A DNA stretch of 64,000 nt, from assembly GCF_000002985.6 (NCBI RefSeq), contig NC_003283.11, positions 2,356,001 through 2,420,000 of the forward strand, read 5' to 3'. The notes beneath the pieces were generated by a model. That model did no database searches. It was not told the origin of the DNA and saw only the letters and a program-made list of their open reading frames with translations. The translations under genes were made by a program, and so were the position numbers. This document shows positions 1 through 64,000 of this stretch, piece after piece. Source of the DNA: Caenorhabditis elegans (Eukaryota > Nematoda > Chromadorea > Rhabditida > Rhabditidae). The stretch's first letter is position 1. Each line of letters starts with the position of its first letter.

Positions 1-618
1 CCTGGCACAACGCCAACTGCGGTGAACAGGACGGCGGCTCCGATGCCTTGCAGAACTCTACACAGGAATGATGTGTAGAAGCCGACGGAGACAGCCAGTG
101 GGAATAGAAATGATCCGAGCCCGGAGATGAAGCCGGATATTGTTTGAGTGTTGCGAAGACCGATGGAGCTTATTTGAGGTACTGATGGTACAAGGCCTAT
201 AAGTCCACCGATAGCTACTCCCGAGAAGAGTAGCGATTTTTCAGTACTTCGCTCGAACCAATGGGTTTCTGAAATTTCTTACATTACAAAAAAATTGAAG
301 ATCGGAAATTTGCAAACCTGTGGAATTATGGAACATATGGAAATCCTCTACAATATCGTCCATACAAATTACAGTAAAATTCAATGTTAACGTGTTCATC
401 TGCATGAATGTTAAGCAGATTAATCTGAAATCAATCTGATCAATCGGGCAGGCACGTAGACAGGTAGACGTGCCTGCCTATTTTAAAACTCACGTCAAAA
501 CCATTACATAAATCCTGGTCCTATTCCAAAACACAAAACTTGACGTTTTTCGCACTTGCGGGAATTCGAAGCCTGTTATCATATCTTTTGGATCCTTGCA
601 ATTTGTGATCGACGCCAT
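1..618 (-). CDS. SLC17-family anion transporter A (5' part only; runs off window)
   Basis: Major facilitator transporter of the SLC17 (sodium-phosphate / vesicular anion) type, expected to be a 12-helix membrane protein. Exons by frame and splice sites: 494-618 (ATG at 618), 318-424, and 268 to beyond base 1. The first exon encodes a cytosolic N-terminus ending in a KTSSFVFWNRTR motif shared with copies C and D. The second encodes TM1 and NFTVICMDD; the third begins ETHWFERSTEKSLLFSG and contains RVLQGIGAAV, the TM4 signature region. Exon phases (2, then 1) match those of copies C and D. The reading frame is open throughout. The 3' half lies outside the window, so intactness cannot be judged. 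No trans-splice acceptor is obvious before the ATG. Substrate unknown. Confidence 0.85.
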
Positions 619-1142
619 TTTTCCACAAAAAAACCATATAACTTTTCTAGCATAATATACCCACTGTAACCCCTAAAGTTGGACGAATTGTCATCAGAAT
701 CAAAAGTTTGCCAATTTGCATACTACACTCGCAACGAATACCACAGGAAAACGACAATGAATGTTTGAACTAGTATGTATTAGCCACGGTGTGGATTTTT
801 TTAACGAAAATTGAAAAAACATGTTCCAAAAACTATCAGTCTGTGATTGATCTAGAACACTGCTGAAAATGATTGCAAAAAATTCCAATCAAGCAGTAAA
901 TTTTTTTAAACAAAACGCTCTCTTTTCCTATTAATAATTTAAATTTGTGAAATAAAATAGGGATTTTTAAGTTTAAAATTTCCGGTCGCTTGTTTTTTTA
1001 ATAGTCCAAAATGATCGAATTTCATAATACTCCAAAAATTGTCAGATTGTTCAAAACTTTCTGTCAAAGTTTGCCAAATTTTTCGAAAAATATGCAGTTT
1101 TTTGAGTGAGTTCGAGAATTTTGGCAAGTTTGACTGTTTAAA
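619..1142. other. AT-rich intergenic DNA
   Basis: Start of the space between transporter A and the astacin gene. It holds short AT-rich open frames without recognisable motifs; I see no gene. It includes the upstream region of gene A. Confidence 0.6.
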
Positions 1143-2342
1143 TCAGGGGCAATTGCCGTCCGGCAAATTTTTTTGTTGACAAATCCGGTTTGGCGATTTG
1201 CATGTAGGTTTTTTTCCGGCAAATTGCCGATTTGCCGTTTGCCGAATATCAATTTGCCGGAAGGTTTTAGAGGAATTTTCAATATGACAGAAATACAGTG
1301 CCGGCCAATATTCTATTCGTTTTCGGGTTTTCGGTGATTCGCTTGAGTTGTTCAAACACGTGTAACTCAAAAACTATAACAGCTAGGAAAATATTTTCAA
1401 TTAACAAAATGTTGCCGGTTAATTTATCTTCATTTTCCATGTTGCCGAATTTTCATAACTTTGTTGAGGAAAAAGTTATAGCAGCTGACATCCGGCGGGT
1501 TGGTATTTTGACAGTAATTGTTAAGTGACGCACAACTTTAAAACTAGATGTTTTCATAAAACAAAGATAAAGAAAAAAAAATGTTAAACCTACAATAGAA
1601 GGGTAAGAATTGACAACATTTTCTCATAATGCATGCAATATATTTTGAAATCAAATTCTAAGTTGAAAAACTTTTATACGTGTTGAAACTATTCGCATTT
1701 TAAGTTTTTCATGTGAAAACTGCTCTGTGAAAAATTTGAATTCAATTTTCAGAACATGCTTCAAATTTCGAAATTTGTGCTTCATTTTAATTGTTTTTAT
1801 AGAATCTCCTGGTCTATTTAAAAGAAAATAGCACATTGCAAAACGTAAAACGCTTCATGGAGATTGTTTTCTCATTAAACTTTGTTTCTTTAAAACATCT
1901 AGTTTCAAAGTTGTGAGTCATTTAGAAATTCAAGTCAAAAACGAACCCGCCGGATGTCGGCTGCTGTAATTATTTTTGGAAAAGAGTTATGCTATTTTTA
2001 AAAAATAAAAAATGTAGAAAAAGTAATCGGCAACATATTGTTAGTTTGAAATATTTTTCTAACTATTACAGTTTTCTAGTTACACGTGTTTGAACAACTC
2101 AATCTAATCACCCACAACCCGAAAACGAATAGAATATTGGGCGGCACTGTACTTAAAACTGTGCCTTTTTGAAATTTTTTTCCCCATTGTCTTTAGATCA
2201 TAGAATTCGCTCACTTTTCAAAATAAATGTAGGAACACTTATAGGATGCGTACAATTTTGCCGATTAAAATTGACCTTCTTTTTTCGGTAACTGCCGGTA
2301 TTCAGGCAATTTGCCGATTTGCCGATTTGCCGTTTATCCCTG
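1143..2342. repeat. R2 repeat copy split by a later foldback insertion
   Basis: Outer arms are GGCAAATTGCCG-type sequence (1143-1275 and about 2290-2342). The conserved R2 core (CTTAAAACTGTGCCTTTTTG, then a CTTTTCAAAATAAATGTAGG stretch, then GCCGATTAAAATTGA) resumes at 2152. The core is interrupted at 1296-2149 by a separate element. Confidence 0.8.
1296..2149. mobile_element. Tc1/mariner-like non-autonomous foldback element
   Basis: The two ends are inverted: 1296 onward reads CAGTGCCGGCCAATATTCTA, and the complement of 2149 backward reads CAGTGCCGCCCAATATTCTA. The arms stay similar for about 260 bp. Each end abuts a TA (1294-1295 and 2150-2151), the target duplication of Tc1/mariner transposons. 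The terminal CAGTGC(T/C)GGCC resembles the Tc1 terminus. No transposase frame is visible, so it would need an enzyme supplied in trans. It interrupts an R2 core, so it inserted after that R2 copy. Confidence 0.75.
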
Positions 2343-2748
2343 GTTGAAATACAAAAGATAAAAAGTCAGAATATAAAAGTCATGGAAATTTTTCTTTGTC
2401 CGACATCTAGAATTGTAATAAGTGTTCACCATTTTTGACTTTGAATAAAACAATTTTTTTTAATCCAATTTTTTAATTATGATTTTCAAACCTTGTTGCA
2501 CTGTATGAACAGTTTTTATAATTTTTCTTGCTAACAATGCTCCATATGAAAACCTGAAAATAGTCTACTTTATAGACTATAATAATCTTCAGTTTTTGAA
2601 ATTAACCTCCACTTGATATATTTTTTTCAATTCCAATTGTTTTTCATTTTTCTTGAAAAATAGTAAAGATAACCTCTCCGTACTTCATTCACTTTTTTCC
2701 TGTACTCTGCTTTCCGCGTCTTTTATTATTCTTATTTTTCTTTTTCAC

Positions 2749-4543
2749 ATGATTGTACTAGCAATGACCGTTCCTAAAGTGCATCTGATGCGAATCCCGC
2801 ATGATCTTCAAGAATCGGAGGCCTACAGAACCGGTACTTAAACGGAGAGGCATTTCTGAAAATAATGTGAGCTTGTTTCTTGCATCTTACTTTTAAATAA
2901 AAAATATATTCCATGATTTTCCCTTTACTACTGACATTAATACTACCAAATTTCGTAGCTCCAAAAGTTCTCGAGCCTGAAAAAGACGATGAAATCGCAG
3001 TGAGTACTCAAAGAGAAAAAACTTTTTTTGACATGAAATTGGTACAACAAAATTAATTTTCAAAATAAATAAATATTCGAGTACTTTAGCAGTGGAGATT
3101 CGGTCTAAAAGTTTCCAAAATCCGATTGGAAAAATCTGAGTTTTCACCACTTTTTTACACATTGAAAATTTTCAACAATTTTTGTAAATTTTAACTATAA
3201 TATTTTGTCATTTTAGCAATTTTTAGCAATTTAAAAAATGCAAATTTCAGATCTTAACAAAGCTGCCAACATTTGAGCCATCAAAGTATGGCCATATTAA
3301 TATTCCCTTAAGAAAGAAACGAGGAATCGCTCTCCATCCTTTGCAATGGGCATCGTAGTAAGTGAACCAATGGTGTGCGGCAATTGCCGTTCGGCAAATT
3401 TGGCAAATCGGCAAGTTACCGGTTTGCCCATTTGCTGGAAATTTTCATTTTCGGCGAATTGCCGGTTTGCCGATTTTCCGGAAATTTTCAATTTCGGCAA
3501 TTTTCCCGATTTGCCGTTTGCGGGATATCAGATTTGCCGGAAATTTTTAGAGGAATATTTTACAAGACGAAAACACTTTAAACTGGGTCTTTTTGAAATG
3601 TTTTCCGTTTTTTAAACATATTTTCATATAATTTATTTACTTTTCAAAATAGATGTATGAACATTCATTGGTTGCGTACAGTTTTGCCGATTGAAATTTA
3701 AATTCTGAAATTTCCGAAAAAAAAGTGCACACCCACACTTTGCCGAAAATTCTCGGCAATTGCCGTTTTTCGGGCATATACGGCAAATCGACAATTTTCC
3801 GGTTTGCCGGTTTGCCAATTTGCCGAAAATTTTCAATTCCGCCATTTTTGCCGATTTGCCGATTTGACGATTTTATGTTATTTTTCTCATTTTCCAGTCT
3901 CTGGCCAAACGCAGAAGTTCCATATGATATAGCCACCCATTACACTTCCACTGAAAAATCAATAATTCTATCTGCAATGGAAGCATTCAAAAATGTCACC
4001 TGTGTCAGGTTCCGTCCCCGTGCTGCAACTGACAAGCATTATCTTCAAATTAATAAGTACTTTAACGTAGAACGCTGCTTTTCCTATATAGGCCGTCAAA
4101 GCAGCCGCACGCTTTTTGGAACTCCTGAAGGAAACGTCGAGACCCGAATGAGACTCGATCCCGCATGCCTTCGCGGCAATGGACGTGGAATTGTGATGCA
4201 TGAGTTGATGCACATCCTAGGATTCTACCACGAGCATCAGAGAGACGATCGGGACCGTCGCATCGTTGGATCAGCTGTGCATTATAATTTCAAGATCTAT
4301 CGCCGTGCCAAGACATTATATATGGGCGCTTACGATGCCAATTCAATTATGCACTACAACTTCCAAAATCTTCCTTGGCAGAGGAGAGATCATTTTTCGA
4401 CGTCGGATATTATTAACATAAATACTTTTTACAAGTGCAAGAACCTATTGAGCAGTAAACTTGCTCCGAAAGTCCCTATTAGTCCTACTTCAACTAGTAC
4501 TACAGCCATTACTACAACAAATACTACTACCACTAAATTATGA
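2749..4543 (+). CDS. Astacin-family zinc metalloprotease (nas-type)
   Basis: Secreted zinc endopeptidase of the astacin (M12A) family, 292 aa. Exons: 2749-2833, 2959-2999, 3251-3357, 3898-4543; phases join exactly. A pro-region ends in a basic RKKR (residues 63-66), a likely furin-type cleavage site, before a mature chain starting GIALHPLQW. The catalytic motif HELMHILGFYHEHQRDDRD is at residues 179-197, with three zinc histidines and catalytic Glu180. The Met-turn SIMHY is at 227-231, with the Tyr zinc ligand. The four domain cysteines (113, 138, 168, 258) are all present. After residue 259 there is only a short Thr/Ser-rich tail, with no EGF, CUB or TSP domain. Oddities: the ATG used gives no clear signal peptide. 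A strongly hydrophobic in-frame stretch just upstream (about 2677-2748) lacks an ATG, so a further 5' exon is possible. I recall nas-2 as a short chromosome V astacin but cannot verify that this is it. Confidence 0.88.
3375..3875 (+). repeat. R2 repeat in astacin intron 3
   Basis: Arms rich in TTGCCGGAAATTT/AATTCCGGCAA flank the conserved R2 core (about 3545-3720: GGAATATTTTACAAGACG, AGATGTATGAACATTC, GTACAGTTTTGCCGATTG). It fills nearly all of the 540 bp intron. Confidence 0.85.
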
Positions 4544-4651
4544 GTGATAAGATTAAAAAAAGGACTAATTTCTTTCCCAACATTTTTTCCTTGGTACTCA
4601 TTTTTGTCTAATTTATATCTAATTTATATGATCTCAAGTTTTGGTGTTTCA

Positions 4652-4657
4652 AATAAA
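4652..4657 (+). terminator. Poly(A) signal of astacin gene
   Basis: AATAAA 109 nt after the stop codon, followed by AT-rich DNA; a second AATAAA-like run follows directly. Confidence 0.55.
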
Positions 4658-5645
4658 AATAAATTTTTAATTTTTAAATATAATAAATTTTTAAAAAAAC
4701 TTTGGAAAATGAACAGTATTTATTTAAACATTTCTAGACCAACGGACGTCCGGTCTGGTTAAACAAGGCGTCAGGTGTCTTAGAAAAACCGGTTGTTCAT
4801 TTTCCCAGACAAACAATAGACAAAGGTATAACAACATTTTTGTTAGACGGGGTTGGTGGGAGAGAAAAAACAGTTTCAGACAATTTTTTGATATTAAAAA
4901 CTTGATGTGATGCCGGTTAAACCTCAAAAATAAACAATTTACTATTATTTCATTCGATTTGGCAATGCAGGCATGGAAACGCCTGCCTCGCCTGCCTTTT
5001 GGGGACGTACGACGGCCTCCCGTTTTTGTATAGTACGACGCGGAACCGAAAAATGTCGGGCGCTGCGAAGTTTCACTGTGTGGTGCAAACACCAAGTCTT
5101 TGATTTCAGCTCAAATTGCAAAAACAAACAATTTTTTTAATGATTTCAAACATTTTTTTTTCTAGTTTATGAATGACTCAACACAGGGTGGGCGGCAATT
5201 GCCGTTTGGCAAATCGGCAAATTGCCGATTTGCCGATTTGCCGGAAATTTTCATTTTCGGCAAATTGCCGATTTGCCGTTTGCCGGATATCAGATTCGCC
5301 GGAAGTGTTCATAGAAATTTTTTTTTAAGAGGGAAACACTTAAAACTGTGTCTTTTTGAATTTTATCCGGCAAGTTCGGCAAATCGGCAATTTGTCGGTT
5401 TGCCGGTTTGCCGGAAATTACAATTCCGGCAATTTCGATTTGCCGGACAAATTGTTTGCCGCCCACCCCTGACTTATTTATAAAAATATCTGTTCCGTTT
5501 CTCTGTTTGTTTTTGAACGTCACGCCCAACGTCATTAAGAATTGTCGGCGGAGAACGTCGTGGTGAGATCCATTTTGGCGGGAATTCAAATTTCTTCAGA
5601 AAATTTTGGCTGGTTTAACATATATTGAAAAATTCGAAAAGCTTC

Positions 5646-5651
5646 TTTATT
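5646..5651 (-). terminator. Poly(A) signal of SLC17 B
   Basis: AATAAA on the minus strand (TTTATT on plus), about 76 nt past the stop codon of copy B. Confidence 0.5.
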
Positions 5652-6589
5652 TTTCAAAATTTTTCACACAATATACATGAATACAACATTTCCACTAATT
5701 CCTCAAATTTATCATTACCAAAGTAACTAGCTTCGACATGATTCCACCGTCTTCTTCTTGGTATAGTCTGCGGCATCTGATTTGGTGAGGAATGGGAACC
5801 CGACCGTGCACACAATTATGATTGCACTGATCACCAGGAAAAGCGTTGTCCACTGAAAATTTGTTGTTCTTGAATTTAATTTCAGACTCTATAATTTCAG
5901 GTACCTGCGCTGGAGTGTTATCCGGGCAAATAATCCCCACTATTACTGGAGCCAAAAATTGAACCAAGTAAGTTGTAAACGAGATTACGGCAATTGCAAA
6001 ATGAACGTGTTGGAGGCAACGCTAAATGAAAAAAAAAACCTTCTTTTTTTTAAATTTAAAATCAGATTTTTATTACCAATTGCACAACTTTAAAAACTCC
6101 CATCACATTCATTCCGGACGATACAATCGCAAAATTGAACGCAATTTGAGCAATTAACCGATTCGTGGTAAAAGCCATTACAAGTAACCCGGCGACGAAT
6201 CCAATTTGAGAGGTTGCAGCGAAAAATACGAATCGAGACTGAAATTTTGTATTTAGTAATATATATTTTAAGTTCAAGTTCCAACCTTTTCCGATAAGAA
6301 AGACAACTTGTCTGAAATCTTGCCGGCTGCAAACTTGATAATCGCTGATAGAATAAATGGAAGAGCTGACAAAAATCCAGTTTCCCTTACATCGAACTTG
6401 AGTATTTCTCGGAGATAAGTTGGGCCGTAAAGAGACAGGGAATATAGGCCGACAAAGCCTCCAAAACAAGTGATCCAAGTGATAAGAACAGTTGGGTCGG
6501 TGCAAATGGCAAGGTACCTTGACAATTTTGCCGCTGGAGATTTTTTCAAGTTCCTTTTGCGATACATTTCTGGAAATTGTTTTTTTTTG

Positions 6590-7090
6590 AATTTTCCGCA
6601 AAAATGTTTCTCAAAAATTTGAATTTTCCGCCAAAATGTTGAAAATTGTGAATATCCGGCAATTTTTTTTTCCAATTTGAATTTCCTTTCAAAATTTTTT
6701 CTCAGAAAATTTGAATTTCCCGCCAAAATTTTTTCTTAGAAATTTCAAATTTCCCGCCAAAGTTCTTTTCTCAGAAAATTTGAATTTCCCGCTAAAAAAA
6801 TTTTCTCAAAAAATTTGAACTTCACGTCAAAAATTTTTTCTTATTATTAGAAAAGTCAAATTCCCCGCCAAAATTCTTTTCTCAAAAAATTTTAATTTCA
6901 CGCCATAAAAATTTCCAAAGAAATTAGACTCTCCCGCCATAATGTTTTTGAAAAAATATATGATTTTTCGCTAATATTTTTTATCAAAAAATTTGCATAT
7001 CCGGCCAAACGTGTTTTTTTTCTGAAAATTTGAATTTTCCGCAAAAAAATTTTCTCCGGAATTTTGAATTTCTATTTTTCTCAAAATATT
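6590..7090. repeat. Degenerate ~32 bp tandem repeat in SLC17 B intron
   Basis: Repeated units of the type TTTCTCAGAAAATTTGAATT followed by TCCCGCCAAAA. About fifteen diverged copies lie in the intron between exons 3 and 4 of copy B, and scattered relatives continue to about 7800. Confidence 0.7.
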
Positions 7091-7105
7091 TGATTTGCCG
7101 AAAAT

Positions 7106-7279
7106 AGAGTGTCTCATTTCGGCTTGATCTACGTAGATCTATTAAAATGCGGGAGAAGAGACGCATAGTTCTCAACTGATTTTGCATGGTTAAAAACGTG
7201 CTGACGTCACATTTTTTTGGGCAAAAAAATCCCGAATTTTTGTTAGATCAAACCGTGATGGGAAAGTCTGGCATCACGT
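7106..7279 (+). repeat. R1 element, copy 1
   Basis: First copy of the commonest repeat here, about 180 bp. In the orientation called plus it carries: end sequence GTGTCAGAGTGTCTCATTTC, a GATCTACGTAGATC palindrome, AAAAATGCGGGAGAAGAGAC, GTTAAGAACGTGCTGACGTC, TTCCCGCATTTTTTGTAGAT, and an end near CCTGACACCACGTG. The terminal parts are inverted copies of one another. No coding capacity. Confidence 0.85.
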
Positions 7280-7458
7280 GAACCAGTGCGCCCGCACTCT
7301 TATTTTGTCGGCTGCTTGACTTTTGAAGAAGATTTTCTCCAGAATTTTGAATTTACATTTTTCTCAATATATTTGAAATGCAGCCAATATTTTTCTCGGA
7401 AAATTTGAATTTTCCACCAAAATTTATCTCTTCACAAAGAACAATTTCGGAAAAACAC

Positions 7459-7631
7459 GTGGTGTCAGAGTGTCTCATGTCAGCTTGATCTACGTAGATC
7501 TACAAAAAATGCGGCAGTTCTCAACTGATTTGGCATGGTTAAAAACGTGCTGACGTCACATTTTTTTGGGCAAAAAAATCCCGAATTTTTGTTAGATCAA
7601 ACCGTGATGAGACAGCCTGCCATCACGTGAA
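7459..7631 (+). repeat. R1 element, copy 2
   Basis: Direct repeat of copy 1 about 350 bp further on. The flanking GTGAACCAGTGCGCCCGCAC and TTTTGTCGGCTGCTTG are also repeated, so the two came from a local tandem duplication. Confidence 0.85.
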
Positions 7632-8333
7632 CCAGTGCGCCCGCACTCTTATTTTGTCGGCTGCTTGGCTTTTGAAGTAGGAACAATTTTCGTTAGAAAA
7701 TAATTTTTGAAAACTATTTTCTTATTGAAATTGCCCGCGAAATTTTTCTCAAAAAAATCGAATTTCTAGTCGAACTTATTTTTAAAAATGTTTAATTTCT
7801 AGGCAATTTTTTTAATTTTCAAAACATGCCTGTGCAAACTTGGGTCATCCTTATAAGAAATCCAAAAGACAATGAACATAATAAAAGTCAATCCTCCAAA
7901 AAGATAATAAATCGACCTCCATCCCAATGCCGATTCACAAAGTAGCCCGGATACCGGCATACAAATAATATTACTCAATTGAAGAGCACATGACAAAATT
8001 GCCATAAAAGTGTTCGCCTCGTTCCTCGGAGCCCATACATTTGGCACCACGCCAACCGACGTGAACATGACAGCTGAGCCCATTCCTTGAAGGATTCTGC
8101 AGAGTAGTGTTGTGTAGAAACCAATTGAAACAGCGAGAGGGAATAAAAGTGCACCGAATGCGGAAATCAAGCCAGATATGGTCTGAACATTTCGAAGGCC
8201 GAGTGCATTGATGAGGGGTACCGATGGGATCAGGCCAATCAGGCCACCAATTGCTACACCCGAGAAGAGTAGCGATTTTTCAGTGTTTCTCTGAAACCAG
8301 TGAGTGGCTGAAAAAACATCCACCTATTACGAT

Positions 8334-8492
8334 TTTACCTAAAAAAAATGCGGGAATTTTTTGCCTAAAAAAGTGTGACGTCAGCAAGTTCTTAACCATG
8401 CAAAATCAGTTGAGAACTCTGCGTCTCTTCTCCCGCATTTTTTGTAGATCTGTGTAGATCAAACCGAAATGCGACACTCTAACACCACGTGA
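8334..8492 (-). repeat. R1 element, copy 3 (one end truncated)
   Basis: Inverted relative to copies 1 and 2; it ends in ACACCACGTG. Internal TGACGTCA intact. Lies in the intron before exon 3 of SLC17 B. Confidence 0.8.
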
Positions 8493-8944
8493 ATTAACGG
8501 AGCGCGTTTTCTGACACCTCACAAACTATTCGTTTTACGGGAAATCGGTTTATTTTGATTAATACTATTGTTGAGAAGCTTTATACAAATCGGAAATGTG
8601 TAAAAATTGAAAGATTTGGCCGAAACATGAAAATAACCGCCAGTTTTTCAATTTCAGGATTGTAGAATATCTCATTTTGTAGAGCAAATTTTTAAAGTAG
8701 TTTGGCAAAATTTAAAATCTAATAATTCAATTTTTAATAACAAATATATTTTAAAAATAACAAAAATAACGAAACAAAATTTTTTTTTTCGTTTCTCCAG
8801 TTTTTTTTAGGCGTTTTTTCGTGGTGTCTCATTTTTGCAAAACTTTCAGTTTTGCCCAATTTTTCTAATTGTACAAATTTTCGATTTATATAATACTTCT
8901 CAACAATATGATGAATCAAAAATAGCAATCAACCGATTTTCTGT

Positions 8945-9262
8945 TTAAAAAAATTGCCGGAATGCAAAATTTTTTGACGATAAATCGGCAAATCGGCAAT
9001 TTGCCGATTTGCCGGTATGCCTGCAATTTTCATTTTTGGCAATTTGCCGATTAAAGTTGAAATTCTGAAATTTCCAAAAAAATGTGCAAACCCACACTTT
9101 GTCGTTTTTCCGGCAAATTTGGCAAATAAGCAATTTGCCAAACTTGCCGGAAATTTTCAATACGGCAATTTGGTGATTTACCGATTTGGCGGAAATTTTC
9201 AAATCCGGCAATTTGGTGATTTGCCGGTTTGCCGAAAAAAAGTCATTTGCCACCCATCCCTG
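8945..9262. repeat. R2 repeat in SLC17 B intron
   Basis: TTTGCCGATTTGCCGG-type arms around a short core (TTTCCAAAAAAATGTGCAAA). Open on several frames only because of the repeat. Confidence 0.8.
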
Positions 9263-9684
9263 CTCAGTAGTTTGTGAGGTGTCAGAAAACGCGCTCTAAT
9301 GATAATGAACCTTTAAGGAGCTCGTGTAGTAATAATTCACTAACCTGTGTAGTTAGTGAGTAGGTTATAATTTTCCACAACATCCTCCATACAAATCACA
9401 GTAAAGTTGAACAGCAGCGTGTTGATCTGAATAAACGTTAAGCAGGCTAATCTGAAATTTCCTACTCTTTAATAATAATTTTTTGGAGTCGAACTTACGT
9501 CAAAATCATAATGAACATCCTCGTTTTGTTCCAGAATACAAAACTCGAAGTTTTCCGAATTTTCGGTAGCCTGCCATCCGATGTTGTTGGGTGAACTTCA
9601 CAGTTTTCGGACACGTTTCTGAAATATATTCATTGGAATTTCACGCAAAAAAGTTTCTCCAAAAATCTGAATATTACCGGTACT

Positions 9685-9875
9685 GAGAGTGTAGATAGTG
9701 GAAGAGACACAGACATACCGAGACCCAAGGGGCGGGGCGCGGGAAGAGACGCTTTGTGTCGATTTACGGAGTTTTCCTAGTTGTCATCATTTCGTAAATC
9801 GACACAAATCGTCTCCCGCCCCTTGGGTCCCGGGATGTCTGTGTCTCTACAACTATCTACAATCTCTGTACCCTG
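9685..9875. repeat. Foldback element with GC-rich arms
   Basis: Arms GGAAGAGACACAGACAT...GACCCAAGGGGCGGGGCGCG and their complement (CGCCCCTTGGGTCCCGGGAT...GTCTGTGTCTC) flank a GTAAATCGACACAAATCGTC centre. A TA lies just outside each apparent end. A relative lies at about 60140-60332. Confidence 0.75.
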
Positions 9876-9929
9876 GTAATATTCCATTTGAATTTAAAAA
9901 CATTTTTAAGTTTATTTTAATTTGTGCAC

Positions 9930-10113
9930 ATGTTGTCAGAGTGCCTCATTTCGGTTTGATCTACGCATATCTACAAAAAATGCGGGAAACGAGACGCAGA
10001 GTTCTCAACTGATTTCGCATAGTTAAGAACGTGCTGACGTCACATATTTTTGGGCAAAAAATTTCCGCGTTTTTTGTAGATCAAATCGTAATGGGACAAC
10101 CTGACACCACGTG
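9930..10113 (+). repeat. R1 element, copy 4
   Basis: Near-full-length copy ending in ACACCACGTG, TGACGTCA intact. Confidence 0.8.
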
Positions 10114-10253
10114 CTTGTAGCCAAAATTTTTCTCATAAAATTTGAATTTTCCGCCAAAATGTATCTCGAAAACGTGGATTTCTTGCAAATAATTTTTGAT
10201 ACATTTGAACTTCCTGTCATTTTTCCATAACTTTTTTCCTTTTTTTTCAACTT

Positions 10254-10388
10254 TTTTCCCCCAGAAAAATGTGACGTCAGCACGTTCTTAACCATGCGAA
10301 ATCAGTTAAGATCTCTGCGTCTCTTCTTCCGCATTTTTTGTAGATCTGCGTAGATCAAGCCGAAATGAGACACTCTGGCACCACATGA
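10254..10388 (-). repeat. R1 element, copy 5 (truncated)
   Basis: Inverted copy lacking one end; TGACGTCA intact. It directly follows the last exon seen of SLC17 C. Confidence 0.75.
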
Positions 10389-10513
10389 GAAACTTGAATT
10401 TCGGGTTAAAATTTATTTCAAAAAATTGTACTTCCCGAAAAAATGTATTTTTAGAATCTGAATTTCCGTCAATCTTTAAAAAAAATATTTGAAAATTTGA
10501 GTTTCGCGCCAAC

Positions 10514-11623
10514 CTGTGCAACTTTGGATCATCAGTATAAGTGAACCAGAACATTATGAAAATGATCGCCGTTAATCCTCCAAAAAGATAATAAATAGAC
10601 CTCCAACCCAATGACGATTCACAAAGAAATCCCGACACAGGCATGCAGATAATATTACCCAATTGAAGAGCACATGACAATATTGCCGTGAAAGTGTTCG
10701 TCTCGTTACTCGGAGCCCAAACACCTGGCACCACGCCAACCGACGTGAATATAATCGATGAGCCCATTCCTTGTAGGACCCTACACAAAAACGAAGAGTA
10801 AAAGTCGATGGAAACTGCCAAGGGGAAAAGAAGCGCGCCGAGAGCAGAAATCAGGCCAGATATTGTTTGGAAGTTTCGCAAGCCGATTGAGTTGATGAGG
10901 GGTACGGATGGTATAAGCCCGATGAGGCCACCAATAGCTGCACCCGAGAAGAGTAGCGATTTTTCGGTGGTTCTCTGAAACCAGTGAGTGCCTGGAAAAA
11001 ACTGTTAGATTATTTAACAACGTTTTACTGGGGATCACGGCCCGAGAAGCGCACGTGGTGTCAGGCTGTCTCATTTGATCTACAGAAAATGCGGAAATTT
11101 TTCCCCCAGAAAAATGTGACGTCAGCACACTCTTAACCATGTGAAATCAATTGAGAACTCTGTGTCTCTTCTCCCACATTTTTTGTAGATCTACGTAGAT
11201 CAAACCGAAATGAGACACTCTGACACCACGTGTCCCGCGCCCTCCCACCACAGCTGTAGTGACGCGCGGTCCCGCGCAACGTCGGCTGCAATGCGCAGTG
11301 GGTGATAGTGCGAGCGCCTTCGTAGAAGGCGTACCTGTGTAGTTAGTGAGTAGGTTATAATCTTCCACAATATCTTCCATACAAATCACAGTGAAATTGA
11401 AAATTACTGTGTTGATTTGAATAAATGTGAGACATGCTAGCCTGTAATTGATTTTTAATATAATTTACCTTCAGAGCAGGCAGGTAGGCTTTTAGGCTGT
11501 GCCTACATAACTTTTTACCTACGTCAGAACCATAATATAAATTCGTGTACGGTTCCAGAACGCGAAACTTGGTGTCTTAGGAATATGGGGAAGAGTTGAG
11601 TGAACTTTATAGTCAAATGCCAT
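10514..11623 (-). pseudogene. SLC17-family transporter C, first three exons only
   Basis: Exons 11523-11623 (ATG at 11623), 11335-11441 and 10514-10991 are open and join in phase. They encode about 229 aa: an N-terminus ending FAFWNRTRIYIMVLT, then NFTVICMEDIVEDYNLL with the NYT sequon, then GTHWFQRTTEKSLLFSGA and RVLQGMGSS, up to the DDPKLHR that ends exon 3 in every copy. The donor AG|GTTGGC is intact but no downstream exon 4-7 follows before copy B begins. So the last six or so helices are missing. Either a partial tandem duplication left this 5' fragment, or it once spliced into exons of B, which are themselves frameshifted. A half-length product is possible but unlikely to transport. Confidence 0.7.
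11052..11232 (-). repeat. R1 element, copy 6
   Basis: Copy with CACGTGGTGTCAGG at one end and ACACCACGTG at the other, inside the intron before exon 3 of SLC17 C. TGACGTCA intact. Confidence 0.85.
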
Positions 11624-12943
11624 TTTTTTTTAATATTTTGGCGGAAGTTAGATAACACGGAAATGTGGGTGTTTTTATATAGTGTTTTTTTGTTCTAGCG
11701 AATGTTGTTGTCACTCATTTGAATATTTTACAACGCACGCTCCTCACTCAAACAAACGTGAAATTTGAAAAAAACTTGTTTCAGGTGTCCAACTCTTGCT
11801 CATTTCCCTGTTTGAATTTTTGCCAACATTTCCGGCAAATCGACAAATTGGAAAATTGCCGGAATTGAAAATTTACAGAAAATCGGTAAACCGGCAAACC
11901 GGCAAATTGCCTATTTGCAGAATTTGCTGGACTAAACGACAATTGTCGAAATTGTTCGGCAAATTGTGGTTTTGCTCATTTTTTTTTGGAAATTTCTGAA
12001 TTTCAATTTTAATCGGCATAATTGCACGCATTCCATGAATTTTGACAAATCGGCAAATTGCCGGAATTGAAATTTCCGGCAAATTGGAAAATTGGCGAAC
12101 CGGCAAATTTGCGAATTTGCTGAAAAAAAACGACAATTGCCTAAAATTTTCGGCAAATAATGGTTTTGCACATTTTCTTTTTGGAAATTTCAGAATTTCA
12201 ATTTTAATCGGCAAAATTGCACGCATCCCATAAATTTCGGCAAATCGGCAAATTGCCGGAATTGAAATTTCCGGCAAATCGGCAACATGCCGAAATTGAA
12301 AATGTATATGCCCGAAAAACGGCAATTGCCGAGAATGTTCGGCAAAGTGTGGGTGTGCACTTTTTTTTCGGAAATTTCAGAATTTAAATTTCAATCGGCA
12401 AAACTGTACGCAACCAATGAATGTTCCTGCATCTATTTTGAAAAGTAAGCGAATTCTATGGAACTATCTCAAAAAAAAACGGGCAAAAAAATTTCAAAAA
12501 GGCATAATTTTAAGTTGTTTCGTCTTATAAAAAATCCTCAAAACACTTCCGGCAAATTAATGTTCGGCAAGTCGGCAAATCGGTTATTTGCCGAAAATCA
12601 AAATTTCGGCCAAATCGGCATATTGGCGGAACTGAAAATTTCCAGCAAATTGGCAAACTGGCAATTTGCCGAAAATATAAATTTTGTTTTCAAAATTTTT
12701 TTGAACATTTTCGGCGAATTGAAATTCAGCAAACGGCAAATCAGCAACGACAAATAAGCAAACCGGCGGTTTGCCGATTTTGAAGCTTTTCAGTGAATCG
12801 GAGCGATTTGTCGAGAAAATTCATTTTTCATGATGACTAACAAGAAACAAGAATAATAGTGCAAACAGGGTGTGTGTGTCGGATAATTATTTCAGCAGAA
12901 GTAACGTGAGATCTTCACAAGGTAAATCAAAGTAAAATCGAAA
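11624..12943. repeat. Intergenic R2 cluster between SLC17 C and D
   Basis: Three successive R2 arms, in one stretch of about 960 bp (11820-12780), include an inverted core at about 12350-12550. Apart from the promoter side of copy C and the 3' flank of D, I see no gene. Confidence 0.8.
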
Positions 12944-15900
12944 CTATTTCTCTACATTCTCAACGTTTATCTGTTTCGTATAAGCAGCTGGGTCGGATCT
13001 AGTGATGAACGGAAAGCCAGCGTTGCAGACGATGATAACACCAGTGATGAATAGGAACAGAATTGTCCACTGGAATTTGGATAAGTTTTCAGAGTTTTTT
13101 GTTTTGTGGAGAAACAAACCTGTTCTGGAGTGTTGTCCGGGCAAATAATGCTGACAATTATTGGCGCAAGGAATTGGACAACGTAGGCTGTGAAGGAGAT
13201 TACAGCAATCGCGAAGTGAACGTGTTGACGGCAGCGCTGAAAAATCAGTTCTTCGGAATGATGTCAGAGTGCCTCATTTTGGCTTGAATTACGTTGATCT
13301 ACAAAAAATTCGGCAGAGTTCTCAACTGATTTCGCATGGTTAAGAACGTGCTGACGTCACAGTTTTTAGGGAAAAATAACTCCCGCATTTTTTGTAGATC
13401 AAACCGTGATGGGACAGCCTGGCACCACATGCGGAAAGAAACATTTAGGCACGGGCTTCTGACCTTCCTCATTGCATTTTTCGCGCTCCATTGATAATAT
13501 GCCTGCCGGACAACGCGTGGAAATGTTGTGTAATCCATACGGACAAATACACTTAGTTTTAAAGTGGAAACCAAGCCGCGACGCGACACGCGACGCGCCA
13601 TAAATCCACCCCGGTCGTGGCCGAGCCAAAATGGCTTAATTAGGCAACTTCTTACATTTCAATATAAGGGGGAAGCCAGGAGCATAAGGTCTTTCCTTAA
13701 ACAGTATTGATTCAGAATGAAAAATGTTCGGAACGCTATTATGGTGAGGCAGAAAAGTGTCGATTTCGAAATCGACGTGAAAACGCGCTCCACGGTCAAT
13801 TGAAAAAGCTCCGAGCCGCCAATTGACCATGGAGCGCGTTTTCCTGTCGATTTCAAAATTTGTATATTTCTGGGTAGCTCACAATTAGTCGCGAGTATCA
13901 CTTTCATTTTTGACGGCCTAAAAACGTGGCATAACGACCGACATTTTTCGGGTTCCGCGCAGCACTAGGCGCGGCTCGTGACGAGTAGCAGGTAAGGCAG
14001 GCGCGCTAGAATTTTTGGTGCCTGCATGGAAACCTAACATGCTTCAGAAGGCAGACCCGATTTGACTGGACCTTTCATAGCAGATTGCCTATGCTATCAC
14101 TTACCAACTGAATACACTTAATCACACCCATTATATTCAAGCCAGAAGACACAATTGCAAAGTTGAACGCGATTTGAGCAATTAGACGATCCGAAGTGAA
14201 CGCCATAACCACTAGCCCGACGGCGAATCCAATTTGAGAGGTTGCAGCGAAAAACACGAAGCGTGCCTGAAAATAGATTTATTATGATCTTGAAAGACAA
14301 CATGTGGAGTCAGAAAGTTCCATTTCACTTTGATCTTCAAAAAATGCGGGAAGTGAGACATCTTATCTGATTTTCCATGGTTAAGAGCGTGCTGACGTCA
14401 CAACTTTTCTGGGAAAAAGTTCCCACATTTATTTGTAGATCAAACTGTATTGAGCCTGACACCCCGTGAGACAATACAATTACCTTTTCCGAAAGGAATG
14501 TCATTCGGTCTGAGAGCTGTCCTGCTCCGAACTTGACGATCGCTGATAGAATAAATGGAAGCGCAGACAAGAATCCAGTCTCCCTTACATCAAACTTGAG
14601 AATTTCTCGGAGATAAGTTGGACCATAAAGCGAAAGGGCGAAGAAGGCCATGTTGCCTCCGAAGCAGGACGTCCAAGTGATTAGAACAGTTGGGTCGGTG
14701 CAGATGGCTAGATATGGAACTGGTTCCTTGATTTTTTCGATTTTTCCGGTGGAGATTTTTCCGAGCTCTTTTTGGGACACGTTTCTGAAACATCATACTG
14801 TCACGTGGTGTCAGGCTGTCCCATTACAGTTTGATCTACAAAAAATGCGGGAATTTTTTGCCCTAAACAGTTGAATACTCTGCGTCTCTCCTCCCGCGTT
14901 TTTTGTAGATTTACGTAGGTCAAGCCGAAATGAGACACTCTGACACCATGTGTACTGTTAGGATAACTGGCATCAAATTCTGACCTCCTGGAACCGTTCG
15001 AGTTGTTGTTTTGTCAATTTAACGTTACTGTTAAAAACAGAAAGATTGAGCTAACTTTGCAGTCCCGCACAGAAAAAGAGGCGGAGCGTCGTTTTGCAAG
15101 ACAGCGGCGCACCGACACCGAAGGACAACACAGTTTTTGGCTAAAATGCTTGACCACAATTTGCCGAAAATTTTCAGCAGTTGCCGCTTTTACGGCAAAT
15201 TCGACCATTTGCCGGTTTGCCGATTTGCCGGAAGTTTTCAATTTCGGCAAGTTGCTGTTTTGCCGGAAATTTCAATTCCGGCAATTTTCCAATTTTCCGA
15301 AAACTTCAATTTCGGCAATTTTCCGATTTGCCGGAAATGTCTGATTCGGGCAATTTTCTGATTTGTCGAAAATTTCAATTCCGGCAATTTGCCGGAAATT
15401 TTCCGATTTACCGAAAATTTTTAATTCAGGCAATTTTCCGATTTCCCGAAAATTTCAATTCCGGCAATTTTCCGATTTGCCGGAAATTTCCGATTCCGGC
15501 AATTTTCCGATTTGACAAAATTTTCAAAATTTTCACAAATCGCCACGTTTACCCGATGTCAAACAAACTTCACGTGGTTTCAGAGCGTTTCATTTTGGCT
15601 TGATCTACACAGATCTACAAAAAATGCGGGAGAAGAGACGCAGAGGGGCTCAACTGATTCCGTATGCTGACATCACATTTTTTGGGCGAAAAATTCCCGC
15701 ATTTTTTGTAGATTAAACCGTAGTGTGCGGCTTACCAACCTATGAAGCTTTGGATCATCCGAATAGGTGAACCAAAAAACTATGTAAATGATAAACGTCA
15801 ATCCACCAAACAGATAATAAATCGACCTCCATCCCAATGCCGATTCACAAAGTAGCCCGGATACCGGCATACAAATAATATTACTCAATTGAAGAGCACA

Positions 15901-17385
15901 TGACAATATTGCCATAAAAGTGTTCGCCTCGTTACTCGGAGCCCAAACACCTGGCACCACGCCAACTGTAGTGAACATGATCGCAGATCCGACTCCTTGC
16001 AAGATCCTGCACAATAATGATGTATAGAACCCGATGGATACTGCAAGAGGGAATAGAAATGCTCCGAATGCGGAAATGATGCCGGATATGGTTTGAACAT
16101 TTCCAAGGCCCAGTGAGCTGATAAGCGGGACAGCTGGGATCAGGCCAATCAGGCCGCCGATAGCGGCACCCGAGAAGAGTAGCGATTTTTCAGTGTTTCG
16201 CTCGAACCAGTGAGTGTCTGAAAAACTGGGGTTACTGTTCATAGTGGAATGGTGTAGCCTGTGCACGCGGTGTCAGGCTGTCCCATCACGGTTTGATCTA
16301 CTAAAAATGCGGGAATTTTTCGCCTAAAATATGTGACATTAGCACGTTCTTAACCATACGGAATCAGTTGAGAACTATGCCGTATTTGTTGTAGATCTAC
16401 GTAGATCAACCCGAAATGAGACACTCTGACACCACGCTTGCCTGTGTAGTTAGTGAGTAAGTTATAATCTTCCACAATGTCTTCCATACAGATAACGGTA
16501 AAATTGAATGTGAGCGTGTTCATTTGGATAAATGTTAGGCAGGCCAACCTGAAAATGGTCTGATTTTGCGATGTGGTTGCGCGAGCACGTGGTGTCAGGC
16601 TGCCCCACTACAGTTTGATCTACAAGAAATGCGGGATTTTTATTTCCAGAAAAATGTGACTTCATTACGCGTTTAACCATACGAAATCAGTTGAGAAGTC
16701 TGCGTCTAAATTCCTGCGACTCTCGTAGATCACATCAAAATGTGACGCTCTGACACCACGCGTTTAAAAATGCTTGCTTCAAAAATTCGGTACGGTAAAA
16801 TATGGTCTCGACCCGACAAATTCTTGTTGAATACAAAAAAAGTTGTACGCTTGTACAGGAGTACTGTAACTTAAAACTTTAGTTGCCGCTGCGGAGTCAG
16901 CAATTCAGCAACTTATCAATGATTTTTTTGTAAAAATTAAATTTACAGTACTCTTTCAAGGCGCACACCTCTTTAAAATCAATAAAAATTTGGTCGTGTC
17001 AAGACCGGATACCGTATTATTTATCTCTTTTTCTATTTTTTTCAAAATTTGAAGAAATGAAATATTTAATCACGGGCTCCTGGCCTCCCTCGTTACGTTT
17101 TTCGCGCTCCATTGACAATCGCCAGTCGGACAACGCGTGGAAAAGTGTCGTGAACTCCACACGGACAAATAACTATAGTCTTACAACTAAAATCGAGCCG
17201 CGACGCGACACGCAACGCGCCGTAAATCCACCCCAGATATGGAGATATTTTATCGATTAAAAAAAAAATAAAACCCACGTCAAAACCATAATATAAAGCC
17301 GCGTCCGATTCCAGAATACAAAACTTGACGTTTTCCGAATTTGTGGGAATCCAAATTCCGGGTGAACTTCCGAGCTTTGTCCCAT
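12944..17385 (-). CDS. SLC17-family anion transporter D (complete)
   Basis: Complete 465 aa major facilitator transporter. Exons: 17279-17385, 16442-16548, 15740-16217, 14484-14784, 14105-14266, 13120-13236, 12944-13069; lengths sum to 1398 nt. The ATG (17385) lies two bases after CTTTCTCAG, which looks like a trans-splice acceptor. Landmarks in order: RKTSSFVFWNRTR (N-terminus), NFTVICMEDIVED with an NYT glycosylation sequon in the first luminal loop, LLFSGAAIGGLIGLIPAVP (TM2), RILQGVGSA (TM4), GWRSIYYLFGG (TM6), LYGPTYLREILKFDV and SALPFILSAIVKFGAGQLSD (TM7-8), CPDNTPEQW and a lysine-containing cytosolic tail. The donor after exon 2 is AG|GCAAGC, a GC-AG intron, where copies A, B and C have GT. 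Three of the introns carry R1 copies. It is the only complete member of the minus-strand SLC17 series seen in the window. Substrate unknown. Confidence 0.92.
13260..13434 (+). repeat. R1 element, copy 7
   Basis: In the intron after exon 5 of SLC17 D; TGACGTCA intact, ends in GGCACCACATG. Confidence 0.8.
13440..13640. repeat. Dispersed ~190 bp repeat R3, copy 1
   Basis: Holds GCATTTTTCGCGCTCCATTG, GCCGGACAACGCGTGG and AAGCCGCGACGCGACACG. Two relatives occur, at about 17070-17245 and 63825-64000 (inverted). Confidence 0.8.
13755..13860. repeat. Short hairpin in SLC17 D intron
   Basis: AAAACGCGCTCCACGGTCAA and its near-exact complement (TTGACCATGGAGCGCGTTTT) flank a 25-30 bp loop. Confidence 0.75.
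14301..14469 (+). repeat. R1 element, copy 8
   Basis: Between exons 5 and 4 of SLC17 D; diverged, with CATGTGGAGTCAG at one end. TGACGTCA intact. Confidence 0.8.
14802..14951 (-). repeat. R1 element, copy 9 (internal deletion)
   Basis: CACGTGGTGTCAGG end present, but the segment carrying TGACGTCA is missing. Confidence 0.8.
15150..15535. repeat. R2 arm as a regular tandem array
   Basis: Here the R2 arm sequence is nearly regular: CCGATTTGCCGGAAATTTC and AATTCCGGCAATTTTC alternate about every 30-36 bp. It lies in the exon 3-4 intron of SLC17 D. Confidence 0.8.
15571..15727 (+). repeat. R1 element, copy 10
   Basis: CACGTGGTTTCAG start; TGACGTCA mutated (TGACATCA). Ends 13 bp from the exon 3 boundary of SLC17 D. 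Confidence 0.8.
16264..16436 (-). repeat. R1 element, copy 11
   Basis: Directly abuts the GC donor of SLC17 D exon 2 (six bases away). CACGCGGTGTCAG end; CRE-like site mutated. Confidence 0.8.
16586..16764 (-). repeat. R1 element, copy 12
   Basis: CACGTGGTGTCAGG start, ACACCACGCG end; CRE-like site mutated. In SLC17 D intron 1. Confidence 0.8.
17070..17245. repeat. Dispersed repeat R3, copy 2
   Basis: Same order of blocks as at 13440-13640 (TTTTTCGCGCTCCATTGAC, CGGACAACGCGTGG, GAGCCGCGACGCGACACG). Fills part of SLC17 D intron 1. Confidence 0.8.
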
Positions 17386-17440
17386 TTCTGAGAAAGCTTC
17401 CTAAAAATTTAATTTTTATTTACTTAACCGCAAACTTATC

Positions 17441-17600
17441 ACGAGGTGCCAGACTGTCCCATTACGGTTTGATCTACAAAAAAGCGGGAATTTTTCGCCC
17501 AAAAAAATGTGACGTCAGCACGTTCTTAACCATGCGAAATCAGTTGAGAACTCTGCCGCATTTTTTGTAGATCTACGTAGATCTAACCGAAATGAGACAA
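17441..17600 (-). repeat. R1 element, copy 13
   Basis: CACGAGGTGCCAG start; TGACGTCA intact. Lies just upstream of the SLC17 D start codon. Confidence 0.8.
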
Positions 17601-17735
17601 TTTTTCCACTTCTCCGCCTTTAAAGGAGTTTATACGAAATGGTCTCACCACGCGCCTGATTTTTGGGGCACGTGGCGAGACCATTTCGTATAAAAACGTC
17701 ATCCTTTAAGTGTAGAAGTGGAAAAACAAATACAG
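17600..17735. repeat. Hairpin with long arms
   Basis: TTCCACTTCTCCGCCTTTAA...TTATACGAAATGGTCTC and the complement (GAGACCATTTCGTATAAA...TGTAGAAGTGGAA) flank CCACGCGCCTG. It resembles the inner hairpin at 23880-24175. Confidence 0.75.
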
Positions 17736-18703
17736 TGTGGGAAAACACGCCGATTTTAAAACAGAAGTGCAAGTGCGCTCCACTGGCCTTTGGCGGCAAA
17801 ACCGTAAATTCAAAAGTTTTCTGTCATTTTTCGGGGTTTTTGTCGAGTGTTTAATGATTTTCACGTTGAAATTAAAGTTTTGAGCTTTTTTTGTACATTT
17901 CGACGTAAAAATCACTAAAAACAACGGAAAACTTAACAAAAAAAGTGAAAAATGCTTGGAAATCGTCGAAAAAACGGTTTTTCTGTGCCAAAAACCTAAC
18001 GAGACCCAATTTTTAGAGGCGGAGTGTTATCGATTGTCCGTGGAGCGCGTTTTCACAACTTTTTGTGATTTTTATTCCGAAATCGAATTTTTAAACATTT
18101 TTTTTCTCAATTTCGACATAAAAATCACTAAAAAAACGGAAAACCTAACAAAAATTGCAAAATTCAACAAATTCGCCGCCAAATTCCTAACGAGACCCGG
18201 AGAACGCAGCGTTTGGTGATTAGCCGTGGAGCGCGCTTGCAAAAAAACACATTTTTCTGCGTCCACATAATAAGCAGAAATTTCACCAAAAAAATGCCAT
18301 TTGAACTGGAAAAATCTGGAAAAACCATGACATTTCAAAGTTTTTATAAGTCGTACTAGACTCGTGTAGTCCTCCGTGAATTCGTGACTTCTGTGTACCC
18401 TCATTTGAATATTCCAGGAGGCATGGTGCATCAGCGGAAGTGAACAGTGATAGTTGGTGATGATGATGATCGAATGGTCGGGGAAAGAGAGAGAAAAAAA
18501 TGGCAAAAAGTTACAATTTTTGAGAAAAAAACTGTGACTTTATTACTAGCTCAATTATCAATTATCAGTGGTTATTAATGAAATTAATTAACAATCTTGG
18601 ACAATTATTCAAAAAGAGATTAAAAAAGTCAGTGTGCGGGAACTGAGTGAATTCATTTGATGGGGTGGAAGTGATGACAACCGGTGGCAAAAAAGCGGAA
18701 AAA

Positions 18704-18861
18704 ACGTGGTGGCAGACTTGATCTACAAAAAATGCGGGAAAAGAGAGACGCAGACTACCCAACTGATTGGTTAAGAACGTGATGACGTCAAATCTTTTTG
18801 ATCAAAAAATTCCCGCATTTTTTGTAGATCAAACTGTAATGGGACAGCCTGTCACCACGTG
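18704..18861 (+). repeat. R1 element, copy 14
   Basis: ACGTGGTGGCAG start, TCACCACGTG end, TGACGTCA intact. About 180 bp past the MCT stop codon. Confidence 0.8.
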
Positions 18862-19042
18862 AAAAAGGCACCTATTTGAAAAAAAAATGCTTGAGGGATG
18901 GAGATGAGAGAGTTGAACTCTTCGGAACTTTTTGGGGGGAAAATGGGGAAACAGATAAAAATCGGAATTAGAATTAAAGGAATAGGATATTCAAACAAAC
19001 AAAAATTTAAAAAAAAAATTGAGATATTTTTAAAACAAAAAA

Positions 19043-22000
19043 TTAGGATGCTTCAGAGATCACACGCATCTCGGTTCCGGCGCGTGCGAGTTTTTTCGAC
19101 TCTTCCCACGCCTTCAGCTCTGGCAAACGGATAGTCATGACGCCGGAGAAGGCGAAAATGATGCCCATCACGTAGAAGCTAATGTCGTAGTTGCCAGTGA
19201 TATCCTTGATTTGAGCGGCAATCGGCCCGCCGACGACAGCGCCGATTCCCATGAAAACCATCAGGATGCCGAACGCGTTCGACAGCTTTTCGACTCCGAT
19301 CAGCTCGACGCAGATGACCGAACGAAGAGCGGCGAAGCAAGCTGAAATGGAGAAATAGTTCAAGATTTATTAATTTAATATGGGGACCAAGGGTGTCGGT
19401 TTTTCGATTTTTTTTTTCGACAAAACCGAAGATTTATCGTTTTTTTTCAGAAAAAAATTGGGGCCAAATTCGTTCAAAAAAGTATTTAAAAAAATTTTCG
19501 GTGGCTCCTTTGATGGGGACATTCGCTTTTTTTTGGATTTTTAAAAAGAAAAACTGATTACTTTTTTTTTTTCAAAAACACGCTCGAAATTTTTTTAACT
19601 GATTTTTTTAAATATTTAAGTTTTTTTTTAATTTTTGGTTTTTTTTTTCGTGAAAAAACGCGCTCCACGGACAATCGACAACACTCCACCTCCAAAAATT
19701 TGGGTCTCATCGGGTATTTGGCGATAAAAACGCAAATTTGAAATTTTTAAAATAGTTTGCCAATTTTCAAGCATTTTTCGCCGTTTTTTAGGTAGTTTTT
19801 GTGATTTTTAAGCCGAAATTAAATTTTTTAATTCAATTTCGACGTGAAAATTATTAAAACAACGAAAAATGATAGAAAACAGGGGAAATCGGCAAAAAAA
19901 AAAATTAAAACCGGCAAATTGAGGCCAGAATCAACCAATTTTCGCTTTTTTCGTCATTTTTCCATTGTTTTTCTTATCGATTTTAAGCTGAAATTAATGA
20001 AATAAAATTATAAATATTATTTTATCAATTTCGACATAAAAATCAATAAAAACAACGAAAAATTTAACAATAAAAATGAAAAATGCTCGAAAATACGACT
20101 TTTCTGTCAAATACCTAACGAGACCCAAATTTTGTGGGCGGAGTATTACCGATTGTCCGTGGAGCGCGTTTCCACCTTAATTTCGCAAATTTTTTGTGGT
20201 TATTGATATTTTAAGTCCGAAATTGATATTTTAAACATCTTTTTTTTCAATTTCGACGTAAAAATCGTTAAAAGCAACGGGATTTTTCTCCAAAACTCAC
20301 CAACTCCGGCACTGAACGGGATGCAGAAAACGACGTAATGCCAGAGCTCAGTGCAAAATGGCACAAAGAGCATCGAGGTTCCGGCGATGATGGTGGCGAC
20401 GTTGGAAACTTGAAGAGCCGACATTTTCGGATGATCAGCGACCATTCCACATCCGATACGGAACATAATGTTGAAAGCACCGATTAGAGTGACTGGAAGT
20501 GACAATTCAGCATCAGTAAAATCCGGATTCTTCTGCTTCATGGCAAGAGCCAAGTAGACGAATGGAACAAGGAACGAGAGGACGGTGAAAGTTCCTGAGA
20601 CGGCAAGAGTCATGAATGATGGAGAGAAGAGAAGATCCTTGTCGAGCACAGAGCACAGTGATTCCTTGAATTTGGTGAATTTGCTCTTCTTGACGACATG
20701 ATGGACGGTGTGGTGTTCGGTGGCGTGGACGACATGAGCTTCAGCAGATTCGGCGGCTTTCCGGTCCACTGAAAATGAAAAATTGAGATTTTTTGGAGAT
20801 TATTTAGAGGCCCCACGGAAAGGAAATTCGCAAAAAGGTGATCTAGCACAGTGCCAACGCATAAAACGCGATTTTTCTCGAAGAAAACGAGGGCCCACGA
20901 AAAGGGGAAATTGTCACTGTGCCAACGCACAAAACGCTTTTTTATTCATTTAACGCACGACTTTTTTCGAAATTCTTCTAGAAGATACGCTTAACAACGC
21001 GCGACGCGTAATTTCGGAGCATCGTTGTATCGTTTTCTTTGAGAAAAAGTATGTTTTGTGCGTTGGCACAGTGCCAGACCCCTTTTCGTGGGTCCTCATG
21101 ATTTAGCTTCAAGCTTTCAAAAAAAAAAAATCAAAATTGCCTCAAATTCAAAAAATACTCGATTTTTTTAAATTTTGGCCAAAATTCCCTCCAAAATGAA
21201 AACTGTATCCTATTACGGAAGCTGAAAATTCTGAGAATGCACATTTTGCAACATATTTGACGCGCAAAATATCCCGTAGCGAATACTACAGTAACCCTTT
21301 GAATGGTTACTGTAGCGCTTGTGTCGATTTACGGGATATCGAATTTTGAAATGGTTTTTTTTTTGCGAATTGTGACAGCGATATTGCATTAAAATTACGC
21401 TGTCACTATTCGAAAAAGAAATTATTTCGAAAATCGAGCCCCGTAAATCGACATCAGCAGCAATACAGTCGTCATTTACAGGATTACTGTAGTTTTCGCT
21501 ACGAGATATTTTGCGCGTCAAATATGTTGTGTAATACGCATTCTCAAAATTTTGCGATCCCGTAATAAGTTGCAGTTCTCCTTTTGGAGGGAATTTAGCT
21601 AAAAATTGAAAAATCACGTTTTTTCCTGTTTTTTATGGTTTCTCTGAATTTGAGACAATTTTGGATTTTTTTAAAAAGAAAAATTCCCAAAAACGAACAA
21701 GTATTGGAACGGCTTCTGCTAACTGGAGCATTTCCGGCGTAAAAAGTGTCAGCATTGTGTCCGGGGCGATTGAGCTCTTCCAAATCGTTACGAACATCTT
21801 CGAGCAGTCTCTGTGTCGGCTCTTCCGGCTTTCCTTCGTAATTTCTGACCATTTTCGCGACTTTTTTGACCTGATGTTCAGTGGCTTTAAGTGGAGCGAA
21901 AAGAAGCGAGAAAAGTGATCCGGAAATGGCAATTGCGGCCAGATAAACCATAAATGAGCCGACATCTTTACCGAAATAATCAAAGACGGGCCCGTTGATC

Positions 22001-23505
22001 GTCGAGAAGACCATCGTACCGATTCCCGAGCCGCAGACGGCAATTCCGGTGGCGACGCTGCGTTTTTTCGCGAAATATGTCGAGAGAATGACAATCGACG
22101 GGAGATACATACATCCGAAACCGATTCCACCGAGAACTCCGAACAGGAGATAAAGTTCCCAGATTGTGCTGGCGAAACGGGACAGGAGGAAGGCGGTGGT
22201 GGCGAGAATCGATCCGGCGATCGCTACCGATCTGATTCCGAACACATTGACGAACGACGAGGCCAGTGGTCCTGAAATTGGGGTTTTTTTGTTGGAATTA
22301 AAAAAAAATTATTTTTTCGAAAATCAAAAATTTTATCGTTTTTTTTTGTTGATATTTTCAACAAAAAATGCAAAAATTTTCATTTCAGAGAATTTTTGCA
22401 AAAATCAGCATCACACAGAAAAAGAGGCGGAGCCTAATTTTGCAACTCTGCGGCACGGTTTCTTCTTCTTTTTTTTTTAATTTTTTACGTTTCATACGAT
22501 TTTAAATACATTTCATGCTAAATTAGTTGTGAAAACACGAAATATCTTCAGAATCGTAAACCGTTACATTTTCATTTCAAAAAATCGACAAAACCGTGCC
22601 GCAGAGTTGCGAAAATAGGCTCCACCTCTTTTTCTGTGCGACGCTGCTTTTTCGCTTTTTTTTCTATAAAAAAATACCAAAATTTTCAGATTTTCTTTTT
22701 CAAAAAATCGCATTTTTCTTGGAAAAATCCGAAAAACTAAAATTTTTTAAATTTTTCGAAAATAATTTTTTTTTCTCTCACCAGCAAGATAATAGCATCC
22801 GGTGAGAATCGAGATGACAGCACCGGCAACCGATGTGGATCCAAACTGATCTGCCCAGATCGGTACAAGGATCTTTCCACACGTGTAGATCACCCCGTCG
22901 ACCGCCATGTTGACCAGGAAACTCGCGGCGACCACAACCCATCCGTAACCACCTGGAAAAATTGAATTTTTGAGATTTGTTAACCTCAAAAATTAAGCAA
23001 CTATTTAACTGACTACTGTAGTGTCGATTTACGGGCTCGATCTTTGAAATGAATCAAAATCAGTTATTTATCGATAGAATATTAAAGGATATTAAAAGAA
23101 TGCCCAACAATAGCAAAACAATACGAAAAACAAAAAGAATCGAACATGAATTAATTTCGGAAATCGAGCCCGTAAATCGACACAAACGCTACAGTAGTCT
23201 TAAGATTTAAGAGTTTTTTTCTCAGAATTTCGATACTTTTTTTGAATTTTTTTTGTTTTTAGTAAACCGAAACGTCGAAGTATTCTTAGAATTTGTCGCC
23301 TTTCAAACAGAAAATATATTAATTCTATGTTGAATTTTTTATCAATTTTTTTTTTCAAATCAAGACTGTATGACTCCTCACCATCCGGCGGCGTGACTTT
23401 CCCGACTTCCTCGACTTGCTCTTCAAAATTTTCGGCGGCCGTCACAGCGACGGTAACCTCTTTCTTTTCCGCATCGAGCGGTCCATCGATGGGTTGTTTG
23501 GACAT
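19043..23505 (-). CDS. Monocarboxylate transporter (SLC16/MCT family)
   Basis: Complete 544 aa proton-linked monocarboxylate transporter homologue, expected in the plasma membrane with 12 helices. Exons: 23382-23505, 22782-22952, 21699-22271, 20301-20768, 19043-19341; 1635 nt in all. The hydrophilic N-terminus is Glu-rich and leads into the family motif DGGYGWVVVAASFLVN (from about residue 41, TM1). Exon 3 gives TM3-6, including YLLFGVLGGIGFGCMYLPS and FAKKRSVATGIAVCGSGIG. A long basic and His-rich loop (LKATEHQVKKVAK to VVHATEHHTVHHVVKKSK) is the usual TM6-7 loop. TM8 carries NIMFRIGCGMVADH, whose Arg matches the substrate arginine of MCT1. The ATG follows a GTTTTCCAG acceptor by 7 nt, suggesting trans-splicing. 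The introns hold several foldbacks. I recall both mct-2 and mct-6 of C. elegans beside SLC17 genes, so I give no symbol. Confidence 0.93.
19342..20300. repeat. MCT intron 4: dispersed repeat fragments
   Basis: 959 bp, strongly A/T homopolymeric, with two or three fragments of the CCGTGGAGCGCGTTT repeat (near 19660 and 20155) and repeated TTTCGACRTAAAAATC stretches. No coding content. Confidence 0.65.
20820..21105. repeat. Foldback in MCT intron 3
   Basis: GGGCCCACGAAAAGGGG...CACTGTGCCAACGCACAAAA pairs with TTTTGTGCGTTGGCACAGTG...CCCCTTTTCGTGGGTCC. A degenerate extra arm precedes it near 20850. Confidence 0.75.
21228..21560. repeat. Family P palindrome in MCT intron 3
   Basis: ATTCTGAGAATGCACATTTT, CAACATATTTGACGCGCAAA and CTACAGTAACCCTTT occur at the left and inverted at the right, about a CGTAAATCGACA-containing centre. 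This is the simple, uninterrupted version of the larger palindromes at 23672 and 26396. Confidence 0.8.
22400..22645. repeat. Foldback in MCT intron 2
   Basis: Arms CACAGAAAAAGAGGCGGAGC...CAACTCTGCGGCACGGTTT and complement AAACCGTGCCGCAGAGTTG...CCACCTCTTTTTCTGTG. A lone half occurs near 15065-15110. Confidence 0.8.
23005..23203. repeat. Foldback in MCT intron 1
   Basis: GACTACTGTAGTGTCGATTT with ACGGGCTCGAT and its complement (ATCGAGCCCGTAAATCGACA, CTACAGTAGTC) about 100 bp apart; related to the inner part of family P. Confidence 0.75.
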
Positions 23506-23671
23506 TGTCGTCTGGAAAACGAAAGAATATTTTGTAAATAAGGATATTGTAATAATTCAATAGGAGTACTGTATAATTATTGTAGATTGGGAAAAATTGC
23601 GATTTTTTTTTGAAGGGAGTACTGTAGGATTACTGTAGTTTTGATCTTTTGAAGTGATATTACGGGATCAA

Positions 23672-24367
23672 AAATTTCTGAGAATACACAGTTTGCAACA
23701 TATTTGACGCGCAAAATATCTCGCAGCGAAAACTACAGTAATCCTTTAAATGACTACTGTAGCGCTTGTGTCGATTTACGGGATCTCGATTTTTGAAATG
23801 AATATTTCTTTTCGAATAGTGACAGCGATATCCCGTTTTCCTTCGTTTTTATTTTTTATTTTCTCATTTCTTAAGCAATTACAGTGCATTTGTTTTTCCA
23901 CTTCTACGATATTAAAGGAGGCGCTTATTTATGCGGAATCGTCTTGCCGCGCGTTTAGTCATCATTTCCAGCAGTTTCTGTGTAAACATCGTAGATCACA
24001 AAATGTTTATCTCATATTTCGTTTTCTGTTGGTTTTTCACAAATTATTTGTGATCTACGCGAATTTTGAACAGAAACTGCTAACAATGATGACTAAACGC
24101 GCGGCAAGACCATTCCGCATAAATAAGCGCCTCCCTTTAATATCGTAGAAGTGGAAAAACAAATGCACTGCAATTGCTTAAAAAATACGAAAAAACCGAA
24201 GGAGAACGGGATATCACTGTCACAATTCGAAAAGAAATATTCATTTCAAAAATCGAGATCCCGTAAATCGACACAAGCGCTACAGTAGTCATTTAAAGAG
24301 TTACTGTAGTTTTCGCTACGAGATATTTTGCGCGTCAATTGTGTTGTAAAATGTGCATTCTCAGAAT
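23672..24367. repeat. Nested giant palindrome (family P with inner hairpin)
   Basis: Outer arms are family P (TTTGACGCGCAAAATATCTC, GACTACTGTAGCGCTTGTGT, GAATATTTCTTTTCGAAT) at 23672-23880 and inverted at 24175-24367. The inner arms (about 23880-24175) read CAGTGCATTTGTTTTTCCAC, TATTAAAGGAGGCGCTTATT and TTGCCGCGCGTTTAGTCATC, then their complement. The pairing is almost continuous over roughly 700 bp. Confidence 0.85.
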
Positions 24368-25134
24368 ATTACAACCCAGTGAAGGAAAAAACTGTCGACC
24401 AAGAAGTAATGAGCCGACGAAAAAAGCCGCGAGAGTAGTAGGTTGAGCTTCTTCGGTTTAAATAAAGGATAAAAAATCGTCCCCCCTCTCCCCACGTGGA
24501 ACAGTGGCGCAACAGTTCGCCCCCCACCGCTAAAGGGGGTCAAATCAAAAGGAGAAGAGCAAATAGATCAAATCAACAGAGAGAGAGATAGGAAAATAAT
24601 CGTCAGTTTTCAATAAAAATGAAACACTTGAAGCCTTGATCGTGGTGGATGATCGAATGGGGGTAGGCGGAGCGCCTTCTCTGTATGTTTTGATTATTAC
24701 AACCGAACCACCGATCGTCGGAGAGAAGACAATAGAAGAATTGGAGCGAAATTGGAAAAATGAATGACGAGGAGTCTCACGAGGAGGGGAATCGAGACCA
24801 TTTTTGTGATGAATCACTAAATTGCACCATAAACAACAGGAAAACAGGCAAAAATCGCAAACTGGATAATATTCAAATTCGAAAGAGGCAGCGGAAAATT
24901 CCAAAGGAACGACTTTTTTAATTGAATTCAATTCGAAACGAATCGACTCTGCTCAACAGTTCTTTGTCGACAGTATAAAGGAATTTTCATTTCCCAAGCA
25001 GGGGTGCCGCCGAAAATTCTTTGGAAAACCGAAGAATTTTCGTTTTTGGGCAATTTTGACCACTTTTTTCGGTTTTTCAAGAAAGAAAAACCGAAAAACC
25101 GGCAGACCTGGGCAATAAATTATTCAACTTATCA

Positions 25135-25150
25135 CCCCCCCCCCCCCCCC
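25135..25150. repeat. Run of 16 C
   Basis: An uninterrupted C16 homopolymer (G16 on the other strand) in otherwise AT-rich DNA. Confidence 0.95.
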
Positions 25151-25376
25151 TGATTATCACGGAGGTAAAAAGAGCACCAAGTGGCACCACGCTTTATCAG
25201 TTAGCTCTACCAACATGCACTTTCGATGAAGAGAGCTCCCAACGGCAGCTGGCAAACGGCTGGTATCAGTGGCAAAAAACCTGATAGGGTTATGTCGAAC
25301 TTGGAGAAATACATCAAATTTTTTCTTGTTCATTCACGAATTGGAAAAGTTTCAGCCACAGTTTGTGTCAGAGATG

Positions 25377-25790
25377 GGCGGCAATTTTTAGTCGGTAAAT
25401 CGGCAACTTGCCGGTTTGCCGGAAATTTACAATTCTGCTAATACAATTTGCCGGAAATGTTCAACTCCGGAAATGTGCCTGTTTGCCGGATATTTGAGTT
25501 CTGTCAATTTGCTTTCTAATTTTTTTTTTTTAATTTGCTGATTTTCCGGAAAATTCTCCATTCCGGAAATTTGCCGGCAAATTCTCCATTCCGGAAATTT
25601 GCCCATTTGCCGGAAAATTGAATTCCGCCAATTTGCCGGAGATTTTCAACTCCGTCAATTTGCCGATTTTCCGGAAATTTCCAATTCCGCCAAATTGCCG
25701 ATTTGCCGGAAATTTCCAATTCCGCCAATTTGCCAGAAAATTTCAATTCCGTCAATTTGCCGATTTGCTGGAAAAAATCGTTTGCTGTAT
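25377..25790. repeat. R2 repeat upstream of SLC17 F
   Basis: Arm-type sequence only (CCGGAAATTTCCAATTCCGC units); no clear core. Confidence 0.8.
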
Positions 25791-26232
25791 GTTCAGACAC
25801 AGATTGTGTTCTATTTCGGGATCAGAGAGTTCAACGGAACACCCAACATCTCTATCATCAAAGAAGTTTTGCCGACACGGAAATTCCTACAGTGCCCCTA
25901 AAAAAACTTCCGATCTTCGAAACAAATTTCAGATGACGTGACTTTTCCCGGTATAATGATGCAAAATTACAAAATATTTTTAAGAGCAATAATCCGATCC
26001 AGAGTTCAAAATCGTGTGCCAAACACACTCGCACCACAAATCACCTATTCAAAACGTATGCAAATCAGCAGCCAGTGTATCGATAAAAACTGGGGGGAGT
26101 TGTTCGACGGTATTCTGATTTCTGTGATTTTTTTGTCATTCTTTTCCTCATGATTTTGAAATGTTCCATTGATTTCTAAAATCTATTAATGTTTTTTTTT
26201 CCCCCGTTTCCATTTTTTGATTTAGAGAGAGG

Positions 26233-28422
26233 ATGCGACGAGTCGGCGATGCTGAGGAAAAAATTGAAAAATCAGATGAAATGTCGGAGAATTCCAGGAA
26301 GACTTCAAAAATATTGTGTTGCAATCTGACGCGATATTTGATTTTGATTCTGACGTAAGTTTTGAGAATGTTCGATCACTTTATATTACAGGAACAAAAA
26401 ATTCTGAGATTGCGTATTGCGCAACACAATTGACGCGCAAAATGTCTCGTAGCGAAAACTACAGTAACTCTTTAAATGACTACTGTAGCACTTGTGTCGA
26501 TTTATGGGGATCTCGATTTTTTTTTTGGCGAATTGTGACAGAACAGCGTTATTCCATTTTCGGGTTGTGTCAAAGTGTCTCATTCCGGCTTGATCTACGT
26601 AGATCTACAAAAAATGCGGGAAACGAGACGCAGAGTTCTCAACTGATTTCGCATGGTTAAGAACGTGCTGACGACACAATTTTTTGGAAAAAAAATCCCG
26701 CATTTTTGTAGATCAAACCGTGATGGGTCAGCCTAGCACCTTTATTTCTTCGTATTATTTTAGCTTTTTTTTTGGCTCAATTTTACTATTCTATCGATAA
26801 ATCGATAATTAAGCAAAAAGTGAGAAAATATAACGAAGAAACGAAGGGAAATTCATTTCAAAAATCGAGATCCCGTAAATCGACACCAGCGCTACAGTAG
26901 TCACTTAAAGAATTACTGTAGTTTTCGCTACGAGATATTTTGCGCGTCAAATATGTTGCCCAATACGCATTCTCAGAATTCAACGTTCCCATAATACCAA
27001 AACTTCTTCAGATTAACATGTCTGACACTGCTCCAAATGAACTCATTGGCGTTCAATTTCACAGTAATCTGTATGTCAGATGTCTCAGACGATTACCATA
27101 TCACTCATCCAAACGAAACTCATTGGTTTGAAGATAGTAACATGAAATCTCTGGTATTTTCATCGATGGCAGTCGGCGGCCTATTAGGATTATTAATTGC
27201 TATGCCATTAATGCATCGAGTCGGTGTTCGTCTAGTATTGAGCATTTGTGGTGTATTCTCAATACTCGGAACCATACTATTCCCGCTAGCTGTCGAGTGG
27301 AACTTTTTCAGCGTTCTTGTAGTGCGATTTCTACAAGGATTGGGGATTAGTATGGTCTTTACAGTTCTGGGCTCCGTGCCGACAGCATGGGCTCCAAATA
27401 ATGAATCTGGCACTTTTTTGGCAGTTCTATCGTGTGCATTCCAGTGGAGTAACGTGATCTGCATGCCAATTTCTGGATTCCTATGTGAATCATCCTGGGG
27501 GTGGAGATCGATCTACTACCTCTTCGGAATTGTCACCATAGTATTTTTCCTGGCGTTCTACTTTTTCTACACAGATTCTCCGACAGATCATAGGAATGTT
27601 TCGAACAAAGAGTTAAGCCTTATCTTGCAAGATAAGACTGTAACTCATAAGGAACCAGTTCCATATTTGGCTATTTGCAAGGATCCTTGTGTGCTTGTCA
27701 CTTGGATGTCCAACATCGGTGGAAACCTCGGATTTTTAACCTTGGTACTCTACGGTCCAACCTATTTGCGTGAAGTTTTGAATTTCGAAGTTCGCGGAAC
27801 TGGCTTCGCTAGTGCTCTTCCATTCTTGCTCTCAGCAGCTGTCAAATCTATAGCCGGACAGCTATCAGATCGCTGTGATTTTGTATCAGAACGGGTTAGA
27901 TTTACAATTTGCGGAATCGTTGCAAGACTCGGCTTGGCAATCGGTTATATCGGAATGGCAACGACGTCGAGCAGGCTAGTGGCTCAAATTGCGTTCACTT
28001 TTTCGATTGCTGTATCCGGACTGAACATTATGGGAACAGTGAAATGTCTACAGCTGGTCAGTTGTTCGAAATTCCATTCTTTTTCTGATCCTGCTTAATG
28101 TCTCCAACTCTTTTCAATATTGACTCAGCCTATTAACCTCTGCACTTTTCAGCGCTGCAAACAACATGTGCACTTTGCCGTCTCCGTCATCGCACTCATG
28201 GCCTATGTGATTCAATTCGGCGCGCCAATCCTCGTCGGAATCATTTGTCCAGATAACACCGCAGAACAGTGGGGATGGTTCTTCTTGATCGTCGGAATTA
28301 TTGTGTTCGTCACAAGTGCACCCTTTCCATGGTTTACAACTGCCGAGCCAGCCGACTACACGCTATCCAGGGAAAAACAGTTGGAAATTGCGAAACACAA
28401 AGAATTGCAGGAATGTTGCTGA
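26233..28422 (+). CDS. SLC17-family anion transporter F (complete, intron-poor)
   Basis: Complete 478 aa transporter. Exons: 26233-26354, 27012-28056, 28153-28422; 1437 nt. The start ATG lies 7 nt after a TTTGATTTAG acceptor-like site. Landmarks: RKTSKILCCNLTRYLILILT (N-terminus to TM1), NFTVICMSDVSDDYHITHPN with NET sequon, MKSLVFSSMAVGGLLG, RFLQGLGISMVF (TM4), CESSWGWRSIYYLFG (TM6), LYGPTYLREVLNFEV, SALPFLLSAAVKSIAGQLSD, and CPDNTAEQWGWFFL running without an intron where D and G are interrupted. It lacks four of the introns found in D but shares the other two positions and phases. Intron 1 holds a family P palindrome carrying an R1 insertion. Confidence 0.93.
26396..26990. repeat. Family P palindrome interrupted by an R1 insertion
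   Basis: Left arm ATTCTGAGATTGCGTATTGC...TGACGCGCAAAATGTCTC and right arm in inverse (GAGATATTTTGCGCGTCA...AATACGCATTCTCAGAAT). R1 copy 15 sits off centre and splits a GTGACAG-type internal segment. Confidence 0.8.
26566..26745 (+). repeat. R1 element, copy 15
   Basis: Inserted inside the family P palindrome of SLC17 F intron 1, so younger than that palindrome. TGACGTCA mutated to TGACGACA. Confidence 0.8.
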
Positions 28423-29955
28423 ACGATTGTGTTGTTTTGCAATTATATTGCTTGTTGCATCATTTATTTGATCTCGCTCCTCGGGATTTTTTTTCGAATT
28501 TAAAATTAATAAAATTCTTATTATTATTTCATATCTGTTCCAGGAATATTAGAAAGAAATCTAAAATGAAGGAAAACTGACGGTTTTAGATTGAAAAATT
28601 GTAAAATAATTTTATGGCGGTTCAAAAAAGGTTTCAGCTAAAATTTCAGCTAAAATCTCCATTTTCGTGTCAGTTGCCGGATATTGTTAGAAGAGTTTCA
28701 TCCTTAATTACACAAATTTCCGGAATTGAAATTTCCGGAAAATCGGCAAATTGCCGGAATTGAAATTTCCGGAAAATCGGCAAATTGCCGGAATTGAAAA
28801 GTTTTTGACAAATCGGCAACTTGCCGGAGTTGAAAATTTCCGGCAAATTGTCAAATTACCGGGATTGAACATTTTCTTTCGAAAAGTAGGCAAAATTAGC
28901 TTTTTTTCATCGAAATTTTGAACCGTCATACAATTTTTTTGAGAAGCCTCATTGCAAAATTCGTTCATTTCGGAATTTTTGAGCGCATGTAAACAAAAAA
29001 CCAATCCCGTTAGTCATTTTTTTAACGATTTTTGACGATAAAAGCTCTCCAATAAATAGTGCAAATTGGGATATTTCCAGTAATTCAAAATAGGGTATGC
29101 GGCGATCGCCGTTCGACAAATTTTTTGCCGGTTTCCCGATTTGCCCAAAATTTCCAGCGATTGCCATTTTTCCGGCATATTCGGGAATCGGCAATTTGTT
29201 GGTTTGCTAAGTTGCCAAAAATTTTCAATTCGGGCATTTTGCCGATTTGCCGGACATCCCTGGTTCAGGTCTTCAAATGCTTACTGTATCTCAGCATCTG
29301 AGCAACAAAGAGTAATATTCCACAGACCAAGCATCTTCTAGAACCATTATCAGGTAAGAACGAAGCCTTCGGTGCAATAAATACCCCAAAAGCTGTATCA
29401 AAAGTGCACCAAGAAGTGATCAAATTTCTTGACTCATTGTAGAGAAAAAATCAAAAGATCGACTCGATAACACAGACAGATTGGAGATCAAACAACTAGA
29501 ATGTAAATGCGTAGATGACGAATTTGTTTCGCAACCGAACGGAGAAAAAGCTGTCTTTTGTCATGATTATCATTATTTCAATTTCAATGAATCAATTCTG
29601 ATTCAATGATCCGCAAGCCGTATTCGAACGTCGTAGATCACTTTTTGAAATTCCATCACTCAGTCCTACATTGTGCAATAATGATGACATTTCCATGTGT
29701 TACACAGTCAGTCCGGTACCACGAGGGCTGGCTGAGTGCTCTTTGTTCGCGCTCAACGCCTGCCTGCGTCTTGGCAATTTTCCCCTATCCCACTTGAACT
29801 CAACTGTTTTCAGTTCAAATATTCAAAAATTCCGATGTTTGTTGCATTTTTTTCCCGTATATCATCCCTTTTTCAGTACGGAAGAGTATTCGGAAGAGCT
29901 CACAGAACCAGCGAATGCAAATCGGGCCTAGAATTTGATACAAAAACGGCGGAAA
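28423..29955. repeat. Intergenic region between SLC17 F and G
   Basis: 3' flank of F, then R2-type sequence at 28670-28885 and 29100-29260. The region about 29300-29955 has no repeat that I recognise and presumably holds the promoter of G; short open frames there lack support. Confidence 0.65.
28508..28513 (+). terminator. Poly(A) signal of SLC17 F
   Basis: AATAAA 86 nt after the stop codon. Confidence 0.55.
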
Positions 29956-32900
29956 ATGCGTGTAACAGGTGACTACGAGATGGTGAAGGTCGTCGGCGGC
30001 GGTGATTCGGATATTTTCGAGACTCCACAGCGGAAAATTTCCAATTTCGTGTTTTGGAATCAGACGCGGGTCTTCATTTTGATTCTCTCGTAAGCTTTTT
30101 TCTCTGCGTTTTCACCGAAAAACCAGGTCATTTTCAGCCTAACATGCATGACATTAACCCAAATCAACTCTCAAATCTTCACATTTACTGTGATATGTAT
30201 GGATGATCTAATTGTGGAGCAGCAGACGAGCAACTTGACGGGTAAGTCTAATAATTTTTGATTTTTAAGCAAAAAAAATCAATTTCAGAACCCCACTGGA
30301 TCGAAGGAACTACTGAAAAATCGATTTTATTCTCGGCAACAGCGATCGGCGCCCTGGTAGCACTTATTCCCTCGGTACCCATCCTTAACAGTCTGGGAGT
30401 CAGGTTTGTAGTTGATTTTTGCCATTTTTTGTTGAAATTTGATTTGAAAACCTACACAAATCGGCGACGTTTTCAGTTGTTGTAGTTGTTTATTGACGCT
30501 GTTGACGTCTCCTGAAAAAAGAAATGTCTTAAAAAAATTTTAATTTTGCGATTAAAAATTATGAGTTTACGCAAGAGTTTTTGAAGAAAAAGTCTTTTTT
30601 TAAGTAATTTTAAATAATTTTCGACATTTTTTAATTGAAAACCATCGACGAATGGTTGAAAAATCAAGAAAATTGAGCAAAAATGAGGAAAAATGAAGAA
30701 AAACAACTAAAAATTAATTCGATCGGCACGACGGGTCTCGCCACGAAAATGGTTGACTACTGTAGCTCAGAAATTTTATTTTGACTATTTTAAGATTTTC
30801 CCTTGAATTTTTGGGGAAAAATCACTGAAATTTGTTGAATAATTAGGAAAATTGAGCGAAAATTAACAAAATCGAGAGAAAATTGCAAAAAATTTGAAAA
30901 TTTAGCAAAAACGATGGGTTTCGACCCAAAAAATTGGATTTTCGTCTGTTTTCATAGTTTTTTGATCGATTTTTCATTCAACAGTTTTACTTTAAAAATC
31001 GCAGAAATTAATTTGAGCGGCGCGGCGGGTCTCGCCACGATAACGCAGGACTACTGTACCGGAGAACTTGTTATGTGTGGTTTATTTAATAAAAATCGGA
31101 AAATCAACTAGTTTTTGACGGAAAATTGATTATTTTTCAAGCAAATTGTCGCAAAAAAATCGAAAAATTAATTTTCAGACTAACCTTGTCATTTTGCGGA
31201 CTCTGCTCCACACTTGGCACCTTCTTCACACCGCTCGCCGTCACTTATAGCTTTTACCTCGTCGTTTTCTGCCGTGTTCTTCAGGGAATCGGGATAAGTG
31301 TGATTCTGACAGTTCTCGGTGTAATTCCTTCATATTGGTCGCCAAAAACCGAATACAGTACCTATTTGGCGATATTATCGTGTGCCTGGCAGGTTTGTTG
31401 CAGTAGAGCGCGTTTGCAGCAATTTTGGGGTTTAAACACGTTTTTTTCAGTTTTCAAATGTGATTTTCATGCCGATTTCGGGGATTTTGTGCGATTCTTC
31501 GTTCGGTTGGCGGTCGATTTATTATGTTTTCGGCGTGGCTACTGGGTTTTTTTATTTCGTGTTTTTCATGTTTTACACGGATATTCCCGGAATTCATAAG
31601 TAGGTTTTACAACAAAAATTTAAAAAAAAAACATTATTTTTTCTTTGACGGCCGAAAAAAATTCGGTGGCCTAGTTTTATAAAAAGTTCTGCCACCAACT
31701 TTTGTTTGGAAAATTCGGCCGCCACCTTTTGTGGAAAACTCGACCACCCTTTTTGTGTGGAAAACTCGGTCACCAATATAGTGTAGAAACCTCGGCCACC
31801 ACCTTTTATGGAAATTCGGCCACGAACTCAGCATAGAAAACTCGGCCAGCAATTTAGAGTAAAAACTCGGCCACTAATTTAGTATGGAAATATCGGTCAC
31901 TAATTCGGTGTACAAATCTCTGCCATGAATTCCGTATAAAAAACTCGGTCACCAATTTTGTATAGAAAACTCGGCCACCACCTTTTTGCGGAAAACTCGG
32001 CCACCATTTTCGAATATTAAACTAGGCCACAAAAATATTTTAAAAACTAGGCCACCAACTTATTTTAAAAACTTGGACACCAACTTATTATGAAACTCGG
32101 CCACCATTTAGAATAGAAAACCCGGCCACCAATTTCGTAAAGAGACCTCGGCCACCAATTTCGTAAAGAGACCTCGGCCGAATAACTTATAAAGAAAGTT
32201 CGGCCACCACCCTTTTATGAAAAAAAACTCGACCACCAGTTTAGTATTGAAAACTCGGCCACCAACATTTTATTAAAACTCGGCCACCAATTTCGTTTTG
32301 AAAACTCGGCCACAAACTTTGGATTATAAGTTAGGCCGCTAATTTTTTCGAAAATTTCCAGAAACGTCTCCGAAAAAGAGCTCGGCCAAATCGTCGAAGG
32401 AAAACCCGAGCACACTGTCCGTGAAGCCGTCCCATACTGGAAAATTTGCACAGACCGCTGTGTTCTGTCTGCGTGGGTGAGCTTCCTTGGCGGAAACCTC
32501 GGCTTCATCACCCTGCTTCTGTACGGACCAACTTATCTTCGAGAAGTTCTGCAATTCGATGTGAGGTCGACTGGATATATCAACGCGTTACCGTATGCTC
32601 TTTGTGCGATCTATAAATTTGGCGCCGGCAAAATTTCGGACCGGGTTACTTTTGCCAGTGATAAGGTTCGTTGTACAGAGTTTTTAGGTCTTGGTGCCGG
32701 CCTAGCGCCTGCCTGCATGATGCTTGCCTGACGCTTTCCTGACGCCTGCCTGATGCTTGCCTGACGCCTGCCTGACACCTGCCTGCCGGACACCTGCCTA
32801 ACTCTTGCCTAGCGCCTGCTTGACGCCGACCTGACACTTGCCTGATGCGTGCCTGACGCTTGCCTGGCGCCTATCTGATTCTTGCCTGTCGCTTGCCTAG

Positions 32901-34722
32901 CACCTGCCTGGCGCCTTCTTGACACCTGCCTAACGCTTGCCTAGTGCCTGCCAGACGCTTTTTTGACACCTGCCTGGAGCCTGCCTGACGCTTGCCTGAG
33001 CTTGACTCGCACTTGCCTCACGTCAGTCTGACGCTTACCTGAAAAATACCTGACACCCACCTGACGCTTGTCCGACTATTGCCTGGAGCATGCCTGGCGC
33101 CTGCCTAACAATTGCCTGACGCCAGCCGGACACCTGCCTGATGCTTGCCTGACACCTGCCTGACACCTACCTGGCGCTTGCCTGACTCCTGCCTAGCGCC
33201 TGCCTAGTACCTGCCTGGCGCCTACCTGTTGCCTACCTCGCGCCTACATGTCGCCTGCCTTATTTAACACTCTTTTTCCAGGCAATCTACACATTCTGGC
33301 TCTTCTCCTCGATCATCGGACTCGGCATCGGCTACATAATCATGGCGTGGACTTCCGACCGAAACGTGGCCTTCGTTGCATTTGCCTTTGCCGTTGTCAC
33401 GTCCGGTCTTATCATAATGGCATGTGTCAAGTGCCTGGCAATGAGATGTCAGCAGCATTGTCACTTTGCTGTCAGTGCGATCTCCTTCCTGTCGTACTGT
33501 GTTCAGTTCATCTCGCCGTTAGGAGTCGGCATTTTGTGTCCGGATAATACGCCAGATCAGGTAGCTTTTTGGGCGGGAAAACTACGGCACTCCGCATCTG
33601 GCCATGCACGCTCGCGTGTTGTTTATCATAATGCCGCTAGCACGGAGCGTCGTTTGCAGAGTCTCACGTGGTGTCAGAGTGTCCCATTTCGGTGTGATCT
33701 ACGAAGATCTACAAAAAGTGCGGGAGAAGAGACGCAGAGTTTTCAACTGATTTTGCATGGTTAAGAACGTGCTGACGTCAAATTTTTTTGAGAAAAAAAA
33801 TCCCGCATTTTTTGTAGATCAAACCGTAATGGGACGGAGTCTCACGATGTGTCAACGTGTCTCAGTCGGCTTGATCTACGTAGATCTACAAAAAATGCGG
33901 GAGAAGAGACGCAGACTTATTCTCTGATTTTGCATGAGTAAGAGCGTGCTGGCGTCACATTTTTGTCGGCAAAAAATTCCCGCATTTTTTGTAGATCAAA
34001 CCGTAATGGGACGGAGTCTCACGATGTGTCAACGTGTCTCAGTCGGCTTGATCTACGTAGATCTACAAAAAATGCGGGAGAAGAGACGCAGACTTATTCT
34101 CTGATTTTGCATGAGTAAGAGCGTGCTGGCGTCACATTTTTGTCGGCAAAAAATTCCCGCATTTTTTGTAGATCAAACCGTAATGGGACGGAGTCTCACG
34201 ATGTGTCAACGTGTCTCAGTCGGCTTGATCTACGTAGATCTACAAAAAATGCGGGAGAAGAGACGCAGAGTTTTCAACTGATTTTGCATGGTTAAGAACG
34301 TGCTGGCGTCACATTTTTGTCGGCAAAAAATTCCCACATTTCTTGTAGATCAAACCTTAATGGGACGGAGTCTCACGATGTGTCAACGTGTCTCAGTCGG
34401 CTTGATCTACGTAGATCTACAAAAAATGCGGGAGAAGAGACGCAGAGTTTTCAACTGATTTTGCATGGTTAAGAACGTGCGAATTCCCGCATTTTTTGTA
34501 GATCAAACCGTAATATGACAGATTGGCACCCAAAAAACACTGTAAACTTTCTGTCCTTTCCCATCATTTTTCTGTATCAATTTTTTGTTTTAGTGGTCAC
34601 GCCTGTTCATCATCATCACCCTTATCATGATTATCACCAACGCTCCATTCCCATGGTTGACCACTCAACAAGCCGCTAATTATACGAAACGAAAAGATCC
34701 AAAGGCATTCGAGAAGTGTTAG
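29956..34722 (+). CDS. SLC17-family anion transporter G (complete, repeat-filled introns)
   Basis: Complete 475 aa transporter. Exons: 29956-30089, 30138-30241, 30289-30403, 31179-31392, 31451-31599, 32362-32665, 33282-33560, 34594-34722; 1428 nt. Landmarks: RKISNFVFWNQTRVFILIL, FTFTVICMDDLIVEQQ with an NLT sequon, EPHWIEGTTEKSILFSATAI, RVLQGIGISVILTVLGVIPS (TM4), FGWRSIYYVFGVATGF (TM6), LYGPTYLREVLQFDV, ALCAIYKFGAGKISDR (TM8), CPDNTPDQW and a Lys-rich tail. Relative to D it has extra introns splitting the large third exon, and it lacks the intron between D's exons 5 and 6. Three successive introns each carry a different tandem repeat. Close paralogue of F and in the same orientation, 1.5 kb downstream. 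Substrate unknown. Confidence 0.92.
30404..31178. other. SLC17 G intron 3
   Basis: 775 bp. A GGCGCGGCGGGTCTCGCCACG-like block at about 31015 recurs in diverged form near 30725 (GGCACGACGGGTCTCGCCACG-like), each followed by a GACTACTGTA run, so it holds a duplicated segment of about 290 bp. No coding content. Confidence 0.6.
31660..32340. repeat. Minisatellite in SLC17 G intron 5
   Basis: More than twenty diverged units of the type GAAAACTCGGCCACCAATTT plus about ten variable bases (period roughly 29-32 bp). It ends just before the exon 6 acceptor. Confidence 0.9.
32690..33265. repeat. Minisatellite in SLC17 G intron 6
   Basis: About fifty short units, mostly GCCTGCCTGACGCTTGCCTG and variants (period about 10-11 bp, often doubled). 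Strand-asymmetric and GC-rich compared with its surroundings. Confidence 0.9.
33664..33838 (+). repeat. R1 element, copy 16
   Basis: CACGTGGTGTCAG start; TGACGTCA intact. Immediately precedes the 177 bp array in SLC17 G intron 7. Confidence 0.85.
33839..34535 (+). repeat. 177 bp tandem array derived from R1
   Basis: Three nearly identical units of 177 bp and a shortened fourth begin GACGGAGTCTCACGATGTGT and carry CAACGTGTCTCAGTCGGCTT. All read GCTGGCGTCA in place of TGACGTCA. The last unit is internally deleted. Confidence 0.9.
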
Positions 34723-34815
34723 CGGTGCTCTTTTTTTTGTCCTGACGTTATATGTAGATTTTGATTGGTTTTTTGAGTTTTTTTTTTACCCAAAGAAAGT
34801 TTTATTTGAAAATTG

Positions 34816-34821
34816 AATAAA
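34816..34821 (+). terminator. Poly(A) signal of SLC17 G
   Basis: AATAAA 94 nt after the stop codon. Confidence 0.55.
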
Positions 34822-34893
34822 TTTGTTTCTTTTTTTAGTTTTGAAAAAATCGATTTTTTTTCAATACTTCGATTTGCTAGAGTTTTGGAAAAT

Positions 34894-35068
34894 CACGTGG
34901 TGTCAGAGTGCCCCATTTTGGTTTGATATACGTAGATCTACAAAAAATGCGGCAGACTTTTCAACTGATTTTGCATGGTTAAGAACGTGCAGACGTCACA
35001 TTTTTTGGGGGCGAAAATTCCCGCATTTCTTGTAGATCAAACCGTAATGGGGCAGCCTGGCACCACGA
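34894..35068 (+). repeat. R1 element, copy 17
   Basis: CACGTGGTGTCAGAG start, GGCACCACG end; CRE-like site mutated (CAGACGTCAC). Confidence 0.85.
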
Positions 35069-35429
35069 AAATTATTTTTTCAGCACAAAAGATTTTAACT
35101 TGACTTCAAAAGGTTTTAACAAATCATTACAGTAAAAAACACTTGAAGTAGGCTCCGCCTATATCTTGGCTTTCAAAAAAAATTTTTATTTTTATTCGCA
35201 TTTTCTTCTCACTTAATTTCAGTTCTCTTGAAGTTTTCAAAATAATTATTTTTTTAATTAATATAATAATTTATGCCTGAAATTATTTACCTATTTTTTT
35301 GAGGAGTTGTCGAACTTTGAAATGGTTTTAAAAAACATTGCAGAGCGGAGCAAATTAGGAGCAAATTTTTATAAACTTCAATTTTTAGTAATGAGAAACA
35401 ATTTTTAAGGGTGGACTACCTCAGGTTTG

Positions 35430-36070
35430 GATGACAAATTTGGCAAATAAGCAAATTGCCGGTTTTCCAATTTGCCGGAAATTTTAATTTTCGGTAAATT
35501 GCCGATTTGCCGTTTGCCGAAAATCGATTTGCCGGAAGTTTTTAGAGGAATTTTTTATGAGACGGAAACCCTTAAAACTGTGCCTTTTTGGAAAATTTTT
35601 CCCTTTTTCTTTAGATATTTTCATAGAATTTACTTACTTTGCGTGCAATTTTGTCGATTAAAATTGAAATTCTGAAATTTTCAAATTTTCGTCATTTGCC
35701 ATTTTTCCGTCAAATTCGGCAAGATTTGTGTGTTTCACTTTCGGCAATTTTAGCCGATTTGCCGCAAATTTTCAATTCCTCCAGTTTGCCAATTTGCCGG
35801 AAATTTTCAATTCCGGCAATTTGCCGCATTGCCGGAAATTTTCAATTCCGGCAATTTTCCGATTCGCCGGAAATTTTCAATTCCGGCAATTTTCCGATTT
35901 GCCGGAAAAAATCATTTGCCGCCCGCGATTTTTTTTTGAATTCCCGCGTAAATAAAAAACCTAGTTTTGGTATTGCTGTGCTCTCCAACTATATTAATTA
36001 GTTTTTTTTATTCCGGCAAATCGGCCATTTGCCGGATTGCCGGTTTGTCGATTAGCCGGAAAATTTCAAT
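35430..36070 (+). repeat. R2 repeat with core
   Basis: Left arm 35430-35530, core 35530-35700 (AGAGGAATTTTTTATGAGAC, then CTTAAAACTGTGCCTTTTTG), long right arm of TTCAATTCCGGCAATTT units. Confidence 0.85.
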
Positions 36071-36496
36071 AATTTTTTTTCCAAAAAAAAAATTCCTTAG
36101 GAAATTGAAATTTTGTTAATTTTCTTTTTTCATTTTTTTACCCAAATTCCCTAACCTAAATATTCCCGATCAAAGTGCATACAAAAAAACGGATCAATAA
36201 TTCTGATCCAGTGGTCCAGTCACACCAAAACGTTTGACCGAGTAAATACACTGCTGCTGCAGTAATGTTTTTTCTTCTTATTATTACTGCGTCTCTACGT
36301 GACTTGGGTCACTCTCCGATTTTTTAGGTGTCTTTTTGTTTCGTCCCATTTTTATCAGTTCACGTTTATTCCACGTGTCACATAAATTGAAGGTTTAATC
36401 CTCTTAATTTCAATTTTTGGTCGCTGGAATTTTGCGATAGTGAAACATTTTAAGCTTTCATTTTCCCCATTTTACTTTGAGTTTTCTGAAAAGTGT

Positions 36497-36662
36497 CAAA
36501 GTGTCCCATTTCGGTGTGATCTACCAAAAATGCAGGAATTTAGACGCAGACTTCTCAACAAATTTCGTATGGTTAAGAGTGTGCTGACGTCACATTTTTC
36601 TCTGCAACAAAGTCCCGCATTTTTTGTAGATCACACCAAAATGGGACTGTTTGACGGCACGT
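36497..36662 (+). repeat. R1 element, copy 18
   Basis: Ends in CGGCACGTG about 110 bp upstream of the epimerase start. TGACGTCA intact. Confidence 0.8.
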
Positions 36663-36771
36663 GTAAATTCTGAAAATTACCTGTTTTGCTTGCCCGATTT
36701 TTCTCCTTTTTGCGGCCGTGTGCTTTTTGCCAATTTTCAATATTTTCATTTCCAGAGCCCTCTCTACCATC

Positions 36772-38147
36772 ATGGCCTCAGGATTCATCGAAATTGCAAA
36801 CAAGCAGGGTCTCACCGCGACTCTTCTCCCGTTCGGTGCCACGTTGGCAAAATTAACATTTCCGGACAAAAACGGAAAGAATCAGGATTTGGTGTTAGGA
36901 TTTGACACTATTGATGGTAAGATTTTTGTCTAAATCTAAGCCTTAGTCTATGCCTATGCCTAAGTCTGAGCCTAAGCCTAGTCCTAAGCCTAAGCAAAAA
37001 CCTTCTTTTCAGAATTCGAAAAAGACGCCGCCTCTATTGGAAAGACTGTCGGAAGAGTCGCGAATCGAATCAAAAACTCGACATTACACTTTGACGGGAA
37101 ACAGTACACAATGACGCCCAACAACGGGCCGCATTATCTTCACGGCGGGCCCAATGGACTGGGATATGTAAGATATTGAGCCTGAAATTATTTCCAGGAT
37201 TTAATTCAATTTCAGAGAAAATGGGAAGTAGTCCGCCACGCTCCAGAGTCGGTTTCCTTTAGCGTTCGGGCCAATGAGCAGGATGACGGGCTTCCTGGCG
37301 ATGCGAAAATTGATGTGAGTTTTTTAAGCGCCTACACTTGGTGTCAGAGTGTCTCATTTAGGCTTGATCTACGTAGATCTACAAAAAATGCGGCAGAGTT
37401 CTCAACTGATTCCGAATGGTTAAGAACGTGCTGACGTCACATTTGTTTGGGCAAAAAATTCCCGCATTTTTTGTAGATCAAACCGTCTAAACAATTTTCC
37501 AGGTAACCTACACTGTAAATGACCGTAACCAGCTCATCATCGAGCACCACGCGACATGCGACACCCCGGGCCTGCTCGCTCTCACCAATCACGCCTACTG
37601 GAACCTAGACGGCTCGGATACCGTCGCCGAGCACTTTCTGGAGATGGAAGCCGACGAGTTCGTGGAGGTGGACGATACGTTCTGCCCAACTGGAGCCATC
37701 CGATCCGTCACCGACACCGGATTCGATTTTCGGAGTGGGAAGCAGCTGAAAGAGTCGGGGAAGGACGCGGAGGAGTTGCTGGATTTGGATAATGATTTAG
37801 TGATCACTAAGAAGACCCCGCCATCAACTCCATCGACTTACTTGAGATTTTGGAGCGAAAAGTCTGGAATTGAACTTTCCATCACAACTTCTTACCCGGT
37901 TATTCATCTCTATGCGTCGAAATTTTTGGATTGTAAAGGCAAAAAGGGGGAGCATTACAAGGCCAACAAGGCGTTGGCAATCGAGCCACAATTCCACTCG
38001 GCAGCTCCAAATTTTGTAAGTCATCTTGTTCTTGTAAAGTGTTTTAAAACAAATATCTGAATTTAGGATCACTTCCCCGACGTCTCTCTTCGCCCGGGAG
38101 ACCACTACTGTCAGGAGATTGTCTACACATTTTCTCATGTTAATTGA
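36772..38147 (+). CDS. Aldose 1-epimerase (galactose mutarotase)
   Basis: Complete 330 aa cytosolic enzyme of the GALM family, which interconverts alpha and beta anomers of hexoses and feeds the Leloir pathway. Exons: 36772-36916, 37013-37167, 37216-37314, 37503-38015, 38067-38147; 993 nt. Motifs: GKTVGRVANRI (residues 58-68), NNGPHYLHGG (85-94, with the conserved substrate-binding His92), LTNHAYWNLDG (catalytic acid His163), LDNDLVI, and AIEPQFHSAAPNF (catalytic base Glu294). The C-terminus LRPGDHYCQEIVYTF is typical. Length matches the family. The ATG lies after a TTTCATTTCCAG acceptor by 16 nt. Intron 3 carries an R1 copy and intron 1 a TTAGGC-like tract. It has no evident functional link to the chemoreceptors that follow. 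Confidence 0.95.
36935..37010. repeat. Telomere-like tract in epimerase intron 1
   Basis: Degenerate GCCTAA units (the complement of the nematode telomere repeat TTAGGC), such as GAGCCTAAGCCTAGTCCTAA. Confidence 0.8.
37337..37486 (+). repeat. R1 element, copy 19 (end truncated)
   Basis: In epimerase intron 3; starts GGTGTCAGAGTGTCTC and stops after GTAGATCAAACCGT. TGACGTCA intact. Confidence 0.8.
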
Positions 38148-38204
38148 TCAATTTGTAAATTAATACTGTATTTATGAATATTTTCTGCTTTATTTCTTTT
38201 CCTC

Positions 38205-38320
38205 TGCCGAAGCCGAAGCCTAAGCCTAAGCCTAAAAATTAGCCTAAGTTTAGGCCTAATTAGGCCCACGCTAAAGACTAGACCTTAGCCTAAGACTAGA
38301 TAAGCCTAGTTTTTATTACT
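38205..38320. repeat. Telomere-like tract between epimerase and srd I
   Basis: GAAGCCTAAGCCTAAGCCTA and diverged continuations in the 337 bp intergenic gap. Confidence 0.8.
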
Positions 38321-38484
38321 TTCATAGTTTCTGCGTTGCTCTATGTAGCTGTGGATGTTGACTTCTAACACCTGGTGTTGTTTTGATATTAAATAATAAT
38401 TTTTGGCAATACCTTTCTAGCCTATAATTACATTTCTCCTATAGCCTAGAAAAATTGTTTCAAAACGTTTACGCTTTTTGGCAC

Positions 38485-40635
38485 ATGGAACCCCTGCAAA
38501 CAATTTCTCGAGTCTATTGGACAATATTCTTTTCTATTTGTCTGTGTCTTCACTCTTCAATGTTCCTTTTGATCTACTACCGCACAAGTCGAACCATCAG
38601 AAACTTACGGTGGTTTTTATATCCTTCGAACACGGCCTCTTTCGTACTTGCTACAGTTGCTTTTATATTGCAGGTTAGGTAAGTTTTAACGGTTACAAAG
38701 TTGTGGACCAGCTTAGTCTGGCTTAGAATTAGGCTTAGGCTGAGGCTTAAGCTCAGGCTTAGGCTGAGGCTTAGGCTCAGGCTTAGGCTTAGTCTGGGCG
38801 GGGGAAAAGAGACTAAAAAAGACATCCCAGAAAATTCGAGAAAAAAACCAAAATTGCAATTCGATTGATGCTTAGCCGTCATAATTTTGTGATTTTCTTC
38901 AGAAATGTCAACAACAAAATCTCAATGGCTCTGCTTTGTGATGGGATTTGCAAGTTCATTGGTCCATGGTTTTGTTATCACTGTTACAATTTGCTTTTAG
39001 TAATCGGAAATTTTATCTTCATTTTTGTTCAAGTACTTAAATTTCAGACTATGATCACTGTAACCGGCCTGATCAATCTACACACGTTGTGTTACCGTAC
39101 AATGTGTCTAAAGCATTTTGAGACTCGAAAATCTAATCGGGCATCGCTGAAGTTCTCGCTGCATTATTTGATACCGATGACCCCACTTGTACGTTTAAAG
39201 GTGGTGTAGTCGAATTTTTTATATTGCTTTATTAGACTTAAAATTGTTTGAAAAAACTGAATTTCATAATGAAAATTCTTGAAAATTTCTCAAAAAAAAG
39301 TTATCACGGCTCAAAAAATGGCCTAAAATTAGTTAAAATAAACATTTTTTGAAATCACCGTCAAATTTTGAGCATACAATGTAAATATCTTGCGTTTTCA
39401 ACTTCATTTAGGTATTTTAAAGCCGATGAACGGCGAGATTTTTAATTTTTTTTTACCAAATAAAAAAAAATTGTTACCAGCCGCTGACAAGTCAAATTTC
39501 AAATTCACGTGCTGTCAGGCTGTTACGGTTTGATCTACAAAAAAGTGCGGGAATTTTTTTCCCAAAAATATGTGACGTCAGCACGTTCTTAACCATGCGA
39601 AATCAGTTGAGAACTCTGCGTCTCTTCTGCCGCGTTTTTTGTAGATCTACGTAGATCAAACCGAGATGGGACACTCTGACATCACGTGAAATTTTAACAA
39701 ATTTTAGGCCATTTTTTGAGCCGTCATAACTTCTTTTTGAGAAGTTTTCAAGAAGTTTCATTATGAAATTCAGTTTTTTTCAGACAATTTTGAGCCTAAT
39801 AAAGCACCATAAAAAATTCGACTACACCACGTTTAATTCTTAAGACTTTTAGACTTCCCAAAGTTTAAAAATCGCAGATTCTCACCTACTTTGCCCCAAT
39901 AAACCACGCAGATGTCTACATGGAAACCCTGAACCTACACCCAAACTACAACTTTGAACCTTATAAAAATTTCGGTGGATTCGCCAATTCCCATCATTTT
40001 TGTATGAATTTCAACACAGCGATTTATGCATTTAATACAATTTATTTTCCAATAATTGGCAATTATTGGAAGCGTATTGCTATGAAAATTCTCAAATCTA
40101 GCATTTCAACGGCATCATCGAAATCGACACGAGTTATGAGTGAACTGTTGGTTAAGGTTGGTTTTAAAAAAACATAGCTGAATGGGCCAAGTTCAGTTTT
40201 TTTTGACGGGGCAGAGTCTAAAAAAGGGCTAATTTAAGCTAAAACCTTTAATTTTTGGCTACCGATTTGACATATTCTGGTCGCTTATAGCACTTTACTT
40301 TTTCATTTAGGTTCATCTGAAGCTGGTAGGTAGCCAATTTTTATAAAAAAATTTCCTTACAGGGCCTTAATCTTCAAGTACTCTTACCACTTATCTGCTA
40401 TGTTCCTATCAGTATACTTTTTTGCTGGAATAAATATTCTGGACAACAAATCGAGATATCACAGTATTCGATCGCGTTTTTCGGCACTCTTCCTTGTTTT
40501 TTCGATCCACTGCTCCAAATCTATTTCATACTACCCTATCGGTCTGCGGTCCGGAGATTAATTTTCTGTGGCTGCTCAGCACAAACCAGTGTGGCGAATT
40601 CTAGTCCGAATCGGGGAACTATACTTTCTGTTTAA
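38485..40635 (+). CDS. srd-type seven-helix chemoreceptor I (complete)
   Basis: Complete 327 aa G-protein-coupled receptor of the nematode Srd class, presumably in the cilia of chemosensory neurons. Exons: 38485-38678, 38903-38999, 39048-39188, 39878-40156, 40363-40635; 984 nt. Landmarks: RTSRTIRNLRWFLYPSN (end of TM1, first loop), CDGICKFIGPWFCYHCY, the srd GPCKYFG-like region before TM3, NLHTLCYRTMCL (end of TM3), a long extracellular loop NHADVYMETLNLHPNYNFEP, and TM6-7 ending LPCFFDPLLQIYFILPYRSAV, typical of Srd. A Ser-rich tail follows. Intron 1 contains a telomere-like tract and intron 3 a large foldback. Class assignment rests on remembered family motifs; ligand unknown. Confidence 0.88.
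38700..38800. repeat. Telomere-like tract in srd I intron 1
   Basis: AGGCTTAGGCTGAGGCTTAG units in TTAGGC orientation. Confidence 0.85.
39204..39835. repeat. Foldback family Q, interrupted by R1
   Basis: GTGGTGTAGTCGAATTTTT...CATAATGAAAATTCTTGAAA and its complement (TCAAGAAGTTTCATTATGAA...AAATTCGACTACACCAC) form arms of about 200 bp in srd I intron 3. R1 copy 20 is inserted near the centre. Relatives lie at 49012-49500, 57515-57960 and 61392-61630. Confidence 0.85.
39506..39688 (-). repeat. R1 element, copy 20
   Basis: CACGTGCTGTCAG and GACATCACGTG ends; TGACGTCA intact. Nested in the foldback of srd I intron 3. Confidence 0.85.
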
Positions 40636-41356
40636 ACATTTTTGCTTTATTATTGCTCCAAAATAATTTTTTTCTGAAAATGAATAAAGTTGCTAGAAAC
40701 TTATTTGTTTTACAATTTGGTGTACATTGAAAAATTATGCCTAGGCCTAGGCTTAGTCTTAGGCTTAGATTTAGGCTTAGGCTAAAGCTAAAACTTAGGC
40801 TTAGATTTAGGCTAAGGCTAAGGCTCAGGTTTTTTAGGCTTAGGCTTAGACTACGGCTCAGGCCTTAGGATCATGCTTTACGTCCAGGCGTTGGCTTAGC
40901 CTTAGCTTTAGGCTTAGGCTTAGGCAAAGGCTGAGGCTTGGGCTGAGACTTAGAATTAGGCCTAGGCTGGGCTTAATTCTTAGCTTCAGGCTTAGGCTTA
41001 GGCTCAAATCGCAATTTATCTATTTTTAGTTAGCAGCTCGCATCAATGGAGGGTTGCGATGTTTTTTTTTCAAATATCGAGTTCGGTTTTCTAATTGTTC
41101 GACTTTTCACAACTATTTTGAAGACTAGGTCACAGGAAAACCAACATATCTCCAACAAAACATAGTTTTGGATTTGCTTCTGATTTGTGATTGTTCCCGC
41201 CCTCTTATTACGGCTCTGACTCGCAAAATTGAAATTTGATTTACACTTTTTTTCCATTTCCATTTTCTGTGAATTATCCAACCCCAGAATTATTATTATC
41301 CAACCAGACATCAAGCTCATAGCCAATTTCATTATATTCCACCTCATATATCGCTC
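40636..41356. repeat. Intergenic gap with a telomere-like tract
   Basis: About 270 bp of degenerate TTAGGC repeats (40738-41010: TAGGCTTAGTCTTAGGCTTA and variants). The rest (41010-41356) has no recognisable feature except the upstream region of srd J. Confidence 0.85.
40683..40688 (+). terminator. Poly(A) signal of srd I
   Basis: AATAAA 48 nt after the stop codon. Confidence 0.6.
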
Positions 41357-41739
41357 ATGGAACTTTTACAGCTTGTATCTAGATCCTATTGGCCAACTTT
41401 TTATTTCATTTGCCTATGCCTGCATTTTACTATGTACCTGTTGATTTTTTGTATTGGCAACGGCGGCTTTTGTGACGCAAGTTAGGTGAGTTTTTTTTTG
41501 AAAAATATTTTCAGTTAATCTATGAATTTTGTTAGAAACTTTCCTTTTAACAATTAGAAAATTTTTAAACCAAAAAATCAAATGTTCATTAGAAACTCTT
41601 ATGTTGAAAACAAATTTCCACTTTGTTTTTTGCACGCACATATTTGAAAACTATAATAATAGGGTGCATCGTTTGTTTTTTTAATCTCAAAACTTGTCAT
41701 GAAATTGAAAAAAAATCTACTTGACATTTGGGGGTTACT

Positions 41740-42805
41740 TTCTGCCAAACCCTGGCAACTTTCTGTAAAAAAATTTGGAAATGTTCTGCCAAACAGGCAA
41801 TTTTCTACCAAATTTTGACCACTTTCTGCAAAATGTTGGCAACTTTTTGCTACATTTTGGCAATATTCTGCCAATATTTTGGCATTATTCTGCCAAATTA
41901 TGGCAACTTTCTACCGAAATTTGGCAACTTTCTGTAAAACGTTGGCAGTTTTCTTCCAAACTTAGGCAACTTTCTCCGATACTTTGGCAACTTTCAAAGC
42001 CAAATTTTGGCAATTTTCTGCTTAACTTTGGCAATTTTCTGCCAAACTTGGCCAATTTTCTGTGAAACTGGCAACTTTCTACCAAACTTTGGCAACTTTC
42101 TCCGATACTTTGGCAAATTTCAAAGCCAAATTTTGGCAGTTGTGGCAAATTTTTGGCACCTTTCTGTCTGCTAATCTTTGGCAATTTTAAACCAAAAATT
42201 TAGCAATTTTCTGGCAAACTTTGGCAACTTTCTGCCAAACTTGGCTAATTTTCTGCCAAAATTTGACAGAGGTCTGCCAAATTTTGGCAAGTTTCTACTA
42301 AATTTTGGCAAGTTTCTACCAAATTTTGGGCAATTTTCTACCAAACTTTGGCAAGTTTATACTAAACTCTGTCAAGTTTCTCCCATATTTCGGCAAGTTT
42401 CTACTAAATTTTGGCTCCTTTCTGCCAAACTTTGTCAACTTTCTGCCATACTCTGGCAACTTTCTGCTAAACGTTGGCGATTTTTTATCAAATTCTGGCC
42501 TTTTCTGCAAAACTTTGGCAACTTTCTATTAAACTTTGGCAACTTTCTGCCGTACTTTGGCAATTTTCTGCCAAATTTTGGAAACTTTCTACTAAATTTT
42601 GGCAATTTTCTGGAAAATTTTTGGCAACGTTCTACTAATCTTTGGCTACTTTCTCCCAAACTTTGAGAGCTTTCTGCCAAACTCTGACAACTTTTTGCCA
42701 TACTCTGGCAATTTTCTACAAAATTTTGGCAATTTTCTACAAAATTTTGGCAATTTTCTGCCAAACTTCGGAAATTTTCTTCCAAACTTAGGCAACGTTT
42801 TGCCA
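41740..42805. repeat. 1.05 kb tandem repeat in srd J intron 1
   Basis: More than fifty copies of a unit of about 17-20 bp, TTTGGCAACTTTCTGCCAAA and relatives, ending close to the exon 2 acceptor. It opens long reading frames on both strands that are not genes. Confidence 0.9.
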
Positions 42806-43507
42806 AGTGCATTATAAATTTCAGAAATGTCAACAACAAACAATCAATGCCTCTCCTCTGTGATGGATTTTGCAAATTTATTGGCCCATCTTTCTGTTTC
42901 AACTCCTATGTTCTACTCTTGGTAATGTAACGTTTTATCAATAATTCTAAAATTCATTCAAATTTAGGTAATGATTACAGTAACCGGCTTCATCAACCTA
43001 CATGCACTCTTCTACCGTACTATGTGTCTGAAATATTTTGATTCTAGAAAGTCTAATCTGGAAACGATGAAGTTTACGTGGCACTATTTGATTCCAATTT
43101 TAGTTTATGTGAGAAATTTACAAATTTCAAATTTTCTAAAATTTGGCGGAAAATTCAAATTACCTACTATAAATACAAACAATATAAATACAAGTTTCAG
43201 ATCTTAACTTATATCCCTTCTCAAAACCACGCCGAGGTATATAAGGAGACTCTAAGTTTACATCCAACATATCAACTCGAAGTTTACAAAGTTTTTGGAG
43301 GATTTGCAAATTCTCATCACATTTGCATGACAATCAATACATTGGCATGCGCTACAGCGACACTGTACGTGCCAATAATTGGCAGTTACTGGAAGCATGT
43401 TGCTATGAAAATATTGAATTCTACTATTTCATCTAGCATTTCTAGTCAGACCCGAATCATGCTGAAGACATTGATCAAGGTGGGAAATGGAGGAAAAAAT
43501 GTTTAAA

Positions 43508-43970
43508 TATGGAGTAGCGCCAGTGGGGATTTTGTCTAAATACATTTATAATGATCCAAGACAACCGAATATCATAATAAAGCACTCCAAAAAAATTTTC
43601 AAATATTTTTTTTTTAGATTTTCCATAATTTCCGGTCAAAGTTTTGGAAAAGTGCCAAAATTTTGAAAAATATGAGAATATGATTTTAAGAAAATTCTAA
43701 GCAATATCTCAATTTCTCGACCCCTACAATGTTGTAATACAAATAATTAAAACAAAATTACAGTATAAAAATGTAGGAAAAAACTTTTTTTTTTGGTCGA
43801 CTTCCAAAATTATGAGTGGCAAAAACTGAGTAATTGTCACTTTTTGACAGTAAATAAAAAATTTTCAAAAACATTTTTTTTTTTGAAAAATTTTATTATG
43901 ATATTCGGTCATTTTGGCACCATAGACGTAGTTTTTAACACTTTTCCCACTGGCGCTACTCCACTTTTAA
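43508..43970. repeat. Foldback in srd J intron 4
   Basis: GGAGTAGCGCCAGTGGGGAT at the left and its near-complement (TCCCACTGGCGCTACTCCAC) at the right end, with arms of about 200 bp. Only its right half recurs at 52083-52250. Confidence 0.8.
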
Positions 43971-44080
43971 TATAATTTTTGGATTCAGGGTCTAACTTTT
44001 CAAGTTATCTTACCACTTGTCTGCTATGTTCCTGTTACTTTTATGTATTGTTGGAATAAGTATTCTGGTAAGGAAATTCA

Positions 44081-44293
44081 GGTACTTATGGGTTTCGTTC
44101 CCCCCAAAATGTTCATTCAATTATTTAATACTGAATTTTTAATTTTAATCCACACGTGAAAGTTTATTTTAATACTGTTTTCATTTTCAGGCTTAGGAAA
44201 CCATCTTCCTAAGCCTGAGAATGAAAAAAAAGTTCACGTCTCTATTAAAAACTATGGAAAACATACTGGGGGGGAACGAAACCCATAAGTACC
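44081..44293. mobile_element. 213 bp foldback insertion with 8 bp target duplication
   Basis: Termini GGTACTTATGGGTTTCGTTC and complement GAACGAAACCCATAAGTACC, flanked on both sides by GAAATTCA (44073-44080 and 44294-44301). The homologous intron at 52353 has a single uninterrupted GGAAATTCATCAATGACC. An internal GGCTTAGGAAA / TTCCTAAGCC turn forms the hairpin tip. No coding capacity. An 8 bp duplication is typical of hAT-type transposons. Confidence 0.85.
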
Positions 44294-45356
44294 GAAATTC
44301 ATTTAAGACCGAATGTAAATGTTAAACATTTTTTTAAAAAGTTTTTAATGATTTTAAAAATTCTTCCAAAATCAAAAAAAAAAAGAAAAACAGCCGAATT
44401 AAATTTGAATTCCCGCGCAAATGAGTGACCTCATTTTCGAAATTTCCGAGTTGTCTGGCCAAATTCTTCGGGTTTTTCATTATTTTTTCTTCTGTGTGTG
44501 CGATTTAAAACACCGTTTGCCACTTTTTCAGGCACTTTAAAATTTCAAAATTGGCCTAAAAACGACAATTAAAAAAACGACAGAAATGAAAATGCAAGAA
44601 CATCAAAAATGACGTCACTCAAATTTAATTCGGCTGTTTTTTTTTGATTTTTGAAAAAATGAAAAAATCATAAAAAATTTTGGAAATGTTTCAAAAAACA
44701 TTTTACAGTCATATTCGGCTATTAGGGTAAATTTTCTGTCATTTAAAATAAAAATAATTGTTCAAATTTTAAATTTTAACTAATTTCAGGCCATATCTTG
44801 AGCCGCCAAAACTTTTTTGGCAAGTTTTCAATATGCTTCATTGTGAAATTCGGTCTTTTCAGACAATTTCGAGTATAATAATTAAAAAATTGAGCCTACT
44901 CCACTTTTAAATAAAATTTCCAGGCGATCAAATCCTAATATCCCAATACACTCTGGCATTTATGGGTACACTTCCGTGTATTTTCGATCCGCTACTTCAA
45001 ATGTATTTTATATTGCCTTACCGAAAGACGATCCAGAATTTTGTTGCATGTGTTTCATTTAGACCAAATAACGCCCACGCGGTCAGCTCGATTCCACGAC
45101 GTTCTTTTTTGACTCCTCCTTTATAATGTTACACCAAAAATAAGATTAATCAATCCATTTCTCATTACTGTCCGAAGAGAAAAACTCGAAAAAAAAAATG
45201 TTCTAGTTACATCAAATAGAGTTATCGGAAACGGTATTCAGATACCTATACAATACCGGAAATTGGTTAGCACCTCAGACAAAATTTGGCGCATCTGTGA
45301 ATTGGGGTGTCTATCTACACCCGAATCGTTATGTTCATTTTTTTTACAAGCCAATA

Positions 45357-48300
45357 ATGCAACTCAACGATGCGATTTTTCTGAATTCCTCGGTAATTTG
45401 CGCGATTTTTATAAACACTGTCCTAATACTTTTGATACTCAAAAAGTCGCCAGCATCTCTTGGAGCCTATAAGTATCTTATGATTTATATAAACATTTTT
45501 GAGCTAACCTATGCGATTTTGTATTTTGCGGAGAAACCGGTGAGTTTTTTTTAAATTTGAATAAAATAGATTAAATTGAAAATTTGCAAAACTGGAATGC
45601 TATAAAATTTAAAATTTTTGGAAATGGACAGTTTCGCTTTATTGAAAATTCTGACAACCTAAAATTTTGGCAATTGTCAGAATTTTTTGGAGTTTCAGCC
45701 GATCCCGGCAATTACAAAAAATTTCCGAAATTCACCAATTTCAAAGTTTGCCAGTTTCTGACATTTCCGGCAACTGTGTAAATTTGCTGGATTTCAGAAC
45801 TTTTGCCAATCGGCAGTTGTCGGATTTTTAAAATTTTTAGGCAATTTTTTCAATTGCCAAAAATTAAAAAATCCGGCAATCGGCAATTTTGCCGGATTTC
45901 GGAAACTCTAGATTTTTCTACAATTACCCAAAATTTGAATTTCCGTACATTGAAAATTTTGCCGAAATTTCAATTTTAAATTTCTGGCATTCTTGGCAAT
46001 TACCAAAAGTATATATAAATTCCCACATTTTTTGGTTTTCATAAATTCCGACAATTATTGAAAATTAAATATTCCGGCAATCGTCAATTTTGAAAAATTT
46101 TGATTTTAAAATCTTACAAATATTTTTGGCAATTGTCAGTTTTTTGGCAACCGGCAATATCTCAATTTCAGATTTTCACGTATTTTTGACGCCGGATTTC
46201 AGTAAATGTCATGCAATTTCAGAAATGTTCGGCAAACGGTTACAGCCAGATTTCAGCAGTTCAGCAAATACTGAAATTTTAAATTTCCGGCAGTCGGCAA
46301 TTAATTTTTAACATTTTTTGGCAACTAGCAATATCCGTCAAAAAAAAGGAAAAAATTCTAGTAGTCTGTAAATTTTTGGCACTTTTGGAAAATTAGAAAA
46401 ACTCTGACAATCGGCAATGTTTTTCGTAAATACAGAAAATGAATAAATTCGACAATTTTCATTTTGCCTAATAAAAAAAATACAAAGTATGATTTTTCTA
46501 GATTATGCTTACAAAAGAGTCTGCATTTTTAATAATCATGAACTGGAGAGAATCTATTTTTCCGAAATATGCAGCGTGCACTCTAAATCGTAAGTTTTCA
46601 AAAATAATTTTTTTGCCCGCCAATTTTAACTATCACAGTGCTTTTTATTGGCTTCTTTGGTATGTCAGTTGCTATTCTGGCCCTTCATTTTATTTATCGA
46701 TACCTCAGTATCACAAAGTAAGCTCAAATATTTGGAGCATTAAAGTCTACCAATGTTTCAGGAGCAATCTATTGAAAACATTCGATTCGTGGAAAATTGT
46801 GCCATGGTTTATGATACCATTGCTGAACGGAATAACATTTATGTGTACAGCCGGATTTTTAATGCGGGCCGACGAGCAAACTGATCGATTCATAAAGTGA
46901 GAGCATCGAAAAGTTTCAAAGTAGTAAAAAGAAGTGAAAATTATATAAGAGGAAATTTTTTTAGAAGTTTTGATTTTGAAAAAAATTTGAAAATTGTGTA
47001 AAAAAAATTTTCAAAGAAAATTTTTTTTTTTTGAACGAATAAAAAAAAACTCCCAAAAAAGCTTTCAGAATATACAAATGAAATTTTTTTTAAATTATAT
47101 TCCACAGCTTCAAGGTGGAGTAGCGTCTAAATATGAGTTAAACTCCCCAACACTGTCAAAAAAAATTTTCGCTATTTTTTTAAACTTTTATCTTTTTTGG
47201 TCCTTTTTTGCCCTTTTTTTTGTGTTTTTTTTTCGATTTCAGAATGCCCCATGTTTTCCGATTTTTTGTCGCTTTTTTTCTTTTTTTTTGCAGAATTTTT
47301 TGAAACTTCTTGGAATTTTTTTTCTCTTTTTTCTTCCTAAGCCTGAGCCTAAGCCTAAGCCTCAGCCCAATCCTAACTAAAATTATTACCGTAAAAATAT
47401 ACCTGTTAAAAAATTTATAGAATTTACATAAATTTTCTTAAAATTTTTTTGTTTTACAATTTCCAATTTTTCAATTTTCCCTGAAATTATTTCAAAGAAA
47501 ATTAATCTCAAAAACTAAAATTTTCAGTGAAAACTATCCACCACTTGTCAAAAACCTCTCAACTATTAATGATCTCTACTATGTGGGGCCATTGTTCTGG
47601 CCCAAATACGCCAACTCAATGACCGAGCATTTTTTCAGTTGGAAGGCTGCAAGGTCATGTCTGATTGCAATGGGCTTAATTGTGCGTTTTAGATTAGGCT
47701 TAAGCTCTAAACAAATCTTTGCTCCAGGGATTTTCCAACTCAATTATGGTGTTCTTCGGTCTAAAAGCTTATTTGGTAATGAAAAACTTGATGTCACAGT
47801 CAACTTCTTCTGACAAGTTCAAAAGCATTCAGCAGCAATTACTACTTGCTCTAATTCTGCAAACGTCGATTCCAGTCCTCTTGATGCATATTCCTGCAAC
47901 CGCGATTTACCTGACAATATTTATGAGAAAGTCGAACGAGATTATAGGAGAAACCATTGGGTTGACAATTGCAATGTATCCTGCGCTGAATCCTATTCCA
48001 ACGATTTTAATTGTCAAAAACTACCGGACTGTGTTGATTAGTGAGTTTTTTTTTAAATTTTCAATTCAAACAGTTTTGATTTTAAATCGCAAATTTTGCG
48101 GAAAAATAGGAGATTGTTAAAAATTATTCCTATGGTGCCAAAATGTTCGAATATCTTAGAAAATTTTTAACATGTTATAGTCAAAAAGTGGCAATTACTG
48201 AGTTTTTGCCACTTTTCGAAAAATCTATAGCACAGTCGCATGTTCAAATCTCTATCGGCAAATTTTCGGTTTGCCGATTTGCCGGAATAATCGTTTGCCG

Positions 48301-48989
48301 CTCACCCATTATTTGAACATTAGTCGGCCAGAGATAAGCAATTGCCGTTCGGCAATTTTTTTTTCGACAAATTCGGCAAATCGGCAAATTGTCAATTTTC
48401 ATTCCCGGCACTTTGCCGATTTGCCGGAAATTTCTAATTCCGGCAATTTGCCGGTTTGCCGATTTGCCGGATATTTTCATTTCTGGCAATTTGCCGAAAC
48501 TGTTTAGAGTGATTTTTTATACGAAGACTGAGACACTTAAAGCTGCGCTTTTTCCAATTTTTTCCAGGTTTCTTTAGATATTTTCATAGAATTTGCTTGC
48601 TTTTCAAAATAGATGTTGGAACATTCATAGGATGCGTACAATTTTGCCGATTAATATTGAATTTCGAAAATTTCCAAAAAAAAGAGCAACACCAAAATTT
48701 GACATAAATTTCCGGCAAATTTGACAAATCGGCAATTGGCCGGTTTGCCGATTTGCCGGTATATTCAATTCCGGCAATTTGCCAATTTGTCGGAAAAATT
48801 TGTTTGCAAGCCCTTACTGGAGCCACTCCATCTTTAAAGATTTTTAACCTGTCATCGTCCAAATTAACATCATTTTTTTCAGATATACTGGCTTATGCCA
48901 AACGTCGAGTATTCCGACAAACTGCGGTGACTCCACTTGTGCTGGCGGATGTAACAACAATCGCTATGCAAAATTTGGCCCCGAACTAG
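45357..48989 (+). CDS. str-type seven-helix chemoreceptor K (complete)
   Basis: Complete 352 aa receptor of the Str class. Exons: 45357-45539, 46502-46589, 46639-46717, 46762-46896, 47528-47681, 47728-48040, 48883-48989; 1059 nt. Start MQLNDAIFLNSSV leads straight into TM1. Then LKKSPASLGAYKYLMIYINI (first loop and TM2, very Str-like), LTKESAFLIIMNW, FGMSVAILALHFIYRYLSIT (TM3 and its YRYL end), KIVPWFMIPLLNGITFMC (TM4), FKSIQQQLLLALILQTSIP (TM6), and TIAMYPALNPIPTILIVKNY (TM7). A 36-residue tail encoded by the last exon is basic at its start. The open frame continues upstream of the ATG, so a longer N-terminus is not excluded. All seven exon lengths equal those of gene L. Introns hold a telomere-like tract and an R2 copy. 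Ligand unknown. Confidence 0.92.
47335..47380. repeat. Short telomere-like tract in str K intron 4
   Basis: CCTAAGCCTGAGCCTAAGCC and a short continuation, after a strongly T-rich stretch. Confidence 0.75.
48240..48805 (+). repeat. R2 repeat in str K last intron
   Basis: Arms 48240-48510 and 48690-48805 around a core with AGATGTTGGAACATTCATAG. It is matched by the R2 copy in the same intron of gene L, so it predates the duplication. Confidence 0.85.
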
Positions 48990-49011
48990 CATTTGCCCAT
49001 ATTTTTGGTTT

Positions 49012-49500
49012 TAAAGGTGGTGTAGTCTAATTTTTCAAGTTGCTTTATTAGACTCAAAATTTTTTGAAAAAGGAAATTTCATATTTAAAACTTCTCAAAA
49101 AAAAAGTTATGGCGGCTTAAAAATGTCCTGAAATTAGTTAAAGTTTGAAATTTGACCAACTTGTCTATGTTTTTGAAATTGTTTTACTAAATCTTTTTGT
49201 CCATTGATTTTAAAATACCTACATAGGTCAAGTTTAAAATGCGAGATAAAATTTGTATACTCAAAAAAAAAAAATTGTATACTCAAAATTTGACGGTGAT
49301 TTCAAAAAAAAATGTTTTCAGCGGCTGCGACATTCACAAGTCAGTCAAATTTCAAATTTTAACTAATTTTATTTAGGCCATTTTGTGAGCCGTCATAACT
49401 TTTTTTTGAGAAGTTTTCGATAAATTTAATTATGAAATTCGGTATTTTCAGACAATTTTGGGTCTAATAAGGCTATTAAAAATTGGACTACACCACCTGT
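49012..49500. repeat. Foldback family Q, first duplicate
   Basis: GGTGGTGTAGTCTAATTTTT at the left, AATTGGACTACACCACC at the right, about 200 bp arms. The second duplicate at 57515 keeps mainly the equivalent left and centre. Confidence 0.8.
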
Positions 49501-49739
49501 AAAGGAGGACTAACGGTTTTAAATATTTCGTACGTATTTACCCAAAATGTGCTGAAAGACACAAATTTTGAAATCAAACTTCCGAGCGATATAGAAATTT
49601 GTTTATGGTGATTTCAAAAGAAAATACCTATTTTTTTTTGATATTTTTGGTTCAATGAACTTCTCATCTCCAATGTTCTGACTTTTTCAACAAAACAAAT
49701 CTGTTCAATTAATAGCTTCTTTGCCTAATGAGAAGCATA

Positions 49740-49979
49740 CCTTATACCTCATACCTGATGGTTTATTGGATCAACTTGTAATGTTTGGATTTTGCAAAAA
49801 CTCCATAAATACACCATTAGAGTGCGACCGCTTCTTTTGTGCAATTAACAGCTGTTACTATTTTTTTTGGGTCATGCATGAGCAAACTGTTGGCTGTTTA
49901 AATGTTATCTTTTCCCTGATTCTTCGCATTCGAATTCTCAGTTCCTACTATTTTTTAAACTATAATTGTAACAAACGAT
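49740..49979 (+). pseudogene. srbc chemoreceptor fragment
   Basis: Open stretch LIPDGLLDQLVMFGFCKNSI and FFCAINSCYYFFWVMHEQTV, nearly identical to the middle of the intact srbc gene at 58154-60011. The upstream flank (49655-49725) matches 58020-58090. The roughly 450 bp encoding the start codon to TM4 is deleted, and the second exon is absent: sequence after the SSYY position runs into the 3' flank of gene M. A relic of the segmental duplication. Confidence 0.85.
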
Positions 49980-50012
49980 GAAACATTTTTTTTTGTATAT
50001 ATGTAATAATGA

Positions 50013-50018
50013 TTTATT
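50013..50018 (-). terminator. Poly(A) signal of receptor M
   Basis: AATAAA on the minus strand 89 nt past the stop codon of gene M. Confidence 0.5.
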
Positions 50019-50106
50019 TGCTTGTTCTCCATTCCACGTTTTAAATGAAAGCTCAAGTATCTTTCTGAACAAAAAATTCTGTGAAAAAAGTTCAACTGAA
50101 AAAAGT

Positions 50107-51314
50107 TCAACTCCGCAAACCTGCAATGATCTTCCGATATTCCGTCACAATCATCATGAATGAAATGCTATCAAATGGAGGGTAAAGTCCAATTAGAGAA
50201 TACAACCATCCCGTCTGCCAACTGAACTTCAAATGAAAATCTGATCCAATTACGGGACAGAGTAAGACTGGGACAGCTGGTACTATCAAAAATACCGTCG
50301 GGCCGATGCTTTGAAAAACTAACGCCTTGAAAAATTGACGTTGAAGCTTTCGGTTTTTGGATGAGAACTTCAAGAGCTGCTGTTTCATGTTGAAGTGCAT
50401 TTTCAAGCCATAGTAAAAAATGACAGCGTAATGAACTGATACAATTGAAACTGCACCGACAAAATAATAAACGCTGCTCCATCTCACTGTATTATCCGGA
50501 TTGTACGGTAGAGCTAAGAACCGTGGAACTTCTGTTATCACTAGTCCGTAGTTGATTAGTATTTCCTCTCTATAAAATATATTAATGTTGTTCGATGCAA
50601 ATGAAAAATGACTACAATAAAATTCTCAATCGCTTTGGTCATGTTCGATAGAGCACATGACTAGGGCTGTGCAATCGGACGAATTCGGACGAATTCGGAC
50701 GTCCGGCGTCCGGTTTTTCGGACGTCCGAAAAAACCGGACGTCCGGTTGCACAGCCCTACACATGACCAAAGCGATTGAGAATCTACATACCACCGTGCC
50801 CTGCTTCCTTGAAATACACTTACCTGACATAGGAATCTGCCGCATTGTCTGGTAAACAGAATATATAAAATGACCCCGAATACAGTGCTCCTGGAAGGAT
50901 AGGATACATCATCAGCATTACCCCACCGACTCCGTCAAATGACTTTTTCAGGTTTGTAGCCATCAGGCAAGAATGTCGATATACAAACTGATTGGTGATA
51001 AATGCAAGTATAGTTGCATACAGGCCAGCCCATACCATTATAAGAATCTCTGGTATTTCTCTAGATTTCATCCAAAAATTAAAACTAAAGTACATGAGGT
51101 AGTTATTGAAGTTATGAGCGAACGGCCTGGCCAATACTTCAATTATCGAAAAAATGATTCCCAGCGATGCAAAGATTATGACCATTTTTTTATACGTTCC
51201 GACGACATTTTCGACAAAGAACACGGTCAAATAAATGATGAAGAAGTTTGCTAGAAAACTTGCACAAAAGCCGATTTTGGAGAAAATGTTAGCCAAAACC
51301 AATGACGCTACCAT
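50107..51314 (-). CDS. str/srj-like seven-helix chemoreceptor M (complete)
   Basis: Complete 317 aa receptor in two exons, 50824-51314 and 50107-50569 (954 nt), the only receptor on the minus strand. Landmarks: FSKIGFCASFLANFFIIYLT (TM1), NVVGTYKKMVIIFASLGIIF (loop and TM2), ITNQFVYRHSCLM (end of TM3), FSSKNRKLQRQFFKALVFQS (loop before TM6), and LIGLYPPFDSISFMMIVTEY followed by RK (TM7). It belongs to the Str superfamily; whether str, srj or another class I cannot settle. The single intron contains a strong hairpin. It has far fewer introns than K and L, and a decayed copy of its 3' end lies at 60345-60525. It lies within the duplicated region, between the srbc relic and the second duplicate. 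Confidence 0.88.
50621..50792. repeat. Strong hairpin in the intron of receptor M
   Basis: ATTCTCAATCGCTTTGGTCA with its exact complement TGACCAAAGCGATTGAGAAT, then AGGGCTGTGCAATCGGAC with GTCCGGTTGCACAGCCCT. The tip is built of GGACGTCCGG-type units and a repeated ACGAATTCGG. Confidence 0.9.
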
Positions 51315-52082
51315 TTTTGATATATGTGTTCACGTTAAACAGTAATATAGTTTTTTGGGGTATGTATTATATACGTGTTGCTACATACGAAAAACAGGAA
51401 ATTACAACAGAGATGCGTATTTTCCTCGAGAAAACAGTGTCTGTTCTTATTCGTTTATATTACTTTTCCTGTTATGCATTTGGTAAGTATCGTACTCGTG
51501 ATTAATATTATTACTCACATATAAAAAACGTAAATACAAATACGTCTGTCTATTTTGTAATTTATAGTCTGAATTTTTAGAAAAAAAATGAGCATCTCTC
51601 TTTCCAAGACATACTGGGTGTGGCAATCGACTGTTCTGCAATTGTCAAATATGATCGAGGTACTGTCGCATTACTGTAGAAATACTGTAGGGTAACTGTA
51701 ATTGAAAAAAAAAAGATGTTGTGTCTTTTTACAGAATATGAAGGGATAAGAGAGAAGATTGGGTACTGGTTATATGAGGATGTTGTAAGGGTACTGTAGT
51801 ACGCATTGTGGCGACCCCTGTTTGAAGAAACTTCTAGATAACTTGAGACAATTATGGAAAGACTGGACTATTGAAAAAAAAACATTGAGAACTTTGGCTG
51901 GAAAGTTCTGAAATGTTCTAAAAATCTAGATTTTTTAAAAATTTGAAAAAATCTATGAAAGATCTGAATATTTTTAAAAAGAGAGAAATTACTGCAAACT
52001 TCTAGAATTTTTGAAATAAAAAAGTTTTTAGGAATCTTAAGACGTTTTAGCAAAGTTCCAAAATTTCTGAAAAATATTTTTT
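51315..52082. other. Gap between receptor M and the second duplicate
   Basis: 768 bp, AT-rich. It holds a cluster of TACTGTAG/ACTGTAG words near 51660-51810, common in nematode repeats. It should include the promoter of M. I see no gene. Confidence 0.6.
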
Positions 52083-53029
52083 TTTGGTCGACTTCCAAAA
52101 TTATGAGTGGCAAAAAATAATTAATTGTCATTTTTTGACAATAAATAAAAAATTTTCAAACATTTTTTTGAATTGTTTTATTATGATATTCGGTCATTTT
52201 GGCACCATATTAGTCGTTTTTAACACTTTCCCCACTGGCGCTACTCCACCTTTAATATAATTTTTGGATTCAGGGCCTAACTTTTCAAGTTATCTTACCA
52301 CTTGTCTGCTATGTTCCTGTTACATTTATGTATTGTTGGAATAAGTATTCCGGTAAGGAAATTCATCAATGACCAAATGTAATTGTTTAAAAAAAATTCA
52401 AAATTAAATAATTTTTTTAAAAATATTTCCCAAATCAAAGACACGACCGAATTTAATTTGAATTCCCGCGCAAATGAGTGACGTCATTTTCGATATTTTC
52501 GCGGCCAAATTCTTTGGGTTTTCATTATTTTTTCTTCTATATGCGATTTAAAACACCGTTTGCCAATTTTTCAGGCACTTTAAAATTTCAAAATTGGCCT
52601 AAAAACGACAATTAAAAAAATAACGACAGAACTGAAAATGCAAAAATATCGAAAATGACGTCACTCAAATTTAATTCGGCTGTTTTTTTGATTTTTGAAA
52701 AATGAAAAAATCATAAAAAATTTAGAAAATTTTTCAAAATTTTTTTACAGTCATATTCGGCCATTAGGGTCTATTTTCTGTCATTTAAAACAAACAAATT
52801 GAGCCTACTCCACCTTTAAATAAATTTTCCAGGCGACCAAATCCTTATATCACAATACACTCTGGCATTTATGGGTACACTTCCGTGTATTTTCGATCCG
52901 CTACTTCAAATGTATTTTATACTGCCTTACCGAAAGACGGTTCAGAAATTTATTGCACGTTCTCCATTTAAACCAAATAACGCCCACGCTGTCAGCTCGA
53001 TTCCTCGACGTTCTTTTTTGACCCCCTGA
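52083..53029 (+). pseudogene. srd 3' fragment (duplicate of the end of srd J)
   Basis: Contains only the last two exons: 52274-52352 (PLVCYVPVTFMYCWNKYSG) and 52833-53029 (QYTLAFMGTLPCIFDPLLQM, FILPYRKTVQKF, AVSSIPRRSFLTP). They keep the same lengths or phases as in J. No exons 1-4 precede it: the duplication starts at about 52083 inside the foldback of intron 4. It lacks the 213 bp insertion present in J. A dead remnant. Confidence 0.88.
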
Positions 53030-53250
53030 AATTATTTAACTGCGAAAAAAGAAACACTTTGCCTACCTGTTTTGCCGTACATATTTCTCAGAAAAACAAT
53101 CGAAAAAAAATGTTCTAGATACATCAAAAAAGTTAACGGTATTTATATGTACCGGAAATTGGTTAGCACCTCTGGCAAAATTTGGCAGATCACATCTGCC
53201 AAGACACCCACATACCCGAATCATTGTGTTCCTTTTATACAAGCCATAAA

Positions 53251-56200
53251 ATGCAGCTCAACGATGCAATATTTTTGAACGCTTCTGTAATTTGTGCGAT
53301 TTTTATAAATTTTGTCCTGATACTTTTGATACTCAAAAAATCTCCAGCATCTCTTGGAGCCTATAAGTACCTCATGATGTATATCAACATTTTCGAGCTG
53401 ACCTATGCGATTTTGTATTTTGCGGAGAAACCGGTGAGTTTTTTTAAAAATAGAATAAAATAGATTAAATTGAAAATTTGCAAAACTGGAATGCGATAAA
53501 ATTTAAAATTTTTTGGAAATAGGCAGTTTCGTTTTATTGAAAACTCTGACACCCTGAAATTTTGGCAATTGCCAGATTTTTCGGAGTTGCAGCCGATTCC
53601 GGCAATTACAAAAAAACTTCCAATATTCGCCAATTTCAAATTTTGCCAGTTTCTGACATTTCCGGCAACCGTGTAAATTTGCTGGGTTTCAGACTTTTTG
53701 CCAATCGGCAGTTGTCGGATTTTAAAAATTCTGGAGCTTTTGGCAATTACCAAAAATTGAAAAATTCGGCAATCGGCAATTTTGCCAGATTTTGGAAACT
53801 CTAGAAATTTCTGCAATTACCGAAAATGTGAATTTTTATACATTGTTAGTATGTGCGTTTTTCCAATTTCAAATTTCTGGTATTTTTTGGCAATTAGGAA
53901 AATAATAAATTTCCACAATTTCCGATTTTCAGAAATTCCGGCAATTATTGAAAATTAAATTTTCCGGCAATCGACAATTTTGCCGGATTTTGGAAACTCT
54001 ATACTTTTTACAATTACCGTAAATATGAATTTTTATACATTGTTAATTTTGACGAATTTCCAATTTTAAATTCTTTATATTTTGGGTAATTACCAAAAGT
54101 ACATATAAATTCCCACATTTTTTGGTTTTCAGAAGTTCCAAGTACTGCAATTTTGGCAATTTTTGACATTTTTGGCAACTAGCAATATCCGCCATTCGGA
54201 ATGCTTTAAATTTCACGCAGCCAGTAAATTTTTGGCACTTTTGGAAAATTCGAAATACTCTGATAATTGGCAATTTTTTTCGTAAATACAGAAAATGAAT
54301 AAATTCGACAATTTTCATTTTGGCTAATAAAAGAATGATACGTTTTTTTTTAAGATTATGCTCACAAAAGAGTCTGCATTTTTAATAATAATGAACTGGA
54401 GAGCATCAATATTTCCGAAATATGTTGCTTGCACTCTAAATCGTAAGTTTTCAAAAATAATTTTTTTAGCCCGCCAATTTTAACTCTTACAGTGCTTTTC
54501 ATTGGCTTCTTCGGTATGTCAGTTGCTATTCTGGCCCTTCATTTCATTTATCGATACCTCAGTATCACAAAGTAAGCTCAAATATTCGGAGCATTTAAGT
54601 GTACCAATTTTTCAGGAGCAATCTACTGAAAACATTCGATTCGTCGAAAATTGTGCCGTGGTTTATGATACCATTGCTGAACGGAATAACGTTTATGTGT
54701 ACAGCGGGATTTTTAATGCGAGCCGACGAGCAAACTGATAGATTTATAAAGTAAGAGCTTCTACTTCATAGCGTGGTTCTAAAAGTTTCAAAACAGTTTT
54801 GATGCACAAAAACTGTAAAAATTACAACAAAAAAACAAATATGAATTTTCAATGCTAATTGAGAATTTTCATCTTTTAAAAAGAAATCTGGAAATTGTGT
54901 GAAATTTTTTTTTTTAATTTAAGCAATTTGTGAATGAATAAAAATTGTCCAAAAGGCTTTCAGAATGTACATACTAAAGTATTAAAAGAAGGACTTTTAT
55001 GGCTTAGAGGAACTGTAAAAAAATAACTGTTAAAAATTTGTAGAATTTTTATAAATTTTCATAAAATATTTGTTTTCCAATTTTGCAACACAATTTTTTT
55101 TCGAGGTTTTTGGAAACACTGGTTCTGACATATTTCTGAAAAAAGTTCGTAAAAACGTTAAATTACATTTTCATAGGTCAGTATTCCCCGGAAATTTTGA
55201 AAAAAAAACCTATAATTAAACAAAACAGTTTTTACATTTGTGCTATTTTTCGGTAAATTTTTCACAAAAATTTTGAGGCCCGAAGAGTTACTTTTTTACT
55301 AACTTAGATATTGCTGAATACAAAAGTTTTTTTGAAAAAATTGTGTGGTAATAACGTAGCATTCGGAATGAAAAAGCCCAAGCGAGCGAGCCTAAGCCTA
55401 ATTCTAACCTCATAAAAAGTTACAAGAAGGTTTTTCCTTGCGCTTGGAGCGCAAAAGAAAATAAAAAGGGCTATTTAGAGTTAGGAACAAACCCAATTTG
55501 AATAAAACATTGGAAATCCCAATCCAGCAAGCCTAAGGGCCCGAAAAACATACTAGGATGCCCAACTGGAATAAAATATAGGAAATCCTTATGACACACC
55601 GGCGGTATGGCGCGGCTTAAGCCTAAATAGCCACTTTTATCAAAATACATTTGAGCGAGGCGGTTGTAAACTATTCGTTCATTAACAAAAAAAAAAATTT
55701 TAAGAAGCAAAAAAAGAGACTATATTTAAATTTAAAAATAAATATCATATGTTATCACACCTTACAATTAGAATATCACGCCTTAATTTAGATCATCGGA
55801 ATTAAATATCATCAGAGCTAACGCTCGCCACTGACGCCAAGCCGTAACCTGAGCCTTAGAATAAGCTTAAGCCTAAGCCTAAGCCTAGTCCAACGCCTAG
55901 GCCTAGGCATAAGCCTAAGTCTAAGCTGAAGCCTAAGCCTAAGCCTATGCCTAACTAAAATTATAACCGTAAAAAATACCTGTTAAAAAATTTATGAATT
56001 TATATAAATTTTCTAAAAATTTTTTTTTCGTTTTACAATATTCAATTTTTCGATGTTCCCTGAAATATCGAATTTTCAGTGAAAACTATCCACCGCTTGT
56101 CAAAAACCTCTCAACTATCAATGATCTCTACTATGTGGGCCCATTGTTCTGGCCCAAGTACGCCAACTCAACAACCGACCACTTTTTCAGTTGGAAGGCT

Positions 56201-57492
56201 GCAAGGTTATGCCTGATTGCGATGGGCTTAATTGTGGGTTCAAGATTAGGCTTAAGCTCTAAACAAATCTTTGCTCCAGGGATTTTCCACTTCAATAATG
56301 GTGTTCTTCGGTCTGAAAGCATATTTGGTAATGAAAAACTTGATGTCACAGTCAACTTCTTGTGACAAGTTCAAAAGCATTCAGCAGCAATTACTACTTG
56401 CTCTAATTCTGCAAACTTCGATTCCAGTCCTCTTGATGCATATTTCTGCAACCGCGATTTACCTGACAATATTTTTGGGAAATTCTAACGAGATTATAGG
56501 AGAAACCATTGGATTGACAATTGCATTGTATCCCGCTCTGAATCCAATTCCAACAATTTTGATCGTCAAAAATTATCGGACTGTGTTGATCAGTGAGTTA
56601 AAAAATTTTTTTTTTTTTTAATTATCCACTTTTGCCAATTTTTGAAAAATCTATAGCACTGTCGCATGTTCAAATCTTTATTGGCAATTTGTCGGTCTGC
56701 CGATTTGCCGGAAAATTTCAAATCCGGTAATTTGCCGATTTGCCGGGAAATTTCGATTCCGGCAACTTGCCGATTTGCCGGAAAATTTAAATTCCGGCAA
56801 TTTGCCGATTTGCCGGAAAATTTTAATTCCGGCAATTCGCCGATTTGCCGGAAAAATCGTTTGCCGCCCACACATGATTTGAACATTAGTGCTTGGAACA
56901 TTATTCGGACAGGGATTAGCGGCAATTGCCGTTCGGCAATTTTTTTTTCGACAAATTCGGCAAATTGCCAATTTTCATTTCCGGCAATTTACCGATTTGC
57001 CGGAACTGTTTAGAGTGATTTTTTATACGACGGAAGCACTTAAAACAGCGCATTTTCCCATTTTTTCCAGGTTTCTTTAGATATTTTCATATAGTTTGCT
57101 TACTTTTCAAAATAGATGTAGGAACATTCATAGGATGCGTTCAATTTTGCCGAGATGAATTGCAATTCTGAAATTTCCAAAAAAGGTGCAAAACCACTAT
57201 TTGCCGAAAATTTTCGGCAATTGCCGTGTTTCCGGCAAATTCAGCAAAATCGTCAATTTGCCGATTTGCCGATTTGCCGGAAATGTTAAATTCCGGCAAC
57301 TTGCCGATTTGCCGATTTGCCGGAAATGCTACTCCACCCTTAAAGATTTTTAACCTGTCATCCCAAATTAACGCCGGTTTTTCAGATATACTGGCTTATG
57401 TCAAACGTCGAGTATTCCGACAAACTGCGGTGACTCCACTTGTGTTGGCGGATGTAACAACAATCGCTATGCAAAATTTGGCCCCGAACTAG
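53251..57492 (+). CDS. str-type seven-helix chemoreceptor L (complete)
   Basis: Complete 352 aa duplicate of K. Exons: 53251-53433, 54355-54442, 54493-54571, 54616-54750, 56080-56233, 56280-56592, 57386-57492; each equals K's exon in length. Differences are scattered substitutions, for example NASVICAIFINFVL against NSSVICAIFINTVL, WRASIFPKYVACT against WRESIFPKYAACT, and an FLGNSNEII loop against FMRKSNEII. No frameshift or stop separates them, so both seem under constraint or duplicated recently. Intron 4 is 1.3 kb against 0.6 kb in K and holds extra unique sequence and a telomere-like tract. The last intron has R2 sequence at the same position as in K. Ligand unknown. Confidence 0.92.
54751..56079. 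repeat. Enlarged intron 4 of str L
   Basis: AT-rich, with a telomere-like tract at 55845-55950 (GCCTAAGCCTAAGCCTA type). The 700 bp of 55100-55800 has no counterpart in K. I find no coding exon in it. Confidence 0.7.
56675..57330 (+). repeat. R2 repeat in str L last intron
   Basis: Two arm regions (56675-57010 and 57190-57330) with the conserved core between, at the same position as in gene K. Confidence 0.85.
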
Positions 57493-57514
57493 CATTTTCC
57501 CATATTTTTGTATT

Positions 57515-57960
57515 TGAAGGTGGTGTAGTCTAACTTTTTATTGCGTTATTAGACTCAAAATTGTCTGAAAACACCGAAGTTCATAATGAAACTTCTTGAA
57601 AATTTTTCAAAAAAAAGTTATGACGGCTCAAAAAATGAGCTAAAATTAGTTACAAATTCAAATTTGACATGTCAGCGGGTGGAAACTAATTTTTTTGAAA
57701 TCACCGTCTAATTTTAGGGTTTTCAACTCTACTTAGATATTCTAAAGTTGATGGACAAAGCTTTTTTTTAAATGTTGATTTAAAAAAAAACAAAAAAAAA
57801 TTCCAGCCGTTGCGACCTTGACAAGTCGGCCAAATTTCAAATTTTAACTAATTTTTGGCCATTTTTTTAACCCGTCATAACTATTTTTTGAAAAGTTTTC
57901 AAGAAGTTTCATTATGAAATTCGGTGTTTTCAGACAATTTTGGGTCTAATAAGGTAATTT
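57515..57960. repeat. Foldback family Q, second duplicate
   Basis: Same element as 49012-49500, with GGTGGTGTAGTCTAACTTTT at its left; the right end is degraded after TTGGGTCTAATAAGG. Confidence 0.75.
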
Positions 57961-58153
57961 TAAAAAAATTCGGTTTTGGATATTTTGTAGTAAAGACCCA
58001 AAATTTTGAGACTTTTGGTTCAATGAACTTCCCATCTCCAATGTTCTGACTTTTTCAACAAAACAAATCTGTTCAATTAGTAGCTTCTTTGCCTAACGAG
58101 ACGTATAAAACTATTCTGACCAACTTCCTCCTTCAGATTATCTAAGCTCAAAA

Positions 58154-60011
58154 ATGTTGCTCATCGTTCTTCTGACCAGTATTTTAGCGATTTTATTTTC
58201 ATTCCTGGCGCTCTACCTGAACTCTTTCATACTGTTCTCCATCTTCTATTGCAAACGAGCACACGTGAATCGAAGTATGATACTAATTTATTTCAAATTC
58301 GGACTTGATGCAATTATAATGTTTTTTATGTTTTTTGTCGAGATATATAATCTAAGCACAAGTTACCGTGTTAATTTGATCACAAAAAATATAGCGTTTC
58401 TTCTGGTTTGGCCATCTTCCTCAACTGCAAGCATTAGATCAACTCTGGCACTATTGATATCTATTTCAAGAGTTATTGCCGCGTGCTTCCCAATTTTCTT
58501 CCGCAGGTATCAAGAAAAAATCATCAAATTTGAAATAATACTCATACTCATACCTGATGGTTTATTGGATCAACTTGTAATGATTGGATTTTGCAAAAAC
58601 TCTATAAATACCCCGTTAGAATGCGACCGCTTCTTTTGTGCCATAAACAGCTGTTACTATTTTTATTGGGTCTTGCATGAGCAAACTGTTGGCTGTTTAA
58701 ATGTTGTATTTTCCCTGATTCTTTGCATTCGAATTCTCAGTTCCCACTATTCTTCAAAAACGCAAACAAATAAGAAACTGTCTATAGTAAGTTTTGAGTT
58801 TTTACACCAGAGGGTGGGCGGCAAACGATTTTTCCGGCAAATCGGCATATCGGCAAATTGCCGGAATTGAAAATTTCCGACAAGTTGACAAATCGGCAAT
58901 TCGCCGATATGCCGAATTTGCAGATTTGCCGAATTTACAGGAAATAACGGCAATTGCCGAATTTGCAGGAAATAACGGCAATTGCCGAAAATTGAAATTT
59001 CCGGCAAATCGGTAAATCGGCAAATTGCCGGAATTAAAATTTTCCGGCAATTCGACAAACCGAAAATTTGCCTATTTGCCGAATTCGTCCGGAAAACGGC
59101 AATCGTCGAAAATTTTCGGCAAGTTGTGGTTTTTCCGGCATAGTGCCGGAATTGAAATTTTCGGCAAATTGGCAAACCGTTTTTCGAGTTTTCCCAAAAA
59201 GCGGCAAATTGTGTTTTTTTCCGACAAATCGCCGAAATGAAAAATTTCGGCACACCGGCAAGTCGGCAAATTGGCAAACTGCCGATTTGCCCAATTTGCC
59301 GGAAAGTTTCGGCAAAACTGTACGCATCCAGTAAATGTTTCTTTAGTGGCAGATTTATGCGAACTCCCAGCGAACCCAGCGAACTGCAAATTGGCAATTT
59401 GCCGAACATTAAAATTTCCGGCAAATCGGCAAACCGGCAAATTGTCGAAATGGAAAATTTTCGGCAAATCGTGAAACCGGCAAACTGCCGGAATTGAAAT
59501 TTTTCTGGCACAAACAGACAATTTGCCGAATTTTAATTTTTTTTTTCTAATTTTCCGGCAAATCGGCTAACCGGCGATTTTCCAATTTTTCTAGAAAAGC
59601 GGCAACTGCCGAAAATGTTAAGCAAATTGTGTTTTTTTCGGCAACTTGGCAATTTGCCGAAATTGAACACTTCCGGCAAATTGACAAACCAGCAATTTTC
59701 CGACTTGCCGAATCTGCCGACTAAAAAATTGCTGGTCTACACTTCGATAGAGTACACATTTCCTAATTTCAAGACTTCAGGCTACCCGCATTGCACTTCT
59801 TAATGCGTTCATAGTTTTCTTCTTCAATATCATTCCGTCATACGCGTTTGCCAATTTCACAAGTGCCAATATTGAGGTGGCTGGACCAATGGCAACAGTT
59901 ACCAAGACACTTGGATTTGTAATTGAGGGATTAATAACTCGTCGTGTATTGTTTCGGAAGCCTCGCGTCTCACCCGGTGTTGCTTCACCAAATGTAGTAG
60001 TTACTTGTTGA
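58154..60011 (+). CDS. srbc-type seven-helix chemoreceptor N (complete)
   Basis: Complete 287 aa receptor of the Srbc class, one of the stand-alone nematode chemoreceptor families. Two exons, 58154-58786 and 59781-60011 (864 nt), phase 0 join. Landmarks: YLNSFILFSIFYCKRAHVN (TM1 and loop), IYFKFGLDAIIMFFMFF (TM2), STLALLISISRVIAACFPI (TM3 with an ER-like SR end), FCKNSINTPLECDRFFCAIN and the conserved SCYYFYWVLHEQT region (TM4-5), ATRIALLNAFIVFFFNIIPS (TM6), and GPMATVTKTLGFVIEGLITR (TM7). The roughly 1 kb intron is almost entirely R2. The fragment at 49740 is its decayed duplicate. Confidence 0.9.
58810..59745. repeat. R2 repeat filling the srbc N intron
   Basis: Longest continuous arm-type R2 sequence in the window (GGCAAATCGGCAAATTGCCG and variants), 930 bp of a 994 bp intron. 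It reads open in several frames on both strands but has no codon structure. Confidence 0.9.
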
Positions 60012-60139
60012 AATGAAAAAAATTTAATTTTTTTTTACGTGGAGTATTTTAGTTGCAATACATATTGTCAAGCCTGTTTAATAGCTGCCTACTGGGGATG
60101 CAGTACTAATAGAGAATATACGGTATTGCCTGTCCAGAG

Positions 60140-60332
60140 AGTGTAGTCAGCTAAAGAGACATAGACAGCCGGGGACCCAAGAGGCGGGGCGCGGGATGAG
60201 ACGATTTGTGTAGATTTACGAAATGATGACAACGGGGAAAACTCTGTAAATCGACACAAATCATCTCTTCCCGCGCCCCGCCCCTTGGGTCCCGGATGTC
60301 TGTGTCTCTTCAACTTTCTATACTCTCTGGAC
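60140..60332. repeat. Foldback element, relative of 9685-9875
   Basis: CTGTCCAGAGAGTGTAG...GACCCAAGAGGCGGGGCGCG pairs with CGCGCCCCGCCCCTTGGGTC...ACTCTCTGGACAG; the centre again carries TAAATCGACACAAATC. Confidence 0.8.
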
Positions 60333-60344
60333 AGTCATAATAAG

Positions 60345-60525
60345 ACTGGAAAAATCTCAACTCGGCAAACCTTTGATGATTTTCCAAAAAAAAAATTAAA
60401 TAGAGGGTAAAGCCCAATTACAGAATATAACCACTGAACTTCAAATGAAAATATGATCCAATTACGGGGTCGAGTAAAACTGGAACAGCCGGTAGTATTA
60501 AACCTACCGTCGGTCCAATGCAAAC
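60345..60525 (-). pseudogene. Relic of receptor M (3' end)
   Basis: Minus-strand sequence matches the last exon of gene M: LILPAVPVLLDPVIGSYFHL and WLYSVIGLYP are recognisable, and the 3' flank (CTCGGCAAACCTTTGATGAT) matches CTCCGCAAACCTGCAATGAT. The stretch between HLKFS and WLYS is shortened, and upstream it is cut off by R2 sequence at about 60525. It marks the far end of the second duplicate. Confidence 0.8.
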
Positions 60526-62711
60526 GATTTTTCCGGCAAACCGGCAAATCGGCAAATTTTGCCGGAATCGAATTTTCAGGCAAATTGGCAAATTGGCAAA
60601 TTGCCGGAATTGAAGTTTCAGGCAAAATGGCAAATCGAAAAACCGGCAATTTATGGATTTGCCAAAAAACGGCAACAGCCGAAAATTTTAAGCAAATTGT
60701 GGTTTTTCCGCCAAATCAGCAAATTGTCGAAACCGCAATTTGCCAATCTGTCGAATTTGTCGGAAAAACGGCAATAGCCGAAAATTTTCGGCAAATTGTA
60801 GTTTTGCACATTTTTGTTTGGAAATTTCAGAATTTCAATTTTAATCGGCAAAATTGTACGCATCCTATAAATGTTCCTACATCTATTTTAAAAAGCAAGA
60901 AAATTCTATTAAAATATCAAAAAAAAACGGGGGAAAAAATTTCAAAAAGGCACATTTTTAAGTGTTTCCGTCTCATAAAAAAACTCTCTAAACACTTTCG
61001 GCAAATTGATATCCGGCAAATCGGCAATGTGCCAAAAATGAAATTTTCCGGCAAAACGGCAAACCGGCAAAATTGAATTAAAATTATTTTTGGGAATTTC
61101 AGAATTTCAGTTTTAAGTGTTTCGGTGTTATAAAAATTTCCTCTGAACTCTTACGGCAAATTGATGTTCGGAAAACGGCAAACCGGCAAGTTGCCGGAAT
61201 TGAAATTTTCCGGCAAATCGGCAAACTGGCCCTCCATTACCATAATATATATGTCATACATTATGTGTTCGCCCCCGAATTTATTTCCAGACGAGCTGCT
61301 CTGAACTTTAAAATGTTGGAATTTGGCACGTACATAAGATGATGAGACTTGTTAGCTTGTGAGTGTACGTTTTTTTCTGAATATTTTTAAAAGGTGGTGT
61401 GGTCTAATTTTTCAAATAGCTTTATTATACTTAAAATTGTCTGAAAACACCGAATTTCATAATGAAACTTTTTGAAACTTCTAAAAAAAGTTATGACGAC
61501 TCAAAAAAAATGGCCTAAAATTAGTTAAAATTTGAAATTCGACTTTTCGGAGGCTGGAAACTAACTTTTTTGAAATTGCCGTCAAATTTTGGGTATATCA
61601 GTTTTTATAAATTAGACTACACGGCCTCGTAGCTTTTTTATCAAATGATCAAACAAGAATATGTTTCACAATCAAATTCTAAATAATTAATGCGCAGTTT
61701 GTCATATAAGCAGCCTACGCAAGCCCGGAGATTTTTGGTCTTTCCAATAAAATTTGGGGTGTCTAAAAGTTCCTGGTCATAGTTTGTGATTTTTCTCGTT
61801 TCACATAATTTTTTGGATATGTTTTGGAATTCTTGTTTTCAGATTTGTTTTTTTCCTTTTTTTGTCACTGGAGTTTTCACAAAAAAATTTGCCAATAAAA
61901 TTTCAAAATAACTACAAAAGTAAGGATTCTTCAATTAGAAAAAACCCATTACTCAATAATTTTGATCATTTTTTTCATTTTTTTTTTATATCTGAAAAGT
62001 AGGCTCCCATGCAGGCGCCAAGACGATGAGGCAGGTTGAAGACCGGTATCAGGCCCTGAAACCGCGCCTGCCTCCCATGGAACCCTGCTGAAAAATGACA
62101 GAAAAGTAGATTAGGGGCCATGTCGTAGCTTCTTGATCACTTTGTAACTTTTTCTCCAGATTCTGCACCTTTTCTTCAAATTCTTCAAGATCACCTGTCT
62201 CTGGAGATATTCAGAAATTCAATTTTTGCTCCATAACTTTCAGAGTAAACTAATTTATTGTGCTCTAGAATCAGTGATTTGAGATTTACGCCGAAATTTT
62301 TTTTTGCGAAAAATTGAGTTACACTTTAATCCTTTTTATGGAGTTTTTGTGATATTTATTTCTGACACACTGCATAATATATATTTCCTATCCTCGACAT
62401 AGAACACAGTAGTTTCACTGTGTTCTGCCTAATTAACCTAACCTAATTATAGTCATACTTTTGGTATTTACTCTACATAAGTAGTAGGAAGCTGAAATGG
62501 CAAACAAAATGTATAACATTATTTGATTGACTTGAAAATATCTTATTTTGGTATGCCGTAAAAATTCCAAAAATTTTTTAGCTTCAGAATCTTTTTTTCA
62601 GTATTCTTATATTGTAGGAAATGTTTTAAAACGTACATTGGTGAAATGGTTTAGTGTTAGCACATGAAAACGAAATTTCCAGAAAAAGGCTTATATCTCG
62701 GGCAATATTGC

Positions 62712-62884
62712 ATTTTCATTTAGGCTTGATCTACGTAGATCTACAAAAAATGCGGGAGAAGAGATGCAGAGTTCTCAACTGATTTCGCATGGTTAAGAAC
62801 GTGCTGACGTCACAGTTTTTAGTACAAAAAATTCCCGCATTTTTTTGTAGATCAAACCGTGATGAGACAGCCTAGCACTGCGTG
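62712..62884 (+). repeat. R1 element, copy 21
   Basis: Start degraded; TGACGTCA intact. Followed directly by half of a family P palindrome. Confidence 0.8.
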
Positions 62885-63080
62885 AAGTTCATTTAAAGAA
62901 TCGAGCCCGTAAATCGACACCAGCGCTACAGTAGTCACTTAAAAGATTACTGTTGTTTTCGCTACGAGATATTTTGCGCATCAAGAATGTTTTCCGAATT
63001 CAGTCTTCCCGTAACACTGCTTAATATTGCAAACCCCCGTTTACCCTACCTGAATCAACCTCAAATTTTTTTTTCCAGAA

Positions 63081-63762
63081 ATGTCCAAAATTCTAGATGA
63101 CGTGGCGGCAGTTTACTATCCGATATACTTCACAAGTTGCTCAATTCTCCACATTCTATTATTCTACCTAATATTTAATAAAACTTCGAAAGTTTTGAGA
63201 ACGATGAGATATTTCTTGTATCCGTCGAACTTTTTCAACTACGTTTTAGCGGCGTTCACCTTTTTCCTGCAGTTTAGGTTAGAAAATCGGTTTTCGTGTC
63301 AAGACCCAACACGTGGTGTCAGAAAAGTCCCATTTCGGTTTGATCTACGTAGATCTACAAAAAATGCGGCAGCCTTCTCAACTGATTTCGCATGGCTAAG
63401 AACGTGCTGACGTCACATTTTTCTGGGCGAAAAATTCCCGCATTTTTTGTAGATCAACACGTGACCCAATAAACTTACAGGACAGTCCATAACACCCGTT
63501 CTCTGGCGATAATGTGTCAGGGTCCGTGTAAATATTTTGGAGCCGTTTGGTGTTTTAATGGGTATATTTTTATACTGGTAATAATCTGACTTTCGTTTGG
63601 ATAAACTGAAATTATCGATTTTTGCAGTCTGTGGCAACTGCCGGCGGAGTACTAAACATTCATACTTTGTACTATAGGATGATTACTATAAAATATCATG
63701 ATAATATGAAATTTCGAATTTTCATCTTCGGACTCTGGTATTTGTTCCCTATTGCGATTATT
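63081..63762 (+). CDS. srd-type chemoreceptor O (3' part beyond window)
   Basis: Third srd gene, exons 63081-63277, 63481-63577 and 63628-63762 visible (429 nt, 143 codons). ATG lies two bases after TTTTTTTCCAG, a likely trans-splice acceptor. Landmarks: FNKTSKVLRTMRYFLYPSNF (loop before TM2), CQGPCKYFGAVWCFN (the clearest GPCKYFG motif of the three srd genes), NIHTLYYRMITIKY (end of TM3), and FGLWYLFPIAII (TM4). Exon 2 is 97 nt as in I and J, and exon 3 is 135 nt as in J. Two exons or more, encoding TM5-7, should follow past base 64000. Exon 1 contains the first-loop segment missing from gene J. R1 copy 22 fills intron 1. Confidence 0.88.
63310..63463 (+). repeat. R1 element, copy 22
   Basis: CACGTGGTGTCAG start and a CACGTG end, in intron 1 of srd O; slightly shortened. 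TGACGTCA intact. Confidence 0.85.
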
Positions 63763-63824
63763 GTAAGTGTTCGGTTCTGACTTCCCTCATATTTTGAAAC
63801 GGAAGAGTTTGCCAAACTAGGCCA

Positions 63825-64000
63825 TTTTGGCTCGGCCATATCTAGGGTAGATTTACGGCGCGTTGCGTGTCGCGTCGCGGCTCGATTTTAGTTGTAAAAC
63901 TAAATGTGTTTGTCCGTGTGGAGTACACGACTTTCCCTCGCATTGCCCGACAGGCGATTGTCAATGGAGCGCGAAAAATGCAACGAGGAAGCCCAGAACC
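63825..64000. repeat. Dispersed repeat R3, copy 3 (inverted, cut by window end)
   Basis: CGTGTCGCGTCGCGGCTC, then TGTCCGTGTGGAGT, then CAATGGAGCGCGAAAAATGC: the complement of the blocks at 13440-13640 and 17070-17245, in the expected order. Lies in an intron of srd O. Confidence 0.8.

Follow-up and report, generated by a model that had tools for sequence, protein, structure and literature searches.

Within the 64,000-nucleotide window of C. elegans chromosome V analysed here, two blocks, A and B, constitute a real segmental duplication of a stretch of putative chemoreceptor (smell or taste) genes, as we could confirm from collinear homology running through noncoding DNA and from similar silent divergence among the genes. 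We hold it highly probable that a head-to-tail duplication of about 8.3 kb was followed by unequal decay of the two copies and, later, by a 108-kb event that copied the region once more. The positions of both blocks, and of the genes and repeats in and around them, are collected in Table 1.

Table 1. Features of the duplicated chemoreceptor region, in window coordinates
Feature	Position	Strand	Structure	Basis or context
Duplicated block A	43778..50309	+	Homologous extent	Collinear matches, left edge
Duplicated block B	52069..60521	+		Collinear matches, left edge
srd gene of A	41357..45126	+	Exon 1 41357-41485; last two exons 43989-44067, 44924-45126	Last two exons within block A
srd 3′ remnant in B	52274..53029	+	Last two exons only (52274-52352, 52833-53029), open frame	
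K, str gene	45357..48989	+	Seven exons, open frame of 352 codons	Pfam PF10326
L, str gene	53251..57492	+	Seven exons, open frame of 352 codons, exon 2 acceptor TTTTTAAG	Pfam
N, srbc gene	58154..60011	+	Two exons (58154-58786, 59781-60011), 287 aa	Pfam; block B
srbc remnant in A	49636..49959	+		A/B matches
M, str gene	50107..51314	-	Two exons (51314-50824, 50569-50107), 317 aa	Pfam; block A
M remnant in B	60345..60521	-	Part of exon 2 and 3′ end, internal indels, no 5′ part	A/B matches
Foldback repeat Q in A	49009..49498	.		Plus- and minus-strand matches to B
Foldback repeat Q in B	57517..57966	.		Same place relative to str gene as in A
Repeat directly adjoining M remnant	60520..61230	.		Joined at 60,520
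Dispersed inverted repeat, A only	44074..44306	.		B has the flanking sequence without the insert

Matches of A to B on the plus strand form a chain at a near-constant offset of about 7.9–8.8 kb, comprising the A segments 43,779–44,080, 44,294–44,760, 44,884–46,907, 47,336–48,047, 48,473–49,482, 49,636–49,739 and 49,748–49,959 (E-values from 0 to 9e-40). The resulting diagonal crosses introns and flanks as well as exons, and the regions of the two str genes, K in A and L in B, align through their introns. A first-pass annotation of this DNA had viewed the blocks as the product of one segmental duplication, whose diagonal should extend outside the exons, and this is what we find: when 16 A/B segments were aligned separately (four coding, namely srd exon 3, the last srd exon, the srbc fragment and the M fragment, and 12 noncoding), 11 of the 12 noncoding segments lay at K2P 0.04–0.17. 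The intergenic segment between srd and str, at K2P 0.43, stands far above the other noncoding segments. For the genes, dS between A and B was 0.22–0.29 for str, 0.183 for the srbc fragment and 0.183 for the 3′ exons of srd, a comparison that leaves out M owing to its indels, and such similar values are as one duplication event predicts. Genome matches to the stretch 44,924–46,000, which takes in the first str exon and some of the intron after it, fall solely on A, B and their second-copy duplicates among the 40 of 723 candidates scored, and the foldback repeat Q is equally placed in A and B and thus probably predates the duplication. A short match further left, at 43,641–43,673 beyond the block edge, was barely above random and was not used: of 500 random pairs, those lying less than 9 kb apart were discarded, and 10 of 360 were as good.

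The first-pass annotation had called the str gene intact in both blocks, with seven identical exon lengths; the exon lengths are confirmed, and both copies have an open frame. K and L share exons of 183, 88, 79, 135, 154, 313 and 107 nt separated by GT–AG introns, both match the Str profile (PF10326) over nearly its full length, with 289 bits for K and 281 for L, and 17 of the 352 residues differ between their products. Elsewhere in the genome, with both loci and their second copies set aside, no match to K exceeded 68% identity over a part, among the 115 of 637 candidates scored; K and L are thus the mutually closest relatives found, and the pair was very probably born in the A/B duplication. 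Between them, dN is 0.023 and dS 0.29 by NG86, with three other estimators placing dS at 0.22–0.23, and 57.5 synonymous changes on 240 sites compare with 18.5 replacements on 816 (Fisher 6e-25). These values indicate purifying selection on the pair taken together; the pairwise dN/dS, being the average of both str branches, is no evidence of present-day constraint on L. A history of gene conversion between the two genes was considered and rejected, as the longest identical coding run, of 54 nt, is not unusual (reached in a fraction 0.77 of 5,000 permutations).

When the K/L replacements were set against eight paralog loci, some of which carry stops in the aligned frame, L was found to depart at three residues on which the paralogs agree throughout: 127, where all 7 loci with data have W, and 241 and 269, where all 8 have S and P, respectively. 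Six of the 17 differences could be polarised by eye, five as derived in L (78, 127, 195, 241 and 269) and one in K (21), which are too few for a test; the remaining 11 were set aside as ambiguous. The acceptor of exon 2 is TTTTTAAG in L vs TTTTCTAG in K, and AAG splice acceptors are rare in C. elegans. L, which is open yet carries apparent changes at paralog-invariant residues together with an unusual acceptor, should be counted with care as the second str gene.

For the two genes further downstream, the first-pass annotation had described srbc as a fragment and M as whole in the first block, and srbc N as whole and M as a fragment in the second, and our gene models and A/B matches agree with this. 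N matches the Srbc profile (PF10316) over nearly its full length (264 bits, profile 1–272 of 273). What is left of srbc in A consists of 104 bp of 5′ flank and 212 bp from the middle of the coding sequence, with 8 bases between them that occupy the place of 439 in B (58108–58546, including the start codon); the last exon is missing as well. Deletions inside the gene and at its 3′ end account for this loss in A. Across the remnant, dN/dS is 0.27 with eight replacement changes, and because this value is only moderately raised, the date of the srbc loss is loose. Genes of the str and srbc families are plentiful on chromosome V. M itself had been termed 'str/srj-like', of which the first half holds: it scores 298 bits, near full length, with the Str profile vs 102 bits with Srj (PF10319), which rules out an srj assignment.

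M is whole in A alone, and its fate in B bears directly on how the second copy arose. In a simple tandem model, the A unit extends to about 52,067, giving a length of 8,290 bases, and the equivalent of A 50,310–52,067 should lie to the right of B. This end of the unit is not preserved there, with nothing above background: local alignments out to 70,000 were no better than those with random windows for three stretches (29, 10 and 60 of 60 as good), and protein and DNA searches that looked rightward of B for the missing 5′ portion of M, through the region to about 110 kb beyond the window, returned second-copy duplicates, the known remnant and weak matches. The weak protein matches resemble what other str genes or chance would give (at most 57% across 14 residues, and 23–37% for those with E < 0.001), and a DNA match of 37 bp near 85,291 (E 0.002), the sole one outside the second copy, was not taken as a remnant. 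An additional later deletion must therefore be assumed in the tandem model. Lacking any convincing trace of A 50,310–52,067 beyond B, and with both ends of B cutting through genes that continue in A, one could instead picture B as a segment copied out of the interior of A, between the srd intron and M exon 2, and pasted at about 52,068, in which case srd and M were truncated at birth and srbc is the sole true loss. The right junction, however, lies inside a repeat (60520..61230) that lacks the GTGGGCG-type terminal sequence present in all four further examples of this repeat end found within the window, and this sequence was not found around the left junction either (51,315–52,420, one substitution allowed), which points to a deletion rather than to a clean insertion site. 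The head-to-tail order of the blocks, too, suits a simple tandem duplication, and we consider a pasted copy unlikely, if still the most credible of the alternatives. With tandem duplication as the preferred reading, the 5′ part of M in B was likely lost after the duplication; it is possible that its absence marks another breakpoint, at the birth of the copy.

The srd gene at the other end of the unit calls for a different interpretation. The downstream exons of the srd gene upstream of K carry a Pfam Srd match, and the first-pass annotation had considered the srd end whole in the first block only. The piece in B stops two residues early and still has its last two exons in an open frame. That claim concerned the 3′ end; as a whole, the srd gene of A looks defective at its 5′ exon. 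Its exon 1 measures 129 nt vs 194 in the next srd upstream, a frameshifting difference of 65 nt that brings a stop after 42 codons, and this reference srd yields, when spliced by hand, a product matching the Srd profile from 2 to 292 of 292. The srd gene of A is thus probably a pseudogene, judging from its exon structure, although an alternative first exon is possible. The left edge of block B, at about 52,069, is sharp; its equivalent in A, 43,778, falls inside an srd intron, and in the A–B comparison the earlier srd exons of A were not matched in B beyond this edge. The absence of the srd 5′ part from B is most simply explained by the duplication breakpoint, not by loss: a sharp intronic edge is what a breakpoint would leave, so that no loss of srd in B is required. 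With the frameshift in A and the partial copy in B, no whole srd survives from the duplicated unit.

These observations narrow the proposal of reciprocal loss, according to which two complete copies of all four receptors existed and each lost different members. The survival of srbc in B only and of M in A only is what such a history predicts, and within the proposal the loss of srbc in A stands and that of M in B is probable. It fails for srd, which in B stops at the block edge within an intron, with none of its earlier exons matched beyond, a likely breakpoint, and which in A is itself frameshifted; we judge reciprocal loss of the full set to be improbable. Nor does the statement that each ancestral receptor was kept about once hold for more than two genes out of four: neither block has a whole srd, both have an open str, and srbc is whole in B only and M in A only. 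That the blocks reflect gene-level paralogy from separate duplications, their order the same by chance, is refuted by the noncoding diagonal and scarcely conceivable even with str and srbc as abundant on chromosome V as they are, given the introns, flanks and Q common to A and B, the similar dS and the lack of closer relatives of K elsewhere among the candidates scored.

In the history that we favour, a unit holding the last two srd exons, a complete str, Q, a complete srbc and the inverted str gene M would have undergone a single head-to-tail duplication, with its left breakpoint within the srd intron, and B would never have possessed a whole srd. The copies would then have diverged through point mutations, repeat insertions of their own (for example, 44,074–44,306 in A) and deletions, among them those that removed srbc from A and, most likely as one deletion reaching from M exon 2 into the neighbouring repeat, the 5′ part of M from B. 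The str gene would have kept its reading frame in each copy, the pair being under purifying selection. Long afterwards, in laboratory stocks of N2, the 108-kb duplication doubled the entire region. We infer the tandem mechanism, the order of events and the loss of M after rather than at the duplication from the two copies, A and B, alone. The uneven divergence between A/B segments, from K2P 0.04 to 0.43, was counted against a single-event model.

The A/B history is that of ordinary chemoreceptor birth-and-death and is nothing new in kind. It provides a readable case of how one local duplication altered both the order and the content of a receptor cluster, in which breakpoint truncation and later deletion mix unevenly, and it carries a caution: counts of 'loss' per copy must first exclude genes that were cut at a breakpoint. 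Recently formed gene duplicates in C. elegans that are partial or chimeric were reportedly described by Katju and colleagues. Duplicates of that type have breakpoints inside genes, as srd has in A/B, whereas A/B is a multi-gene unit and probably older than most duplicates in such surveys. Passages of a study of the Caenorhabditis chemoreceptor families describe them as clustered, with many on chromosome V and a substantial share defective, and with duplication balanced by loss (Thomas and Robertson 2008, PMC2576165); as far as those passages go, A/B is the same in kind and represents one worked instance, with four receptor genes per unit.

The whole window, bases 2,356,001–2,420,000 of the contig, lies inside the upstream copy of a published 108-kb duplication on N2 chromosome V. 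According to passages of Vergara et al. (2009, PMC2728738), two 108-kb duplicons are located at the window's position, the first of which differs by a 319-bp deletion and by a base inserted at 2,381,150; the duplication was carried by 29 of 76 N2 stocks and was absent in CB4856. In our DNA comparison, in contig coordinates, 2,346,632–2,378,678 and 2,454,592–2,486,638 are 99.97% identical, and the match of 2,378,391–2,421,721 runs on to 2,530,000, the end of the stretch compared, at 99.84%. A near-identical second copy is thus found about 108 kb away, and it shows the published differences, of which those inside the window were checked singly. Base by base over the 64,000 bases, the window and the second copy differ solely by two indels, 319 bases missing at window position 22,647 and an additional base at 25,150 (contig 2,381,150), the same differences between copies as those reported in the passages of PMC2728738. 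Both indels fall outside A and B, so that A–B is present twice, in identical form, in the reference. The 108-kb copy, which arose in laboratory N2 stocks, is recent and near identical, whereas A/B goes back much further and lies within both 108-kb copies.

The passages of PMC2728738, and the titles and abstracts covered by a limited literature search, contain no description of the A/B duplication, and the pair is not among the tandem pairs in Table 2 of PMC2728738, which is limited to those above 90% identity. Table 1 of the same source gives the curated str names str-257, str-119 and str-120 without coordinates, and none of them is assigned here to K, L or M.

It is conceivable, though we think it rather doubtful, that the str pair is splitting now, with L, through its replacements at 127, 241 and 269 and its TTTTTAAG acceptor, shifting or losing function and K keeping the ancestral role, and that laboratories differ in their dosage of K, L, M and N as the unit is doubled in some N2 stocks. 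With the window being one of two near-identical 108-kb copies, comparisons with wild isolates by short reads would need care, and the two nested duplications of very different age in the reference can be expected to affect how reads map and how genotypes are called here.

Of the two copies made by the 108-kb N2 duplication, the upstream one contains the whole window (1-64000); this duplication is a recent event, separate from the older one that produced the homologous blocks A and B. Only two differences separate the window from the second 108-kb copy: an indel of 319 bases at 22,647 and a single base at 25,150. Compared with exon 1 of the neighbouring srd paralog, exon 1 of the block A srd gene is 65 nt shorter and carries a frameshift.

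Within the paired seven-exon str genes, K in block A and L in block B, the exon 2 acceptor reads TTTTTAAG in L versus TTTTCTAG in K, and intron 4 spans 1,329 nt in L versus 631 nt in K, with GCCTAA-type repeats among the extra sequence. The intron of M, the inverted str gene of block A, holds nested inverted repeats with ends GGGCTGTGC, which look like a small transposon. An inverted repeat lying between the srbc gene and the M remnant of block B has a relative elsewhere in the window.

Coordinates of the features described, in window positions
Feature	Position	Setting	Remark
Inverted repeat	60127-60337	Block B, between srbc gene and M remnant	Opposite-strand self-match 79%
Relative of this repeat	9,672-9,871		
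srd exon 1	41357-41485	srd gene of block A	
Paralogous srd exon 1	38485-38678	Neighbouring srd paralog	
Exon 2 acceptor	54347-54354	L	
Intron 4	54751-56079	L	
Nested inverted repeats	50622-50783	M intron
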